Assembly (NCBI GenBank): GCA_027063225.1
Contig: JAMOSG010000008.1
Location: forward strand, 1-60,858
DNA: 60,858 bases
Direction: 5' to 3'
Source of the DNA: Helicobacteraceae bacterium
Lineage (GTDB): Bacteria > Campylobacterota > Campylobacteria > Campylobacterales > Sulfurimonadaceae
The notes below the pieces were generated by a model. The model ran no database searches. It saw only the letters and a program-made list of their open reading frames with translations, and was not told the DNA's origin. Within the stretch, counting starts at the first letter, position 1. Each line of letters starts with the position of its first letter. The position numbers were made by a program, and so were the translations under genes. Shown piece after piece: positions 1-60,858 of this stretch.

Positions 1-12
1 AAAAGGTTAAAA

Positions 13-900
13 ATGAATAAATTTGTAGGTGCACACACTTCATCTTCTGGTGGGGTTTATAATGCTATTAAAAATGCAGAGGCTATTGGAGCAAAAGCGT
101 TTGCTCTTTTTACAAAAAATCAAAAAAGATGGGAAGCAAAACCACTCGATACAAAAACAATAGATAAATTTCAAAAGATGTTAGATGAGAGTGGCATTTT
201 ACCAAAGCATATTTTGCCACACGATAGTTATCTTATAAACTTAGGGCATCCAGAAGAGGAAAAACTCCAAAAAAGTCGCACAGCATTTATAGATGAGCTG
301 ACGCGTTGTGACCAACTAGGGCTTGATAGACTCAACTTTCACCCTGGAAGCCACCTTGTAAAACTTACAAAAAAACAAAAAGAGGATGTTGAGTTTTTAA
401 CAAAAGTGGAAAATGAGTGTTTAGACGTTATTGCAGAGTCTATCAATATTGCACTTGATAAAACTCAAAATGTAAAAGCAGTTATTGAAAATACAGCAGG
501 GCAGGGAACAAACCTTGGATACAAGTTTGAACATCTTGCTTACATTATAGATAAAGTGGAAGATAAATCGCGTGTTGGTGTATGTATAGATACTTGCCAT
601 ATGTTTACATCGGGGTATGATATTCGCACGCGTGAAGCGTATGATGCTACATGGAAAAGTTTTGGTGAGATTGTAGGGTTTGAGTACTTAAGTGGTATGC
701 ACATAAACGACTCTAAACCACCACTTGGCTCACGTGTTGATAGACACCACTCTTTGGGTGAAGGGGAGATTGGGCTTGATGCGTTTAGAATGATTATGAA
801 TGATGAGAGAATGGATGATATTCCACTTATTTTAGAAACAATCGATGAGACAATTTGGGCACAAGAGATAGAGCTTTTATACTCTTTTATAAAGGAGTAG
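13..900 (+). CDS. nfo: Endonuclease IV (AP endonuclease)
   Basis: Zinc-dependent apurinic/apyrimidinic endonuclease of base excision repair, which cuts the DNA backbone 5' of abasic sites in the cytoplasm. The 295-residue protein spans the full family length. It carries the family signatures: [10 protein letters not shown] near residue 195, [17 protein letters not shown] near residue 235, and ENTAG near residue 160, which supply the His/Asp/Glu zinc ligands of the TIM barrel. An AAAGG ribosome site lies just before the ATG at the left edge of the window. The next gene starts one base after its stop, so the two are probably co-transcribed. Nothing in the protein looks unusual. Confidence 0.96.
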
Positions 901-901
901 C

Positions 902-2638
902 GTGAAGAGTGTTATTGAGTTTTTAGAAGCTAAAGATATTACAAAAAATGAGCTTTTTTTACACCTTAAATGTAGTGAGGATGAAGCACAAATTTTACAA
1001 TACATTACACAAAAATATATGCAAGGTGAAGATGATGTTTTAGTGCTTGAGTTTTTACAAGATCTTTTTGGTGAGGAGGAGTATCTTTATTTAAAAGGTT
1101 TAGAGTTTGTAAAAAATCTTTTAGAGCTTGGGTGGTTACATCAACAAAGTTTTACACCTTTAAAAGTTTCAGAAGTTACCCCTTTGGAGCTTTTAAATAC
1201 AACTGTTGGTTTAACACCATCATTTTTAAAGCTTTTGCAAGAGGGAACACTAGAAGCAGATTTACCAGATATTAAACCCTATGCAGATCATCTTGAGTAT
1301 TTGCAAGATCAGTTTTTTAGAATTGAGCTGTATCAAAAAATGAGTGTTATTCGCCAAAATGTACATGAACACTCTTTAGGGATAGACAGAATCCAAACAA
1401 AACTAAAACTTTTAGAAAAACGTATAGAGGAGAGGGTAAAACAAACTTCCCAAACACTTGTTTTAGATAAATTTTTTAAACAAAAAAAGCTCTCAAATTT
1501 GGAACAAATTATCTTTTTGGCACTTCTACGTGAAGAGTATAGTGCCTCTGAAGAATCACTTCGTGATATGAACTCTTTAATAGAATTGATCTCTTTAGAT
1601 GAGTATGAGAGAATTAAAAATCGTTCTTTACTTGAAGATGGCTCACACCTTTTAAGCAGTGGTATAATCGATTATGAGGAGATGTTAAACCCTTTTGGTG
1701 GAATTTCACGCTCTTTTTATATTGTAGATGATGTACTTCAAAGTATTATCCATCCAAATAAAAATAAAAAAGTTCGCCGTTTAAAACTTAATGCTTTAAT
1801 AGAGGAGCAAGATATTTTTGAGCTTGTTGAACCTGAGAGTTCACTCGATGATGTGGTTTTAAGTAAACAAACGCAACAAACTTTAGAAAATATTTTAAAG
1901 CAGCTCGATAAAAATGTAGTAAATCGCTTAGTAGAATGGGGTATAAAAGATAAAAAAAGTGGAATTGACGCAAGAATTATTTTCTATGGAGCACCAGGAA
2001 CTGGAAAAACACTTACTGCATACTCTTTGGCAAAATCACTAAAGCGTCAAGTTTTAGCATTTGATTGTTCTAAAATTCTCTCAATGTATGTAGGGGAGAG
2101 TGAAAAAAATGTAAGGAAAATCTTTGATACTTTTTATGAGTTAAGTACAAAAACAAAGAGTGATCCAATTTTACTTTTAAATGAAGCGGACCAATTTTTA
2201 GGAACAAGAACTACAGGTGGTTTAAGTGGAGCAGACCAAACCTATAATCAGATGCAAAATATTTTTTTAGAGCAAATTGAAAATTTCAAAGGTATTTTAA
2301 TAGCAACAACAAACCTTTTAGAAAATATAGACAAAGCATTTTCACGCCGTTTCGATTACAAAATAGAGTTTAAAAAACCAAATAAAGAGCAACGTCAAAA
2401 ACTTTGGGAGTTGATGCTTCCAAAAAATGCACCATATAGTGATGATTTCTCTATTGAAAAACTATCAGAATATAACCTAACAGGTGGGCAGATAAATATT
2501 ATTGTAAAAAATACAGCTTATAAAGTTGCAGTAAGAGAGGAAGCTATTTTTTCTTTAAAAGATTTTATAGAAGAGATTAAAAAAGAGAAAGATGCAAGTT
2601 TTGAAGATGAAAAATCTATGGGTTTTTTAAGTAAGTAG
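902..2638 (+). CDS. AAA-family ATPase with long N-terminal region
   Basis: A 578-residue protein starting at GTG, one base after the nfo stop. Residues 1-350 are helical and charged, match no domain I recognise, and include a likely coiled coil around residues 150-200. The C-terminal third is a single AAA module: Walker A GAPGTGKT near residue 361, a Walker B-like LLLNEAD near 423, and a sensor/arginine-finger stretch SRRFDY near 480. The usual Walker B Asp-Glu reads Asn-Glu here, but the catalytic Glu is kept. It is probably an oligomeric remodelling ATPase. The substrate is unknown, and the link to DNA repair rests only on adjacency to nfo. No membrane segment or signal peptide is visible. 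Confidence 0.85.
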   Translation: MKSVIEFLEAKDITKNELFLHLKCSEDEAQILQYITQKYMQGEDDVLVLEFLQDLFGEEEYLYLKGLEFVKNLLELGWLHQQSFTPLKVSEVTPLELLNTTVGLTPSFLKLLQEGTLEADLPDIKPYADHLEYLQDQFFRIELYQKMSVIRQNVHEHSLGIDRIQTKLKLLEKRIEERVKQTSQTLVLDKFFKQKKLSNLEQIIFLALLREEYSASEESLRDMNSLIELISLDEYERIKNRSLLEDGSHLLSSGIIDYEEMLNPFGGISRSFYIVDDVLQSIIHPNKNKKVRRLKLNALIEEQDIFELVEPESSLDDVVLSKQTQQTLENILKQLDKNVVNRLVEWGIKDKKSGIDARIIFYGAPGTGKTLTAYSLAKSLKRQVLAFDCSKILSMYVGESEKNVRKIFDTFYELSTKTKSDPILLLNEADQFLGTRTTGGLSGADQTYNQMQNIFLEQIENFKGILIATTNLLENIDKAFSRRFDYKIEFKKPNKEQRQKLWELMLPKNAPYSDDFSIEKLSEYNLTGGQINIIVKNTAYKVAVREEAIFSLKDFIEEIKKEKDASFEDEKSMGFLSK

Positions 2639-2653
2639 GCTAATAAACCTTAA

Positions 2654-2755
2654 GAGGTAAAAAATGCTCAATATTATTATTTTTGGTATGGATATTTTAC
2701 AAAAGAAGATCCAACAACTCCACTTTATGAGCAAAAGATAGAGTGGGAAGAATAG
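2654..2755 (+). pseudogene. Possible gene remnant or frameshifted small ORF
   Basis: This open stretch reads as protein-like sequence (AQYYYFWYGYFTKEDP, then TPLYEQKIEWEE, stop at 2753-2755), rich in aromatic and acidic residues. It has no ATG, GTG or TTG in frame after the upstream stop at 2651-2653. The only ATG with a ribosome site (AAGAGG, then ATG at 2664) is in a different frame and gives an unremarkable 25-residue peptide. A one-base frameshift near 2664-2680 would join the two. It may be a decayed gene end or chance; no family is recognised. Confidence 0.3.
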
Positions 2756-2807
2756 TATTAATTCTATGCTAAAATACAAAAAATAAAAACCCTAAGTAAG
2801 GTAAGGT

Positions 2808-3659
2808 ATGCAATTTTTAGATGTAAAGACAGATTATGCTTTTAAAAAAGTTTTTGGAAGTGAAGATTCAAAAGCCAAACTCATAAGCTTTTTAAATGCA
2901 CTTGTGTATGATGATTCCCCTAGAAAGATAAAAGATTTAACAATTGTAGATCCTTATAATATTCCAATGATAAAAGGGGTAAAAGATACCTTTGTAGATG
3001 TTAAAGCAGTTTTAGATGATAACTCTAAAGTTATTATAGAGATGCAAATACTTAACCATCAAGGTTTTGAAAAAAGAGTTTTATATAATGCTGCTAAAAA
3101 CTATTCTATTCAACTTAATAAAAAAGAGGAGTACTATCTTTTAAATCCTGTAATTGCATTAACAATTGTAGATTTTATTATGTTTGAAGAGAGTACAAAA
3201 GTTATTAATAAATTTAAACTTTTAGAAAAAGAAAACTTTATTAACTATAGTGATGATATAGAACTTATCTTTGTTGAACTTCCAAAATTCACTAAAGAAT
3301 TACAAGAGTTGCAAAATATAAAAGATCAATGGATCTATTTTATAAAAAATGCTGGAAGCTTAGAATATATCCCAACAAATTTAGATATTCAAATTCAACA
3401 AGCCCTAGAGAGTGTTAATGAAGCAAACCTCACAAAAGAGGAACTAGAAGCACAATATAAAAGAAAAGAGTTTATCTCTATCCAAAAACTAGCCCTTTTA
3501 AAAGCAAAAAATGATGGATTGCAAGAGGGGATTGAAAAGGGGATAGAGCAAGAAAAAATTGAAATTGCAAAAAAATCTATTGCTAATAACTTAGATGATA
3601 AAACAATAGCACTTATTACAGGATTATCCCAAGAAGTTATAAAGAGTTTGAGAGGGTAA
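2808..3659 (+). CDS. Rpn/PD-(D/E)XK nuclease family protein (transposase-like)
   Basis: A 283-residue member of the Rpn / PDDEXK_2 family, a group of recombination-promoting nucleases often annotated as putative transposases. The N-terminus MQFLDVKTDYAFKKVFGSED is the typical opening. The predicted nuclease core has an Asp in FVDVKAVL near residue 65 and EMQ near residue 78, matching the D...E-x-Q active site. The C-terminus has the family's short Gly-Ile-Glu-Lys-Gly repeat (residues about 238-250) followed by a small helical tail. A ribosome site AAGGTAAGG precedes the ATG. Related E. coli Rpn proteins cut DNA and promote RecA-independent recombination. A paralogue lies at 59676-60572. Confidence 0.87.
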   Translation: MQFLDVKTDYAFKKVFGSEDSKAKLISFLNALVYDDSPRKIKDLTIVDPYNIPMIKGVKDTFVDVKAVLDDNSKVIIEMQILNHQGFEKRVLYNAAKNYSIQLNKKEEYYLLNPVIALTIVDFIMFEESTKVINKFKLLEKENFINYSDDIELIFVELPKFTKELQELQNIKDQWIYFIKNAGSLEYIPTNLDIQIQQALESVNEANLTKEELEAQYKRKEFISIQKLALLKAKNDGLQEGIEKGIEQEKIEIAKKSIANNLDDKTIALITGLSQEVIKSLRG

Positions 3660-3668
3660 GAAGGAGTT

Positions 3669-6600
3669 TTACTCCTCCTCTTTCTCTAAACTTTCTAAGT
3701 TTTTGTAACGTTTAAACATCTCTTTTGCATGGAAAGAGGCTGTTTCTAAAAACTCTTTTGCGTGTTGTGGGTCCATTTTTTCTACCATTTTAAAGCGGGC
3801 TTCATTATACATATATTCTTTCACATCCAATTTAGGCTCTTTGTAGTCTAGCTTCATTGGGTTTTTCCCCTCTTTTGCTAGTTCTGGATTGTAACGCATA
3901 AGTGGCCAAAGTCCACACTCTACTGCCTTTTTTTGTTGTTTCATACCGTAGCGTAAATCGTATCCATGAGCAATACAATGGGAGTAAGCAATAATTATAG
4001 AAACACCATCATACGCTTCTGCTTCTACAAATGCTTTAAGTGTTTGTGAGTCATTTGCACCCATAGCAACACGCGCTACATAAACATTACCATATGCAGC
4101 TGCCATCATTGCTAAATCTTTTGGAAGTTGTGGTTTTCCACCAGCTGCAAATTTTGCAACTGCACCTGTTGGTGTTGCTTTACTTTGTTGCCCACCTGTG
4201 TTTGAATATACTTGTGTATCTAACACTAAAATATTGACATTTTTACCACTTGCAAGAACATGGTCCACTCCACCATAACCAATATCGTAAGCCCAACCAT
4301 CTCCACCAATGATCCAAACAGATTTTTTAACTAAATAATCAGCTAATTCTAAAAGTGTTTTTGCTTCATTAGCGTTGATTGTTTTTAGAACCTCTTTAAG
4401 GCTCTCTACACGTTTACGTTGAGCAAAAATCTCCTCTTCAGTTTTTTGGTTTGCCTCTAAAATCTCTTGCACTAAAGTGGTGTTAAGTTGAGGTTTTAAA
4501 ACTTCTAAAAGTTCTTTAGCTTCCTCTATTTTTTTATCTATACTTAGTCTAAATCCAAGCCCAAACTCTGCATTATCTTCAAAAAGTGAGTTTGACCATG
4601 CAGGGCCACGACCATCTTTGTTTTTCTTCCATGGTGTTGTTGGAAGATTTCCTCCATAAATAGAGCTACACCCTGTTGCATTGGCAACAACCATTCTATC
4701 TCCAAAAAGTTGTGTTGCTAGTTTAATATAAGGAGTTTCTCCACATCCAGGACATGCACCACTAAATTCAAAAAGTGGTTCTAAAATTTGAGCCTCTTTT
4801 ACTTTTGTATGGTCAAGTTTTGCTCTATCGTATTGTGGTAACTCCAAAAAGTAATCCCACTCTTTTATTCCATTTTCTATCACTTTCTCTTTTGGAGTCA
4901 TATTTATCGCTTTATATAAAGGGTTCTCTTTACTTGAAGCTGGACACTCCTCTACACAAAGAGCACACCCTGTACAATCCTCAACTGCCACACTAATAAT
5001 AAAGCTCTCATTTTCAAACTTTTTCCCCTTAGCCTCTTTTGTTTGAAGAGAAGCTGGTTTATTTTCTAAAAGGGAGTTATTTACAATTTTAGAGCGAATA
5101 ACACTATGTGGACAAACACTTACACATTTGTTACACTCTATACATAAAGAGCTATCCCAAACAGGTACCTCAAGGGCGATATTTCTCTTTTCATATTGTG
5201 TTGTACCAGTTGGCCATGTTCCATCTGCTGGAATAGCACTTACTGGTAGTTCATCTCCTTTACCCTCTATAAGGTGTGCTGTAACATTTGCTACAAAATC
5301 GTTAAATGAACCTTTTACTGCTGGAGTTAGTTTACGTGAACTTGTTACCTCTGTTGGAACTTCTACCTCTTGAAGGTAAGAAAGAGCAGCATCAACAGCT
5401 GCAAAGTTTTGTTCCACTAAAAGGTCACTCTTTTTACCGTAAGTTTTTACAATGGAGTCTTTTATCTCTTGTATTGCTTGCTCTTTTGGTAGGATGTTAG
5501 AGATTGCAAAGAAACATGTTTGCATAATAGTGTTAATTCTTCGTCCCATATTTGTTTGTTTTGCAACATTATAGGCATCTACAATATAAAATTTAATCTT
5601 TTTAGAAATAATCTCCTCTTGAATATGGCGAGGAAGATGGTCCCAAGAGTGTTTTTTATCAAATGGAGAGTTGAGTAAAAAAGTAGCTCCCTCTTTTGCA
5701 TGGGAGAGGATGTCAAATTTCTCCATAAAAACACTTTGGTGACAAGCAACAAAATCTGCTTTTTGAATAAGGTATGGAGCTTTAATCTCTTGTGGTCCAA
5801 AACGAAGGTGAGAAACTGTCATTGAACCAGACTTTTTAGAGTCGTACACAAAATATCCTTGAGCATAGTTTTGTGAATGTTGCCCAATAATTTTAATGCT
5901 ATTTTTGTTTGCTCCTACAGTTCCATCACTCCCTAATCCAAAAAAGATAGCCTCAACCATATCTTTATGTTCAAGTGTAAAGTTACTATCGTACTCTAAA
6001 GAGGTGTGTGTTACATCATCGTTAATTCCAATAGTAAAATGGTTTTTAGGATTTGGCTTTTGTAGCTCTTCAAAAATAGCCTTTACCATAGCTGGAGTAA
6101 ACTCTTTAGAGGAGAGCCCATACCTTCCACCAATAATGCGAGGCATAGCAAAGCCAAGTTCTTGAGAGCTTGAGAGTTCATTAAGTGCTGCTACAACATC
6201 TAAGTAGAGTGGTTCACCAAGGGAACCTGGCTCTTTTGTTCTATCGAGTACTGCAATAGATTTTACACTTTTTGGAAGAGCTTTTAAAAGATGTTTTTTA
6301 GAAAAAGGTCTATAAAGTTTTACTTTTACAACACCCACTTTTTTATTTTGTTTTGTAAAATACTCTACACTCTCTTCTACAGTTTGTGCTCCTGAAGCCA
6401 TTATAACAATAACTTCTGTTGCATCTTTAGCCCCTACATATTCAAAAGGTTGGTAACTTCTGTTTGTAAGTTTTGAAAACTCCTGCATCACATCTTCTAC
6501 AATATCTGCTGTTTTTTCATAGTAGCTATTGACACTCTCTCTTCCTTGAAAATAAACATCAGGATTTTGTGATGTTCCACGAATAACAGGATGATCTGGA

Positions 6601-7223
6601 GAGAGTGCTCTTTGGCGGTGTTCCTGAACTGCTTGCATATCTATAAGGCTTTTGAGTGTTTCATCCTCTAAAAGCTCAATTTTTCTAATTTCGTGAGAGG
6701 TTCTAAAACCATCAAAAAAGTGTAAAAAAGGTATGCGAGATTTTAAACTTGCAGCTTGAGCAATAAGAGCAAAGTCGTGTGCCTCTTGAACAGAACTTGA
6801 TGCTAAAAAAGCAAAACCACTTTGGCGAACCGACATAACATCGCTATGGTCTCCAAAAATAGAGAGTGCTTGGGCTGCAATAGAGCGTGCAGCTACATGA
6901 AAAACTGTAGGAGTTAATTCTCCTGCAATTTTATACATATTTGGTAGCATAAGTAAAAGCCCTTGTGAGGCGGTAAAAGTTGTTGTAAGAGCTCCTGTTT
7001 GCAAAGCACCATGAACACTTCCACTTGCTCCACCTTCACTTTGCATTTCCATAATCTCAGGGATTGTATCGAAAATATTTTTCTCTTTATGCAATGCATA
7101 AACATCACTATGTTCTGCCATTGGTGAGGCTGGAGTGATGGGGTAAATTGCTATAACTTCATTGAGTTTATATGCAACTCTTGCGACTGCTTCATTTGCA
7201 TCGATTGTGATAAAATTTTTCAT
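3669..7223 (-). CDS. nifJ: Pyruvate:flavodoxin/ferredoxin oxidoreductase
   Basis: A 1184-residue single-chain enzyme that interconverts pyruvate plus CoA and acetyl-CoA plus CO2 with reduced ferredoxin or flavodoxin. In autotrophs using the reductive TCA cycle it runs in the pyruvate-forming direction. Domain order is typical: pyrimidine-binding N-terminal domain (IYPITPASPM near residue 25), a transketolase-C-like domain, the gamma domain, two [4Fe-4S] motifs (CIECNKCVSVCP near 690 and CTGCALCVEECP near 751), and the TPP domain with CPGCGE near 823 and GGDGWAYDIGYGG near 970. The start ATG has AAGGAT upstream and a TATAAT box on the minus strand at 7254-7259. It is transcribed alone, divergently from 7329. 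It could supply low-potential electrons to the complex I encoded downstream (inference). Confidence 0.96.
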   Translation of the reverse strand: MKNFITIDANEAVARVAYKLNEVIAIYPITPASPMAEHSDVYALHKEKNIFDTIPEIMEMQSEGGASGSVHGALQTGALTTTFTASQGLLLMLPNMYKIAGELTPTVFHVAARSIAAQALSIFGDHSDVMSVRQSGFAFLASSSVQEAHDFALIAQAASLKSRIPFLHFFDGFRTSHEIRKIELLEDETLKSLIDMQAVQEHRQRALSPDHPVIRGTSQNPDVYFQGRESVNSYYEKTADIVEDVMQEFSKLTNRSYQPFEYVGAKDATEVIVIMASGAQTVEESVEYFTKQNKKVGVVKVKLYRPFSKKHLLKALPKSVKSIAVLDRTKEPGSLGEPLYLDVVAALNELSSSQELGFAMPRIIGGRYGLSSKEFTPAMVKAIFEELQKPNPKNHFTIGINDDVTHTSLEYDSNFTLEHKDMVEAIFFGLGSDGTVGANKNSIKIIGQHSQNYAQGYFVYDSKKSGSMTVSHLRFGPQEIKAPYLIQKADFVACHQSVFMEKFDILSHAKEGATFLLNSPFDKKHSWDHLPRHIQEEIISKKIKFYIVDAYNVAKQTNMGRRINTIMQTCFFAISNILPKEQAIQEIKDSIVKTYGKKSDLLVEQNFAAVDAALSYLQEVEVPTEVTSSRKLTPAVKGSFNDFVANVTAHLIEGKGDELPVSAIPADGTWPTGTTQYEKRNIALEVPVWDSSLCIECNKCVSVCPHSVIRSKIVNNSLLENKPASLQTKEAKGKKFENESFIISVAVEDCTGCALCVEECPASSKENPLYKAINMTPKEKVIENGIKEWDYFLELPQYDRAKLDHTKVKEAQILEPLFEFSGACPGCGETPYIKLATQLFGDRMVVANATGCSSIYGGNLPTTPWKKNKDGRGPAWSNSLFEDNAEFGLGFRLSIDKKIEEAKELLEVLKPQLNTTLVQEILEANQKTEEEIFAQRKRVESLKEVLKTINANEAKTLLELADYLVKKSVWIIGGDGWAYDIGYGGVDHVLASGKNVNILVLDTQVYSNTGGQQSKATPTGAVAKFAAGGKPQLPKDLAMMAAAYGNVYVARVAMGANDSQTLKAFVEAEAYDGVSIIIAYSHCIAHGYDLRYGMKQQKKAVECGLWPLMRYNPELAKEGKNPMKLDYKEPKLDVKEYMYNEARFKMVEKMDPQHAKEFLETASFHAKEMFKRYKNLESLEKEEE

Positions 7224-7253
7224 CTTTAAAATCCTTATAAAATTCTACAAAAC

Positions 7254-7259
7254 ATTATA
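7254..7259 (-). promoter_or_regulatory. -10 box for nifJ
   Basis: TATAAT on the minus strand, 31 bases before the nifJ ATG, in AT-rich sequence without a clear -35, as is usual for Campylobacterota sigma-70 promoters. An AAGGAT ribosome site lies between it and the start. Confidence 0.55.
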
Positions 7260-7291
7260 TCACATTAACTATTGAGTATGTTAAATAATGA

Positions 7292-7297
7292 TATAAT
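7292..7297 (+). promoter_or_regulatory. -10 box for the stress-protein/cation-ATPase pair
   Basis: TATAAT in ATGATATAATGAAT, 31 bases before the ATG at 7329. It lies downstream of the earlier in-frame start at 7272, which argues that 7329 is the true start of the next gene. Confidence 0.55.
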
Positions 7298-7328
7298 GAA
7301 TCAACACTGTTCCCAAAAAGGAAAAAAG

Positions 7329-8132
7329 ATGAAAGTAGTGAGTTTAATTAATGGCTCTTTGTTGTCTCAAACGGTAGCCTCTTATGCTTTAGCTTATGCA
7401 AAAGAGTTGCATTTAGGTGTTAGTTTTATTTATATAGATGCAAACGATAATCTCTCAGATGTAAAAAAAAGTGCACAACTTTTAGAGCAAAAAGCAAAAG
7501 ATTTAGAATTAAAGAGTGAATTTTTTGTTTTGGATTCTTTAGAAGATTTACAAGAGTATGTAGAGAGTAGGGAGATTGAAACAATTTTTTGTTCAACACG
7601 CCATCAACATACAATTTTAGATAAATCTTTTGTAAAAGAGTTGATAGCACAAAAAATAAGGGCAGATTTATGTGTGGTAAAAGTGGTAAAGGCTGGATAT
7701 TTACAAGAGGTACAAAATATACTTTTGCCTATTAAAGAAGCAAAACTTTCTGTAAAAAAATTTACCCTTATGATGGTCTTTGCAGATGCATATGATGCTA
7801 AAGTAGAGATATATTCACTCGATAAACTCTCTGCAACTAAGCTTCAAAAAGTTACAAAAGAGCAGATAAAGCAAAGATTGCAAGAGATAATTTTTAAACT
7901 ACGTCACTATATGAAGCTTTTTTATCTTAGTGGTACAAGTTTTAGTATTAAACATGACTTTGCACTTTCTGATGGGGAGAGTGTTAAAACACATATTGCA
8001 AAACATAATTATGATTTAGCTATTGTTGGAGCTCATAGTACAAATTCAATTTTTGAGAAAAACCATCCTATAGATGTTTTGTTTGAGCATCCATCTATTA
8101 ATACACTCTATTTTATACCGTATGAGGACTAA
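7329..8132 (+). CDS. Universal-stress-protein-like protein
   Basis: About 267 residues from the ATG at 7329, which has an AAAAAGGAAAAAAG ribosome site and a -10 box at 7292-7297. The frame is open from 7272, but that start would lie upstream of the promoter. The N-terminal half resembles a UspA fold (MKVVSLINGSLLSQTVASYA, then a Rossmann-like alternation). Near the C-terminus YDLAIVGAHSTNS resembles the UspA nucleotide-loop region. The assignment is by pattern only. It ends two bases before the cation ATPase start, so the pair is translationally linked and this protein may sense conditions for that transporter (inference). Confidence 0.6.
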   Translation: MKVVSLINGSLLSQTVASYALAYAKELHLGVSFIYIDANDNLSDVKKSAQLLEQKAKDLELKSEFFVLDSLEDLQEYVESREIETIFCSTRHQHTILDKSFVKELIAQKIRADLCVVKVVKAGYLQEVQNILLPIKEAKLSVKKFTLMMVFADAYDAKVEIYSLDKLSATKLQKVTKEQIKQRLQEIIFKLRHYMKLFYLSGTSFSIKHDFALSDGESVKTHIAKHNYDLAIVGAHSTNSIFEKNHPIDVLFEHPSINTLYFIPYED

Positions 8133-8134
8133 TT

Positions 8135-10813
8135 ATGCAACCATATAATCTAACAAAAGAGCAGCTTTTTGAGCAGTTTAAAACATCACCAGAGGGTTTA
8201 ACTTCAGATGAGGTTTTAAAAAGGGAAAAAGAGTTTGGTAAAAATATTATTGAGTCTAAAAAAAAGAAAAATTATGTTAAAGAGTATCTTAAACAGTATA
8301 TCGAATTTTTTCCTATCTTATTGGAGGTTGCTGGTGTTTTAGCATTTATTGCCAATTACTATCAACCCAATGAGGGGAATAATATTTTAGGATACGCCAT
8401 TTTTGTTGCAGTGTTTATCAATGCAACTTTTACTTTTTGGCAAAATTTTAAAGCAGATAAAGCGATGGATGCACTCTTAAAGCTAATGCCAACCTTTGTA
8501 AAGGTAAAACGTAATGGCAAAGTAGAAGAGGTAGATGCATCTGAACTTGTTCCAGGAGATATTATTGTTTTAGAAGAGGGTGATAAAATTGCAGCAGATG
8601 CGGTACTTCTTGAAGTAAATGAACTCTATATCAATACATCCTCGTTAGATGGAGAGTCAAAGCCATCAAAAAGGGAGTTACAAAACTCCCATGCAAAACG
8701 TGCCATAGATGCAAAAAATATGGTTTATGCTGGAACAAGTGTAGTCAATGGAAGTGCAGAAGCAGTTGTAGTTGCAACAGCAATGGCAACAGAGTTTGGA
8801 AAAATAGCAACACTTACAAATAATATAGAAAAAGGTTTAACACCTCTTGAGAAAGAGGTTATAAATATGACAAAAATTTTAACAGTTTTAGCACTTCTTG
8901 CTGGAGTTGTATTTTTTGCACTTGGGTATTTTTCTGGAAAAGGTGTTTTAATAGCTGCTATTTTTGCTCTTTCTTTAATTGTAGCAAATGTACCAGAGGG
9001 ACTTTTACCAACTATTACCCTTTCACTCTCTTTAGCTTCTCAACGTATGGCAAAAAGAAATGCACTTATTAAAAACTTAGCTTCTGTTCAAACTCTTGGG
9101 AGTGTAACAACAATTTGTACAGACAAAACAGGAACACTTACAAAAAATGAGATGACACTCAAAGAACTTTACTTAACAAATGGTGAGCATATTGTTGTAG
9201 ATGGGATTGGGTATGAACCAAAAGGGGAGTTTCACTTTCAAACAAATTTAGTAAATTCAAAGAACTATTTGCAACAACTTTTAGAGTCAGCTTTTTTTAA
9301 TTCACGTGCAACTATTGAAGATGGAAAAATTATAGGAGATCCTACAGAGTTAGCACTTGTTGTTGGAGCTAAAAAGTTTGGGCTAGAGGAGAGTTTTTCT
9401 AAAATAAAAGAGAATCCTTTTAGTAGTGAAAGAAAAATGATGTCCTCTTTTGGGGAGTATAAAGGGGAAAAACTTCTTTATGTCAAAGGTGCTCCAGAGG
9501 TTATTTTTGAAAAAACAGTCTATTTTCAAGATGAAACAGAGGTAAAAGAGTTTGACTCAAAAGCAAAAGAGAGAATTACGCAAAAACTTTTGGAGTTTCA
9601 AAAAAAAGCATATAGAGTGTTAGCAATTGCTCGCAACTCTGAAGATAAAGAGGATCATTTAACTCTTTTAGGATTAGTAGCCATTATGGATATTCCTCGT
9701 TCTGAGGTTCAAGAAGCTCTCTCTAAATGTTACACAGCGGGTATTCGTACTATGATGATAACAGGTGATAATGCAATTACTGCAGCAGCGATTGCAAAAG
9801 AGATAGGGCTTCGTTATGATGATGTTTTAACAGGAAATGATGTTGCAAAACTTTCAGAGGAGCAACTCCAAGAGATGCTACAAGAAAAAACATATATCTT
9901 TGCAAGAATGGCAAGCAACCAAAAGTTAAAAATTGCAGATGCTTTACAAAAAAATGGGGAGGTTGTTGCAATGACGGGTGATGGAGTAAATGATGCACCA
10001 TCACTTAAAAAAGCAGATATTGGAATCTCTATGGGAAGTGGAACAGATGTTGCCAAAGAATCAAGTGATATGATTTTACTTGATGATAATTTTAACTCTA
10101 TTGTTTCAGCCATAGAGGAGGGAAGAACAGTCTATTTTAATATTAAAAAATTTGTAACATATATCCTCTCCTCAAATGTTCCAGAGATTGTTCCTTATGT
10201 GATGTCTTTTTTCTTCAAAATTCCAAATCCACTCTCCGTTATTCAGATTTTATCGATAGATTTAGGCTCAGATATGCTACCAGGATTAGCACTAGGAAGT
10301 GAAAAACCTGAAAAAAATATTATGAAAAGAAAACCTGTTGCTAAAGATGAAAAAATCTTAGATTGGGAAGTTTTTAAAAGGGGTTATTTTTTTATTGGGG
10401 TGATTGAAGCGAGTGCTGCTATGTTTGCTTTTATTACATTTTTGCTCTCTCATGGTTGGCAATATGGGGAGGTAGATTTAGCCGATAAAACTTTTCAAGC
10501 TCAAGCGATGACAATGACACTTCTAGGTGCAGTCACTTCTCAGATGGCAAATATGTGGACAATGAGAAGTTGGGATTTTAATATTTGGACTTTGAGTTGG
10601 AACTCAAACAAGATGTTACTTTTTGCATTTGGTGCAGTCTCTTTATGGATCTGGGCACTTTTAAATGTAGAAGCGGTGCAAATGGTATTTAATACTGCAC
10701 ATATTCCACTGAGTGATTTATGGATCCTTTTACCATTTCCTTTTGCAATTCTTATACTGCATGAAACATATAAATATTTTCGTTTAAAAAACCTAGATAT
10801 AGGTTCAGTTTAG
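8135..10813 (+). CDS. P2-type cation-transporting ATPase
   Basis: An 892-residue P-type ATPase in the inner membrane. An N-terminal cation-ATPase domain (residues 1-70) precedes the M1/M2 hairpin. The A-domain loop reads DGES at residue 172 where TGES is usual. M4 carries VPEGLLPT around residue 286, and the phosphorylation motif is DKTGTLT with Asp330. MMITGDN and MTGDGVNDAP follow. M6 reads IDLGSDMLPGLALGSE, which resembles the Na,K-ATPase (type IIC) M6 more than the Ca pump. The transported ion cannot be fixed from sequence; Na+, K+, H+ or Ca2+ remain possible. The gene follows the stress-like protein with a two-base gap and ends before a strong hairpin at 10843-10880. Confidence 0.9.
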   Translation: MQPYNLTKEQLFEQFKTSPEGLTSDEVLKREKEFGKNIIESKKKKNYVKEYLKQYIEFFPILLEVAGVLAFIANYYQPNEGNNILGYAIFVAVFINATFTFWQNFKADKAMDALLKLMPTFVKVKRNGKVEEVDASELVPGDIIVLEEGDKIAADAVLLEVNELYINTSSLDGESKPSKRELQNSHAKRAIDAKNMVYAGTSVVNGSAEAVVVATAMATEFGKIATLTNNIEKGLTPLEKEVINMTKILTVLALLAGVVFFALGYFSGKGVLIAAIFALSLIVANVPEGLLPTITLSLSLASQRMAKRNALIKNLASVQTLGSVTTICTDKTGTLTKNEMTLKELYLTNGEHIVVDGIGYEPKGEFHFQTNLVNSKNYLQQLLESAFFNSRATIEDGKIIGDPTELALVVGAKKFGLEESFSKIKENPFSSERKMMSSFGEYKGEKLLYVKGAPEVIFEKTVYFQDETEVKEFDSKAKERITQKLLEFQKKAYRVLAIARNSEDKEDHLTLLGLVAIMDIPRSEVQEALSKCYTAGIRTMMITGDNAITAAAIAKEIGLRYDDVLTGNDVAKLSEEQLQEMLQEKTYIFARMASNQKLKIADALQKNGEVVAMTGDGVNDAPSLKKADIGISMGSGTDVAKESSDMILLDDNFNSIVSAIEEGRTVYFNIKKFVTYILSSNVPEIVPYVMSFFFKIPNPLSVIQILSIDLGSDMLPGLALGSEKPEKNIMKRKPVAKDEKILDWEVFKRGYFFIGVIEASAAMFAFITFLLSHGWQYGEVDLADKTFQAQAMTMTLLGAVTSQMANMWTMRSWDFNIWTLSWNSNKMLLFAFGAVSLWIWALLNVEAVQMVFNTAHIPLSDLWILLPFPFAILILHETYKYFRLKNLDIGSV

Positions 10814-10842
10814 TTATAAGATAAACTTCTTTTTCCTCTTTT

Positions 10843-10880
10843 AAAATAGTGTTGCAAATAGTGACAAGCAGCACTATTTT
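10843..10880 (+). terminator. Hairpin terminator after the cation ATPase
   Basis: Arms AAAATAGTGTTGC (10843-10855) and GCAGCACTATTTT (10868-10880) pair over 12 of 13 positions, the remaining one being a T-G wobble, around a 12-base loop. The right arm ends in TTTT. It lies 30 bases after the ATPase stop and likely insulates it from the nuo operon. Confidence 0.65.
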
Positions 10881-10916
10881 ACCCCTTTCATAATATAGTT
10901 TTAATAGACAATTGGT

Positions 10917-10922
10917 TATAGT
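10917..10922 (+). promoter_or_regulatory. Candidate -10 box for the nuo operon
   Basis: TATAGT in GGTTATAGTGC is one of several plausible -10 boxes in the 210-base spacer; TATATT at 10969-10974 is another. No clear -35 is seen. If used, it would place the hairpin at 10936-10963 inside the 5' leader. Confidence 0.25.
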
Positions 10923-10935
10923 GCAAGTAACTGTT

Positions 10936-10963
10936 TTTTCTGTAATTCTTCGGAATTAGAAAA
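10936..10963 (+). promoter_or_regulatory. cUUCGg tetraloop hairpin in the nuo leader region
   Basis: TTTTC, a two-base bulge, then TAATTC-TTCG-GAATTA and GAAAA form an 11-pair stem capped by the very stable C(UUCG)G tetraloop. No T-run follows on the plus strand, so it does not look like a terminator. It lies 60 bases upstream of the nuoA ATG and may stabilise or regulate the long nuo transcript. Confidence 0.5.
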
Positions 10964-11023
10964 CAAATTATATTAAGAGGTTACTTTTTTTTGGGGTAAT
11001 CTTGAAATGAAAAGGTAGATTAT

Positions 11024-11413
11024 ATGGAGCATATTGCTACAGCAAATCCGTATTTTGGGGTATTTGTTCTATTTGTTTTAACATTTGGTGCATTTACAGC
11101 TACAACGATTATCGCTCGTTGGGCAAGTCGTGCATTAGCAGCTAAGGATAGTGAAAAGATTAAACTATCTGTTTATGAGTGTGGACCTGAAGTTACGAAA
11201 CAACCAAATAGGGTTTCACCACAGTTTTATCTTTTTGCTTTACTGTTTTTACTGTTTGATGTAGAGATTGTTTTCATGTTCCCTTGGGCAGTTGATTTTA
11301 AAGTGCTTGGGTGGTTCGGTTTTGTTGAGATGATGATGTTTATTATCCTTTTAACAATTGGTTTTGTTTACGCATGGAAAAAAGGAGCGCTAGAATGGCA
11401 CAACATAAAGTAA
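11024..11413 (+). CDS. nuoA: NADH-quinone oxidoreductase subunit A
   Basis: Small membrane subunit of complex I, 129 residues with three predicted membrane helices. The conserved loop CGPE near residue 50 and the [14 protein letters not shown] segment near residue 80 are diagnostic. An AAAAGG ribosome site precedes the ATG. It is the first gene of the nuo cluster and overlaps nuoB by 19 bases. Confidence 0.96.
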
Positions 11414-11904
11414 ATTATACACAAGATGGTGGACTTCCTGTTGCACTTACTTCGATAGATAAAGTAGTAAACTGGGGACGTTCTAACTCACTATGGGCTA
11501 TGACTTACGGTCTTGCTTGTTGTGGTATTGAGATGATGGCAGCTGGTGCTTCAAGATACGATTTTGACCGTTTTGGTACTATCTTTAGAGCATCTCCAAG
11601 ACAATCAGATTTAATGATTGTAGCAGGAACTCTTACTAAAAAACATGCTGAGTTTATTAAGCGTCTTTATGACCAAATGACAGAGCCACGTTGGGTTATC
11701 TCAATGGGAAGTTGTGCAAATACTGGTGGTATGTTTAATACATACGCAACAGTTCAAGGGGTAGATAGAATTATCCCAGTTGATCTATACCTTCCAGGTT
11801 GTGCACCACGTCCAGAAACTCTTCAATATGGCGTAATGTTACTTCAGAAAAAAATTCGTGCTAATCAAGCTAGTAGAGCTCAAAAAGCAAAAAGGTTGAT
11901 GTAA
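11395..11904 (+). CDS. nuoB: NADH-quinone oxidoreductase subunit B
   Basis: Carries cluster N2, the last iron-sulphur centre before quinone. The N2 ligands are visible as ACCGIEMM (two adjacent Cys), GSCANTGG and PGCAPRPE. I place the start at the ATG at 11395, seven codons into the open frame. It has AAAGGAG directly upstream inside nuoA and gives a normal 169-residue subunit. The gene overlaps the end of nuoA, so translation is probably coupled. Confidence 0.96.
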
Positions 11905-11905
11905 T

Positions 11906-12712
11906 ATGAGAGCATATACACCTAAAAACGATGTACAGAAAAAAGCGTATTATACAGATAGATACTATGTAGCTCCACAAGTACCAAAAGAGAAAGTGGA
12001 AAATGATGAAGTATTTGCTGCAGACTTAGAAGCGATTAAAGCGAAGTTTGAAGTAAAAGAAGCTTATATCCAAGTTGAACAACTTGTAATCTACATTAAT
12101 CCACACGATATTTATGGTGTGTTAGAACTTATGAGAGATGAGTTAGAATATACTCAACTTTCTGAGATGAGTGCGATTGACTGGTTAGCAAAAGATGGAA
12201 CTTTTGAGATTTTCTATCAAATGCTTTCTATGACAAAACGTAAACGTATTCGTGTGAAATACTTTATTAAAGAGGGTGAAGCAGTAGATAGCGTTGAAAA
12301 ACTTTTCCGTAGTGCTGATTGGGCAGAGCGTGAGATGTTTGATATGTTTGGTATCGAAGCAAATGGTCACCCATTTATGAAGCGTATTTTAATGCCTTAT
12401 GATTGGCAAGGTTTCCCTCTACGTAAATCTTATCCACTTCAAGGTGATGAGTTTGCAGCGTGGTATGAGGTAGATAAAATCTATGGTAAAGAAGCTCGTG
12501 ATTTAATTGGTCCAGAGATTCGTGATACTGCAAGAGTAGATCGTTACGATAGTGAACGTTTTGCACGTCTTGGACATGAGGTTCCAAAAGGTACTGAGAT
12601 TACTGGTGATGAGCCTAAAAATGAGCAACCATACCAAGAAGAGGGTGGCGTGTTCTTAGTTAAAAAATTCAACAAAGAGTCATCAAAAGTTATTGATGAT
12701 CCTCAAAGATAA
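11906..12712 (+). CDS. nuoC: NADH-quinone oxidoreductase subunit C
   Basis: Peripheral-arm subunit of 268 residues. The family core EREMFDMFGIEANGHPFMKR and the following GFPLRKSYP lie around residues 140-180. It is not fused to NuoD, unlike in E. coli. About 50 poorly conserved residues precede the core and a charged tail follows it. The ATG is one base after the nuoB stop. Confidence 0.95.
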   Translation: MRAYTPKNDVQKKAYYTDRYYVAPQVPKEKVENDEVFAADLEAIKAKFEVKEAYIQVEQLVIYINPHDIYGVLELMRDELEYTQLSEMSAIDWLAKDGTFEIFYQMLSMTKRKRIRVKYFIKEGEAVDSVEKLFRSADWAEREMFDMFGIEANGHPFMKRILMPYDWQGFPLRKSYPLQGDEFAAWYEVDKIYGKEARDLIGPEIRDTARVDRYDSERFARLGHEVPKGTEITGDEPKNEQPYQEEGGVFLVKKFNKESSKVIDDPQR

Positions 12713-12724
12713 GGTGGTAGAAGT

Positions 12725-13966
12725 ATGGCACAAGTAACAAATAGATTAACACCATTTTTTGAAAACATCACTTTTGATAGAGAAGATAATGAAGTTATTT
12801 TAAACTTTGGTCCTCAGCACCCTTCGGCGCACGGACAGTTACGTTTAATGCTTCACCTTCAACAAGAGCAAATTGTAAAAGCACATCCAGATGTTGGATA
12901 CCTTCACCGTGGTATGGAGAAGATGGCTGAAAATATGATCTACAACGAGTTTTTACCAACAACAGACCGTATGGATTATATCGCTTCATCTTCAAACAAC
13001 TATGGTTTTGCACTTGCAGTTGAAAAGCTTATTGGTGTTGAAGTTCCACGTCGTGCAAAAGTTATTCGTATGATGCTTTTAGAGATTAACCGTCTTATGT
13101 CTCACCTTTTTTGGCTTGCGACTACTGCACTTGATATTGGTGCGATGACAATCTTCCTTTATGCATTCCGTGAGCGTGAATATTTAATGGACATTATCGA
13201 AGGGTATTGTGGAGCTAGACTTACTCACTCTGCTATTCGTATTGGTGGTGTTCCACTTGATATTCAAGATAGTTTTATTGCACAATTAAAAGATTTCTTA
13301 GGAAAACTTCCACAAAATATTAAAGATTACGAAGATCTACTAGACTCTAACCGTATTTGGCGTATGAGAATGGAAGAGGTTGGTGTAATTCCAACAGATA
13401 TGGCACTCTCTTGGGGTTGTACAGGTCCAATGTTACGTGCTAGTGGTGTTGCTTGGGATATCCGTAAAGAGGAACCATATGAGCTTTATGATGAAGTAGA
13501 GTTTAATGTACCTTACTCAGATAAGGGTGATAACTTTGCACGTTATAGAATCTATATGGAAGAGATGAGAGAGTCTGCAAAAATTCTTTACCAAACAATC
13601 GATATGTATAACGAGTGTGTAAAAAATGGTGAAACTGAACTTATGGCACATGCTCCAAAATATATCTCAGCTCCAAAACTAGATATTATGACTCAAAACT
13701 ACTCTTTAATGCAACACTTTGTACTTGTAACTCAAGGTATGCGTCCACCAGTTGGTGAAGTATATGTTGCAACAGAGTCTCCAAAAGGTGAGTTAGGTTT
13801 CTATATTAACTCTCAAGGTGGTCCATATCCATATAGACTTAAAATGCGTGCACCATCATTCTGGCACACAGGAATTTTAACTGATCTTTTACCGGGTCAC
13901 TATATTCCAGATGTTGTTTCAATTATTGGTACAACAAATATTGTATTTGGTGAGGTAGATAGATAA
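12725..13966 (+). CDS. nuoD: NADH-quinone oxidoreductase subunit D
   Basis: The 49-kDa-type subunit, 413 residues, which forms the quinone cavity together with NuoB and NuoH. Conserved blocks seen: [13 protein letters not shown] near residue 28, [11 protein letters not shown] near 60, and the C-terminal [20 protein letters not shown] ending in DR. A GGTGG ribosome site lies upstream. Its stop overlaps the next ATG (TAATG), coupling it to the NuoE-position gene. Confidence 0.96.
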
Positions 13967-14190
13967 TGAAACGTTACGATTTAAGACATTTAAAAGATAA
14001 TTTTGAGCCAAGAATGAAAGAGATTTTAAATGAGACTCATAAAGAGAATGAGACTTTAATTTTTCTTTTTGAAATAGGTGATTTTTCACCTATTCAGCGT
14101 TCTGCTGATCTTGTAAAAGAGTGTGGGTATGAGCTTTATAACTCACTAAAATTTAACGAAGTCGATTGGACTATCGTAGTTAAAAAATAG
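13966..14190 (+). CDS. Small NuoE-position complex I protein
   Basis: A 74-residue protein occupying the nuoE position, starting in the TAATG overlap with nuoD. It contains one Cys only (ECGYE), so it cannot hold the [2Fe-2S] cluster N1a that NuoE normally binds with four Cys. It is acidic and lacks membrane segments. Helicobacter and Campylobacter have comparable small proteins here (HP1264 / Cj1575c position); equivalence is inferred from position and size. It probably helps dock the replacement electron-input module to NuoG. Confidence 0.75.
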   Translation: MKRYDLRHLKDNFEPRMKEILNETHKENETLIFLFEIGDFSPIQRSADLVKECGYELYNSLKFNEVDWTIVVKK

Positions 14191-14199
14191 GGATCTGAT

Positions 14200-16239
14200 G
14201 TGAGTAAAGTTTATTTTTCTACTTGGAATGGTGAGTTTATAAACAATATTGGTAAACCTCAAGAAGAGTGGGAAGAATCAGCTTATAATCTACCAGCAAC
14301 ATACGATGATAATCGTGATTCTAAAGCATTTATTGGTTGGGATGGTGTTGCACTTTTTAATGAAGATGTAGATGTAATCCGTTTAGCAATGGAGTATGCT
14401 GCACAATACCAAGAGTATTCTGAAGCGTGTGGAAGATGTGCACCTGGTAGATGGGGTGGACGTATTTTATACGATCTTTTAGATAAAATTGCTCGTGGTG
14501 AGGGTAGCATAGCCGATTTTGATCACTTAAAAGAGATTGCAAAAAGTATGCAAGTAAGCTCTAAATGTGAGATTGGAAAAACTGTTCCAAATCCTATTTT
14601 AGATCTTATGACACATTTTGAAGAGCTTTTTATGGAGTGTATTGATGAGCAAAAGCCATCAAAACATTACAATGAAGAGGTTTCTTATATCGCAAAAATA
14701 ACTGCACCATGTACAGATGCTTGTCCAGCACATGTAGATATTCCAGGTTATATTGAGGGTGTTAGAGATCTTAACTTTGAAGAGTCTTTAAAAGCGACAC
14801 GTCAAACTATGCCACTAGCTCATGTTTGTGGTCGTGTTTGTCCACACCCTTGTGAAGATGCGTGTCGTAGAACAAACCTCGATGAGCCTATCTCTATTAT
14901 GGAGCTTAAGCGTCTTGGAGCTGATTATGAAACTGACCATGGTTTAGGCTTTTTACACCCAGGTAAAGGGAAAAAGAAAAAACCTATTGGTAAAAAAGTT
15001 GCTGTTATTGGTGCAGGACCTGCTGGACTTACAACAGCATACTATTTAGCTCTTGATGGAATTGACGTAGATGTTTATGAAGAGCTTCCTGTACTTGGTG
15101 GAGAGGTTGCTGTTGGTGTTCCTGAATACCGTATGCCATGGGCAAAATATGAGCAAGATATTGCAGCAGTAAAAGATTTAGGTGTTAATTTTATTTTAAA
15201 TCATAGAGTAACAGCAGATGAGATGCGTGAGTTTGAAAAAACTTATGATGCTATTATGATCGCTTCTGGAACTCGTATCTCTAAAAAAGTTCGTTGTGAA
15301 AATGAGCGTCCAGAGATTCAAGGATATTGGGGAGCAATCGATTTCCTTGACTGGATTAACCTTTATGAGAAGTTTGATATTAAAACACCTAAAGAGGTTC
15401 AAGAACAACAGATGTTACCAACTGACCATGTAGATTTAACTGGTAAAACAGTTGCTTGTGTTGGTGGTGGTTTTACATCTATGGACGTTGTTCGTTGTTC
15501 AATTAGAGCTGGTGCTAAAAAAGTTATTATGCTTTATCGTCGTGATGAAAAAACAATTATTCGTAACACTACTTATGAAGAGTATCATGAAGCAGTTGAA
15601 GAGGGTGTTGAGTTTATGTTCCACTCTGCAGTTGCAAAAATGAATGATGAAAATGATGTTTTAAAATCACTTGACGTAGATAAGTTTGAACTTGTTCCAG
15701 ATCCAGATGGTGGGCGTCCTCAACTTGTAAAAATTGAGGGTGCTACAGAAACTATTGAAGTAGATTATCTTATCCCTGCAGTTTCTCAATCTGCAGATTT
15801 AGATTTTATCCCGCAGGAGTGGGAACTTGAGATGACATCTTGGGCAACACTCAAAACAAATGGGAAAGATTATATGACTTCACGTAAAGGTGTTTTTGCA
15901 TCTGGTGACTGTGAATATGGACCTATGACAATTGTTAATGCTGTTGGTCAAGCAAAACGTGGTGCTTCAGTAATTTCACGTTATGTACAAACAGGTGAGA
16001 TTACACTAACTGATGATGAGATTATGGAAGATCACTTACGTAAAATTAAAGTTTACGATAAAAAAGAGAAAATTACTGGTTGGTTAGCTGGTGTTCCTCG
16101 TCAAAAATCGGAAGTGCTTGATGTAAATATTAGAAAGTACAATAACGATGAAGTAAACTTTGGATTCACACAAGAGCAAGCGATTAGTGAAGCTGAGAGA
16201 TGTATGCGTTGTTATTATATTGCAATGGTAGCGAACTAA
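14200..16239 (+). CDS. NuoF C-terminal domain / GltD-like flavoprotein fusion
   Basis: A 679-residue protein starting at GTG, in the place of nuoF. Residues about 60-145 resemble the C-terminal [4Fe-4S] (N3) domain of NuoF: Cys77, Cys80 and Cys123 fit the ligand pattern, but the third ligand is Gly83 (CGRCAPGR instead of CxxCxPCR). Residues about 165-230 form a GltD/NfnB-type Fer4 domain (Cys171, 175, 210, 214, 218, 222). The rest is a two-dinucleotide oxidoreductase: FAD site GAGPAGL at 271-277, a second VGGGFTSMD site near 425 expected to bind NAD(P), and a C-terminal ERCMRC. The FMN/NADH domain of NuoF is absent. It is probably the electron-input or output flavoprotein of this complex I. 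Donor identity (NAD(P)H, ferredoxin or flavodoxin) cannot be read from sequence. Confidence 0.87.
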   Translation: MSKVYFSTWNGEFINNIGKPQEEWEESAYNLPATYDDNRDSKAFIGWDGVALFNEDVDVIRLAMEYAAQYQEYSEACGRCAPGRWGGRILYDLLDKIARGEGSIADFDHLKEIAKSMQVSSKCEIGKTVPNPILDLMTHFEELFMECIDEQKPSKHYNEEVSYIAKITAPCTDACPAHVDIPGYIEGVRDLNFEESLKATRQTMPLAHVCGRVCPHPCEDACRRTNLDEPISIMELKRLGADYETDHGLGFLHPGKGKKKKPIGKKVAVIGAGPAGLTTAYYLALDGIDVDVYEELPVLGGEVAVGVPEYRMPWAKYEQDIAAVKDLGVNFILNHRVTADEMREFEKTYDAIMIASGTRISKKVRCENERPEIQGYWGAIDFLDWINLYEKFDIKTPKEVQEQQMLPTDHVDLTGKTVACVGGGFTSMDVVRCSIRAGAKKVIMLYRRDEKTIIRNTTYEEYHEAVEEGVEFMFHSAVAKMNDENDVLKSLDVDKFELVPDPDGGRPQLVKIEGATETIEVDYLIPAVSQSADLDFIPQEWELEMTSWATLKTNGKDYMTSRKGVFASGDCEYGPMTIVNAVGQAKRGASVISRYVQTGEITLTDDEIMEDHLRKIKVYDKKEKITGWLAGVPRQKSEVLDVNIRKYNNDEVNFGFTQEQAISEAERCMRCYYIAMVAN

Positions 16240-16248
16240 GGATGGCAG

Positions 16249-18471
16249 ATGATTAACTTTAAAGTAAATGGAATCGAAATTAGTGCTAAAAAAGGTGAGT
16301 CTATTTTAGATGCTGCAAGACGCCATGGAATCTATATTCCAACTATGTGTTATCTGCCAAAAACGACACCTAACGCATCTTGTCGTATGTGTTCTGTAGA
16401 AGTAGAAGGGCAAGATGGATTTGTTCTTAGTTGTAATACACCTCCTGTAGAGGGGATTGAAGTAACAACTGACTCTGAAACACTTTACAAAGAGCGTCAA
16501 AACATTATGAAAATGTATAATGTTAACCACCCACTTCAATGTGGTGTGTGTGACAAATCTGGAGAGTGTGAGCTTCAAAACAAAACTTTAGAGTTTGAAG
16601 TAGATGAGCAAACTTTTGCAGTGCGTGATCAGTACCGTAAGAAAAAGAAATGGGGTGTACAAACCTATGACCCATCTTTATGTATTATGTGTGAAAAATG
16701 TACTGCAGTTTGTAACGAAGTTGTTGGAAGTAGTGCACTTTTTATTAAACCAGGTGGGTATAAATCTGAAATTGATATCAATTTAGCAGATTGTATCTCT
16801 TGTGGAGAGTGTGTTTCGGTTTGTCCAGTTGGTGCTATGGCTTCGACTGATTTTAAATACACTGCAAACGCTTGGGAACTTAAACGTGTACCATCTAGTT
16901 GTGCACACTGTTCTAGTGCTTGTTCACTTTATTATGAATCAAAACATACGGCAAACTCAAATAGAGAGTATGATGCAAAAATTTATCGTGTAACAAATGA
17001 TGCAGATTTTACATCACTTTGTGGTGCTGGTAGATATGGTTTTGATTTTGAAAACAGAGTACAAACAAAAGATGAAGAGGCTTTTGCATTAGCACTCGAT
17101 AAATTTGCACAGGCAAAAAATGTTGTTTTTACTTCTCAAATAACAAACGAAGAGCTTTATCTTCTTAAAAAGTTACAAGAGAAGTTTGGTTTTAACCTTG
17201 TAAATGAAGAAGCAAGAGCATTCCAAAATTTTATGAAAAACTTTGCATCAACTGCAGGTGAAACACTTTATAATGCAACATTAAAAGATATTGCACAAAG
17301 CGATTTTATAGTAACAGTTGGAGCATCAATTTCACGTGACAACCCGATGATACGTTTTAATATCTCTCAAGCTGTAAAACATAACAAAGCGTATGTTGCA
17401 ACAATCCATCCAATTGTAGATGGTGAGATTAAAAAGCTTGTTACACAATATATTAAAAATGAAGTTGGAAGTGAAGAAGCAGCTCTTGCAATGCTTGCAG
17501 ATACTTTTGTAGAGGATAAATCTTCACAAAAAGAGTTTTTTGAATCGATCGATTTGGGTTATTTAAGTGGTGAGAGTAATATCTCTGAAGAGGAGATTGC
17601 ACTTTTAAAACATTTCTCTAGTAGAAAAAAATCTCGTGTACTTGTAATTGGTGAAGATGTTATTAACCATCCACAAGCTGCAAATATCGCTAAAATTGTA
17701 GGTTTCTTACAAAAAAGTGGTGCATTTAAAGTAGTTATTAACCCTACAAATACAAATACATTAGGTGTTTGTTTAATTTCTAACCTAGATGAAGCTGAAG
17801 AAGGTTTCACGATAGGGTATAATACAAAAGCAGATTTCACTCTTAGTGCAAAAGGTGATGGTGATTTAGATATGCCAGCACTTAATCAACAAGAGGGAAC
17901 ATTTGTAAATATCGATAAAGACCTTGTAACACTTAATGCTGGAGTTGTTTATAAGGGATATGAATTAAACGATATTGCAAATGCTCTTCTTGGGCTTCGT
18001 GCACAAAGTGTGATTGAATATACACATCAATTAGGTTTTAAAGATATAAAATTTGATGAGCTTGTAGATGGAGTATTAAACCCTGCTGGTGAAATTGTAC
18101 GTGGATACAAAATAGAATCACAACCTGTAAAAACTCAAGCTTCTATTGATGAAGTAGCAGAGCTTGGTGAGTATAATGGAAGTGTTATCTACAGTGTCAA
18201 TCCAATTAACCAATTTAACCAGTTTACAAAAGATTCAGAACATTTAGGGGCTAAAACAGAACTTGTAGGTTCTTTACAGTTTGCTATTGCTGCAAAGATT
18301 AGCTCTGGAGATGATGTAAAATTTAGTATAAATGGTACAACGTATCTAAGACATTTTAGAGTAGATAGAAAGTTAACAGGTACAATTGCATTTAATCCAA
18401 GTTTTGATCAAGATAATAAGAGTGCAAATTATAGATATAATCAAGTGAAGATAGAGGTTACAAATGAGTAA
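16249..18471 (+). CDS. nuoG: NADH-quinone oxidoreductase subunit G, copy 1
   Basis: A 740-residue iron-sulphur subunit. Order of sites: N-terminal [2Fe-2S] domain (CYLPKT, CRMC), the His-Cys motif HPLQCGVCDKSGECELQN for N5, two [4Fe-4S] motifs (CIMCEKC and CISCGECVSVCP), then CAHCSSAC plus a later LCGAG Cys resembling the N7 ligands. A molybdopterin-oxidoreductase-like domain follows, as in other NuoG proteins. It overlaps the second nuoG by 8 bases. The two copies share extended motifs throughout (for example GEDVINHPQAAN versus GPDFYNHPNATN, and GDGDLDMPA in both), so they arose by duplication. Confidence 0.93.
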   Translation: MINFKVNGIEISAKKGESILDAARRHGIYIPTMCYLPKTTPNASCRMCSVEVEGQDGFVLSCNTPPVEGIEVTTDSETLYKERQNIMKMYNVNHPLQCGVCDKSGECELQNKTLEFEVDEQTFAVRDQYRKKKKWGVQTYDPSLCIMCEKCTAVCNEVVGSSALFIKPGGYKSEIDINLADCISCGECVSVCPVGAMASTDFKYTANAWELKRVPSSCAHCSSACSLYYESKHTANSNREYDAKIYRVTNDADFTSLCGAGRYGFDFENRVQTKDEEAFALALDKFAQAKNVVFTSQITNEELYLLKKLQEKFGFNLVNEEARAFQNFMKNFASTAGETLYNATLKDIAQSDFIVTVGASISRDNPMIRFNISQAVKHNKAYVATIHPIVDGEIKKLVTQYIKNEVGSEEAALAMLADTFVEDKSSQKEFFESIDLGYLSGESNISEEEIALLKHFSSRKKSRVLVIGEDVINHPQAANIAKIVGFLQKSGAFKVVINPTNTNTLGVCLISNLDEAEEGFTIGYNTKADFTLSAKGDGDLDMPALNQQEGTFVNIDKDLVTLNAGVVYKGYELNDIANALLGLRAQSVIEYTHQLGFKDIKFDELVDGVLNPAGEIVRGYKIESQPVKTQASIDEVAELGEYNGSVIYSVNPINQFNQFTKDSEHLGAKTELVGSLQFAIAAKISSGDDVKFSINGTTYLRHFRVDRKLTGTIAFNPSFDQDNKSANYRYNQVKIEVTNE

Positions 18472-20959
18472 AACAGTTACTATAAATATTGATGGTAAAG
18501 AGATTCAAACGCAAGAGGGTGAGTATATCTTAAATGCTGCTCGTGCTAATGATATTTTTATTCCAGCAATTTGTTATTTAACAAGATGTAGTCCAACACT
18601 TGCATGTCGTATCTGTTTAGTTGAAGCAGATGGGAAACAAGTGTATGCTTGTAATGCAAAAGCAAAAGATGGAATGAACATCACAACAACAACGCCAAAT
18701 ATTGAAAAAGAGCGTCGTGCTATTATGGAGGTTTATGATGTAAACCACCCATTACAATGTGGTGTTTGTGATCAATCTGGAGAGTGTGAGCTTCAAAACT
18801 ATACACTTGAGATTGGTGTAGATTCTCAAAGCTATGCAGTAAAAGATGTTGCGCGTGTAGCAAAAGATTGGGGACATTTACACTACGATCCAGGTCTTTG
18901 TATTGTATGTGAACGTTGTGTTACAGCTTGTAAAGATATGATTGGTGATAACTCACTAAAAACAGTTCCACGTGGAGCAGATGCTCTTGATGCAGAGTAC
19001 AAAGCTTCTATGCCAAAAGATGCGTATGCAATGTGGAATAAACTAAACAAGTCTGTCATTGGATTAACAAGTGGAGAGGAGATGCTTGATTGTACAAGTT
19101 GTGGTGAGTGTGCTGCAGTTTGTCCAGTTGGTGCTCTTGTAGATACTCACTTTATGTACACAACAAACGCATGGGAGTTAGAAAAAATTCCTGCAACTTG
19201 TGGACACTGTTCTGCTGGATGTCAGATCACTTATGAGAAAAAACATGCAAGTATTGATAACCCACAAGAGAAACTTTACCGTGTAACAAATGAGTGGAAC
19301 TATGTTTCACTATGTGGTGCAGGTAGATACGGTTTTGATTACCAAAACAGCGATGTAACAAAAGATGAAGAGGCATTTAACAAAGCTGTAGAAGCATTTA
19401 AAAAAGCAGATACAATTAAATTTACTTCAACTATTACAAATGAAGAAGCACTTATTTTAGAAAAACTTAAAGAGAAATTTGGTTATAAACTTGTAAATGA
19501 TGAAGCAAGAGCATTCCAAAACTTTTTAAATGATTACTCAAGTGTAAGTGGTACAAGACTTTATGGTAGTGATTTAAAAGAGACAATGGCAGCAAACTTT
19601 ATAGTTTCTGTTGGTTCAGCTCTAAAAAGTGACAACCCAAATGCAAGATACTCTTTAAACAACTCTTTAACAATTAACAAAGGTGCTGGACTTTATTTCC
19701 ACCCTGTAAGTGATCCTGTTATTAATGGTTTAAGCAAAAATATTTTAAGTGTAACACACAAGCCACTTCAAGAAGAGGCTGTAATGTATCTTTTACTTGA
19801 TCTATTTGCAGATAAAGAGAAATTACCAAAAGAGACAGTTGATTATTTAGCATCATTTCACTCTACTAAAAAAGTAACAATTACTGAAACAATTAAAGAA
19901 AAAGTTGTTGAAAAAGTGATTGAGAAAAAAGTAAATGAGGAAACTGGAGAAGAACAAGAGGTTGAAGTTGAAAAAACTAAGATGGTTCCTAAGAAAGTTT
20001 CTAAAGAGGTAGAAATTGATGATAATGCACTTCTTGGTATGGTTGGTGCACCTGAAAACTTCAATGAAACACTTGAAAAATTCCTTAAGAAAAAAGATGA
20101 TTTTGCATTAATTGTTGGACCAGATTTTTACAACCATCCAAATGCAACAAATTTAGCAAAACTTGTAGCATTAGTTGAAAAATATGCAGGGTTTAAAGTT
20201 GTAATGATTCCAGCACTTACAAACACACTTGGTGTATCACTTATTAATGAATTAAGTGATAGTGAAGGTGAGTATGTAATTGGATACAACACAAAAGGTG
20301 ACTTCACTTTAAGTGCTTTAGGTGATGGTGATTTAGATATGCCAGCAATGAACCAACAAGAGGGAACTCTAACTTCGATTAACAAACAAGTTAACCCTAC
20401 AAATGCAGCAATGAGTTATGGTGGATATGAGCTTAACGATATTGCAAATGCACTTGGTTTAGAAGCAGAATTAACAATCAACTACACAAAAGAGTTACCA
20501 ACTGCAAAAGGTTTCCAAGAAGTAGATTTTGATGATCTAGAAGATTACTACACTAATGCAGGTGAAGAGATTCGTGGTTATAAACTTAAAAATATGGGTA
20601 GAAGAGTTTCAAGTGAGCCAAAAGTTGAGAAAATTGATGAAACTTTAGCTTTAGATGGAGAAACTATTATATACTTAGCTAATCCAGTAAGACAGTTTAG
20701 CGATTTTACAAATAAAACTACAAACTTAGATGAAGTAAGTGGTCTTTATATGAGTGAGGAGTTTTTAGCTTCCTCAGAGTTTAATGAGGGTGATAGTGTT
20801 CGCATTAAAACTCAAAATGGTGAGTTAGTAACAAAAATAGTATCAGATAATAAAATAGCAGGTGCTATTGCATTGTTACCAACATTTGATTCTAAATTAA
20901 ATTCAGAAGCACTGTTTAGTGGTTATCGCTTTACTTCAGCTTCGATAGAAAGGGTGTAA
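18464..20959 (+). CDS. nuoG: NADH-quinone oxidoreductase subunit G, copy 2
   Basis: A second, longer NuoG of 831 residues, translationally coupled to the first by an 8-base overlap. It keeps all visible cluster motifs: CYLTRCSPTLACRIC, HPLQCGVCDQSGECELQN, CIVCERC, CTSCGECAAVCP and the N7-type CGHCSAGC. It differs by a roughly 50-residue, very charged Lys/Glu/Val insert near residues 465-520 (KEKVVEKVIEKKVNEETGEE) and by an insertion between its two [4Fe-4S] motifs. Both copies look intact. They could be alternative subunits or sit in series in one complex. Confidence 0.92.
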   Translation: MSKTVTINIDGKEIQTQEGEYILNAARANDIFIPAICYLTRCSPTLACRICLVEADGKQVYACNAKAKDGMNITTTTPNIEKERRAIMEVYDVNHPLQCGVCDQSGECELQNYTLEIGVDSQSYAVKDVARVAKDWGHLHYDPGLCIVCERCVTACKDMIGDNSLKTVPRGADALDAEYKASMPKDAYAMWNKLNKSVIGLTSGEEMLDCTSCGECAAVCPVGALVDTHFMYTTNAWELEKIPATCGHCSAGCQITYEKKHASIDNPQEKLYRVTNEWNYVSLCGAGRYGFDYQNSDVTKDEEAFNKAVEAFKKADTIKFTSTITNEEALILEKLKEKFGYKLVNDEARAFQNFLNDYSSVSGTRLYGSDLKETMAANFIVSVGSALKSDNPNARYSLNNSLTINKGAGLYFHPVSDPVINGLSKNILSVTHKPLQEEAVMYLLLDLFADKEKLPKETVDYLASFHSTKKVTITETIKEKVVEKVIEKKVNEETGEEQEVEVEKTKMVPKKVSKEVEIDDNALLGMVGAPENFNETLEKFLKKKDDFALIVGPDFYNHPNATNLAKLVALVEKYAGFKVVMIPALTNTLGVSLINELSDSEGEYVIGYNTKGDFTLSALGDGDLDMPAMNQQEGTLTSINKQVNPTNAAMSYGGYELNDIANALGLEAELTINYTKELPTAKGFQEVDFDDLEDYYTNAGEEIRGYKLKNMGRRVSSEPKVEKIDETLALDGETIIYLANPVRQFSDFTNKTTNLDEVSGLYMSEEFLASSEFNEGDSVRIKTQNGELVTKIVSDNKIAGAIALLPTFDSKLNSEALFSGYRFTSASIERV

Positions 20960-20962
20960 AAT

Positions 20963-21952
20963 ATGGAAAGCGCATATTTGATTGAAACGGTTATAAAAAT
21001 CGTTGTAATTTTACTTGTATTTTCTGCATTAGCGGGTATTGGTACATATTTTGAGCGTAAAATCCTTGCATTTATGCAACGTCGTCTTGGTCCAAGTATT
21101 GTTGGACCTTATGGTCTTTTACAAGTAGCAGCAGATGGTATTAAACTTTTTACTAAAGAGGATATCATCCCTGCTGGTGTTGTTGGTAGAATCTTTAAGA
21201 TTGCTCCAGTAATTACAGCTGCAACAGCATTTATGGCTGCAGCTGCAATTCCATTTTTACCACAATTTACAATTTTTGGATATACAGTTCATCCAATTGT
21301 TGCAGATATTAATGTTGGTATTTTATATATCTTAGGTGTAATGGCTGTTGGTCTTTATGGTCCACTTCTTGGTGGTATGGCAAGTGCTAATAAATACTCT
21401 TTAATCTCAGCTGCTCGTGCTGCTGCGGTATTTATCTCTTATGAGGTTGTAACTGGTCTTGCTATTTTAGCTCCAATTATGATGGTTGGTTCACTTTCAT
21501 TAATTGATTTTAATGAATACCAAGCTGGTGGAATTGGTAATTGGATTGTATGGTCTCAACCTGTTGCATTTATTTTATTTTGGATTGCTGCATTTGCTGA
21601 AACGGGTCGTACACCGTTTCACTTAATTGCAAATGATCACGAAATTATTGATGGTTTTGGTACAGAGTATTCTGGTATGAGATGGGGTCTTTTCTTCATC
21701 GGTGAGTATGCAAATATGTTCTTTATCTCATTTGTTATACCTTTACTTTTCTTAGGTGGATTTGGTGATGGAAGTTTCCTTGGAGCACTTGGTCTTTTAG
21801 CAAAAGTTGCATTTTTCTTCTTTTTCTTCTTGTGGACTAGAGCTGCATGGCCAGATGTAAGACCAGATCAACTTATGTGGTTATGTTGGAAAGTGCTTAT
21901 GCCTGTAGCTGTGATCAACGTAGTAATCACAGGCTTAGTGATGATGTTTTAA
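20963..21952 (+). CDS. nuoH: NADH-quinone oxidoreductase subunit H
   Basis: A membrane subunit of 329 residues with about eight helices, forming the quinone entry channel. ERKILAFMQRRLGP near residue 30 and TEYSGMRWGLFF near residue 230 are diagnostic. The loop that usually reads AETNRxPFDLxExExELVxGF reads AETGRTPFHLIANDHEIIDG here, changing several conserved residues of the quinone cavity. The gene lies 3 bases after the second nuoG and is otherwise full length. Confidence 0.95.
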   Translation: MESAYLIETVIKIVVILLVFSALAGIGTYFERKILAFMQRRLGPSIVGPYGLLQVAADGIKLFTKEDIIPAGVVGRIFKIAPVITAATAFMAAAAIPFLPQFTIFGYTVHPIVADINVGILYILGVMAVGLYGPLLGGMASANKYSLISAARAAAVFISYEVVTGLAILAPIMMVGSLSLIDFNEYQAGGIGNWIVWSQPVAFILFWIAAFAETGRTPFHLIANDHEIIDGFGTEYSGMRWGLFFIGEYANMFFISFVIPLLFLGGFGDGSFLGALGLLAKVAFFFFFFLWTRAAWPDVRPDQLMWLCWKVLMPVAVINVVITGLVMMF

Positions 21953-21962
21953 GGGGATATGA

Positions 21963-22580
21963 ATGAGTTTAGAAGCATTTAACAATAGAAATGTAAATGA
22001 GGGTGATTACTTCTTAGTTGATATTGAAGATTATCCAACAGATGGTTGGGGTAAATTTAAGCGTGTTGTAAAAAGAACTTTCAAAGGTGAACTTTTTGTT
22101 GGTCTTTGGGTAGTTCTACGTGAAATGATTAAATTTGATATCCACACTGTACAATATCCTGAGGAGAAGATGCCAATTGGACCACGTTATCGTGCTGTTC
22201 ATGAGATGAAACGTCTTTGGGAAAGTGATGCAGAGCGTTGTATTGGGTGTGGTCTTTGTGAGAAAATTTGTATCTCTAACTGTATTAGAATCGATACTAG
22301 AATTGATGAAAACTCTCGTAAAGAGGTAAGTGAGTATAGTATTAACCTTGGTCGTTGTATCTATTGTGGATATTGTGCAGAGGTTTGTCCAGAGCTTGCA
22401 ATTACACATGGTGGTGAGTATGAAAATGCATCTGATCAAAGAGAGCATTTTATTATGTATGAAGATATGTTAACACCAATCGATAAAATGAAAGCTGGAG
22501 CTCAGTTAGAGTTTGAAGGTTTTGGTTCTATTACACCACATGAAGATGAGCGTGTTAAGAAAACACCTCTAGCGTACTAA
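21963..22580 (+). CDS. nuoI: NADH-quinone oxidoreductase subunit I
   Basis: The 205-residue ferredoxin-like subunit carrying clusters N6a and N6b. The two [4Fe-4S] motifs are CIGCGLCEKIC and CIYCGYCAEVCPE, about 40 residues apart. Each motif's fourth Cys lies in the sequence following the other, the usual arrangement. An AAGGGG ribosome site precedes the ATG. The C-terminal tail is somewhat extended and charged. Confidence 0.95.
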   Translation: MSLEAFNNRNVNEGDYFLVDIEDYPTDGWGKFKRVVKRTFKGELFVGLWVVLREMIKFDIHTVQYPEEKMPIGPRYRAVHEMKRLWESDAERCIGCGLCEKICISNCIRIDTRIDENSRKEVSEYSINLGRCIYCGYCAEVCPELAITHGGEYENASDQREHFIMYEDMLTPIDKMKAGAQLEFEGFGSITPHEDERVKKTPLAY

Positions 22581-22589
22581 GGAGTTTTT

Positions 22590-23177
22590 ATGTTTGAAGC
22601 GGTAGCATTTTACTTGTTCGCATTCTTAACAATTGCTATGTTTTACATTGTTGTAACAACAAAGCAAGCGTTATATGCACTTACTGCATTAGCAGCAGGA
22701 ATGATTTTTATTTCAGCATTTTTCTTTATTTTAGGTGCTGAATTTTTAGGTGCAATTCAAATTATTGTTTATACTGGTGCAGTGATGGCACTTTATGCTT
22801 TTGGTATGATGTTTTTTGATACTACAAGAGATGTTAAAGAGGCTCAAGGGAATAAATTTATTATTACTGGTCTTGCAACATTAGCAGCAGTACTTGTTGT
22901 TTTAATTGTATCTGCTCCAATTATTAGTGAAAATATTACAGCATACTATCCAGCATTACCAGAAGTTGGTAATACTCAAGAGGTTGGTATGGTACTTTTT
23001 ACAAAGTATCTTGTTCCATTTGAAGTTGCAGCTGTAATGCTTTTAGTTGCAATGATTGCTGGAATAGTTTTAGCTGGTAAGAAAATGGATTTATCTATTA
23101 CACTTATGAATGATGCTGAGATTCATGATATGAAAATAGACCAAAAACTAGATCAACATAAAAAGGTACTTTCATGA
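22590..23177 (+). CDS. nuoJ: NADH-quinone oxidoreductase subunit J
   Basis: A 195-residue membrane subunit with five predicted helices. GAEFLGAIQIIVYTGAVMAL near residue 50 is the family signature. AAGGAG precedes the start. The stop overlaps the nuoK start (ATGATG), so the two are coupled. Confidence 0.94.
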   Translation: MFEAVAFYLFAFLTIAMFYIVVTTKQALYALTALAAGMIFISAFFFILGAEFLGAIQIIVYTGAVMALYAFGMMFFDTTRDVKEAQGNKFIITGLATLAAVLVVLIVSAPIISENITAYYPALPEVGNTQEVGMVLFTKYLVPFEVAAVMLLVAMIAGIVLAGKKMDLSITLMNDAEIHDMKIDQKLDQHKKVLS

Positions 23178-23482
23178 TGGAAATTGGACTCAACCACTAT
23201 CTTGTACTTTCTACTATTTTATTCGCTATTGGTTTAGTGGGTGTAATGCGTAGAAAAAACCTACTTTTACTGTTTTTCGCAACAGAGATTTTACTTAACT
23301 CAGTAAATATCGCTTTTGCTGCGATTTCACACTATTATGGCGACCTTACTGGTCAGATGTTTGCGTTTTTTGTAATTGCAATTGCTGCATCAGAAGTAGC
23401 TGTTGGACTTGGTCTTTTAATTGTTTGGTACAAACGCCATGGCAATATCGACTTAGATACAATGTCAACAATGAGAGGATAA
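23174..23482 (+). CDS. nuoK: NADH-quinone oxidoreductase subunit K
   Basis: A small Mrp-related membrane subunit of 102 residues with three helices. The proton-path glutamates are seen in FATEILLNSVN near residue 38 and ASEVAVGLGL near residue 73. Two adjacent ATGs (23174 and 23177) overlap the end of nuoJ and either could be used. Confidence 0.94.
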   Translation: MMEIGLNHYLVLSTILFAIGLVGVMRRKNLLLLFFATEILLNSVNIAFAAISHYYGDLTGQMFAFFVIAIAASEVAVGLGLLIVWYKRHGNIDLDTMSTMRG

Positions 23483-23486
23483 TAAT

Positions 23487-25385
23487 ATGGAAATATATTT
23501 ATATCTTGCACTTTTTTCTCCACTAGTGGGGTCTTTGTTTGCAGCACTCTTTACTACAAAGTCTAAGACTTTAGTTGCTGGTGTTGTTCCAAGTTTATTA
23601 CTTTTTACATCATTTGTAAGTAGTAGTATCCTTTTAGTTCACATCTTAAATGGTGGAGCACCTGTTCATGTTGAGATGATGACATGGATGGCAACTGGAG
23701 ATTTATATATCCCATTTGGTTTTGTAGTTGATCAAGTAAGTGTAACTATGATGATGGTTGTAACAATTGTTTCAACTGTTGTTCATGTTTACTCTATTGG
23801 TTATATGGATCACGATAAGAGTTTTAACAGATTTTTCGCATGGCTTTCAGCATTCGTATTTTCAATGTTAATTCTTGTAATGAGTGATAACTATGCTGGA
23901 CTTTTCATTGGTTGGGAAGGTGTTGGTCTTTGTTCTTGGGGTCTTATTGGTTTTTGGTTCCACAAAGAGAGTGCATCTTGGGCAGCTAATGAAGCTTTCA
24001 TTATGAACCGTATTGCTGACCTTGGAATGCTTATTGGTATTTTCCTTGTTTATTGGAATACTGGTTCATTACAGTATGATCATGTTTTTGAAGCATTCAA
24101 AGGTTTAGATGTTGATACTTTAGCGCTTATTGGAATTTTCCTTTTCATTGGAGCTATGGGTAAATCTGCACAGTTCCCACTTCATACTTGGCTTGCTGAT
24201 GCTATGGAGGGTCCAACTCCTGTTTCTGCTTTAATTCACGCAGCAACAATGGTTACAGCAGGTGTTTACTTAGTGGTTCGCTCAAACGAGCTTTATAGTT
24301 TAATTCCTGAAATTGGTTTATTTATTGCATCTTTAGGTGCATTTGTTGCAATTTTTGCAGCGTCTATGGCACTTGTTAATCGTGATATGAAGCGTATTAT
24401 TGCATACTCTACACTTTCACAACTTGGTTATATGTTTGCAGCTGCTGGTCTTGGTGCTTATTGGGTTGCACTTTTCCACCTTATGGCACACGCATTCTTT
24501 AAAGCACTTCTTTTCTTAGGTGCAGGTAACGTAATGCACGCAATGCATGATGAGTTAGATCCATTTAAAATGGGTGGACTTGGTAAGACTATGAAAGCTA
24601 CTATGGTTATGATGACTTTAGCTTCTGTTGCATTAGCTGGACTTTTCCCACTTGCTGGTTTCTTCTCTAAAGATGCAATTTTAGAAGCAGCTTTTGTTGA
24701 GCACCATTATGTAATTTACTCTGTATTATTATTTACTGCTGGTTTAACTGCGTTTTATTCATTTAGACTTGTAGCTTTAATTTTCCATGGTGAAGAGCGT
24801 TATACACTTTTTGGTATCCATCCACATGAAGCATATAAATTTATGCTTGTTGCAATGAGTCCATTACTTTTACTTGCAATTATTGCTGGTTCATTAAAAA
24901 TGACTTACTTTGAGATGGTAACTGCAATTCTTCCAGATATTGAGTACCATATTCATAGCCATGTAACATTCTGGATTATGACAATTGGAACACAACTATT
25001 TGTTGTTATTGCAATCTTATATGCATATAAAAAATATACTACTATTGGTATGAACGTTCCAGATGGTACATCTGAAACTGAAAATACTTTTATGTATAAA
25101 TTACTTAAAAATCAATACTATATTCCATATGCGTATGATGAATATATAGTAAAACCATATACAAAACTCTCAGCACTTTTCTGGACTGAGATTGACCAAA
25201 AAGTTGTTGATGCAACTGTTGATGGAATAGCGGGTGTTATCTATGATAGCGGTGAACAAACAAGAGATATGCAAGATGGTAACCTCTCAACTATGCTTAG
25301 ATGGATGGTTATTGGTACAATTGCATTATTAATCTTAGCTGTAATGTTTGGTCTTACAGCTAGATATGCTCATGTTTTAGGTTAG
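23487..25385 (+). CDS. nuoL: NADH-quinone oxidoreductase subunit L
   Basis: The largest antiporter-like proton-pumping subunit, 632 residues with many membrane helices and the expected long C-terminal lateral-helix region. Diagnostic blocks: GWEGVGLCSW near residue 143, HTWLADAMEGPTPVSALIHA near 233, and the HAFFKALLFLGAGN block near 337. It is separated from nuoK by 4 bases. Confidence 0.96.
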   Translation: MEIYLYLALFSPLVGSLFAALFTTKSKTLVAGVVPSLLLFTSFVSSSILLVHILNGGAPVHVEMMTWMATGDLYIPFGFVVDQVSVTMMMVVTIVSTVVHVYSIGYMDHDKSFNRFFAWLSAFVFSMLILVMSDNYAGLFIGWEGVGLCSWGLIGFWFHKESASWAANEAFIMNRIADLGMLIGIFLVYWNTGSLQYDHVFEAFKGLDVDTLALIGIFLFIGAMGKSAQFPLHTWLADAMEGPTPVSALIHAATMVTAGVYLVVRSNELYSLIPEIGLFIASLGAFVAIFAASMALVNRDMKRIIAYSTLSQLGYMFAAAGLGAYWVALFHLMAHAFFKALLFLGAGNVMHAMHDELDPFKMGGLGKTMKATMVMMTLASVALAGLFPLAGFFSKDAILEAAFVEHHYVIYSVLLFTAGLTAFYSFRLVALIFHGEERYTLFGIHPHEAYKFMLVAMSPLLLLAIIAGSLKMTYFEMVTAILPDIEYHIHSHVTFWIMTIGTQLFVVIAILYAYKKYTTIGMNVPDGTSETENTFMYKLLKNQYYIPYAYDEYIVKPYTKLSALFWTEIDQKVVDATVDGIAGVIYDSGEQTRDMQDGNLSTMLRWMVIGTIALLILAVMFGLTARYAHVLG

Positions 25386-25397
25386 GAGTGAAGTAGT

Positions 25398-26951
25398 ATG
25401 GTAGATCATATCTTATCAATTTTAATTTTCTTCCCTGCATTAGCAGGTATGTTTGGATTTATGATCAATAAAGATAGCATTCGTGCTTATGGTGTAGCGG
25501 TTGGTGTTATTGAATTCGCTCTCTCTTTATTGTTGTGGTTCTGGTTTGATGGTGGTGTTGCTGGTATGCAATTTATGGAACAAATTCCATTATTACCATC
25601 TTTTGGTATTAACTATATTTTAGGTGTTGATGGTATTTCATTATTTATCATTGTTCTTTCAGCATTTATTACAATGATTGGAATCGCATCTTTAACAGAG
25701 ACTCCTAATGTAAAAAATATGATTGTTACACTTCTATTTTTACAAATGACTATGGTTGGAGTTTTTTCTGCTCTTGATGGTATTGTATTTTATGTATTTT
25801 GGGAACTTTCTTTAGTACCAATGCTTTATATCATTGGTGCATGGGGTGGTCCTTTACGTATTTATGCATCAATTAAGTTTTTCCTTTATACGTTTGCTGG
25901 TTCACTTGTAATGCTTGTTGGTATGCTTTTTATGGCATATTTTTACTATCAAGCAACAGGCGAGTGGAGTTTTGCAATCTTAGATTGGTATAGACTTATT
26001 TTACCTGAGAACTTACAGCTATGGTTATTCTTAGCATTCTTCTTAGGTTTTGCTATTAAAGTTCCTATGTTTCCATTTCATACATGGTTACCATATGCAC
26101 ACGGTCAAGCACCAACTATTGGTTCTGTAATTCTGGCAGCAATCTTACTTAAAATGGGTACATATGCGTTTATCCGTTTCTCATTACCAATGTTCCCTGA
26201 TGCATCTGTTGCACTTATGACTCCAATTGCAATTATTGCAATTATTATGATTATCTATACTGCAATGGTTGCATTTGCACAAAAAGATGTGAAGCAAGTT
26301 GTTGCATACTCATCTATTTCACATATGGGTGTTATCATTATTGGTACTTTTGCATTAAATGTTGAAGGTATTTCAGGGTCTGTATTTTTAATGATTGCTC
26401 ACGGTGTTGTTTCAGGTGCACTTTTCTTACTTGTTGGTGTAATTTATGATAGACGTCATACAAAGCTTATGAGTGAATTTGGTGGTTTAGCACATGTAAT
26501 GCCAAGATATGCAACTATTTTTGGTTTAATGCTTATGGCTTCAGTTGGTCTTCCACTTACAATTAACTTTGTTGGGGAGTTTTTAAGTTTACTTGGTTTT
26601 TATCAACAATCTCATATCTTAACATTACTTGCAGGAACTGCAATTATTGTTGGTGCAATCTATATGCTTGCAGCATACAAAAAAATGTTCTTTGGTGATG
26701 TTACAAAAGAGGAAAATAAAAATTTACCAGATGTAAATAAAAGAGAGCTTTTAGCACTTATTCCATTAAGTATTATTACAATTTGGTTAGGGATTTATCC
26801 TAAACCAGTTTTAGAGCCAATTAATAAATCTGCAGAAGCTATTGTTCAGCTTATGCATGACAAATCAATTACAGATGAAGCTAAAATGAGAATTCCAAGC
26901 CCATTAAATAAAGCTCAAACTTCTCAAACTTCATCAGAGGGAGCACACTAA
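25398..26951 (+). CDS. nuoM: NADH-quinone oxidoreductase subunit M
   Basis: An antiporter-like proton-pumping membrane subunit of 517 residues. ELSLVPMLYIIGAWGG near residue 135 has the conserved Glu. HTWLPYAHGQAPTIGSVILA near residue 227 and SSISHMGV near 306 are typical. Its stop overlaps the nuoN start. Confidence 0.96.
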   Translation: MVDHILSILIFFPALAGMFGFMINKDSIRAYGVAVGVIEFALSLLLWFWFDGGVAGMQFMEQIPLLPSFGINYILGVDGISLFIIVLSAFITMIGIASLTETPNVKNMIVTLLFLQMTMVGVFSALDGIVFYVFWELSLVPMLYIIGAWGGPLRIYASIKFFLYTFAGSLVMLVGMLFMAYFYYQATGEWSFAILDWYRLILPENLQLWLFLAFFLGFAIKVPMFPFHTWLPYAHGQAPTIGSVILAAILLKMGTYAFIRFSLPMFPDASVALMTPIAIIAIIMIIYTAMVAFAQKDVKQVVAYSSISHMGVIIIGTFALNVEGISGSVFLMIAHGVVSGALFLLVGVIYDRRHTKLMSEFGGLAHVMPRYATIFGLMLMASVGLPLTINFVGEFLSLLGFYQQSHILTLLAGTAIIVGAIYMLAAYKKMFFGDVTKEENKNLPDVNKRELLALIPLSIITIWLGIYPKPVLEPINKSAEAIVQLMHDKSITDEAKMRIPSPLNKAQTSQTSSEGAH

Positions 26952-28459
26952 TGTTAGAGCCAATAAATGTTTCAATGGAGTCATTAAATGTAATGACTCT
27001 AGCACCAATGCTTATTCCTGTAATTGGTGCGCTTTTTATCTTAGTGGTTGATCTATTTAAAAGCAATTTAGATAAGACTCTTTATGTTGTTCTTAGTTTA
27101 CTTTTCTTATTAATCGACTTTGGAGCATTAGTAGATTCTTCTGGTCTATTTATGCAAAATGGTACTCTTATGGGTATGTTTGATGTAATGCTTATTGATG
27201 GTTTAGCAATCCTTTCACAATTTATTATTGTGGGAGCTTCTATGCTGTTTATTCCACTTGCATTAACAAATAAGCGTTTCCATGAGTTTTCATATCCTGA
27301 ATTTTTTGCACTTTTCTTATTTATGATTAGTGGTTTCCAATTTATGGTTGCAACAGATAATTTAATTCTTATCTTTGTTGGACTTGAGACTGCTTCACTT
27401 GCACTTTACACATTAATTGCAATGCATAACCGTGTAAAATCTTTTGAAGCTGCTGTAAAATACTTCACAATGGGTGCATTAGCAGCAGGTTTTTATAGCT
27501 TTGGTGCAATGATTTTTTATGCACTTACTGGTTCTGTTGAGATTGGTCAAATCGCAACAACATTAGCAGGTAATGGTTATGCAGATTTAGGTTTTGTACT
27601 TGTTGCAGTAACTTTCTTACTTGCATCATTTAGTTTTAAACTTTCTCTTGTTCCGTTCCATACATGGGCACCAGATGTTTATGAAGGAAGTTCAGCTGCA
27701 ATGGCAGGTTATATGTCTATTGTTCCAAAGATTGCTGCATTTGTAGTTGCAATGCGTCTTTTTGAATTTTTAATTCATAGTGGTGTTGTTTGGTTAGAGG
27801 TTGTACTTTATATTTTAGTTGTTGTAACAATGACAGCAGCAAATATTTGGGCACTTGTACAAACTGATGTTAAGCGTATGCTTGCGTACTCTTCTGTTTC
27901 ACATGCTGGTTTTGTAATGGCAGCTATTTTAATTGGAAGTACACAAGCAAACAGTGCTCTTTTCTTATACTGGGTACTTTTTAGTTTTACTAACCTTGGT
28001 TCATTTAGTATGCTTTGGATTTCACGTCAGAAAAAACTTCCAGATCATCAATCAAGTGATCATAGTTATGATAAGTTTGCAGGAATGATCCATACTGCTC
28101 CAATTGCAGCTACTAGTATGGCACTATTTATGTTAAGTTTAGCAGGTCTTCCACCGTTTGCACTTTTCTGGGGTAAAATGTATATGATTAGTTCAGCTGT
28201 AACAAGTGGTTATACTGTTTTAGCACTTATTATGGCACTTAACTCTGCGATTGCAGGTTACTACTACTTAAAACTTATTGTTTATATGTTTATGAAAGAA
28301 CCAGTAGTAGATAATGATGGAACTGTGTATGCATCAAATGCTACACTTGCGCTTCGTTTTATTATTGGATTTGCAGCAATTGCAACAATTTTTGCATTTG
28401 CAGTACTTAATCCAACTTTAGAGTTTATTACATCATTTGTTTATAACAGTGGTTATTAA
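26951..28459 (+). CDS. nuoN: NADH-quinone oxidoreductase subunit N
   Basis: The third antiporter-like subunit, 502 residues with about 14 helices. GLETASLALYTLIA near residue 146, HTWAPDVYEGSSA near 236 and SSVSHAGFVM near 314 are family motifs. It is the last structural gene of the complex I cluster and is followed, 24 bases later, by the pflA-like gene. Confidence 0.96.
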   Translation: MLEPINVSMESLNVMTLAPMLIPVIGALFILVVDLFKSNLDKTLYVVLSLLFLLIDFGALVDSSGLFMQNGTLMGMFDVMLIDGLAILSQFIIVGASMLFIPLALTNKRFHEFSYPEFFALFLFMISGFQFMVATDNLILIFVGLETASLALYTLIAMHNRVKSFEAAVKYFTMGALAAGFYSFGAMIFYALTGSVEIGQIATTLAGNGYADLGFVLVAVTFLLASFSFKLSLVPFHTWAPDVYEGSSAAMAGYMSIVPKIAAFVVAMRLFEFLIHSGVVWLEVVLYILVVVTMTAANIWALVQTDVKRMLAYSSVSHAGFVMAAILIGSTQANSALFLYWVLFSFTNLGSFSMLWISRQKKLPDHQSSDHSYDKFAGMIHTAPIAATSMALFMLSLAGLPPFALFWGKMYMISSAVTSGYTVLALIMALNSAIAGYYYLKLIVYMFMKEPVVDNDGTVYASNATLALRFIIGFAAIATIFAFAVLNPTLEFITSFVYNSGY

Positions 28460-28483
28460 GCCCTCACTTTAGGAGATAAAGGA

Positions 28484-30844
28484 GTGTTAAAAAAGTTTTT
28501 ACTCTTTTGTCTTCTTTACTCCTCCTCTTCTGTTGCACTTGAAATCTCTTTAGAGAGTGCAAGAGAGGAGAACCAATTTTTTTCCCTTTTACATCTTAAA
28601 AATCCTACAAACTTTCTTTGTCAAGAAGAAAAAAATGAATTTGGAGATGTTACAAAGATTATTTGTGCATTTACAAAAAAGCCACCTCAAAAATTAAAAC
28701 CTCTAACAAATGAGTTTTTTACTGTTGAGAGTTTTATTCAAAAAAATACTTTTTTTCTTCTAGTTAAACCTTTAGCTAAAATGAAACTTGTGCCAATCCC
28801 TTTTGATTTAGTGCAAGATGGGACTGTGTATAGTGCAGATGTTGAATTGTGTAATTATTGGGTGGTTGTTGGATATAAAACGAAGTTACCACTTATTTAC
28901 CAAGATAAACCTCAAGAGAAAGGGATAAACTTTCCCTTTACAATGGAACAAGACACTCTTCCTTTTGTTGGTGGATTAGATATAAAAGGAAATCCTGTAC
29001 ATATTAAAAAAGTGCAAGATGTTACAGATTATCTTAAAATTAAAAAGGCGTATGCAGCAAAAGAGTACACTAAAGCATTAGAGCTTATAGATACTATTTT
29101 ATATGAGTATCCAAATTCCCTTTTTAGAGCTGAATTACTTTATTATAAAATTTTAGTTTATTCAAAACTAAAAGATTACGATAGCGTACTTGAGTTTTCA
29201 AAAGAGTTTTTACAAGAGTACTCTTCAGACGAGAATATTCCAGAAGTGTTGGCCCTAACAGCAAATGCTTATGCAAAAAATGGTTTAAATATTGATGCAG
29301 ATTATTTTTTTGATAGACTCTTTAGTGAACATGCAGACTCTGTTTATGCACAGTGGGGTTACATTTACAAAGGGGAGATGTTAGAGAGTGGTGGAGCTGC
29401 GAAAAAAGCTGTGAAATTTTACTTAAAAGCTCTGAATACAACAAGTGATATTGATGTTGCAGTTATGGCAGCATTTCGTTTAGCACAGTATTATTTAAAT
29501 AAGTCTAATTATGCAAAAGCATCTGAATATTTAGAAAAAATTGTAAAAGTAAAACCTCAATCTTTTATGGAACATAAAAAGACAACTATTGAGATTATGG
29601 ATAATTTTGCACAAGAGTGGCACTACCAAACTGCTATAGATTTAGCAAAAAGTTTACTAGATTTTATGGATAAAAAAGATGATGGTTACGAAAAACTTTT
29701 ACGTAACTACGCTTTATGGCTTACAAAAACAAAACATAAAAAAGAGGCTCTCAATGCTCTTAATAGATATTTAAAAGAGTTTAAATATGGGGATTATGTA
29801 GATGAAATTCAAGTTGCTAAAGATGAACTTTTCTTTGATTTGGTAGATGAAAATAAAACAAAAAGAATAGAGCAATACAATAAGCTTATAGAAGATTATG
29901 AGGGTGATGATATTGCTAAACGTGCTATTTATGAAAAGGCTAAACTTCTTTTAGAAGAGAAAAAATATCAAGATGTTTTAGCTCTTGAAGATGAGTTAAA
30001 CAGTTTAGATATTGAAAAATATGATGATGCAAAACAACTTGTAATAGATGCTGCAAAAGGTTTAGCATTAAAAGATTTAGCAAATAAAGAGTGCAAAAAA
30101 ACATTGGCTCTATTTTATGATTATGAATTAACTTTAGAGCAAAAATATGATGATGCATTGTATAAATGTGCTTTTAAAGAGGCAGATTATAAGCTTGCTT
30201 CATCTTTGGTTCAAAATCATTTAAAAATCAAAGATTTAGAACAACGTAAAATATGGATAATGCGTTATATTAAAGTTTTATTTGCACAAAATAAGTATAA
30301 AAAGCTTGTTTTAGTAGCAAAAGATTTACTTACATTGGTAGATAATGATAAAAAATATAAAGAGGTGTATAGATACCTTTTTGATAGCTACAAAGAGCTT
30401 GAAAATCAAGCAGGAATGATAGAGAGTATTGCAAAGATTGAAGAGTATTTTGGACATCTGTATGCTGATATTGAACGTTATGTGGATATGATAGATATTG
30501 GTGTTGCCAATAAAGATAATGGAATGATTATTAAATATGGCAAGATTGTAAGAGAACTACAAGCAAAAACAAATACATATCTTCAAAGCCCTTATGTTGA
30601 GTTTAGTTTGTATCAAGCGTATATAGAATTGGAAGATTACAACAAAGCGTTGGATGTAATAAAATCTTTAGATAGTGTGGATTCTTTAACAAACACTCAA
30701 AGAGCAAGACAAAAATATCTTTTAGGTAGTGTGTATAACAAATTATGGAGAGATGAGGAAGCAAAAAGAGCTTATGAAGAAGCTATAAAAGCAGATAAAA
30801 ACAGCCCTTGGGCAAAGCTCGCCCAAAGTGCAAAAACTATTTAA
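28484..30844 (+). CDS. pflA: PflA-like TPR protein of the flagellar motor
   Basis: A 786-residue exported protein starting at GTG behind an AAAGGAG site. A signal peptide covers about residues 1-18 (KKFLLFCLLYSSSSVA). Residues 20-180 form a beta-rich N-terminal region. From about 185 to the end the sequence is a long array of TPR-like helical repeats (for example AYAAKEYTKALELIDTILYE). In Campylobacter jejuni the gene after nuoN is pflA (paralysed flagella A), of nearly the same length, whose product scaffolds stator units in the periplasmic motor discs. The assignment rests on this shared position, length and domain layout. A short flagellar connection to nuo transcription is possible. Confidence 0.82.
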   Translation: MLKKFLLFCLLYSSSSVALEISLESAREENQFFSLLHLKNPTNFLCQEEKNEFGDVTKIICAFTKKPPQKLKPLTNEFFTVESFIQKNTFFLLVKPLAKMKLVPIPFDLVQDGTVYSADVELCNYWVVVGYKTKLPLIYQDKPQEKGINFPFTMEQDTLPFVGGLDIKGNPVHIKKVQDVTDYLKIKKAYAAKEYTKALELIDTILYEYPNSLFRAELLYYKILVYSKLKDYDSVLEFSKEFLQEYSSDENIPEVLALTANAYAKNGLNIDADYFFDRLFSEHADSVYAQWGYIYKGEMLESGGAAKKAVKFYLKALNTTSDIDVAVMAAFRLAQYYLNKSNYAKASEYLEKIVKVKPQSFMEHKKTTIEIMDNFAQEWHYQTAIDLAKSLLDFMDKKDDGYEKLLRNYALWLTKTKHKKEALNALNRYLKEFKYGDYVDEIQVAKDELFFDLVDENKTKRIEQYNKLIEDYEGDDIAKRAIYEKAKLLLEEKKYQDVLALEDELNSLDIEKYDDAKQLVIDAAKGLALKDLANKECKKTLALFYDYELTLEQKYDDALYKCAFKEADYKLASSLVQNHLKIKDLEQRKIWIMRYIKVLFAQNKYKKLVLVAKDLLTLVDNDKKYKEVYRYLFDSYKELENQAGMIESIAKIEEYFGHLYADIERYVDMIDIGVANKDNGMIIKYGKIVRELQAKTNTYLQSPYVEFSLYQAYIELEDYNKALDVIKSLDSVDSLTNTQRARQKYLLGSVYNKLWRDEEAKRAYEEAIKADKNSPWAKLAQSAKTI

Positions 30845-30851
30845 AATAGTA

Positions 30852-32462
30852 TTAATATCTTAAGACAACCGCAGCACCAAGTGCTAGTTGATAGATAATT
30901 TGTGTAATATCTTTTACAACTTGTAAGTATTTTGTATCGACACGACCAAGAACTAAAATTGAATCTCCTGGTTCAATTTTATAATCCTCTTTAAAAAATG
31001 CTGTGTCATCATAAGTGTGAACTTCTCCACTTTTTTTGATAATAAGAACCTGCTCTTGATTTGCACGGAAACTATATCCACCACACGATTGAATATAATC
31101 CTCAAAAGTTAAATTTTCTACATATGTTTGTGCACTAGGAAGCATAACTTCCCCCTGAATAACAACCATATTGTTCTTTTTAGGGATGTAGATTTTATCT
31201 CCATCTTCTAAGTAGATTTGAGAGAGGTTTGTATCTTTGTTTATAATAACTTGCCCCTTTGGTTGTACCTCTCTTGCACGTTGAATAAAGTTTTGTACAA
31301 GTGCAGCTTCTTGTTTACGTATAGTTGCTTCTTCTACTGTGTAAGACCCTGCAGTAAGTGTTTTTGCTTCAAGGTCGTTTAGTTGTGCATCTAAAAGTTT
31401 TTTTTGTTCTGCTGCAATACTTTTTCTAAAAAGCTGAAAAGAGCTTGGGTCTGACATTGGTGTAAATTTTATTTTGTCAAATACCTCTTTTAAAGATGTT
31501 CCTTTTTTTACAACAAGGTTATGAATATTGGCATGTTCACCTGTGATCTCTATAGCGATATCTTTTGGGTTATGATCTGGAATAAAATTGATTGTTTCAC
31601 CACTGTGAATTTGTAAGTTCATATTGTCTTTTATAGTATAAATAGCAACACTTTGTTCATTGTCTTGGTTGTAGCTTGTTACAGTAAAATTTGTTAATGT
31701 TGGATTTGGAAGTACCGCTTTTAAAACATCTTTAAGTGCTATACTTTTCCCTTTTAGTTCAAATCTGTAGGGGCGTTTTACATCTCCTGTAATCTCTATG
31801 TAGTCTTTTACACTTTCAACTACAATTACATCTCCCATATGAAACTGAAAAAGTTTTAGTGAACCACTGAGTAAAAAGTTGTAAAGATCTGCACGATACA
31901 CCTCTTTGTTTTGACGAAGTACTTTGATGTTTCTGTAGCTTCCACTTTTGGCATTTATACCTTTTGCTTTGTCAATATACTGAATAATAGAGTCAGATGA
32001 AAGACCCTCATAAAGTCCTGGTTTATTTACCGCACCAGTTACAAAAATACTTACAGGCTGATAGGAATTTAAGTCTGCGTAAACAAAGACACTCTCTTTA
32101 AAAATATTTTTTACAGCATTTTGAATAGTTTGACTTAGTTGATTGTTTTTAATGCCAGCTACATGGATTGTTCCCACTTTTGGAACAAAGATATTTCCTT
32201 GGGAATCAACACTTATGCGAGTGTTGAACTCAAATGCACCCCATAGTTGTAGGTTTATGGTATCTCCAATACTTATGAGGTAATCTGGGTTGTATCTGTA
32301 TTGTTTATTTTGTGAAAAACTACCATTAAAAAGGTTGTATCCAAATACTTGCACACTCTCTTGTTGAGTGGGAGTATCTGTGTTTGTATCTGTTACACCT
32401 GAGAGTTCAACTCCTAAGAGTTTTAAAGTGAGTAAAAAAGAGATGAGTATATATTTTAACAT
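30852..32462 (-). CDS. kpsD: Capsule export outer-membrane protein KpsD
   Basis: A 536-residue polysaccharide export protein, last gene of the kpsT-kpsE-kpsD run. It has a signal peptide (KYILISFLLTLKLLGVELSG), the poly-export domain (YLISIGDTINLQLWGAFEF near residue 45) and several SLBB-type beta-grasp repeats (IFVTGAVNKPGLYEG, IEITGDVKRPYRFELKG, MVVIQGEVMLPSAQTYV). It has no lipobox, as expected for KpsD rather than Wza. It would form the periplasmic/outer-membrane conduit for capsule chains. Its end is 8 bases from the converging pflA. Confidence 0.9.
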   Translation of the reverse strand: MLKYILISFLLTLKLLGVELSGVTDTNTDTPTQQESVQVFGYNLFNGSFSQNKQYRYNPDYLISIGDTINLQLWGAFEFNTRISVDSQGNIFVPKVGTIHVAGIKNNQLSQTIQNAVKNIFKESVFVYADLNSYQPVSIFVTGAVNKPGLYEGLSSDSIIQYIDKAKGINAKSGSYRNIKVLRQNKEVYRADLYNFLLSGSLKLFQFHMGDVIVVESVKDYIEITGDVKRPYRFELKGKSIALKDVLKAVLPNPTLTNFTVTSYNQDNEQSVAIYTIKDNMNLQIHSGETINFIPDHNPKDIAIEITGEHANIHNLVVKKGTSLKEVFDKIKFTPMSDPSSFQLFRKSIAAEQKKLLDAQLNDLEAKTLTAGSYTVEEATIRKQEAALVQNFIQRAREVQPKGQVIINKDTNLSQIYLEDGDKIYIPKKNNMVVIQGEVMLPSAQTYVENLTFEDYIQSCGGYSFRANQEQVLIIKKSGEVHTYDDTAFFKEDYKIEPGDSILVLGRVDTKYLQVVKDITQIIYQLALGAAVVLRY

Positions 32463-32464
32463 TT

Positions 32465-33652
32465 TTATTCCTTATGATCTTTAATAATAGCAAGTAGCAT
32501 AGAAAAAATTCCATACATTAAGAGTATAACCATTGTAAGTGTTATAAAATCTTTTGGTTTGTTTGGATAAGTGTAACCATCTGGAAGGTTTGGCTGACTT
32601 ACAATACTTAATGTTTTTGCTGCTTTTATTGCATCTAGTTTTGTTGTTTCTAACTCTACTAAACTTGTTTTATAAACTTCAACAGCAAATTCAAATTGTA
32701 GTTTTAATTTTTCGTATTGAAATAAGATACTATTGAGTCTGTTTTTGTCGTTACCAGTGAGCCCTTTTTTTGCTTTTGCTAAAGATTTTTCTATCTCTTG
32801 AATCTCTGTTTTTAATTTTTTTAGTTCGTAGTTGTCTGGGTTAAGGTAAGCACTTTTTGTTTTATACTCTATGCGTTTTTGTGTTAAAGATGTTTCGAGC
32901 TCTGCAATAATAGAGATAGAAGTAGATGCTTCTGCTTTTGGGTCTAAAAGGAGGTGGTCATTTTGGTATTTTTCTAAAATAGCAGAAGCTTTTTCCATTT
33001 TTTCTTTATTTTTTTTGTGTTCAAGTTCCACAAACTTGAGTCTTTTTTGTGCTTTTTTTCTGTTAAATTCATTGAGTGCAAATTCTGCTTGAGAAATAAG
33101 ATAGTTCAATATCTCTTGCGCTTTTTTTGGATTTGTATCTAAAAAAGATATATGTAAAATAGAGGAGATCTCATCATACTCTATAAGGAGATTTTTATGG
33201 TAAAACTCTAAAATCTCTTCCATTTTTACATCTTGAGGTAATCTTTGTATAAAGTCTATTGCATCACTTTTGTAGTGTTGAATAAGGTGGAACTTTTTGT
33301 CAAGTTTTAAAAAGATATCGAGTGAATTAAGGTATTCCTCCACAACCATAGAGTCTTGGTGTTGCGAACCTGAACTAGCACCCAAAAGTGATAATCCTAA
33401 ACTACTAACAGGAGAACTTTGACTTAAGTCTCTTACCATAATAGCAGCTTTAGATTCGTAAAGTTCAGACTTTATAAACATAATATAGATAAAAGATAGA
33501 AGAAAAACTGTTAAGAAAAATGCTCTAATTTTAAATGTTTCATACTTTTTGCTTAGTTGTATGTATGTTATTTTGTCATTTTTGAGTGTTTCGTAGTTGC
33601 CTTGAGGGTTTATTTTTTTAAACCAGTATGACAGAATTGTTTTTTTTACCAT
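32465..33652 (-). CDS. kpsE: Capsule export inner-membrane adaptor KpsE
   Basis: A 395-residue member of the polysaccharide co-polymerase (PCP-3) family, anchored by a helix near residues 43-62 and another near the C-terminus. A long coiled-coil periplasmic region lies around residues 190-310 (KRLKFVELEHKKNKEKMEKA). It links the KpsMT transporter to KpsD. It ends three bases before kpsD starts, so the genes are co-transcribed. Confidence 0.88.
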   Translation of the reverse strand: MVKKTILSYWFKKINPQGNYETLKNDKITYIQLSKKYETFKIRAFFLTVFLLSFIYIMFIKSELYESKAAIMVRDLSQSSPVSSLGLSLLGASSGSQHQDSMVVEEYLNSLDIFLKLDKKFHLIQHYKSDAIDFIQRLPQDVKMEEILEFYHKNLLIEYDEISSILHISFLDTNPKKAQEILNYLISQAEFALNEFNRKKAQKRLKFVELEHKKNKEKMEKASAILEKYQNDHLLLDPKAEASTSISIIAELETSLTQKRIEYKTKSAYLNPDNYELKKLKTEIQEIEKSLAKAKKGLTGNDKNRLNSILFQYEKLKLQFEFAVEVYKTSLVELETTKLDAIKAAKTLSIVSQPNLPDGYTYPNKPKDFITLTMVILLMYGIFSMLLAIIKDHKE

Positions 33653-33662
33653 ATTGCTCTCT

Positions 33663-34331
33663 TTATTTTTGTTTGTTTATAGCATCATAAACTGCTATTG
33701 CTTCGTTAATATCTTCATAATAGGTCATATTGCCATCATTGACAACAATGCCAGAATCGCATATCTCTTTAAGGGTTGGCATAGAATGGCTTACAAGTAA
33801 AACATTGCAGTTTTCTATTTTTTTCTTTAGTGCGTTTTTTGACTTTACTTGAAAGTTTTTGTCCCCAACTGAAAGGGTTTCATCGATGATGAGATAGTCA
33901 AAATCAAAAAATAAACTTAGCCCAAAACTTAAACGTGATTTCATACCACTTGAGTAAATTTTTATAGGCATATCGAAATAATCTCCAAGCTCACTAAACT
34001 CTTTTACTGATTCTATGGCTTGTTGTATTTCATACTCACTTTTACCATAAATGCGACAAACAAATTTAACATTTTGACGCCCTGTCATAGAACCTTGAAA
34101 ACCACCTGCAAGTCCCATAGGCCAAGAGAAAGTTTTGTCTGAATGGATTGTTCCAGAGTTTGGAAAATCTATGCCACCCAACATTCGAAGTAGGGTAGAT
34201 TTACCAGCACCATTTCGCCCTAAAATACCAACATTGGTATGTGTTGGTATAATCTGGCTTACATCATTTAAGATATATTTCTTACCCCTTGATGTTTTGT
34301 AGTATTTTGTTACATTTCTAAGTTCTATCAA
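33663..34331 (-). CDS. kpsT: Capsule ABC transporter ATP-binding protein KpsT
   Basis: A 222-residue ATPase with Walker A GRNGAGKST, the signature YSSGMKSRL, Walker B YLIIDETLS and the KpsT-type SVGD motif. It powers export of lipid-linked capsule through KpsM. The start appears to be TTG at 34331 (TTG ATA GAA); no ATG lies in frame upstream. A TATAAT box on the minus strand at 34361-34366 lies directly upstream, between kpsM and kpsT. Confidence 0.93.
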   Translation of the reverse strand: MIELRNVTKYYKTSRGKKYILNDVSQIIPTHTNVGILGRNGAGKSTLLRMLGGIDFPNSGTIHSDKTFSWPMGLAGGFQGSMTGRQNVKFVCRIYGKSEYEIQQAIESVKEFSELGDYFDMPIKIYSSGMKSRLSFGLSLFFDFDYLIIDETLSVGDKNFQVKSKNALKKKIENCNVLLVSHSMPTLKEICDSGIVVNDGNMTYYEDINEAIAVYDAINKQK

Positions 34332-34360
34332 AATTTTACTCTTTTAGTACTATTTTTTTA

Positions 34361-34366
34361 ATTATA
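34361..34366 (-). promoter_or_regulatory. -10 box upstream of kpsT
   Basis: TATAAT in GGTATAATTA on the minus strand, in the 40-base kpsM-kpsT gap. Its strength suggests that kpsTED can be transcribed without kpsM. Confidence 0.45.
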
Positions 34367-34371
34367 CCATA

Positions 34372-35154
34372 CTACTTTGACGCAATAATTTTCTTTTCAG
34401 CTTTTGTGTAAAAATAAAGCCCTAAAAAAAGTGGAATAAACGTCCAGTAAAAGATGTATTCATAATCTACATAGTTTGTATGTAACTTACTAAAATAACT
34501 ACCATGAATAAGCTCCAAAAAATGTGCTAAAGGGTTGTACAAAATAATCTCTCTTAGTACAGGGGGTAAAGAATCTACCGTGTACATAATAGCAGAGACA
34601 AACATCATAGGAGTTATAATGACATCTACAATTTTTGAAAAAGTTTCATAAAAAGTACCAACCACAGCTGTAAAAAGTCCTATGGCAAACCCAAAAAGTG
34701 CTAACCAAAACACACCAAGCATAACCATGTTAAAATCTTTTATGGAAACATCTAAATCTATGTAGAGTGCAATAGCTAAAAAAACAAGTGTTGCCATAGC
34801 ACTTACTAAAATTTCTATAAGAAAACGTGTTATGATGGTGTCTATGGGTTTTACTTGTTTGTAGTTAAACAAAGCGGTGTTTGCACTAAAAGCACCCATA
34901 GATTTTTTTACTATGTTTTTCCACATAAAAAAAGCTAAAAAGCCAGTAGCTAAAAAAACAGGAAACTCAATACCAGGCATAGAATGCTCAGAGATGGCAG
35001 ACTTAAGCCCTGCAAAAATAAGCACCATAAACATGGCATCAAACAACGCCCAAAAATACCCTAAACGCTTACTTCCAAAACGGGTTTGGATTTCACGTAG
35101 AAAGAGTGCTAAAATAACGGAAGAAAATATTTGAAGTGAGTTTCTTTTTAACAT
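34372..35154 (-). CDS. kpsM: Capsule ABC transporter permease KpsM
   Basis: A 260-residue ABC-2-type permease with six predicted helices. LREIQTRFGSKRLGYFWAL near residue 20 and the late YNPLAHFLELIHGSYF are typical of capsule and O-antigen exporters. It forms the inner-membrane channel with KpsT. It is divergent from the biosynthesis gene at 35261, so export and synthesis genes share one regulatory region. Confidence 0.92.
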   Translation of the reverse strand: MLKRNSLQIFSSVILALFLREIQTRFGSKRLGYFWALFDAMFMVLIFAGLKSAISEHSMPGIEFPVFLATGFLAFFMWKNIVKKSMGAFSANTALFNYKQVKPIDTIITRFLIEILVSAMATLVFLAIALYIDLDVSIKDFNMVMLGVFWLALFGFAIGLFTAVVGTFYETFSKIVDVIITPMMFVSAIMYTVDSLPPVLREIILYNPLAHFLELIHGSYFSKLHTNYVDYEYIFYWTFIPLFLGLYFYTKAEKKIIASK

Positions 35155-35210
35155 AAGTGGTATTTTAGCATAAGTTATAGACCTTAGTTTAAATATATAT
35201 ATAAAAATGT

Positions 35211-35216
35211 TATAAT
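35211..35216 (+). promoter_or_regulatory. -10 box for the capsule biosynthesis operon
   Basis: TATAAT in TGTTATAATACT, 45 bases before the ATG at 35261, preceded by alternating AT sequence. A CTGGAG ribosome site lies before the start. Confidence 0.55.
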
Positions 35217-35260
35217 ACTTTCGTTTTTTTCACTAATCGTCAAAAACTGGAGTAAATCAT

Positions 35261-36637
35261 ATGAGAAATATTGCTGTAATTTTAGCAGGTGGGATTGGTA
35301 GTAGATTTGGTTTAGATATACCTAAACAGTTTGCTAAGTTAGCTGGAAAGTCTATTATTGAACATACTATTGAAGTGTTTCAGAAACATACTTTGATAGA
35401 TGAAGTTTGTATCGTGAGTCATGAAGATTGGATTTGGAAAATTGAAGAGATTGTAAATCAAAATAATTTTACAAAAGTAAAAAAAATCTTGTGTGGAGGA
35501 GATGAGAGAAAAGATTCATCTCTAAGTGCGATTAGTGCTTATGAACAATCTGAAGTGAATTTAATTTTTCATGATGCAGTAAGACCATTTGTAAGTGATA
35601 AAATCATAGACAGTTGTATAGAGAGTCTTAAACACTACAACGCTATAGATGTTGCAATACCTGCTGTAGATACTATAGTTGAGGTTGAAAACAAAATTAT
35701 AAAAAATATTCCAAAACGTGCAGATATGATGCAAGGTCAGACACCTCAATGTTTTAAACTATCTACTATTAAGCAAGCATATGAGATCGCTCAAAAAGAC
35801 ACAAACTTTAAACCTACAGATGATTGTGGTGTTGTAAAGAAGTATTTGCCTCAAGAGGATATACATATTGTCAATGGTAGTATTGATAATATAAAAATTA
35901 CACATGCACAAGATATTTTTATGGCAGACAAACTATTTCAACTTAAAAGAACTTCTTTAGATACGAGATATAGTAAAGAGTATTACGATAAAGAACTTTA
36001 TAAAAAAGTGCTAGTTGTTTTTGGTGGTTCTTATGGTATTGGAAAAGATATAGGTGCAATAGCAAAAGAGCATGGAGCACATGTATATCTCTTTGGTCGA
36101 AGTACTACAAATACAGATATTACAGCTATTTCAGATGTAAAAAGAGAACTTGAATATGTGTATAAAAAAGAGGGAAGAATTGATTTTGTTGTAAATACAG
36201 CATCTATTTTAGTTAAAGAACCTTTGGCACATACTTCTTATGAGGATATACTAGATATTATAAATATCAATTATTTAGGTGCAGTTAATGTTGCAAAGGA
36301 GTCCATTGTTTATTTGGAAGAAAGTTCTGGACATCTTTTAAATTTTACATCGAGTTCATATACAAGAGGAAGAGCAAATTACTCGCTATATAGCTCAACT
36401 AAAGCGGCTATGGTTAATTTAACACAAGCTTTAGGAGAGGAGTTGATCCATAAAAAAATTAGAGTAAATTGTATAAATCCTGAAAGAACTTTAACTCCAA
36501 TGAGAGTGAGTAATTTTGGTAAAGAGGACCCAAAAACTTTACTCTCTTCAAAAGAGGTTGCATATGGTTCTATAAACACGCTTTTGAGTAATTTAACAGG
36601 GCAGGTTGTAGATATTAAGCTAAATAAGGTTAAATAA
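35261..36637 (+). CDS. Bifunctional CDP-ribitol synthase-type fusion (cytidylyltransferase + SDR)
   Basis: 458 residues with two enzymes in one chain. Residues 1-230 are an IspD/TarI-type cytidylyltransferase (LAGGIGSRFGLDIPKQF at 8-24, HDAVRPF near 105, TDDCGVV near 187). Residues about 245-458 are a short-chain reductase (FGGSYGIGKDIG, NTAS, then the Ser-Tyr-Lys set SSSYTR...YSLYSSTKAA). This is the architecture of Haemophilus influenzae Acs1/Bcs1, which makes CDP-ribitol from ribulose 5-phosphate for ribitol-phosphate capsules. An IspD role in isoprenoid synthesis is less likely given the SDR fusion and capsule context. Substrate specificity is inferred. Confidence 0.85.
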   Translation: MRNIAVILAGGIGSRFGLDIPKQFAKLAGKSIIEHTIEVFQKHTLIDEVCIVSHEDWIWKIEEIVNQNNFTKVKKILCGGDERKDSSLSAISAYEQSEVNLIFHDAVRPFVSDKIIDSCIESLKHYNAIDVAIPAVDTIVEVENKIIKNIPKRADMMQGQTPQCFKLSTIKQAYEIAQKDTNFKPTDDCGVVKKYLPQEDIHIVNGSIDNIKITHAQDIFMADKLFQLKRTSLDTRYSKEYYDKELYKKVLVVFGGSYGIGKDIGAIAKEHGAHVYLFGRSTTNTDITAISDVKRELEYVYKKEGRIDFVVNTASILVKEPLAHTSYEDILDIININYLGAVNVAKESIVYLEESSGHLLNFTSSSYTRGRANYSLYSSTKAAMVNLTQALGEELIHKKIRVNCINPERTLTPMRVSNFGKEDPKTLLSSKEVAYGSINTLLSNLTGQVVDIKLNKVK

Positions 36638-36638
36638 A

Positions 36639-37841
36639 GTGAGTAAATGGACAAAATTTAAAAATAAGCCAGTACTTTTTTTTAAAGATATGGTTTTGAA
36701 TGCAGTTGCAAAACCAAAACCAAAACCAAAAACAAAACCAAAGAATATAGCATCTTTTAACTATAATATGTTTTATCCTTATACTCATCTACTTCATACT
36801 GGTGAAAATGTAACTGGTTTAAGTCATTTGGATTTATGGATTTCTTATTTCAAAGAGGCAGATGTGGAGTTTGTTATTTTAGTAAGAAATTTTGAACTTT
36901 TTGAATTGCTAAAAGAAAAATACCCATATATAACAGTTTTGTTTGCAAAAGGTAAAAAAGAGGTAGAGACTTATTTTAAACAACTTTCTCACTTAAAAGC
37001 TTGCTTTTATCCATCGAATACGGGAAATAACTTACATTTACTTCATCATAACCATATAAAACATATTTTTATAGGCCATGGAGATAGTGATAAAACAGCA
37101 AGCGCTCATAAGTATTTTCGTGTTTATGATGAGAACTGGGTAGCAGGAGAGGCCCATATAGATAGATTTTATAATGCTGGTTTTGATTTTTCAGGTTTAA
37201 AAAACATTAAGGTTGGGAGACCAAGTTTAAAAGAGATTTTACAAATTTCAGAGGTTGATTGGAGAGAAAGATTTGATGGTAAATTGAATTTACTTTATCT
37301 TTCAACTTGGGAAGGTGTTTATGAAGAACAAAACTACACATCTGTTTCAATAATTAATACAGCTTTTGATAGTATATATAAGTATTTTGATGAAATTAAT
37401 ATAAAATTACATCCTTGGGTAGGAAGAAGAGAAGAAAATTTACTACGAATTTCAAAAATTTTAGAAACGAATTTGCAAGAAAAAGAAGTTGCATACAAGA
37501 TAGCAGAGAAGCATATAAATGTTGATTTTTTAATAAAAAAAGCAAATATTTTTATATGTGATATATCAGCGGTGATTACTGATTCTTTAGCTGCTAATGC
37601 TCCAATCTTTGTTTATATCCCAAAAGGTAAAGATATAAAATTATCTAAAAGTAAAATGGGTTATGAAGATTACACATATGTTTTTTCAAATATAGAAGAA
37701 TTAGTTGAAAAGATGGAAGATGTTTTAAATGGAAATGATTATCTAAAAGAAAAAAGAGAAGAAGCAATGGAATATATTTTAGGTAGAGATGAAACATTAA
37801 ATGATGAGTTTATCTCTCAACTTCAAAAACTTCAGGGATAG
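36639..37841 (+). CDS. CDP-glycerol/ribitol phosphotransferase-like (TagF family), copy 1
   Basis: 400 residues from a GTG one base after the previous stop. An N-terminal Lys-Pro-rich stretch (KPKPKPKTKPK, residues 25-35) is coded by CAAAAC-type repeats. The catalytic-type motifs of the CDP-alcohol phosphotransferase family are present: IFIGHGDSDKTASAHKYF near residue 145, LYLSTWEG near 223 and INIKLHPW near 253. It is predicted to transfer alditol phosphate from the CDP donor to a growing capsule chain on the cytoplasmic face. The acceptor is unknown. Base composition here is poorer in G+C than in the nuo region. Confidence 0.8.
   Translation: MSKWTKFKNKPVLFFKDMVLNAVAKPKPKPKTKPKNIASFNYNMFYPYTHLLHTGENVTGLSHLDLWISYFKEADVEFVILVRNFELFELLKEKYPYITVLFAKGKKEVETYFKQLSHLKACFYPSNTGNNLHLLHHNHIKHIFIGHGDSDKTASAHKYFRVYDENWVAGEAHIDRFYNAGFDFSGLKNIKVGRPSLKEILQISEVDWRERFDGKLNLLYLSTWEGVYEEQNYTSVSIINTAFDSIYKYFDEINIKLHPWVGRREENLLRISKILETNLQEKEVAYKIAEKHINVDFLIKKANIFICDISAVITDSLAANAPIFVYIPKGKDIKLSKSKMGYEDYTYVFSNIEELVEKMEDVLNGNDYLKEKREEAMEYILGRDETLNDEFISQLQKLQG
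36709..36742 (+). repeat. Imperfect CAAAAC hexamer repeat
   Basis: About five imperfect copies of a six-base unit (CAAAAC and variants) coding Lys-Pro pairs in the preceding transferase. Because the unit is a multiple of three, length change would alter the linker, not the frame. Confidence 0.6.
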
Positions 37842-37847
37842 AAAGAA

Positions 37848-38870
37848 ATGGCTTATAATCTTGAAAAGTTAAATAAACATGTTAAAAATATATATATGAT
37901 TCATTTGGTAGATAGTAAATTAAATAAGAATCATCTCTCTTATTGGATAGAAGTATTTGAAAAAAGTGAACAAAATTTTAGTTTTTTAGTTAGAGATGAA
38001 AAAAGTTTTGGAGAATTGATACAGCTTTATCCTCAACATCAAATTTTATATGCTTCAACACCTGTTGATGTTGAGACTATTGTAAATGCTCAGCCATCTT
38101 TAAAAGTAGTTTTTTTCCCTTTAAATGCAGCAAAAAACATTCACTTACTTAGATTTAACCATCTTAAACATATTTTTATAGGAACTAAACATTCAGATCA
38201 ACTTTCTGTGATCAATAAATCTTATAAAGCTTATGATGAGATATGGGTTTCAAGCCAATCGATGGTAGATAAATATAATGAAAATTTTGAAAATTTGGGA
38301 CACTTACAATTAAAAATTGTAGGAAAACCGCAATTAAAAAATGTATTTTTAGAGTCTGAGAAGATGGTACAAAAAGATACTATTATCTTAAATATTGCTA
38401 ACTCAAACTCTTTATTTGTAAATCAACTTAGTGTATTACTTTTAACATTAAAATCACACCATTTTTCTATCTTTATAAACGATAATACTATTTTTAGAAG
38501 ATTAAAGGAATTTTTACAAGGTTATTTGTTAAATAGTAATTTATACTTAAACAACTCAATGTTTGATTTATTGATTGCTCAATCAAAATATATTATCACT
38601 GATGTAGATAATATTTCTATATTTTATTTAGCCTATAATCAACCACTGATTGTTTATGTTCCTGAGGATATAGAAAAAGATACTCTTAGATTAGATATAC
38701 CTCATGATGCTTTGTATCTATTTTCAAATAAAGATGAATTTTTAGATATTATTGAAAATATAGATAAAGATATTTTAAAATCAAAAAGAGAATATTATGC
38801 AGAGTATTTTCTTGGAAAACAAGCAACATTAGATGATGAAATATATAAAAAATTAAAATTGTTGAACTAA
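37848..38870 (+). CDS. TagF-family-like paralogue lacking catalytic motifs, copy 2
   Basis: 340 residues, clearly related to its two neighbours by blocks such as LLRFNHLKHIFIG, KAYDEIWVSSQ and the C-terminal YFLGKQATLDDE. The conserved GHGxSDK reads GTKHSDQ, and no KLHP or QPHP motif is present where the second catalytic His is expected (IFINDNT instead). It may be a non-catalytic partner of the flanking transferases or a diverged enzyme. The frame is intact and coding, not obviously decayed. Confidence 0.75.
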   Translation: MAYNLEKLNKHVKNIYMIHLVDSKLNKNHLSYWIEVFEKSEQNFSFLVRDEKSFGELIQLYPQHQILYASTPVDVETIVNAQPSLKVVFFPLNAAKNIHLLRFNHLKHIFIGTKHSDQLSVINKSYKAYDEIWVSSQSMVDKYNENFENLGHLQLKIVGKPQLKNVFLESEKMVQKDTIILNIANSNSLFVNQLSVLLLTLKSHHFSIFINDNTIFRRLKEFLQGYLLNSNLYLNNSMFDLLIAQSKYIITDVDNISIFYLAYNQPLIVYVPEDIEKDTLRLDIPHDALYLFSNKDEFLDIIENIDKDILKSKREYYAEYFLGKQATLDDEIYKKLKLLN

Positions 38871-38873
38871 AAG

Positions 38874-39923
38874 ATGTATTATATTTATTTGGACTCAAAA
38901 ATAAAAGGTACTTACGATATAGTGCTTTCTTATTTTAAAAATTCTGTTTTTGATAAGGAACAAGTTACAATTCTTCATAGAGTTTACAAAGTAAATACAA
39001 AATGGACAAATATTTTTTATAAAGAAAGGATAAAAGTTTTAAATATAAAAAGATGGAAAGATTTGCCCTCTTTAGCAAATACAACTATTTTTTATATGTT
39101 TAATGCTCAATCAAACTGTAGAATGGTTTCTTACAGGGAAGCTACACATATCTTTATAGGGCATGGAGAGAGTAACAAACTTGCTTCTGCAAAACCTATT
39201 TTTCGCATTTATGACTATATTGCTGTGGCAGGTTCTGCTAGTATCGATAGATTTCTTTTTCAAAAGATTTTTACTCAATGTGATGTTGAAAATGAGAAGT
39301 TTTTAAAAGTTGGAAACAAATTTATTGGAGAAGCTCCTTATCGTTATGTTTTAAATGAAAAAACATTACTATATGCTCCAACATGGGAGGGTGGAATAGA
39401 GGAAGAAAACTACTCTAGTTTAACTTCATCTTTAGAAAGTTTTTATTTGATTATAAAATATATGAAAAAGTATGAATATAAAAAGATTATTATCCAACCA
39501 CACCCAAATACAGGTCATAGAGATAAAAAATATATTCAGTATCTATTAGCAGGTATTGAACTTTTAAAAAATGTTGGATTTGAAGTTTATCTAAGACCTA
39601 TAAAGTTACCATGGATAAGTAAAATGAGATTCAAGGGTAGTTTTTTAGACAGTTCATACCAAGAGAATGTTTCTGTTGCATTTTGCGATGTATCTGCCAT
39701 GGAGATACAGCTTTTAGATAAAGAGATACCAACTTTTGTATTTTTTACCAACACAACCAATTTGGTTCCAGATAATATGCTTACAAAAGAGTATTATGCT
39801 ATTGTTGGTATTAAGAACTATAGTTCTAAATTAGAGGTAGTTAAGAAAGAGTTTTTATTGAAAATGAAAAATTATTATATTGAACAAAATAAAGGGCAAT
39901 CTATATTAGATATGTTAAGGTAG
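38874..39923 (+). CDS. CDP-glycerol/ribitol phosphotransferase-like (TagF family), copy 3
   Basis: 349 residues, starting 4 bases after the previous gene. It keeps the family motifs: IFIGHGESNKLASAKPIF near residue 95, LLYAPTWEGGIEEENYS near 163 and IIQPHPNTGHRD near 204. It is predicted to be an alditol-phosphate transferase working with copy 1, for example as primer and polymerase; which does which cannot be told from sequence. Confidence 0.8.
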   Translation: MYYIYLDSKIKGTYDIVLSYFKNSVFDKEQVTILHRVYKVNTKWTNIFYKERIKVLNIKRWKDLPSLANTTIFYMFNAQSNCRMVSYREATHIFIGHGESNKLASAKPIFRIYDYIAVAGSASIDRFLFQKIFTQCDVENEKFLKVGNKFIGEAPYRYVLNEKTLLYAPTWEGGIEEENYSSLTSSLESFYLIIKYMKKYEYKKIIIQPHPNTGHRDKKYIQYLLAGIELLKNVGFEVYLRPIKLPWISKMRFKGSFLDSSYQENVSVAFCDVSAMEIQLLDKEIPTFVFFTNTTNLVPDNMLTKEYYAIVGIKNYSSKLEVVKKEFLLKMKNYYIEQNKGQSILDMLR

Positions 39924-39929
39924 TAGATT

Positions 39930-40781
39930 ATGAAGATTATTTTTATATTTTTGCTTGTTACTTCTTTGTTTGGTAGTGACTTTGTTCATAAAGAGAAGTT
40001 TATATATCATTTAAAAAACATACATAAAACAAAAAAGAAAAATTATGCAAAAAATGTTATTCAGGGAATTAGTTTTATAAATAAAGATAAATTTATAACA
40101 ACACAGACAATAGCACGTAATCATTCCTTGCTTATAAATATTTTTTCTTTTAAAAACAATAAACCTAGAGTTGAATTTACACAAGAGATAGCTTATGATT
40201 CTCATGCACAAGATTTAAGTTTTTATATGTTAGATGAAAAATTACACTTAATTACTACAGGAAAAAAATGGCAAGGTGTTGTAGATTTAGTATGGGTAAA
40301 AAATAAATTTCATCTTTATAAAGAGCATAAATTAGAAATAGGAAAAAATACACCATCTCTTTGTGAAAATAAATTTTATCTTATAACTAAAGCAAATAAC
40401 TCCATATATATTTATCGTTTTGAAGATATAAAAAATCAAAAAAAAGTATCACCAAGAGCTTTGTTTTCATTTGTGTTAGCTAAAAAGCAGCGAGAAAAAT
40501 CTCAATGGCTACAAGGCTTAGCTATGAAAGATAATTATATTTACGCTCTTTCAGGAGACAATACATTAAAGGGGAAAAAGTATTTATATATTTATGATTC
40601 TTTTGGTAAAGTAGAGGCTCATTTTGAACTGTTTGCAGGAAAATCAAGAGCAGAAAAAGATGGCAAAAAGTGGGAAATGGAAGGTTTAACTTTTTTAAAT
40701 AACAAACTTTATACTACTGTTATGACTGGCTTTAATGGTAAAAATAAAAAATATTTGTATCAAATTTTATATATCAAATAG
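39930..40781 (+). CDS. Exported protein, possible beta-propeller of the teichoic-acid C/helveticin type
   Basis: 283 residues with a signal peptide (KIIFIFLLVTSLFGS) and then beta-strand-rich sequence. The motifs SQWLQGLAMKDNYIYALSG near residue 190 and KKWEMEGLTFLNNKLY near 250 resemble the repeated blade signatures of proteins annotated as teichoic acid biosynthesis protein C or helveticin J-like, in which QG(F/L)...YVY and EPEGL recur. This is a pattern match only. It would act outside the cytoplasm, and its place inside the capsule gene run suggests a role in handling or trimming the polymer. Confidence 0.6.
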   Translation: MKIIFIFLLVTSLFGSDFVHKEKFIYHLKNIHKTKKKNYAKNVIQGISFINKDKFITTQTIARNHSLLINIFSFKNNKPRVEFTQEIAYDSHAQDLSFYMLDEKLHLITTGKKWQGVVDLVWVKNKFHLYKEHKLEIGKNTPSLCENKFYLITKANNSIYIYRFEDIKNQKKVSPRALFSFVLAKKQREKSQWLQGLAMKDNYIYALSGDNTLKGKKYLYIYDSFGKVEAHFELFAGKSRAEKDGKKWEMEGLTFLNNKLYTTVMTGFNGKNKKYLYQILYIK

Positions 40782-40787
40782 GCATTT

Positions 40788-41759
40788 ATGAACTACTCCA
40801 CATCCCAACAACTTATAAAAAATACAAAAATTTTTTTATCTTTAAAACTGTATACTTTTTTTGATAGGCTACTTGAGAAAAAAGGCACATTCTACGGCTG
40901 GGGAAGAAAAAAGTCAGGTCTTAAAGCTGTTGCTTTAGCAAAAAAGTTTGGTACATCTTTTGTATTGCTTGAAGATGGCTTTATCCGCTCCATTGGTCTT
41001 GGAGTAGATGGTTCACCTTCTTTTTCTTTAGTAGAAGATAATGTTGGCATATACTACGATGCTACAACACCTTCAAAACTTGAAAATATTTTAAATACTT
41101 ACGATTTTTCTTGTGATACAAAGCTTATGCAACAAGCAAACAAGGCTATAGAGCTTATTTTGCAACATAACATCTCTAAGTATAACAATGCTTTAAATTT
41201 ACCAAAAAATCTTTTTCCCAAAGAAGAAAAAAGGGTGCTTGTAGTAGCACAAACAGCAGGAGATGCTTCACTAAAGTATGGTATGCTTAAAAACTTTACA
41301 ACCGATGAAATGATACAAACTGCCATAGAGCAAAACCCAGATGCAACAGTGTATTTAAAGATTCATCCCGATGTTCTTAGTGGAAAAAAAGATTCTGATA
41401 TTACTTTAGAAAATTTAAACAAAGAAGTGGTTGTTATTGAAAAAAACTACAATCCCATTGCATTGTTAAAACATTTCGACAAAGTCTATACAAAAACTTC
41501 CGGTATGGGGTTTGAAGCACTTTTAGTTGGGTGTGAAGTTGTTTGTTTTGGAATGCCATTTTATGCAGGGTGGGGCATAACAACAGATAAAGTAGAGTGT
41601 AAACGCAGAAAAAAACAAAGAACCATTCAAGAGGTATTTGCTGCAGCATATATCCTCTACACTCGCTACTATAACCCTTACAAAAATAGAGCATGCGATA
41701 TTTTTGAAACTATAGAAGAGATTTTACACCAAAAAACTTTACAATTTCACAAAGCGTAA
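40788..41759 (+). CDS. kpsC: KpsC N-terminal-half protein (Kdo transferase, GT99-like)
   Basis: 323 residues, about half of normal KpsC. It carries one copy of the KpsC domain: FYGWGRKKSG near residue 25, LLEDGFIRSIGLG near 60, VGIYYDATTPSKLE near 85, KIHPDVLSGKK near 190 and ALLVGCEVVCFGMPFYAGWG near 245. The GWGRK-to-PSFSLVED pattern fits the N-terminal (beta-2,4-Kdo) half of two-domain KpsC, which helps build the poly-Kdo linker between capsule and lipid. The other half lies convergently at 41739-42824, with the gene ends overlapping by 21 bases. The rest of the precursor supply (kpsF, kpsU) is not in the window. Confidence 0.8.
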   Translation: MNYSTSQQLIKNTKIFLSLKLYTFFDRLLEKKGTFYGWGRKKSGLKAVALAKKFGTSFVLLEDGFIRSIGLGVDGSPSFSLVEDNVGIYYDATTPSKLENILNTYDFSCDTKLMQQANKAIELILQHNISKYNNALNLPKNLFPKEEKRVLVVAQTAGDASLKYGMLKNFTTDEMIQTAIEQNPDATVYLKIHPDVLSGKKDSDITLENLNKEVVVIEKNYNPIALLKHFDKVYTKTSGMGFEALLVGCEVVCFGMPFYAGWGITTDKVECKRRKKQRTIQEVFAAAYILYTRYYNPYKNRACDIFETIEEILHQKTLQFHKA

Positions 41760-42824
41760 AACCATTTGAATTTTACGTGAAAAAAAGTTTTGAAGTTTTT
41801 GTTTTAAACGGTAAGAAAAAGAGGAATTGTAGCGTTGTTTCTCTTGTTCTATACCATCTAAAAGTACCTCTATTTCACATAGCTGAAGTGTTAAAGGGTC
41901 TATATATTTAGGGTAAAGTACTAAAGTTCCTGCAACTAGCTCCTCTAAAGAGAGTTTTTTGACTCTTCTTGAAATTGTTTTTGCATCATTTGTAAGTCCC
42001 CATCCAGCATAAAAAGGAAGACCATAAGTAAAAACTTTTTTTCCACGTAAAAGTGCTTCAAACCCAACCAAAGAGGTCATAGTATGCACTTCATCACAAA
42101 TTGCTAGGACACTATCTAGTCCCACTTCTGTGACTATCTCATTGGCATATTTTAGTGCATCTTTTTCATCTACATTTCCAACTCTATTGCCTACTAAAAC
42201 ATCAGGGTGTGGTTTATACACAATGTAAGAGTTGGGGGAGTTTTTTCTTGCTTGTTTTAAAAGCTCTAAATTGGTCATACCATTTGCACCATATTGTATA
42301 GAGGCATCATCTTCAACTTGTCCTGGAACAAGTGCTATTGGTTTGTTTGTATCTATTGTAAGTTTTTTATTTTCATATAGATTATATTTAGAGAGTTGTT
42401 TCTCAAGCAGATAGTTTTTTACTTTTGTTGCTCTTTGTAAAAGAGTTTCACTAAATATTGTTGTGTTTAAAATATGTTCTAAATCACTCTCTGTGGTTGG
42501 GTCAAAGTAAATGCCCCTAGAGTCAATAACTAAAGAGTAAGGTTGTGTTAAGTCAGAACCAAGTCCAACAGAGCGAACAAAGCCATCTTCTACCCTGTAA
42601 AGTGGTATGTTATGCTGTTTTGCAAACTCTTCTACTTTTGGAAAAGATTTTCTCCCCCAAATATAGATAGAAGATTTTTCATTAAGCCCTTTTTTTAATG
42701 CAAGGTTAAAATAGTCCTGAAAAAAAAGTGGATTAACAAATACTATTTTTTTGGAATCAAGATGTGGGAAAAAAGGTTTTATAAAGTTGTGTTTCCATAA
42801 AGAAAAACCAAAAAAATAATGCAT
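41739..42824 (-). CDS. kpsC: KpsC C-terminal-half protein (Kdo transferase, GT107-like)
   Basis: 361 residues from the ATG at 42824, which has an AAGGGATC ribosome-site-like stretch. The frame is open back to 43058, but that would overlap kpsS and gives a non-homologous hydrophobic leader. Motifs IYIWGRKSFP, YRVEDGFVRSVGLGSDL, RGIYFDPTTESDLEHIL, KPHPDVLVGNR and GFEALLRGKKVF match the C-terminal (beta-2,7-Kdo) half of KpsC. It is coded on the strand opposite the N-terminal half, so this strain makes KpsC as two proteins. Confidence 0.8.
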   Translation of the reverse strand: MHYFFGFSLWKHNFIKPFFPHLDSKKIVFVNPLFFQDYFNLALKKGLNEKSSIYIWGRKSFPKVEEFAKQHNIPLYRVEDGFVRSVGLGSDLTQPYSLVIDSRGIYFDPTTESDLEHILNTTIFSETLLQRATKVKNYLLEKQLSKYNLYENKKLTIDTNKPIALVPGQVEDDASIQYGANGMTNLELLKQARKNSPNSYIVYKPHPDVLVGNRVGNVDEKDALKYANEIVTEVGLDSVLAICDEVHTMTSLVGFEALLRGKKVFTYGLPFYAGWGLTNDAKTISRRVKKLSLEELVAGTLVLYPKYIDPLTLQLCEIEVLLDGIEQEKQRYNSSFSYRLKQKLQNFFSRKIQMVLRFVKL

Positions 42825-42939
42825 AAAGAACGATCCCTTAGAGTAAAAATATTGTAGATGTATTATATCATAAGAGTAAAATAAAAAGTTAAGTACAAAA
42901 AAGGTAAAATAAAGTGAATTTTTTATAAAGGTTTGTTTG

Positions 42940-44121
42940 GTGAATAGTGTAGGTACTCTTTTGAATAAAAATGTATTGCTGCTCCAAGGTCCAATGGGGG
43001 ATTTTTTTAAAAGGCTTGAGCAATATTTACAAACAAAAGGGGCTAAAACTTTTCGCATAGGGTTTAATGGAGGAGATTGGCTTTTTTCTTACAAAAATAA
43101 CTACACACCCTACACAGATACCACACAAAACTGGCCTGAATTTGTAAAAAAATTTTTACAACAACACAAAATAGAGAAAGTCTTTTTATTTGGTGATTGT
43201 AGATTTTACCAAAGCATCACTATTCAAGAAGCTCAAAAACTTGGAATTGAGGTGTTTGTTTTTGAAGAGGGGTATGTAAGACCCGACTTTGTTACCCTTG
43301 AGAAGTGGGGAGTAAATAATTTTTCCCTTATTCCAAGAGAAGCAAATTTTTATAAAAACTTAGATTTTGCCTCCCTTAAACTTAAAGAAACAAAACCAAC
43401 AAATCCATCCTTTTTTAAAATGGGATGGAGTGCTACATGGTATTATATTTTTTTATATATTGGACAATTTTATTATCCTCACTATCAGCATCATCGAGAA
43501 GCAAACCCTTGGATTGAAGCGTTTTATGGGTTAAGAAACTTATATAGAAAATATAAATACAAAATTATTGAAAAAAATAAACTTCAAGAGATTCTTCAGA
43601 GTTCTTATTTTTTTGTTCCTTTGCAAACCTATAACGACTTTCAATTAAGAGTTCACTCTAACTTTGAAACTATTGAGGAGTTTATAGAAACTATTATAGC
43701 CTCTTTTGCAAAAAATGTCCCTCAAGATAAATATTTGGTTTTTAAACACCATCCAATGGATAGAGGAAGAAAAGATTATAAATCTTTTATTGAAAATGTA
43801 GCACAAAAGTACAATGTAAAAAACAAAATGGTGGTGGTTTATGACTTACATCTACCAACATTGTTAGATAACACTTTAGCAACAATCACAATCAACTCTA
43901 CAGTTGGTTTACAGGCGTTGTACCATAATTCACCTGTTAAAGTTTTAGGAACTGCTATTTACGACATAAAAGAGCTAACAGATCAAAAAAGCTTAGATGA
44001 TTTTTGGAATAATCCAAAAAAACCAAATCAAACACTTTTTAAAAAGTTTAGACTCTATCTCATACAAAAAACACAAATCAATGGTAGTTTTTATGGCTAT
44101 TTTGATTTTGAAAGTATTTAA
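42940..44121 (+). CDS. kpsS: Capsule polysaccharide protein KpsS
   Basis: About 393 residues. The start is GTG at 42940, eight bases after AAGG; a TTG one codon earlier is possible. KpsS adds the first Kdo to phosphatidylglycerol when building the capsule lipid anchor. Family blocks seen: LLLQGPMGDFFKRLEQYL, LFGDCRFYQ near residue 85, FVFEEGYVRPDFVTLEKWG near 105 and KHHPMDRGRKDY near 270. It is divergent from the KpsC C-terminal half and ends in a bidirectional terminator. Confidence 0.9.
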   Translation: MNSVGTLLNKNVLLLQGPMGDFFKRLEQYLQTKGAKTFRIGFNGGDWLFSYKNNYTPYTDTTQNWPEFVKKFLQQHKIEKVFLFGDCRFYQSITIQEAQKLGIEVFVFEEGYVRPDFVTLEKWGVNNFSLIPREANFYKNLDFASLKLKETKPTNPSFFKMGWSATWYYIFLYIGQFYYPHYQHHREANPWIEAFYGLRNLYRKYKYKIIEKNKLQEILQSSYFFVPLQTYNDFQLRVHSNFETIEEFIETIIASFAKNVPQDKYLVFKHHPMDRGRKDYKSFIENVAQKYNVKNKMVVVYDLHLPTLLDNTLATITINSTVGLQALYHNSPVKVLGTAIYDIKELTDQKSLDDFWNNPKKPNQTLFKKFRLYLIQKTQINGSFYGYFDFESI

Positions 44122-44146
44122 AAGTTACACTATTTGTGTAACTTTT
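44120..44146. terminator. Bidirectional terminator after kpsS
   Basis: Perfect 11-base arms AAAAGTTACAC and GTGTAACTTTT around a 5-base loop, with a T-run on both strands. It overlaps the kpsS stop codon and serves the converging gene at 44151. Confidence 0.8.
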
Positions 44147-44150
44147 TGGT

Positions 44151-44540
44151 TTATTTTATAAGCTCTTTAGTCCAATTTTCCATAGTATCGTGAAACTTTT
44201 CATTTGGAGCTTCTAAAAAGCTTATAACGAAGCTATCTTCCATCTCAACAACACCAATAGAGCGTGGACGAACAGCAAGCATTTGTGGGTTTGGTAGTTT
44301 TGGTCCAAAACAAAAGATTACATTTTGAGCATCTTTAATATTTTGAGCAACTTCTCCATTTTCTAAACTTGTTGTATGTTCATAATGGTCAAATGTAGCA
44401 ATAAATTTAGCAACAGGATGAGTGTTTATCTTCTCTTCTAAATTGGAGATAATCTCATTAAGAGTTGCAAATTTAGACTCCTCTTTTTTAATCTCTAAAG
44501 AGTAGATAGGGTAGCGTTCTAAAAAGATAGATTTTTGCAT
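44151..44540 (-). CDS. Conserved hypothetical protein
   Basis: 129 residues, soluble and acidic, without signal peptide or membrane segment. VIFCFGPKLPNPQMLAVRPR near residue 75 is the most distinctive stretch. An AAAAAAGGAT site precedes its ATG. I recognise no function; it may be a small family restricted to Campylobacterota. It stands alone between two convergent or divergent neighbours. Confidence 0.75.
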   Translation of the reverse strand: MQKSIFLERYPIYSLEIKKEESKFATLNEIISNLEEKINTHPVAKFIATFDHYEHTTSLENGEVAQNIKDAQNVIFCFGPKLPNPQMLAVRPRSIGVVEMEDSFVISFLEAPNEKFHDTMENWTKELIK

Positions 44541-44682
44541 TTTTAATCCTTTTTTAGTGAAATAATAGCTTATAATTATTATAGTTTATTGAAATATTAA
44601 AACTATAAAGGATAGATTATCTTTTGTTTAATTTATAGTTGTAGTATTTTAACAAATAACTTAAAAAAGGTTTTCTTATATT

Positions 44683-45384
44683 ATGAAAAAAATACTTTTA
44701 TCTGTTTTGACACTTTTTTTTGTTGGATGTAATAGTTCCTCAACACAACAACATACAAATTTAGATGGCAAAAAACTTCTTGAACAAAAATGTAGTAAAT
44801 GTCACAATTTAGACTTACCTCCAAAAACATCAGAGGATGAGGTAGCTCCACCTATGATGGCTGTCGCATTTCACGTGAAAGATTTTATGCAGGTTTCAAA
44901 TGAGAGTGAGAGGCTGCCAAAAGCAAAAGAGTTTGTAAAAGATTATGTCTTTAATCCATCCGCTTCTAAATCTTTATGCGATAAAAAAAGCTTGCAACGT
45001 TATGGTGTTATGCCTTCACAAAAAGGGAATCTAACACAAGAGGAGTTAGCTGCAATTGCAGAGTATATTTTTGAGCACTTTAATGTAAAAAATCTTAATG
45101 AAGCTCAAGCAATTCAAAATAGACTAAAAAAAATGGCACCAGGGAAACGTTTAGCTATAAAATATGGATGCCTCTCATGCCATAAAGGGAAAAAAGATTT
45201 AGTTGGACCAGCATTTGTAAAAATCTCTCAAAAATATTCCCTAGAAGATATTCAAAAAAGTATTACAAATGGTTCATCTGCTAAATGGGGAACGAAGGCT
45301 ATTATGCCACCATTTAAAACACGCATACCGCAACAAGATATTGCAACATTAGCAAAATGGATAAAAGATGCAAATAGTTTTTAA
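44683..45384 (+). CDS. Diheme cytochrome c lipoprotein
   Basis: 233 residues with a lipoprotein signal (LFFVGC, modified Cys16), so it should be membrane-anchored in the periplasm. It has two haem sites, CSKCH at 37-41 and CLSCH at 163-167, each followed by a class-I cytochrome c domain with late Met candidates (GVMPSQ, AIMPPF). It probably shuttles electrons in respiration. It overlaps the next gene by 17 bases. The 140-base upstream spacer contains repeated ATAGTTTATT-like elements (44581-44640). Confidence 0.88.
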   Translation: MKKILLSVLTLFFVGCNSSSTQQHTNLDGKKLLEQKCSKCHNLDLPPKTSEDEVAPPMMAVAFHVKDFMQVSNESERLPKAKEFVKDYVFNPSASKSLCDKKSLQRYGVMPSQKGNLTQEELAAIAEYIFEHFNVKNLNEAQAIQNRLKKMAPGKRLAIKYGCLSCHKGKKDLVGPAFVKISQKYSLEDIQKSITNGSSAKWGTKAIMPPFKTRIPQQDIATLAKWIKDANSF

Positions 45385-46024
45385 TAACGAACCTTTAGAA
45401 AATAGTGCCCAATCTCTTTGGGGGTTTAGTGGTTATTTAAAAGAGTATAAACTCCTTTTTGATACAGGAAGCAATGGGCGTATTCTTTTAAAAAATATGC
45501 AAAAACTAGGTGTTGATGTTTTAGAGATAGAGTATATTTTTATCTCCCATTCCCATTGGGATCATATTGGTGGAATTGACTCTATTATTGAGTTAAATCC
45601 AAATGTGACACTATTTGTGCCATCATCTCTTTCAAAACATCTTATAAAAGATTTAAAAACACTTGTAAAAGAGGTAGTTGTTGTAGGTAAAAAACCACAA
45701 CACCTTTTTGATAGTTTATACTCAACTGGTATTTTAGGTACAGATATGCCTGAGCAATCTTTAATAGTTGATGGTGAAAAACCTTTCATTATAAGTGGTT
45801 GTGGTCATTTTGGTGTAAAGAATATTGTAGAGGTTGCTCAAGAGATTATAAAAAAACAGATTTATAAAGTGGAGGGTGGTTTTCATCTGTTGTATAGTGA
45901 TGAAGCAAAAATCAAACAAACAAAAGAAAAACTACTAGAGTTTGGAGTAAAAGAGTTTGCTCCTACCCACTGTAGTGGGCAAAAAGCAATAGAGATATTT
46001 AAAGCTCTAAACAATCAGCAATAG
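45368..46024 (+). CDS. MBL-fold metallo-hydrolase
   Basis: 218 residues of metallo-beta-lactamase fold. The zinc motif HSHWDH lies near residue 59, with later ligands GCGHFGV near 140 and PTHCSG near 200. [20 protein letters not shown] resembles the subfamily annotated as dihydropterin-ribofuranosylaminobenzene phosphate synthase-like. The true substrate is unknown. It starts inside the cytochrome gene and its 3' end overlaps dapB (convergent) by 26 bases. Confidence 0.85.
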
Positions 46025-46766
46025 AGTAAAGACCAACCTCTTTATCTACAAGCCATGCAGCCGCGCGGATAGCACCTTTACTAAATGTGTTACGTGAAGT
46101 TGCTGTGTGGTTAAGCTCTAAAAACTCACCATCGTTGTAAAAACCAACAGTGTGACGCCCAACAATATCTCCACCACGAAGAGCCATTACGGCAATTTCA
46201 TCTTTAGTTCTCTCACCAATGTTACCATCACGCCCACTCACTCTTACATCATCAAGGTTAAGTCCACGTCCAGCTGCAGCAGATTCACTAAGAGTTAGTG
46301 CAGTTCCACTTGGAGCATCTTTTTTATGTCTGTGGTGCATCTCTACAATTTCAATATCAAATCCCTCTAGTGCTGCAGAAGCTTGGTACACAAGTTTATT
46401 TAAAAGTGCAACACCTAACGACATATTTGTCGCATAAAGTATTGGCATCTTTTCACTTGCAGTTTTTAAAAGATTTAACTGATGAGTATTTAAACCAGTT
46501 GTTCCAATAACTAAAGGTTTTGGAGTATTCATAGCCTCTTCTAAAAGTTTTTCACACGCCTCTGGAAGTGAAAAGTCTATAACAATGTCACACCCATTTA
46601 AAAATGTTTTCATATCAGATGTTACCATCACAGAAGGATCAATTGCAAAGTCAAGATCGCGACGTACAAATACAGTTGAAACTTCCATATTGTCTTTCTC
46701 TTTTAAATCCTCTAAAAGAAGTTTACCAACACGACCACTTGCCCCAAAAACACCAACTTTTACCAT
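45999..46766 (-). CDS. dapB: 4-hydroxy-tetrahydrodipicolinate reductase
   Basis: A 255-residue enzyme of lysine and diaminopimelate synthesis. NAD(P) site [13 protein letters not shown] at residues 4-16, and the catalytic block [16 protein letters not shown] near residue 142. It is last in the minus-strand run trxA, thioredoxin-like, trxB, dapB, separated from trxB by 13 bases. Confidence 0.95.
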
Positions 46767-46779
46767 ATTTTTTCCTTTA

Positions 46780-47724
46780 TTAAGAGTTTAGAAGTTCATC
46801 TACATAAGCAATTGCACTTAGTGCTGCAACAGCACCATCACCAGCTGCACTTACAACTTGTTTTGGAGCATCAAGACGCATATCACCCGCTGCAAAAAGA
46901 CCAGGTGTCGATGTTTTCATTTTTAAATCAACAACAACTTGTCCTTGTTTGTTAAACTCACAAAGAGTAGAGCCATCTTCTTGAATAAGCACTTGGTTGT
47001 TAATATCGTTTCCAACAAAAATAAATACACCAGGCACTGCAATATCTATAATTTCTCCACCTTTATCTACTTTAAGTCCTGTAACACCCATTGCATCACC
47101 ATAAACTTCAGCTGGAGTTGCATTTAAAATAAGTTCAATATTTTGTGTATTTTCTACACGTTTTACAGTATTTGGTGCAGCTCTAAAACTATCACGTCTA
47201 TGAATAAGAGTTACTTTAGAACAAATTTTTGCTAAATAAAGAGCTTCTTCTAAAGCAGTATCTCCACCACCAATAACAGCTACCTCTTTACCTTTGTAAA
47301 AAAAGCCATCACATGTAGCACATGTACTTACACCACGACCATAGTACTCATCTTCACCAGCAAAACCAGCGCGACGAGGAGAGGAACCAGTAGCTACAAT
47401 AACACTTCTTGCTTCCTCTACATTTCCATCTGCTTTATGGATTTTAAAAATATCTCCCTCTTTCGAAACACGAGTAACTTCTATCATATCGTGTTTTAGA
47501 CCAAATTTCATACATTGCTCTGGCCAAGGTTGCATTAAGTCCATCCCTGTAATTTCACCTGTAACACCGGGATAGTTTTCAATCTCACTACTTGATGTTA
47601 TTTGTCCACCAGGAAGACCTTTTTCAAACATAGTTACGTTTTGTAATCCACCACGAGTAGTATAAAGTCCAGCAGTAAGTCCAGCAGGACCTCCACCAAT
47701 AATTGCACAATCAAGAATTGCCAT
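46780..47724 (-). CDS. trxB: Thioredoxin reductase
   Basis: A 314-residue FAD enzyme that reduces thioredoxin with NADPH. FAD site [13 protein letters not shown] at 9-21, redox motif CATC near residue 138, second dinucleotide site [14 protein letters not shown] near 155, and a C-terminal FAD motif [17 protein letters not shown] near 275. An AAGGAG-type site precedes the ATG. It sits in an operon with its substrate trxA. Confidence 0.95.
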
Positions 47725-47738
47725 AATCTCTCCTTTTA

Positions 47739-48230
47739 TTAAAGTTGTTTTATATGTTTTGAAATATTTTTTAAAGTATCAAATTGTCGTATCATACTAT
47801 CTTGTTTATAAAGAGTATCTTTTATTTTTTTTATAAAAAAGATAGTTGGGGAGTGGTAAATATTAAAGCGTTGAATAAACTTTAATGATGTTGAGGTACC
47901 ACTGCGTAAAAAAGTAACATTTTGAGTATTTAAAAAACTATTGTTGTAGTAGTCTATTGCTAAAATAGGTTGTTGAAGATGAAGTTTTTTTATATCTTCT
48001 AAAGCAGTTACATCTTTTGAAGAGAAAAAAATCACAACATAACGATCTGCTTTAGGTGTAAAAATCTCTCTTTTTTCATAAAAAGTAAAATTTTTAAAAT
48101 CTATAAATTTATATTCTGAAAATTTGTAGTTAAAGTAAGCAAAGGCACCAGCAATCATTGCAGCACCAAAAAATGAAGCTAAAACAGTAGTGAGTGAAAA
48201 GAGGCTCTTACCCCTTTTCTTTTGACTCAT
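47739..48230 (-). CDS. Membrane-anchored thioredoxin-fold-like protein without CXXC
   Basis: 163 residues with one membrane helix near residues 12-33 and a remaining domain resembling a thioredoxin fold ([19 protein letters not shown], then [10 protein letters not shown] with a possible cis-Pro). It has no Cys at all. It lies between trxA and trxB with gaps of 12 and 14 bases, so it is co-expressed with them. Function is unknown; a redox-independent scaffold or chaperone role is one possibility. Confidence 0.7.
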
Positions 48231-48242
48231 AAAGAGATTCTC

Positions 48243-48560
48243 TTATAAAAGAGAGTTGATTTTTGCAGCAAGTGCATCTTTACCTTGTGCACCAACGATT
48301 TGATCTACAACTTCACCATCTTTAAAGAAAAGAAGTGTAGGAATAGAACGAATACCAAATTTAACAGCAATCTCTTGCTCTTCATCTGTATTTACTTTAC
48401 AAATGTTTGCTTTACCTTCGTACTCTTCAGCTAACTCTTCAATTACTGGAGCGATCATACGACAAGGACCACACCATGGAGCCCAAAAGTCAACTACAGA
48501 AACACCCTCTTTGATTGTATCTTCAAAATTAGCATTTGTTAATTCAATATATTTACCCAT
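48243..48560 (-). CDS. trxA: Thioredoxin
   Basis: 105 residues with the active site WCGPC near residue 30, a cis-Pro block IRSIPTLLFFKDGE near 72, and standard length. The start is the ATG at 48560, preceded by AAAAGGAAT, rather than an in-frame ATG 12 codons upstream that lies too close to the promoter. The -10 box TATAAT is on the minus strand at 48588-48593. Confidence 0.95.
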   Translation of the reverse strand: MGKYIELTNANFEDTIKEGVSVVDFWAPWCGPCRMIAPVIEELAEEYEGKANICKVNTDEEQEIAVKFGIRSIPTLLFFKDGEVVDQIVGAQGKDALAAKINSLL

Positions 48561-48587
48561 ATCTATTCCTTTTAAAATGTTTCGTGC

Positions 48588-48593
48588 ATTATA
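48588..48593 (-). promoter_or_regulatory. -10 box for the trxA operon
   Basis: TATAAT on the minus strand 27 bases before the trxA ATG. It supports the downstream ATG as the start. Confidence 0.5.
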
Positions 48594-48718
48594 CAAGGCT
48601 TATCTTTAAAAATTTCTTTAGTCTTTTGCTTAGATCTATTGCTAAATATGAAAAATAGTTTTGAAGAAAATTATGTTATACTACGAGAAGAAAAATCCTA
48701 TACTATTAAGGTTTCACT

Positions 48719-49207
48719 ATGACAAAAGAGATGCAAGAGAATGACTTTATTGTCTCTAAAACAGACCTCAAAGGTCGAATTACGTATGTAAATAAAATTT
48801 TTATGACAATGGCAGACTATAAGGAAGAGGAGCTTTTAGGCAAACCTCACAATATTATTCGCCACCCAGATATGCCACGTGCTGTTTTTAAACTTCTTTG
48901 GGATAGAGTGCAAAACAAAGAGGAGATTTTTGCTTTTGTGAAAAACAAAACAAAAAATGGTGATGATTATTGGGTATATGCTAATGTAACACCATCATTA
49001 GATGCCAATGGTCATATTATTGGTTACTATTCAGTAAGAAGAAAACCAAATCCAAAAGCACTTAAAATTATAGAAGGTCTTTATGCAAAAATGTTATCTG
49101 CAGAAAGATCAGGAGGAATGGAAGCATCAACACAAGTTTTACTTGATGCTTTAGTAGCAAATGGGGGGATGAGTTACGATGAATTTATCAGCTTTATTCA
49201 AGAATAA
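48719..49207 (+). CDS. PAS-domain energy-taxis protein (CetB-like)
   Basis: 162 residues, essentially one PAS domain of the Aer type ([19 protein letters not shown] near residue 9, then [18 protein letters not shown] near 48). These domains usually bind FAD and sense redox state. It overlaps the chemoreceptor gene by 29 bases, matching the split Aer arrangement of CetB and CetA in Campylobacter jejuni. A 24-codon open frame at 48648-48722 ends across its ATG. Confidence 0.85.
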
Positions 49208-50609
49208 TCAAGCATTAGTTTTAGTTAGTGGACTTTTAATAGTAGCCATATATGGTTTAGTAGAGAGTGACTTTATTGTTGCGGGTATCTCTATTTTTAT
49301 GATTTTTGTTTCTTTATTTATCCCAACTCCTGGTTCAACTTCTAAAAACTCATCTCTCCAAAAGCAGATGATACAAGTTCTAAAAGATGCTGCACAAGGA
49401 AATTTAGAGGGGCGTGTGACTCATATTCCAAACGACAACTCTGTAGAATCAGATTTTGCGTGGAGTTTAAATGATGTACTAGATCAACTTGAAGCTTTTA
49501 TGCGTGATGTTGCAACTTCAATAGAGAGTGCATCTGCTGGAAAAACATATAGACATACATATCCAACAGGGCTTCATGGTGTATTTAGAAACACTTCAAA
49601 TGAACTCAACAAAGCAATAGAAGCAATTGCAATGGGACACGACACAAAAATTAAAGGGGAGATATCACATAAATTTTCCCAACTTGGTGGAGGGATTGAA
49701 AAAGGTTTAGCAACAATCCAACAAGATTTAGTAACGAGCCAAAATGAGTCATATGAGATTACAGAAGCTTCAACACAAACTGCACAAATGTCAGCAAAAA
49801 GTTTAGAAAATGTTGAGCAAATTACACAAAGACTCAACACTTTAGTTGAGCTTATTGCATCGAGTCATGAGGGAATTGTTGCTCTTGAGAGTCGTTCAAG
49901 TGAAATTTCAGATGTTTTAAATCTTATTAAAGATATTGCAGATCAAACAAATCTTCTTGCACTGAATGCTGCTATTGAAGCTGCACGTGCAGGAGAGCAT
50001 GGTCGAGGATTTGCTGTTGTTGCAGATGAGGTTAGAAAACTAGCTGAGCGTACACAAAAAGCAACACAAGAGATAGAGATAAACATTTCAACTCTTCAGC
50101 AAGAAGCAAACGATATGAGAACAAACTCTGATAACATTTCAGAGATTGCTCAAGATACAACAGAGGTTATTGGTGAGTTTGAAGCAACATTTGCAGAGAT
50201 GAACGATTTAGCAGAACATTCTTCTAAAGCATCTGTTAAAATTCAAAATAGACTCTTTACTACACTTGTAAAAGTGGATCATGTATTATTTAAGTCACAT
50301 GCTTATGCTGCAGTTTTAAATGAAAATAAAGAGAAAGAGTTTAGTGATCATCACCATTGTCGTATGGGTAAATGGTACTATGAGGGTGTTGGTAAAGAGC
50401 GTTTTGGAAAAACTCAAGCATATAGAAAAATGGAACAACCACATAAAGAGGTTCACGATATGACTCTTAAAAATATGGAGTTTGTACAAGCTGGAACTGT
50501 GTTAAAACAAGATAACCCTACAAAAATTTTAAGTAACTTTGCAGTTATGGAAGATGCATCAGCGAAACTTTTTGTTTATTTAGATGAGATGTTAGATGAG
50601 GTTCAATAA
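49179..50609 (+). CDS. Methyl-accepting chemotaxis protein with C-terminal CZB domain (CetA-like)
   Basis: 476 residues. Two N-terminal membrane helices (about 10-50) have almost no periplasmic loop, so it should signal with the neighbouring PAS protein. A HAMP-like linker region follows, then the conserved chemoreceptor tip ([19 protein letters not shown] near residue 262). Residues about 360-440 are a chemoreceptor zinc-binding domain with ligand candidates [15 protein letters not shown] and HKEVH. It probably links redox or zinc/HOCl-type sensing to flagellar control. A hairpin follows its stop. Confidence 0.87.
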
Positions 50610-50631
50610 AAGCACTTTTTAGAGTGCTTTT
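50608..50631. terminator. Bidirectional terminator between the chemoreceptor and membrane protein genes
   Basis: AAAAGCACT and AGTGCTTTT are perfect 9-base arms with a 6-base loop and T-runs on both sides. The stop codon of the converging gene lies in the loop. Confidence 0.75.
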
Positions 50632-51836
50632 AGAACTTTATAAATCTCTAGAAAAAATAAAACTCCTCCAACGCTTAAAAGTGTAACTCCTCCATAAAAT
50701 AGATTACCATTGTCAAACAAGAGAGCAAAGCTACTTAAAACTACTCCAAAAGAGGAGAAGAACCATTGTAGATGCACCCTCTTTTGGTTAATAAGCTGAT
50801 GCAACATTGGTACACTTTGTTCCTCAATAAGTGGAGCATATTTGTAAAACCAAAGTAAAAATGGAACTATTTTATAAAAGTTCCCAATAATTAAAAATCC
50901 AATAAAACCTACAAAAAAGAGCCAAAAAGAGGGTGCTAAAAAAACTTGGTTGTGTATAGAGAGTAAAAAAAAGAAAATACTAACTAAAAAAGAGCTATAC
51001 GCTACATAGATATGAAGAGTCCAAATATCATAAACAACTTTTTTACGTGAAGCAAACATACTATAGAGTTGGTAGATATAAAATCCAATAGATATAAATG
51101 CCATAACGTAAGCCATCTGCGTAAGGTAAGGATCAAACACTCCAAGTAAGATAAAAGCAAGTGCTAATACAAGTGGGATAAAACTTTTTGCAAAGGTGTT
51201 ATCACTTAAACGTTTTGCAAGTCCAAACATTGGAATAAGAATAATAGAAGCACCCATAATAAGTACTAAAATAAAACCAAGTAAAAGCATAAAGGTGTGA
51301 AGTTCTAAATAGGTTTGTATCTTAACTGCAAGGTATCCATTAAAACCTAGAGCCATAATAAGCCCATTAATAATCCCTAAAAGTAAAAAGATATTGCTTA
51401 GTTTCATAGCATAGGTTATGGTAGTTTTACGCTTCATAGTTTGGAGTGTCCATAAAAATTCAAACGCATAGAGTGCCATAGCAACAAATACTAAACCTCC
51501 TCCAACTAAAAGAAGAGAAATATTAAGGTAAAACCCTGCAACCATAAATACAATACCAGGGATTAAAAATTTCCAAATTGTTTTAAAGATTTTTTCATTT
51601 TTATGTTTTGTTTCTACTATAACAGGACCAAGTTGTGCCATAGCACTAAAAATGGAAAGCATCACAAACCCTAAAAAGTAAAGGTGTACCCATCCCACTG
51701 TTTCTAAAGATGTAAGTGGTGCAAAAGGGTCTATAAAAAAAAGCCACACCATACTAAGTGGAAGAAAAAAACTTGCAATTAAAAAGTATGGTTTCATAAA
51801 GTGTAGAGAAACGGAATACTCAGCAGATATATTCAT
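50619..51836 (-). CDS. Polytopic membrane protein, haem-copper-oxidase-like or NnrS-like
   Basis: 405 residues and about 12 predicted helices. Repeated His-Gly-Phe type blocks (GWVHLYFLGFVML near residue 47 and LHTFMLLLGFILVLIMGAS near 180) resemble the helices of haem-copper oxidase subunit I-like and NnrS-type proteins, where His residues may bind haem. The assignment is by pattern only. It is divergent from a truncated globin with 63 bases between the starts, a pairing that would suit nitric-oxide or oxygen handling (inference). Confidence 0.6.
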   Translation of the reverse strand: MNISAEYSVSLHFMKPYFLIASFFLPLSMVWLFFIDPFAPLTSLETVGWVHLYFLGFVMLSIFSAMAQLGPVIVETKHKNEKIFKTIWKFLIPGIVFMVAGFYLNISLLLVGGGLVFVAMALYAFEFLWTLQTMKRKTTITYAMKLSNIFLLLGIINGLIMALGFNGYLAVKIQTYLELHTFMLLLGFILVLIMGASIILIPMFGLAKRLSDNTFAKSFIPLVLALAFILLGVFDPYLTQMAYVMAFISIGFYIYQLYSMFASRKKVVYDIWTLHIYVAYSSFLVSIFFFLLSIHNQVFLAPSFWLFFVGFIGFLIIGNFYKIVPFLLWFYKYAPLIEEQSVPMLHQLINQKRVHLQWFFSSFGVVLSSFALLFDNGNLFYGGVTLLSVGGVLFFLEIYKVLKAL

Positions 51837-51867
51837 AATGTACCTTTAATATTTAAGTAATAATTTG

Positions 51868-51873
51868 TATAAT
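51868..51873 (+). promoter_or_regulatory. -10 box for the globin gene
   Basis: TATAAT in TTTGTATAATTTTA, 27 bases upstream of the globin ATG. A GGAGAG ribosome site follows. Confidence 0.5.
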
Positions 51874-51899
51874 TTTACCAAATTAAATGGAGAGTTTAT

Positions 51900-52343
51900 A
51901 TGAAGCTAACAATTACAGATGGAAAATTGGGTGAAAGACCACCTGTTGTAAAACCACATCCAGGTTTTTTAGATGAGGTTGGGGAAGAGCGTTTTAAAAA
52001 GTTAGTGTATGATCATTATGAGAAAATTCGTACAAGTGATGTTGCATTTTTATTTCCTGTTCATGATGATGATGATTTTGAAGATGCAAAGCGTCATGCG
52101 TTTTCATTTTTAATTGAAGTAAGTGGTGGACCAGATTATTTTACGCAAGAGCGTGGAAAGCACCAAATGGTTGGGCGTCATGCACCATTTCGTATTGATG
52201 AAGAGGGAAGAAAAGAGTGGTTAAGACTTTATATTCCTCTTCTGGAAGAGCTTGTAGATGAGGGGATTACACCTGAGTATATTGAGTCTTTTTGGAACTA
52301 TTTAGATATTTTCTCTATGTGGCTTGTAAATACTGAGAGTTAG
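51900..52343 (+). CDS. Truncated haemoglobin (group II-like)
   Basis: 147 residues of two-over-two globin type. The block GRHAPFRIDEEGRKEWLRLY near residue 95, with RHAPF, is typical of group II truncated globins. The proximal His is probably H90 or H97. VSGGPDYFTQERGKHQM precedes it. The family binds O2 and NO. It has its own promoter and is followed 5 bases later by a DNA methyltransferase, possibly by co-transcription. Confidence 0.85.
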   Translation: MKLTITDGKLGERPPVVKPHPGFLDEVGEERFKKLVYDHYEKIRTSDVAFLFPVHDDDDFEDAKRHAFSFLIEVSGGPDYFTQERGKHQMVGRHAPFRIDEEGRKEWLRLYIPLLEELVDEGITPEYIESFWNYLDIFSMWLVNTES

Positions 52344-52348
52344 GAGTT

Positions 52349-53383
52349 TTGTTGAAGGGGGTATCACTTTTTGCTAATGTTGGTATTGCAGAGACCTACT
52401 TAGCTCAAAATGGTATCGATATAGTTGTTTCAAATGAACTTTTAGAGGATAGAGTGAAGTTTCATAAAGAGCTTTATCCTCAGTGTGAAGCAATTGTTGG
52501 AGATATTACAAAAAAAGATGTTTATTTAAAAGTTTTAAAATCTGCTAAAGAAAAAGGTTGTGAGTTTTTACTTGCAACTCCCCCCTGCCAAGGTATGAGT
52601 ATAGCTGGAAAAATGGCAGAAAATGATCCTAGAAACTCTTTAATAAAATATGTAGTGAAAATGATAAAGGATCTAAAACCTAAATATATCATTATAGAAA
52701 ATGTACCAACAATGTTAAGTACGTATCTTTCTGTAAATGGTAAAAAGGTAAAAATTGTAGATTATATTCAAAAGCAACTCAAAGGGTATTTCATAAACTA
52801 CAAGATAGTGGATAGTGCAGACTATGGAACTCCACAAAAAAGAAGAAGAACTATTTTTTTAATCTCAAGTGTTGCAAAGTGGGAGTTTCCTAAACCTCAA
52901 AAAAAAATTACAGTGCGTGAAGCGATTGGGCATTTGCCTTCCCTTGAACACTCTCAAACTTCAGATATTCCCTACCATTATGCAAAAAAACATAATCCTC
53001 GCCACACTTTAGCACTAAAACATACTCCAACAGGAAGATCTGCGCTTGAAAATAAAGTGCATTACCCAAAAAAGAAGGATGGAACTGCTGTTAGAGGTTA
53101 CCAAACAACTTATAAACGAATAGAGTGGGATAAACCCTCCCCAACTATTACTATGGCAAATGGTTCTATATCTTCTCAAAATAATGTCCACCCTGGAAGA
53201 AAATTACCCGATGGAACATATTCTGATGCAAGAGTTTTAACACTTAAAGAGATATTTATTTTAACAGGGCTTCCAGAGCATTGGCAACCACCAAAATGGG
53301 CAAGGGAAAATTTTATACGTGAAGTGATAGGAGAGGGTGTTCCACCACGCCTTATTGAGGCTTTGGTTAAAAATATGCCTTAA
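52349..53383 (+). CDS. DNA (cytosine-5) methyltransferase, orphan
   Basis: 344 residues, starting at TTG behind TAGGAG. It has the catalytic Cys80 in TPPCQG (motif IV), IENVPTML (VI), QKRRRTIFL (VIII) and IGEGVPPRLIEALV (X), so the enzyme looks complete. Motif I is unusual (SLFANVGIAETYL instead of DLFAGxGG). No restriction endonuclease gene lies next to it, so it is an orphan methylase or part of a scattered system. The target sequence cannot be read from the protein. Confidence 0.88.
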   Translation: MLKGVSLFANVGIAETYLAQNGIDIVVSNELLEDRVKFHKELYPQCEAIVGDITKKDVYLKVLKSAKEKGCEFLLATPPCQGMSIAGKMAENDPRNSLIKYVVKMIKDLKPKYIIIENVPTMLSTYLSVNGKKVKIVDYIQKQLKGYFINYKIVDSADYGTPQKRRRTIFLISSVAKWEFPKPQKKITVREAIGHLPSLEHSQTSDIPYHYAKKHNPRHTLALKHTPTGRSALENKVHYPKKKDGTAVRGYQTTYKRIEWDKPSPTITMANGSISSQNNVHPGRKLPDGTYSDARVLTLKEIFILTGLPEHWQPPKWARENFIREVIGEGVPPRLIEALVKNMP

Positions 53384-54021
53384 AGATATTTCACAATTTC
53401 CTCTTGCTCGTAACGAAGCTTTTGTGGTTGTGGATTGACTCTATAACCAAACGGAAGTAAAAGTGCAACTTGGTACTCTTTTGTATCGAGTTTTAAAACT
53501 TTTTCTACATTCTCTTTTTCAAATCCCTCTATTGGGCAAGAATCTATCTCTATTGTTGCTGCAGCTTGCATCATATTTGTTGCGGCTATATATGTTTGTC
53601 TTGCACTCCATGCAAAAAGTTTTTCATCATCTTCTAAAATTGGTTGTAGGTGAGAAGTGTACTTTTGTAGATAGCCATCTAGTTGTTCTTGTGTGAGTTC
53701 TCTACGTGCGAGTTGTTTTTTTACAACTCCATTTTGAGGTTTAAGATTGTTTATAGCAGCTAAGATAACAACAAGATGGGAACAAGTGGTAATTTGTGGT
53801 TGATTCCAACAAAATGGGCGAAGTTTTTCTTTAAGTTCTTGGTTTGTAATAACTAAAAACTTCCACCCCTCCATCCCAAAAGAGCTTGGGCTTAGTCTTG
53901 CTGTTTCTAAAATAAACTCTATATCTTCTTGTGGAATTTTTTTTGTTTCATCAAAAAGCTTACAAGCATGGCGAAATTGCATCGCTTCTAAAAAACACTC
54001 TTTTTTCTCTTGTTTTGTCAT
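53380..54021 (-). CDS. Nitroreductase-family FMN oxidoreductase
   Basis: 213 residues from the ATG at 54021, chosen for the AGGAG nine bases upstream; the frame is open nine codons further. ACKLFDETKKIPQEDIEFI near residue 20 and SPSSFGMEGWKFLVI near 40 match the FMN-binding core of the family. The C-terminal FGYRVNPQPQKLRY is also typical. It probably reduces quinones or nitro compounds with NAD(P)H. It converges with the methyltransferase, with a 4-base overlap. Confidence 0.88.
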   Translation of the reverse strand: MTKQEKKECFLEAMQFRHACKLFDETKKIPQEDIEFILETARLSPSSFGMEGWKFLVITNQELKEKLRPFCWNQPQITTCSHLVVILAAINNLKPQNGVVKKQLARRELTQEQLDGYLQKYTSHLQPILEDDEKLFAWSARQTYIAATNMMQAAATIEIDSCPIEGFEKENVEKVLKLDTKEYQVALLLPFGYRVNPQPQKLRYEQEEIVKYL

Positions 54022-54031
54022 AAAAAAACTC

Positions 54032-54289
54032 CTAAATTTCGTGTGCATTCCAAGCTGCTATTGCATCTGGTAGAGAGTCAAAACTTTCACTTTTTCCTAC
54101 AATGAAAACTTCATCAAAAACATAACAACTTACACGTGTATTTGGCTCAAGTAAAAAAACACCTACCTCTTCATGGGAGCGAATATCTACAAATAAAACA
54201 CGCATACCATCGATTAAGTCATTCACCTGAGGAACAACATCGTACTCAACATCTATAAGTTTTTTTCCATCTGTGTAGTAAATTGCCAT
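54032..54289 (-). CDS. Small hypothetical protein
   Basis: 85 residues, acidic and soluble, with an AGAGG site seven bases before the ATG. Sequence such as MRVLFVDIRSHEEVGVFLLE looks like a small beta-rich domain. No family is recognised. It is upstream of the nitroreductase on the same strand with 10 bases between them and is probably co-transcribed. Confidence 0.65.
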   Translation of the reverse strand: MAIYYTDGKKLIDVEYDVVPQVNDLIDGMRVLFVDIRSHEEVGVFLLEPNTRVSCYVFDEVFIVGKSESFDSLPDAIAAWNAHEI

Positions 54290-54310
54290 ACATTAGCCTC
54301 TAATTTTTAG

Positions 54311-54316
54311 TATAAT
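54311..54316 (+). promoter_or_regulatory. -10 box for the phosphatase gene
   Basis: TATAAT in TAGTATAATTGT, 25 bases before the ATG at 54341. Confidence 0.5.
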
Positions 54317-54340
54317 TGTAGCAAAAAATGGACCTAAAAA

Positions 54341-54775
54341 ATGAAATCGATTCTCTTTGTATGTTTAGGAAATATTTGTCGCTCCCCTTTAGCTGAAGCA
54401 ATAGCGAGGGAGTACATTAAGAAAAATTCTTTAGATATTGTAGTAGATTCTGCTGGAACTGGGAGTTGGCATATAGGTGAAGCTCCTTGTGAGAACTCTA
54501 TAAAAGTAGCAAAAAAACATGGTATAGATATCTCTATGCTTCGTGCACGTCAAGTAACAAAACAAGATTTTGAGAGGTTTGAGCTTATAGTTGCACTTGA
54601 TAGCTCAAACTATGCAGATTTAAAAGCTATGGGTGCTTCAAATTTAGTAAAACTTGGGGAGTATGGTTACAATGGCGAAGATGTGCCAGACCCATACTTT
54701 TTTAATGGATTTGAAGGGTTTGAGAAAGTTTTTACTATGATAGAGAGTTGTGTTGTTAATTTATTAAAACCTTAA
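54341..54775 (+). CDS. Low-molecular-weight protein tyrosine phosphatase
   Basis: 144 residues with the CX5R active-site loop CLGNICRS (Cys8, Arg14), the catalytic Asp in DPYF near residue 114, and normal family length. In other bacteria these enzymes often control polysaccharide-export tyrosine kinases. No such kinase is seen here, and the Kps system does not normally use one, so a link to the capsule is unsupported. Confidence 0.92.
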   Translation: MKSILFVCLGNICRSPLAEAIAREYIKKNSLDIVVDSAGTGSWHIGEAPCENSIKVAKKHGIDISMLRARQVTKQDFERFELIVALDSSNYADLKAMGASNLVKLGEYGYNGEDVPDPYFFNGFEGFEKVFTMIESCVVNLLKP

Positions 54776-54825
54776 ACTTCAAAACTTGTTTATAAAGCTT
54801 GCTTTATTATAGAGAGTTTTTTTGG

Positions 54826-54831
54826 TATAAT
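54826..54831 (+). promoter_or_regulatory. -10 box for the ferredoxin-panD-ybaB run
   Basis: TATAAT in GGTATAATTTCGC, preceded by a run of seven T, 30 bases before the next ATG. A short inverted repeat ATAAAGC-TT-GCTTTAT (54792-54807) lies just upstream. Confidence 0.6.
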
Positions 54832-54860
54832 TTCGCAAATTTTTTTCAAGGATAGCTTTT

Positions 54861-55235
54861 ATGGGAATTCCTCAACCAGCGTATTATATTTTTAAGTGTG
54901 AACAATCTGCTCCTCCAGGGATGCCAAAACCATCTTGTGTTACACCACAAACACAAGATCTATTTCAGTATTTAGCTACAAAGCTAATGCAAGAGGGGAT
55001 TATGGCAACAGTTCAGCCGATTCGTACATCTTGTATGAACAGATGTCAATCTGGTCCAGTTATGCTTGTAGAACCAGGACATACAATGTATGCAGGACTT
55101 ACAAAAGAGAAAATTGATCGTATTGTAAGTGAGCATATTATGAATGGAAATGTTGTAGAGGAATATGTAATTGACTCTGAAATGTGGGATGAACCAATCT
55201 CTCCTGCAGATATGAAAGCACAAATGGGAAGATAA
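54861..55235 (+). CDS. Thioredoxin-like [2Fe-2S] ferredoxin
   Basis: 124 residues. Cys13, Cys26, Cys58 and Cys62 give the CX12C...CX3C layout of thioredoxin-fold [2Fe-2S] ferredoxins. An AAGGAT ribosome site and a strong promoter precede it. It ends 2 bases before panD. Its electron partner is unknown. Confidence 0.85.
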
Positions 55236-55237
55236 TT

Positions 55238-55603
55238 ATGATAATTGATATGCTCTATAGTAAAATTCATCGTGCTACTGTAACAGATGCAAACCTAAAT
55301 TATGTGGGTTCTATTACAATAGATGAGGAGCTTTTAGAAGCTTCTAAAATGCGTGTTGGACAAAAAGTTGAGATTTTAAATATCAACAATGGTGAGCGTT
55401 TTACAACTTATATTATTTTAGGTGAACGTGGTAAGCGTGATATCTGTTTAAATGGTGCAGCAGCACGTAAAGTGCATAAGGGTGATAAAGTAATTATTGT
55501 TGCTTATGCATCTTATGATGAAAAAGAGCTTCAAGATTATAAACCAACTGTTGTTTTAGTAGATGATGACAACAATATTAATGAAATTATAGAAGAGATT
55601 TAA
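55238..55603 (+). CDS. panD: Aspartate 1-decarboxylase
   Basis: A 121-residue pyruvoyl enzyme making beta-alanine for pantothenate and CoA. The self-cleavage site is Gly-Ser in [15 protein letters not shown] near residue 25. [20 protein letters not shown] matches the family core. It is closely packed between the ferredoxin and ybaB. Confidence 0.94.
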
Positions 55604-55604
55604 T

Positions 55605-55913
55605 ATGTTTGGTAATATGGGTGATATGTCAAAAATGTTAGAGGGTCTGCAAGAGAGTGCTGCTAAGCTTCAAGAGGAACTTGAGTCTAAAACTTTTAGC
55701 GTTAAAAGTGGTGGTGGAATGATAGAGTTAAGTGTTAATGGTAAAGGTGAAGTGATTGACTTAAGTATTGATGATGAACTTTTAAGCGATAAAGACTCTT
55801 TGCAAATTCTTCTTATTGGTGCTATTAACGATGCAAACAAAATGGTTATGCAAAACCAACAGCAAAGTGCCATGGGAATGCTTGGAGGCATGAACCCTTT
55901 TGGAAATAAGTAG
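55605..55913 (+). CDS. YbaB/EbfC nucleoid-associated protein
   Basis: 102 residues. It has the helical N-terminus (MLEGLQESAAKLQEELESKT), the core VNGKGEVIDLSIDDELL, and a Met/Gly-rich tail. It is a small DNA-binding dimer affecting nucleoid structure. It begins one base after panD and abuts the next gene. This neighbourhood matches the Campylobacter jejuni order ybaB, PDZ protein, ispA, tkt. Confidence 0.9.
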   Translation: MFGNMGDMSKMLEGLQESAAKLQEELESKTFSVKSGGGMIELSVNGKGEVIDLSIDDELLSDKDSLQILLIGAINDANKMVMQNQQQSAMGMLGGMNPFGNK

Positions 55914-56834
55914 GTGAAAACCCTACTTTTTCTATCTCTACTTTTTTTTACCCTTTTTGCACAGAATGATTTTTTGTTGTGTAAACAAAAACTTCAAGAT
56001 TCTCACAGCTTTTACAATAACAAACTTTATTTACTTTTAGAGAATAACCTAAGAGTTTCAAGTGAACCAATTAAAGGTGAAAAAGCTTTAAAGTATGATC
56101 CTTTTTTATCTTTATACCTTTACAAAAATAAACAAAATTTTCAATACCCTTTTAGGTTTAACCATCTCCCAAAAAGAAAAAAAGCTATTATTAGCGAAAA
56201 TGTTATAAAACCAATATTTTATACACCACATCAAGTAAAACTTCTTTTAGAACCACTAAAACCAAATCCTGCCGTTGTTGTAACTCCATGTTGTTTTGTA
56301 GAGGGTATTGTTACTAAACGTGGCTATATCTCTAAAGAGTTTATAGAGCATTTTATAAACAAAGATAGTTATGGAGATATCGGTGTGCGTGTTGGTAAAG
56401 ATGCTAAAGTGATGAGTGTAGATATTTTATTTCCAAATAACCCATTTAAAAAAGGGGATAAAATTCTTTATTTGGGAAAAAAAAGGTACAACTCCATGGC
56501 AGATATTTTACTTTTAGATGCAGAACAATACATAGAAGTAACTTTACGCAGAGGTACTAAAACTTTAAAAAGAAAAGTGTATGTGCAAAAGAGGGTAGCT
56601 GGAGGGTTGCTTAGTGATACTTTCTTAGAGAAAAAAGGGCTTGTGTTTGATAAGAAATTATCTTTAATGGAGATTTTACCAAACAAGTATGGTCTTGTAC
56701 AAGGAGATAAACTTTTAAAAGTAAATGGAGTTGATGTTTTGACACAAGAGGATGTGCGTCGTGCTTTAAAACCACACAATAATCTTTTACTTTTTTGGAG
56801 AGATGGATTTGAGTTTTTTGTAAAGATAAATTAG
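55914..56834 (+). CDS. Exported PDZ-like domain protein
   Basis: 306 residues, starting at GTG directly after the ybaB stop. A signal peptide covers about residues 1-17 (KTLLFLSLLFFTLFAQ). Two PDZ-like segments are visible near residues 150-225 and 245-300 (for example NKYGLVQGDKLLKVNGVDV). There is no protease motif. It is a periplasmic or membrane-tethered protein of unknown role, in a gene order conserved in Campylobacter. Confidence 0.8.
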   Translation: MKTLLFLSLLFFTLFAQNDFLLCKQKLQDSHSFYNNKLYLLLENNLRVSSEPIKGEKALKYDPFLSLYLYKNKQNFQYPFRFNHLPKRKKAIISENVIKPIFYTPHQVKLLLEPLKPNPAVVVTPCCFVEGIVTKRGYISKEFIEHFINKDSYGDIGVRVGKDAKVMSVDILFPNNPFKKGDKILYLGKKRYNSMADILLLDAEQYIEVTLRRGTKTLKRKVYVQKRVAGGLLSDTFLEKKGLVFDKKLSLMEILPNKYGLVQGDKLLKVNGVDVLTQEDVRRALKPHNNLLLFWRDGFEFFVKIN

Positions 56835-56846
56835 ATACACTTCCAT

Positions 56847-57695
56847 ATGCAAAAATTTGAACAGTTTTTATTAGAACACTTACCAATTTCACAAAGTTTT
56901 CACCCACACTATGAAGCAGCTCTGCAAGAGATGCTCAAAGCTGGAGGAAAGCGTTTTCGTCCTGCACTTTTGCTAGGAGTTGTAAAAGCTTACAACCCTT
57001 TGATGCTCCAGAGTGCTAATTATGCTGCGTATGCAATAGAGCTTTTACATACTTACTCTTTAATTCATGATGATTTACCAGCGATGGATAACTCTCCACT
57101 TCGTCGTGGAAAGCCAACACTGCATGTCATTTATGATGAGGTAACAGCTATTTTAGTTGGAGATGCTTTAAATACATACGCGTTTGAAGTGTTAAGTAAT
57201 GCCCCTTTTTCAGATTATACAAGGGTAAAACTTATTCAAGAGCTTGCATATAATGGTGGTTTAAATGGAATGGTTTTAGGTCAAGCAATAGATTGCCATT
57301 TTGAGAATCAGCCACTAAGTGTAGAAGATATTAAATTTTTACATACAAATAAAACTGCAAAGCTTATAGCTGCATCACTCAAGATGGGGGCTATTATAGT
57401 TGGAAAAGAGGATTTAGCTAAAGAGCTTTACGATTTTGGAATAGAGCTTGGCGTTTTGTTTCAAATTCAAGATGATATTTTAGATGTCACGCAAAGTTCT
57501 CAAGAGGCTGGAAAACTTACAAATAACGATGAAGATAAAAACAGTTTTGTAACAATTTTAGGTTTAGAAAAATCGCTGGAGGAAGCAAATGCACTTGCTT
57601 CAAAACTTTTAGCACAACTTCAAACTTTTGAGACACAACTACAAGAGGAACTCTCACCACTTCTTGTAAAATATATTAACAGACATAAAGGATAA
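56847..57695 (+). CDS. ispA: Polyprenyl synthetase (farnesyl/geranyl diphosphate synthase)
   Basis: A 282-residue enzyme that condenses isoprenoid diphosphates for quinone and undecaprenyl supply. GGKRFRPALLL near residue 32, the first Asp-rich motif HDDLPAMDN near 71, and the second FQIQDDILDVT near 205 are present. It ends 2 bases before tkt. Confidence 0.94.
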   Translation: MQKFEQFLLEHLPISQSFHPHYEAALQEMLKAGGKRFRPALLLGVVKAYNPLMLQSANYAAYAIELLHTYSLIHDDLPAMDNSPLRRGKPTLHVIYDEVTAILVGDALNTYAFEVLSNAPFSDYTRVKLIQELAYNGGLNGMVLGQAIDCHFENQPLSVEDIKFLHTNKTAKLIAASLKMGAIIVGKEDLAKELYDFGIELGVLFQIQDDILDVTQSSQEAGKLTNNDEDKNSFVTILGLEKSLEEANALASKLLAQLQTFETQLQEELSPLLVKYINRHKG

Positions 57696-57697
57696 AT

Positions 57698-59614
57698 ATG
57701 AGTAATCAAATGCGTCAAAAAATGGCAGATACAATTAGATTTTTAGCAGCAGATATGGTACAACAAGCGAACAGTGGACACCCAGGTGCTCCAATGGGTC
57801 TTGCTGATATTGCAGTAGTTTTAAGTGAACATCTTCGCCATAACCCTAAAAATCCTTCGTGGCTCAATCGTGATAGATTAGTTTTTTCTGGTGGACACGG
57901 AACTGGGCTTATTTATTCTCTTTATTATCTTTGGGGATATGGTTTAGAGATAGAAGATTTAAAAAACTTCCGTCAGTTAGATTCTAAAACACCAGGGCAT
58001 CCAGAGTATGGACACACTGCAGGCGTTGAGATAACAACAGGACCACTTGGACAAGGTGTTGCAAATGCAGTTGGTTTTGCAATGGCTGCAAAATTTATGG
58101 GTGCACAAGTAAATAGTGAAACTGCAAATGTGATTGACCATAATGTGTATTGTTTATGTGGAGATGGAGATTTAGAAGAGGGGATTAGCTATGAAGCTTG
58201 TTCAATTGCAGGGCATAATAAGTTAGATAATCTTATTATGATTTATGATTCAAATCGTATTACAATTGAAGGTTCAACAGATTTAAGTATTAGTGAAAAT
58301 ATTAGAGGTCGTTTTGAATCACAAGGTTGGGAAGTTCTTGAGTGTGATGGACACGATTTTGATGCGATTGACAATGCAATTGTAACTGCTAAAAAAAGTG
58401 ATAAACCTGTTTTAATTATTGCAAATACTATTATTGCAAAAGGTGCGGGTGAGTTAGAGGGAAGTCACCACTCTCATGGTGCACCACTTGGTGAAGAGGT
58501 TATTGCAAAATCAAAAGAGGCTGCTGGATTTGATTCTAGTAAGAAATTTTTTGTAGATGATGATGTACTTGCTCGTTTTAGATGTGCTGTTGAAGAGGGT
58601 GAGTTATTAGAAAAAGAGTGGAATCACTCACTTAAAACTTTACCACTTCTTGAGCAAAATGAAGCACTTGAAGCACTTTTAACAGATAATAGTGGACGCA
58701 TTGAGTGGCCAGAGTTTAGTAAAGCTGAAGCAACACGTTCAACAAATGGAAAAATTTTAAATGCAATCGCAAAAGCGATGCCAAACTTTTTAGGTGGTAG
58801 TGCAGATTTAAGTCCATCAAATAAAACATACCTAAACGATATGGGAGTTTACCCTAAAGGGCGTAATATCTACTTTGGTATTCGTGAACATGCAATGGCT
58901 TCTATTGCAAATGCAATGGCACTTTATGGTCCATTAAAACTTTTTACATCAACATTTTTTGTATTTTCAGATTACTTAAAACCAGCAGTGCGTATTGCAG
59001 CACTTACAAAGATTCAGCAATTTTTTATTTGGACACACGATAGTATTGGTGTTGGTGAAGATGGTCCAACACACCAACCAATCGAGCATCTTTCACAATT
59101 CCGCGCACTTCCAAACTTCTATGTTTGGCGTCCAGCGGATGGTGCAGAAAATGTTGTAGCGTGGCAAGTAGCACTGAGTATGAATGAGTCTCCATCTGCA
59201 TTTGTTTGTTCACGCCAAAATCTTTCAGTACTGCCAAAACCAGCTGTAGGTGAGATTGCAAAAGGTGGATATGCACTCACAAATGATGCAGATGCAACTG
59301 TTACACTTATTGCAAGTGGTAGTGAAGTGCAACTTGCCCTTGATACAAAAGCAGAGCTTGCGAAAAAAGGTGTTGTTGCAAATGTTGTAAGTGTTCCTTG
59401 TTATGATCTTTTTATTGAGCAAGATAAAGCATATATCGATTCTATAATTGCTCCAAATACAAAAAAAGTAGCAATTGAAGCTGCACGTGGACTTGAATGG
59501 TACCGTTTAGCAGATGAAGTTATTGGTATGGATAGCTTTGGTGCATCTGCTCCAGCTGGACAACTTTTTGAAAAATTTGGATTTAGCCCAGAGGCTATTA
59601 CACAAAAAATCTAA
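57698..59614 (+). CDS. tkt: Transketolase
   Basis: 638 residues, TPP-dependent. HPGAPMGLADIA near residue 28, the TPP motif GDGDLEEGISYEA near 155, and GIREHAMASIANAMALYG near 392 confirm it. It works in the pentose phosphate pathway and supplies pentose phosphates, including ribulose 5-phosphate for the CDP-ribitol enzyme. A hairpin lies after its stop. Confidence 0.96.
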   Translation: MSNQMRQKMADTIRFLAADMVQQANSGHPGAPMGLADIAVVLSEHLRHNPKNPSWLNRDRLVFSGGHGTGLIYSLYYLWGYGLEIEDLKNFRQLDSKTPGHPEYGHTAGVEITTGPLGQGVANAVGFAMAAKFMGAQVNSETANVIDHNVYCLCGDGDLEEGISYEACSIAGHNKLDNLIMIYDSNRITIEGSTDLSISENIRGRFESQGWEVLECDGHDFDAIDNAIVTAKKSDKPVLIIANTIIAKGAGELEGSHHSHGAPLGEEVIAKSKEAAGFDSSKKFFVDDDVLARFRCAVEEGELLEKEWNHSLKTLPLLEQNEALEALLTDNSGRIEWPEFSKAEATRSTNGKILNAIAKAMPNFLGGSADLSPSNKTYLNDMGVYPKGRNIYFGIREHAMASIANAMALYGPLKLFTSTFFVFSDYLKPAVRIAALTKIQQFFIWTHDSIGVGEDGPTHQPIEHLSQFRALPNFYVWRPADGAENVVAWQVALSMNESPSAFVCSRQNLSVLPKPAVGEIAKGGYALTNDADATVTLIASGSEVQLALDTKAELAKKGVVANVVSVPCYDLFIEQDKAYIDSIIAPNTKKVAIEAARGLEWYRLADEVIGMDSFGASAPAGQLFEKFGFSPEAITQKI

Positions 59615-59626
59615 TATCTCTTTTAT

Positions 59627-59654
59627 TTTTATGTCACATTTTTGTGGCATAAAA
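59627..59654 (+). terminator. Hairpin after tkt
   Basis: TTTTATGTCACA and TGTGGCATAAAA pair over 12 positions with one wobble, around a TTTT loop. The T-run is short, so termination is likely but not certain. Confidence 0.5.
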
Positions 59655-59675
59655 CCCTCTTTGTAAGGAAACCTC

Positions 59676-60572
59676 ATGAAATTTGCAGACCCAAAAAATG
59701 ATTTAGCTTTTAAAAAAATATTTGGTAGTAGTGAACATAAAAATATTTTAATCTCTTTTTTAAATAGTGTTTTAGATTTTAAAAATGAAAAAACAATTGT
59801 TGATGTAGAATTAGCAAACCCTTACCAAGTTCCAAAAATTCCAGAATTAAAAGAGACAATACTCGATATTCATGCAACCAATAAAAGTGGTGAAAAGTTT
59901 ATTGTTGAGATGCAAAGAAAAGATTTAGGAAACTTTACAAAAAGAAGTTTATACTACACCTCTAAAGCTTATGTAGAGCAACTTCCACGTGGTAATGATT
60001 ACACCTCTTTAAAAAAAGTTTATTTTATTGGAATAGTTAATTTTGAGATTTTTAGTAGTCATAATTATATCTCTCGTCATCTTATTATAAATCAAGAAAA
60101 TGCAAAACAAGATTTAGATGATTTTGAATTTGTTTTTATAGAACTTCCAAAATTTAAAAAAGAGCTACATGAACTTCAAACTATTTTAGATAAATGGATA
60201 TACTTTATAAAATATGCAAGTGATTTAACATTAATTCCAAAAGAATATGAAACTATAGAGGAGTTTAAAGAAGCATTTGAAATTGCAAAACAAACTTCGT
60301 GGGATAGTGAAGAGTTGAAAGTATATGAATATATGGCTCTCAAAGAGTTTGATGAGATAAATGCCCTAAGAACTGCCGAAGAGAAAGGTTTGCAAAAGGG
60401 GATTCAAAAAGGGATTAAACAAGGATTAGAACAGGGAATAGAACAGGGAATAGAAAAAGGTAAGCAAGAAGCACAGCTTGATATTGCTAGAAACCTTTTA
60501 AAAAATGGTGTAGATAAGCAAACTGTTATTGCAGCAACAGGACTTAGCGAAGAACTAATTGATACACTATAA
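59676..60572 (+). CDS. Rpn/PD-(D/E)XK nuclease family protein, second copy
   Basis: 298 residues, paralogous to the protein at 2808. MKFADPKNDLAFKKIFGSSE is the family start. DIHAT near residue 65 and VEMQ near 78 carry the nuclease-type residues. The C-terminus has a long repeat of GIQKG, GIKQG, GLEQG and GIEQG units (residues about 237-263), then a helical tail ending in LSEELIDTL. An AAGGAA site precedes the ATG. Family members are linked to recombination or abortive defence; a real transposase role is unproven. Confidence 0.87.
   Translation: MKFADPKNDLAFKKIFGSSEHKNILISFLNSVLDFKNEKTIVDVELANPYQVPKIPELKETILDIHATNKSGEKFIVEMQRKDLGNFTKRSLYYTSKAYVEQLPRGNDYTSLKKVYFIGIVNFEIFSSHNYISRHLIINQENAKQDLDDFEFVFIELPKFKKELHELQTILDKWIYFIKYASDLTLIPKEYETIEEFKEAFEIAKQTSWDSEELKVYEYMALKEFDEINALRTAEEKGLQKGIQKGIKQGLEQGIEQGIEKGKQEAQLDIARNLLKNGVDKQTVIAATGLSEELIDTL
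60386..60461 (+). repeat. Tandem 12-base repeat inside the second Rpn gene
   Basis: Copies of a 12-base unit such as ACAGGGAATAGA, two of them exact at about 60431-60454, code for the Gly-Ile-Glu-Gln segments. Being multiples of three, changes in copy number would lengthen or shorten the tail. Confidence 0.65.
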
Positions 60573-60606
60573 GAACTCTTGTAATTTTTTATTTTAGATA
60601 AGTAAG

Positions 60607-60632
60607 AACATAACAATTTTTATTGTTGTGTT
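60607..60632 (+). terminator. Hairpin between the Rpn and AAA-like genes
   Basis: AACATAACAAT and ATTGTTGTGTT pair with one wobble around TTTT. The -10 box TATAAT of the next gene starts at its last base (60632-60637), so terminator and promoter are adjacent. Confidence 0.5.
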
Positions 60633-60637
60633 ATAAT
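60632..60637 (+). promoter_or_regulatory. -10 box for the partial AAA-ATPase-like gene
   Basis: TATAAT in GTTATAATCTAAG, 31 bases before the ATG at 60669. Confidence 0.5.
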
Positions 60638-60668
60638 CTAAGAGATAAATTATCATAAAGGCTTCATT

Positions 60669-60858
60669 ATGCAAAAACTCCCAGTAGGAATTCAAACATT
60701 TTCAAAAATAAGAGAGCAAAACTATCTCTACATAGATAAAACAGAACTTGCATTAGATTTAATTACAAACTATCAATACTCCTTTTTATCTCGTCCACGC
60801 CGTTTTGGGAAAAGCCTTTTTTTAGATACTTTGCATAATATTTTTGAGGGGAAAAAAG
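60669..60858 (+). CDS. AAA-ATPase-like/PD-(D/E)XK family protein, 5' end only
   Basis: The first 63 codons are present and the rest is cut by the window end. The start [17 protein letters not shown], followed by YIDKT and the Walker-like [15 protein letters not shown], matches the AAA-ATPase_like family that usually ends in a PD-(D/E)XK nuclease domain. An AAAGG ribosome site precedes the ATG. Its neighbour is the Rpn-type gene, another nuclease-fold family. Confidence 0.8.

Follow-up and report, generated by a model that had tools for sequence, protein, structure and literature searches.

A rare island predicted to encode a ribitol-phosphate capsule with Kps-type export in an environmental member of the Campylobacterota

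The window, which is the whole stretch of 60,858 nucleotides that we analysed, contains a cassette that consists of kpsMTED, an IspD-SDR fusion, three TagF paralogs, an exported protein, two half-size KpsC proteins and KpsS. Its features are as follows:

30852..32462, minus strand: KpsD-type outer-membrane polysaccharide export protein (matches to NCBIfam polysaccharide-export models, below cut-offs)
32465..33652, minus strand: KpsE (BexC/CtrB/KpsE) inner-membrane export protein (TIGR01010, E=2e-69; 234 bits, below the 437-bit cut-off)
33663..34331, minus strand: KpsT, ABC transporter ATPase (PF00005; 67% identity to a Sulfurovum homolog)
34372..35154, minus strand: KpsM, ABC transporter permease (PF01061)
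35188..35216, plus strand: possible promoter on weak evidence (TTTAAA-17-TATAAT with TG), upstream of the operon in the divergent gap between kpsM and the IspD-SDR gene; promoter-like matches in the region are no more frequent than chance
35261..36637, plus strand: IspD-SDR fusion, predicted bifunctional CDP-ribitol synthase of Bcs1/Acs1 architecture (PF01128 and PF00106)
36639..37841, plus strand: TagF1, HGDSDK-type alditol-phosphate transferase, proposed priming (transition) transferase (PF04464, E=9e-4)
37848..38870, plus strand: TagF2, predicted conserved TagF pseudoenzyme (HG and HP motifs absent in 8/8 homologs)
38874..39923, plus strand: TagF3, HGESNK-type alditol-phosphate transferase, proposed polymerase (32% identity to TagF1)
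39930..40781, plus strand: exported five-bladed beta-propeller related to teichoic-acid-binding phage receptor-binding proteins, RBPs (PF21311, 29.0, above 23.7)
40788..41759, plus strand: KpsC N-terminal-type module (beta-Kdo transferase) as its own gene (PF05159; best match to the N-half of full-length KpsC)
41739..42824, minus strand: KpsC C-terminal-type module (beta-Kdo transferase) as its own gene, inverted in place (PF05159; best match to the C-half of full-length KpsC)
42940..44121, plus strand: KpsS, first beta-Kdo transferase (PF05159, E=3.5e-83; NF050054, E=4e-127, 424.8 bits, below the 600-bit cut-off)
44120..44146, plus strand: possible intrinsic terminator after kpsS (11-pair stem, T-rich tail); the number of such terminator-like sites is not clearly above chance

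All genes that an earlier note had claimed for this locus are real, being intact open reading frames where it had placed them and matched by profile or synteny. The Kps export genes that it had joined to the cassette are indeed present, but they lie outside the interval 35261-44121 that it quoted, at 30852-35154 on the minus strand. With KpsM, KpsT, KpsE and KpsD, the group 2 (ABC-transporter-dependent) capsule export set is complete. KpsD and KpsE were assigned under the NCBIfam cut-offs, yet both are syntenic with relatives, and the KpsD-type protein shares 38-47% identity with proteins that adjoin KpsE in relative loci.

At the other end of the cassette, the KpsC that the note had named is present as two half-size proteins. 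PF05159 is found in three open reading frames, KpsS and both KpsC modules, and each contains a motif (QTYND in KpsS, QTAGD in the N-terminal-type module and QVEDD in the C-terminal-type module) that fits QXXXD, the nucleophile motif of beta-Kdo transferases (PMC10148158). The start of KpsS was placed by the VNSIG of a homolog. Because the homolog of the C-module begins to align only near the methionine of MHYFFG, with the Shine-Dalgarno-like AAGGGAT ahead of it, we regard the 439-aa open reading frame (to 43058) as over-long. This gene is 57% identical to a co-directional gene in locus L048 and is inverted only here, the split kpsC being co-directional in the sampled family members that carry it on one contig. 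An invertible phase-variation switch is ruled out, as no inverted repeats joining both junctions were found. A lineage rearrangement and an assembly error remain as explanations of the inversion, which could impair the system.

The fusion at the head of the operon has an N-terminal IspD-type cytidylyltransferase and a C-terminal SDR reductase, and it was correctly described in the earlier note as being of the CDP-ribitol synthase type. It passes the ribitol-5-phosphate cytidylyltransferase model NF001183 (180.3, above 166), with IspD models below cut-off; its best solved relatives are TarI-type (4jis/3f1c), and it is 50% identical to a homolog from the Pasteurellales (Psittacicella). The SDR domain gave generic matches only. 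The predicted product is CDP-ribitol, made from ribulose-5-phosphate, NADPH and CTP. A role of the fusion as the sole IspD of the MEP pathway is ruled out by a separate IspD-bearing protein, IspDF, elsewhere in the genome.

The three TagF-like proteins that had been claimed differ in their catalytic residues. TagF1 scores 18.7 bits against PF04464, below the gathering cut-off of 22.1, and TagF2 and TagF3 do not match it, so that the proteins are TagF-like rather than formal Pfam members; among the homologs of TagF1 and TagF3, 7 of 17 match at E<=1e-3 (best 4.5e-9). Searches of solved structures with the TagF1 sequence and with a TagF1/TagF3 profile returned nothing meaningful. TagF1 and TagF3 keep both catalytic histidines, H147 and H258 of TagF1 being invariant across all homologs aligned and those of TagF3 being kept in 11/11, but TagF2 lacks both, as do all eight of its homologs, and judged by its motifs is a conserved pseudoenzyme. 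It forms the sister clade to TagF1 (clade support 99; 100 for TagF1 plus TagF2). Its AF2 model has a pLDDT of 87.6, and the first Foldseek rows are the TagF structures 3l7j/3l7l/3l7i (E 5e-9 to 2e-8, TM ~0.5), with other GT-B proteins scoring alike; the VIA-align list is likewise filled with generic GT-B proteins (Z 16-17), among which TagF does not stand out. We grouped TagF2 as TagF-like by paralogy and, tentatively, by fold, and TagF3 by paralogy.

TagF1 and TagF3 fall into a TagF group of the HG[DE]S type that spans Campylobacterota, Pseudomonadota and Actinomycetota, and from conservation we propose that TagF1 acts as the primer and TagF3 as the polymerase. The alditol-pocket residue at His+3 is Ser in both, and the Gly of the Hib-type ribitol-phosphate transferase (CroT) is absent; we know of no characterised precedent for Ser at this position. 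Pro is conserved there in glycerol-phosphate transferases and Gly in Hib-type ribitol enzymes (PMC10299916), a rule with which locus L033 is consistent, having one TagF with HGVG and another with HGIP beside IspD-SDR and a TagD-like gene. Remote TagF relatives in actinomycetes adjoin IspD-SDR as well, and some of them come from the genus Streptomyces, where NMR has demonstrated wall teichoic acid of the ribitol-phosphate type (PMC13274773).

The exported protein, also present as claimed, has an identifiable fold, the PF21311 five-bladed propeller. PF21311 is matched by 4/4 homologs, and the propeller recurs in three other such capsule loci. Its profile matches the solved structures 9m7x/6v8i/5efv/6iac (the sequence alone returned nothing meaningful), and the AF2 model (pLDDT 82.4) aligns to phage RBPs with structural Z of 21.5-25.0. 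The invariant Q45 and Q195 align with Gln165 and Gln330 of the phage pocket. When the window propeller was compared directly with phages by tblastn, no match was obtained; the Alkanindiges homolog matches tail proteins of Bacillus and E. coli phages. The PF21311 family was also found by search in B. subtilis, where it presumably covers TagC; literature searches on TagC and the propeller found nothing relevant. We conclude that the propeller shares ancestry with the phage adhesins that recognise wall teichoic acid, and its ligand may be the capsule polymer.

The whole cassette lies inside a single insertion of ~15 kb, whose flanking genes are adjacent in 14 of the 25 congeners sampled, and GC drops to 26-28% at the island. 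Because gene order is kept in a Sulfurovum MAG and the fusion accompanies TagF1 in 36 of 38 loci that were retrieved independently by TagF1 similarity alone, the cassette is more than a chance assembly. TagF1-type matches occur in 6 of the 397 Campylobacterota genomes sampled and the TagF trio in 3, so the island is rare though recurring in the phylum. The setting had been called surprising; rarity agrees with that, but the point is weakened by cassettes of this kind in Sulfurovum, Nautiliaceae and Campylobacter MAGs and by the glycerol-phosphate capsule of C. jejuni HS:1 (PMC11924219). Literature searches on Sulfurovum and teichoic acid found nothing relevant.

Taken together, these data make it probable that the island was acquired horizontally and codes for a group 2 ribitol-phosphate capsule. 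The earlier note had predicted poly(ribitol phosphate) or a mixed polymer on Kdo; the former, on a Kdo linker, is the best-supported reading and in our judgement a likely one. In the route that we infer, the fusion would reduce ribulose-5-phosphate and then use CTP to convert the product into CDP-ribitol, KpsS and the two KpsC modules would make the lipid-linked oligo-beta-Kdo anchor, TagF1 would put the first ribitol phosphate or phosphates on it, and TagF3 would lengthen the chain, with TagF2 as a catalytically dead relative of TagF1 that may be a structural or regulatory partner. KpsMTED would export the chain, and the secreted propeller may bind it, either on the cell surface or within the periplasm, to retain it, control its length or turn it over. 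The capsule would thus most likely be a Gram-positive-style ribitol-phosphate coat on a Gram-negative anchor, and it may bear sugars or substituents from genes elsewhere.

A mixed alditol-phosphate or glycosyl-ribitol-phosphate capsule, in which either the linker is of glycerol phosphate, made by TagF1 or other enzymes, or the chain has sugars in alternation with ribitol phosphate, with enzymes encoded elsewhere, seems unlikely to us. In its favour, the main polymer of Actinobacillus pleuropneumoniae follows a linker of glycerol phosphate (PMC11666461); locus L028 has TagD and an HGVP TagF near the same TagF trio, and a glycosyltransferase-like gene follows the TagF genes in L050 and L055. However, no further glycosyltransferase family match lies within the window's cassette, TagD was detected in 0 of the 38 TagF1 loci, and none was detected in the available genome, where CTP_transf_like matches were only of lengths that fit CoaD, NadD and an HldE-type protein. 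It is this result that makes a mixed glycerol/ribitol polymer less likely, with the reservation that the genome, at 77% completeness, may lack TagD or further glycosyltransferases that the organism has. That the SDR reduces a different ketose phosphate, such as xylulose-5-P to give CDP-arabinitol or fructose-6-P to give CDP-hexitol, we consider very improbable: the generic SDR matches would allow it, and in C. jejuni HS:5 an IspD-family cytidylyltransferase and an SDR-fold reductase yield CDP-glucitol (PMC10918830), but there the two activities lie on different proteins, the reductase belongs to PF01370 and cytidylyl transfer is the first step, whereas the classical SDR here (PF00106) is fused in Bcs1-like order to a domain that passes the ribitol-5-P model.

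Two further alternatives concern the state of the locus and the propeller. We give little credence to a capsule that is switched off or a decaying locus, which the inverted KpsC C-module gene and the lost TagF2 active site might suggest, since every open reading frame is intact, the inverted gene retains QXXXD, its Shine-Dalgarno-like sequence and a 115-bp divergent gap, and its junctions lack inverted repeats; the TagF2 loss, being common to 8/8 homologs, is not decay in the present genome. The propeller might also be a hydrolase that cleaves or trims the polymer, a view compatible with the ribitol-phosphate reading that touches one part only. Glutaminyl cyclases (Z 18-20) and GH43 enzymes have similar folds too, and the invariant residues of the propeller include His, Glu and Trp, but the nearest relatives in sequence and fold are adhesin domains and the pocket glutamines proposed for ligand binding are retained, so we regard this as doubtful though worth keeping in mind.

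The predicted poly(ribitol phosphate) system combines elements of several known ones. Haemophilus influenzae type b (Bcs1-Bcs3) likewise has a CDP-ribitol synthase, a TagF-like ribitol-phosphate transferase domain, Kps-type group 2 export and a Kdo anchor (PMC10299916), but its polymerase is multidomain with ribosyltransferase and phosphatase, whereas the TagF paralogs here are short, have a single domain and carry HG[DE]S where the Hib enzyme has Gly at His+3, and they are accompanied by a pseudoenzyme and a propeller. CpsA/CpsC/CpsD of A. pleuropneumoniae are likewise serial alditol-phosphate transferases, primer then polymerase, on a Kdo glycolipid (PMC11666461); that system builds with glycerol phosphate, its CpsC belongs to the LicD family and its CpsD bears TPRs, and LicD (PF04991, absent from the ten cassette proteins scanned), TPR and TagD were not found in the present cassette. 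Gram-positive poly(ribitol phosphate) wall teichoic acid (TarI/TarJ, TarL) has the same predicted donor and polymer type but is anchored to peptidoglycan via an undecaprenyl-linked disaccharide, not on the Kdo lipid predicted here. Within the same phylum, the HS:1 capsule of C. jejuni is also an alditol-phosphate polymer, although of glycerol phosphate made via the TagD homolog HS1.11 and the multidomain polymerase HS1.09 (PMC11924219). The propeller of Staphylococcus phage phi11/80alpha/P68 RBPs (PF21311) is likewise five-bladed, is homologous to the one here and shares the pocket glutamines, but the present protein stands alone in the cell's own capsule locus, with a signal-peptide-like start and without stem or tower.

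New here are the HG[DE]S TagF group, the conserved TagF2 pseudoenzyme, the propeller identity and the split KpsC with its inverted C-module. We tentatively put forward, at slightly less than an even chance, that Gram-negative ribitol-phosphate capsule loci encode their own secreted polymer binder, homologous to the Staphylococcus phage adhesin domain that grips poly(ribitol phosphate) wall teichoic acid, and that the polymer is made by an uncharacterised ribitol-specific HG[DE]S-type TagF group with a conserved dead paralog as partner. If true, origin and ligand would be common to a capsule protein of the cell and a receptor-binding domain of phages, teichoic-acid-type capsules would extend to environmental Campylobacterota, and a ribitol-linked TagF group would be common to Gram-negative capsules and actinomycete walls. 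With the propeller there is now a specific candidate for a protein dedicated to binding the capsule, and a connection between the wall-teichoic-acid adhesins of phages and the glycopolymer genes of cells. The TagF2 pseudoenzyme and the residue at His+3 give direct experimental access to priming, polymer length and donor choice. A plasmid search with TagF1 returned one record, a remote one from an actinomycete.

The earlier note had joined a CDP-ribitol synthase-type fusion, three TagF-like proteins and an exported protein to Kps genes as a locus for a poly(ribitol phosphate) or mixed alditol-phosphate capsule on a Kdo linker. Its gene list was correct, and the window sequence contains intact ORFs throughout the cassette. 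The genes named are present, but KpsMTED falls beyond the coordinates it quoted (35261-44121), and KpsC is encoded by two split genes:

30852 to 35154, minus strand: kpsD, kpsE, kpsT and kpsM (kpsM at 34372-35154), upstream of the fusion and divergent from it
35261-36637, plus strand: IspD-SDR fusion, predicted bifunctional CDP-ribitol synthase
36639-37841, plus strand: TagF1
37848-38870, plus strand: TagF2
38874-39923, plus strand: TagF3
39930-40781, plus strand: exported protein, predicted five-bladed beta-propeller
40788 (start), plus strand: KpsC module (N-module)
41739-42824, minus strand: second KpsC module (C-module)
42940 (start), plus strand: KpsS

We consider a ribitol-phosphate capsule on a Kdo anchor, exported by KpsMTED, the probable product, and are less confident of a pure homopolymer and of each accessory role. 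In the proposed model, the fusion would supply CDP-ribitol, KpsS and KpsC would build the Kdo anchor, TagF1 would prime and TagF3 polymerise with TagF2 in a partner role, KpsMTED would export the polymer and the propeller would bind it.

A Pfam profile search placed PF01128 before PF00106 in the fusion, which is the Bcs1/Acs1 order. The fusion passed the NCBIfam ribitol-5-phosphate cytidylyltransferase model (180.3; cut-off 166) and fell under every cut-off of the MEP-type IspD models, in one case narrowly (178.9 vs 181.3); its nearest solved relatives are TarI-type enzymes. A second IspD-containing protein of 375 aa, a length compatible with IspDF, is encoded elsewhere in the genome. Because the only CTP_transf_like genes found have lengths compatible with CoaD, NadD and an HldE-type protein, no TagD was seen in this 77% complete genome. 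The fusion by itself is not unique to the cassette: strong matches occurred in 16 of 397 Campylobacterota genomes (two with the IspD part only in one frame), mostly in other glycan loci.

TagF2 and TagF3 are paralogous to TagF1 (36 and 32% identity over the aligned parts). A genome scan found close TagF1 relatives in Sulfurovum, Nautiliaceae, Campylobacter, Chromobacterium, Psittacicella, Alkanindiges and Microbulbifer; the actinomycete matches were remote. The 38 loci retrieved were chosen by TagF1 similarity, the fusion being no part of the query; 36 contained the fusion, the other two being short contigs, and TagD was detected in none of the 38. The Sulfurovum locus (kpsMTE, fusion, TagF1, TagF2, propeller, TagF3, two KpsC modules, KpsS) is a repeat of the window's cassette. 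We propose a priming role for TagF1 because it is the most conserved TagF and occurs in every relative locus, as would be expected with a constant Kdo acceptor, although TagF1-based retrieval biases the second of these arguments and leaves only conservation free of bias. TagF1, TagF3 and all their aligned homologs have the two catalytic histidines, and TagF2 lacks both the HG and HP motifs in 8/8 homologs, which form a single clade (support 99) that is the sister group of TagF1 (support 100). Foldseek with the TagF2 AF2 model (confidence 87.6) returned TagF structures in the first rows, other GT-B proteins being close behind in score. We read TagF2 as a conserved pseudoenzyme.

The donor-pocket residue three positions past the catalytic histidine is Gly in Hib CroT and Pro in glycerol-phosphate transferases (PMC10299916). 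In TagF1 and TagF3 it is always Ser, inside HG[DE]S[DNE]K, which speaks against glycerol, yet differs from the published ribitol signature. At the Campylobacterota locus L033:6264-10867, a TagD-like gene and the fusion accompany a pair of TagF-like proteins, the first with an HGIP motif and the second with HGVG; this pair is consistent with the published rule, and the product is possibly a mixed glycerol/ribitol polymer. Ribitol-phosphate wall teichoic acid was identified by NMR in Streptomyces griseus and S. antibioticus (PMC13274773), and in other Streptomyces genomes remote relatives of the TagF group adjoin the fusion. In a variant cassette, L028:3294-10795, one strand encodes TagF1, TagF2 and the fusion, the opposite strand TagF3, TagD and an HGVP TagF, and kpsMTED is not nearby.

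Of 25 sampled congeners, 14 have a dapB-type gene (homolog of 45999-46766) directly after the homolog of 28484-30844, no more than ~30 bases away; in the window the same genes lie 15.1 kb apart, giving an insertion at 30852-45998. GC is 26-28% across the TagF genes vs ~34% in the surroundings. No TagF1 homolog was found in 150 other sampled genomes of the family, and any TagF1-type match in only 6 of 397 sampled Campylobacterota genomes, including this one. We read the cassette as a rare chromosomal island acquired horizontally. In the IspD-SDR tree, the six TagF1-linked Campylobacterota fusions form one clade (support 99), and the others, one of them from the window's genus, fall outside it; this monophyly fits a cassette that moves as a unit within Campylobacterota. 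Between kpsS and dapB the insertion also holds genes at 44151, 44683 and 45368 (span 44151-46024), whose products are a small protein, a c-type cytochrome carrying two haem motifs and a protein resembling the MBL fold.

QXXXD, the motif carrying the catalytic Asp (PMC10148158), is present in KpsS and in each KpsC module. KpsC is often split in family genomes, with co-directional parts wherever they share a contig. The C-module gene of the window is inverted exactly between the N-module gene and kpsS, opposite in orientation to the Sulfurovum locus and the sampled one-contig split-kpsC family members; it has its own Shine-Dalgarno-like sequence, and no inverted repeats were detected at either joint. 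The inversion is either genuine or an artefact of assembly.

The exported protein begins with a signal-peptide-like stretch and meets the PF21311 gathering score, and its homologs in Sulfurovum, Psittacicella and locus L054 also match (best E 8.8e-17); among 14 control genomes, PF21311 occurred in Bacillus subtilis only. A four-homolog profile matched phage receptor-binding proteins (E 1e-7 to 6e-5), including those of Staphylococcus aureus phages phi11, 80alpha and P68. Structural matches of the AF2 model (pLDDT 82.4, pTM 0.84) to these receptor-binding proteins scored Z 21.5-25.0 and spanned 256-265 residues at rmsd 4.2-5.1. Glutaminyl cyclases ranked below them (Z 18-20). Within the proposed phi11 GlcNAc pocket (Met164, Gln165, Thr211, Met329, Gln330; PMC4901313), Gln165 and Gln330 align to Q45 and Q195, invariant in 4/4 homologs; the basis for the Gln165-Q45 pairing is the Alkanindiges homolog, which aligns weakly with the 80alpha protein (E 0.0095). 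Homology and gene context lead us to infer that the propeller may bind a ribitol-phosphate polymer. It is not universal in TagF1-type loci, several of which lack it, and 297 other sampled Campylobacterota genomes gave no match. The Escherichia phage Pollock tail spike protein (L097:2001-2642) aligns with the Alkanindiges propeller (25.6%, E 4e-9), and its target may be an E. coli capsule of teichoic-acid-like type.
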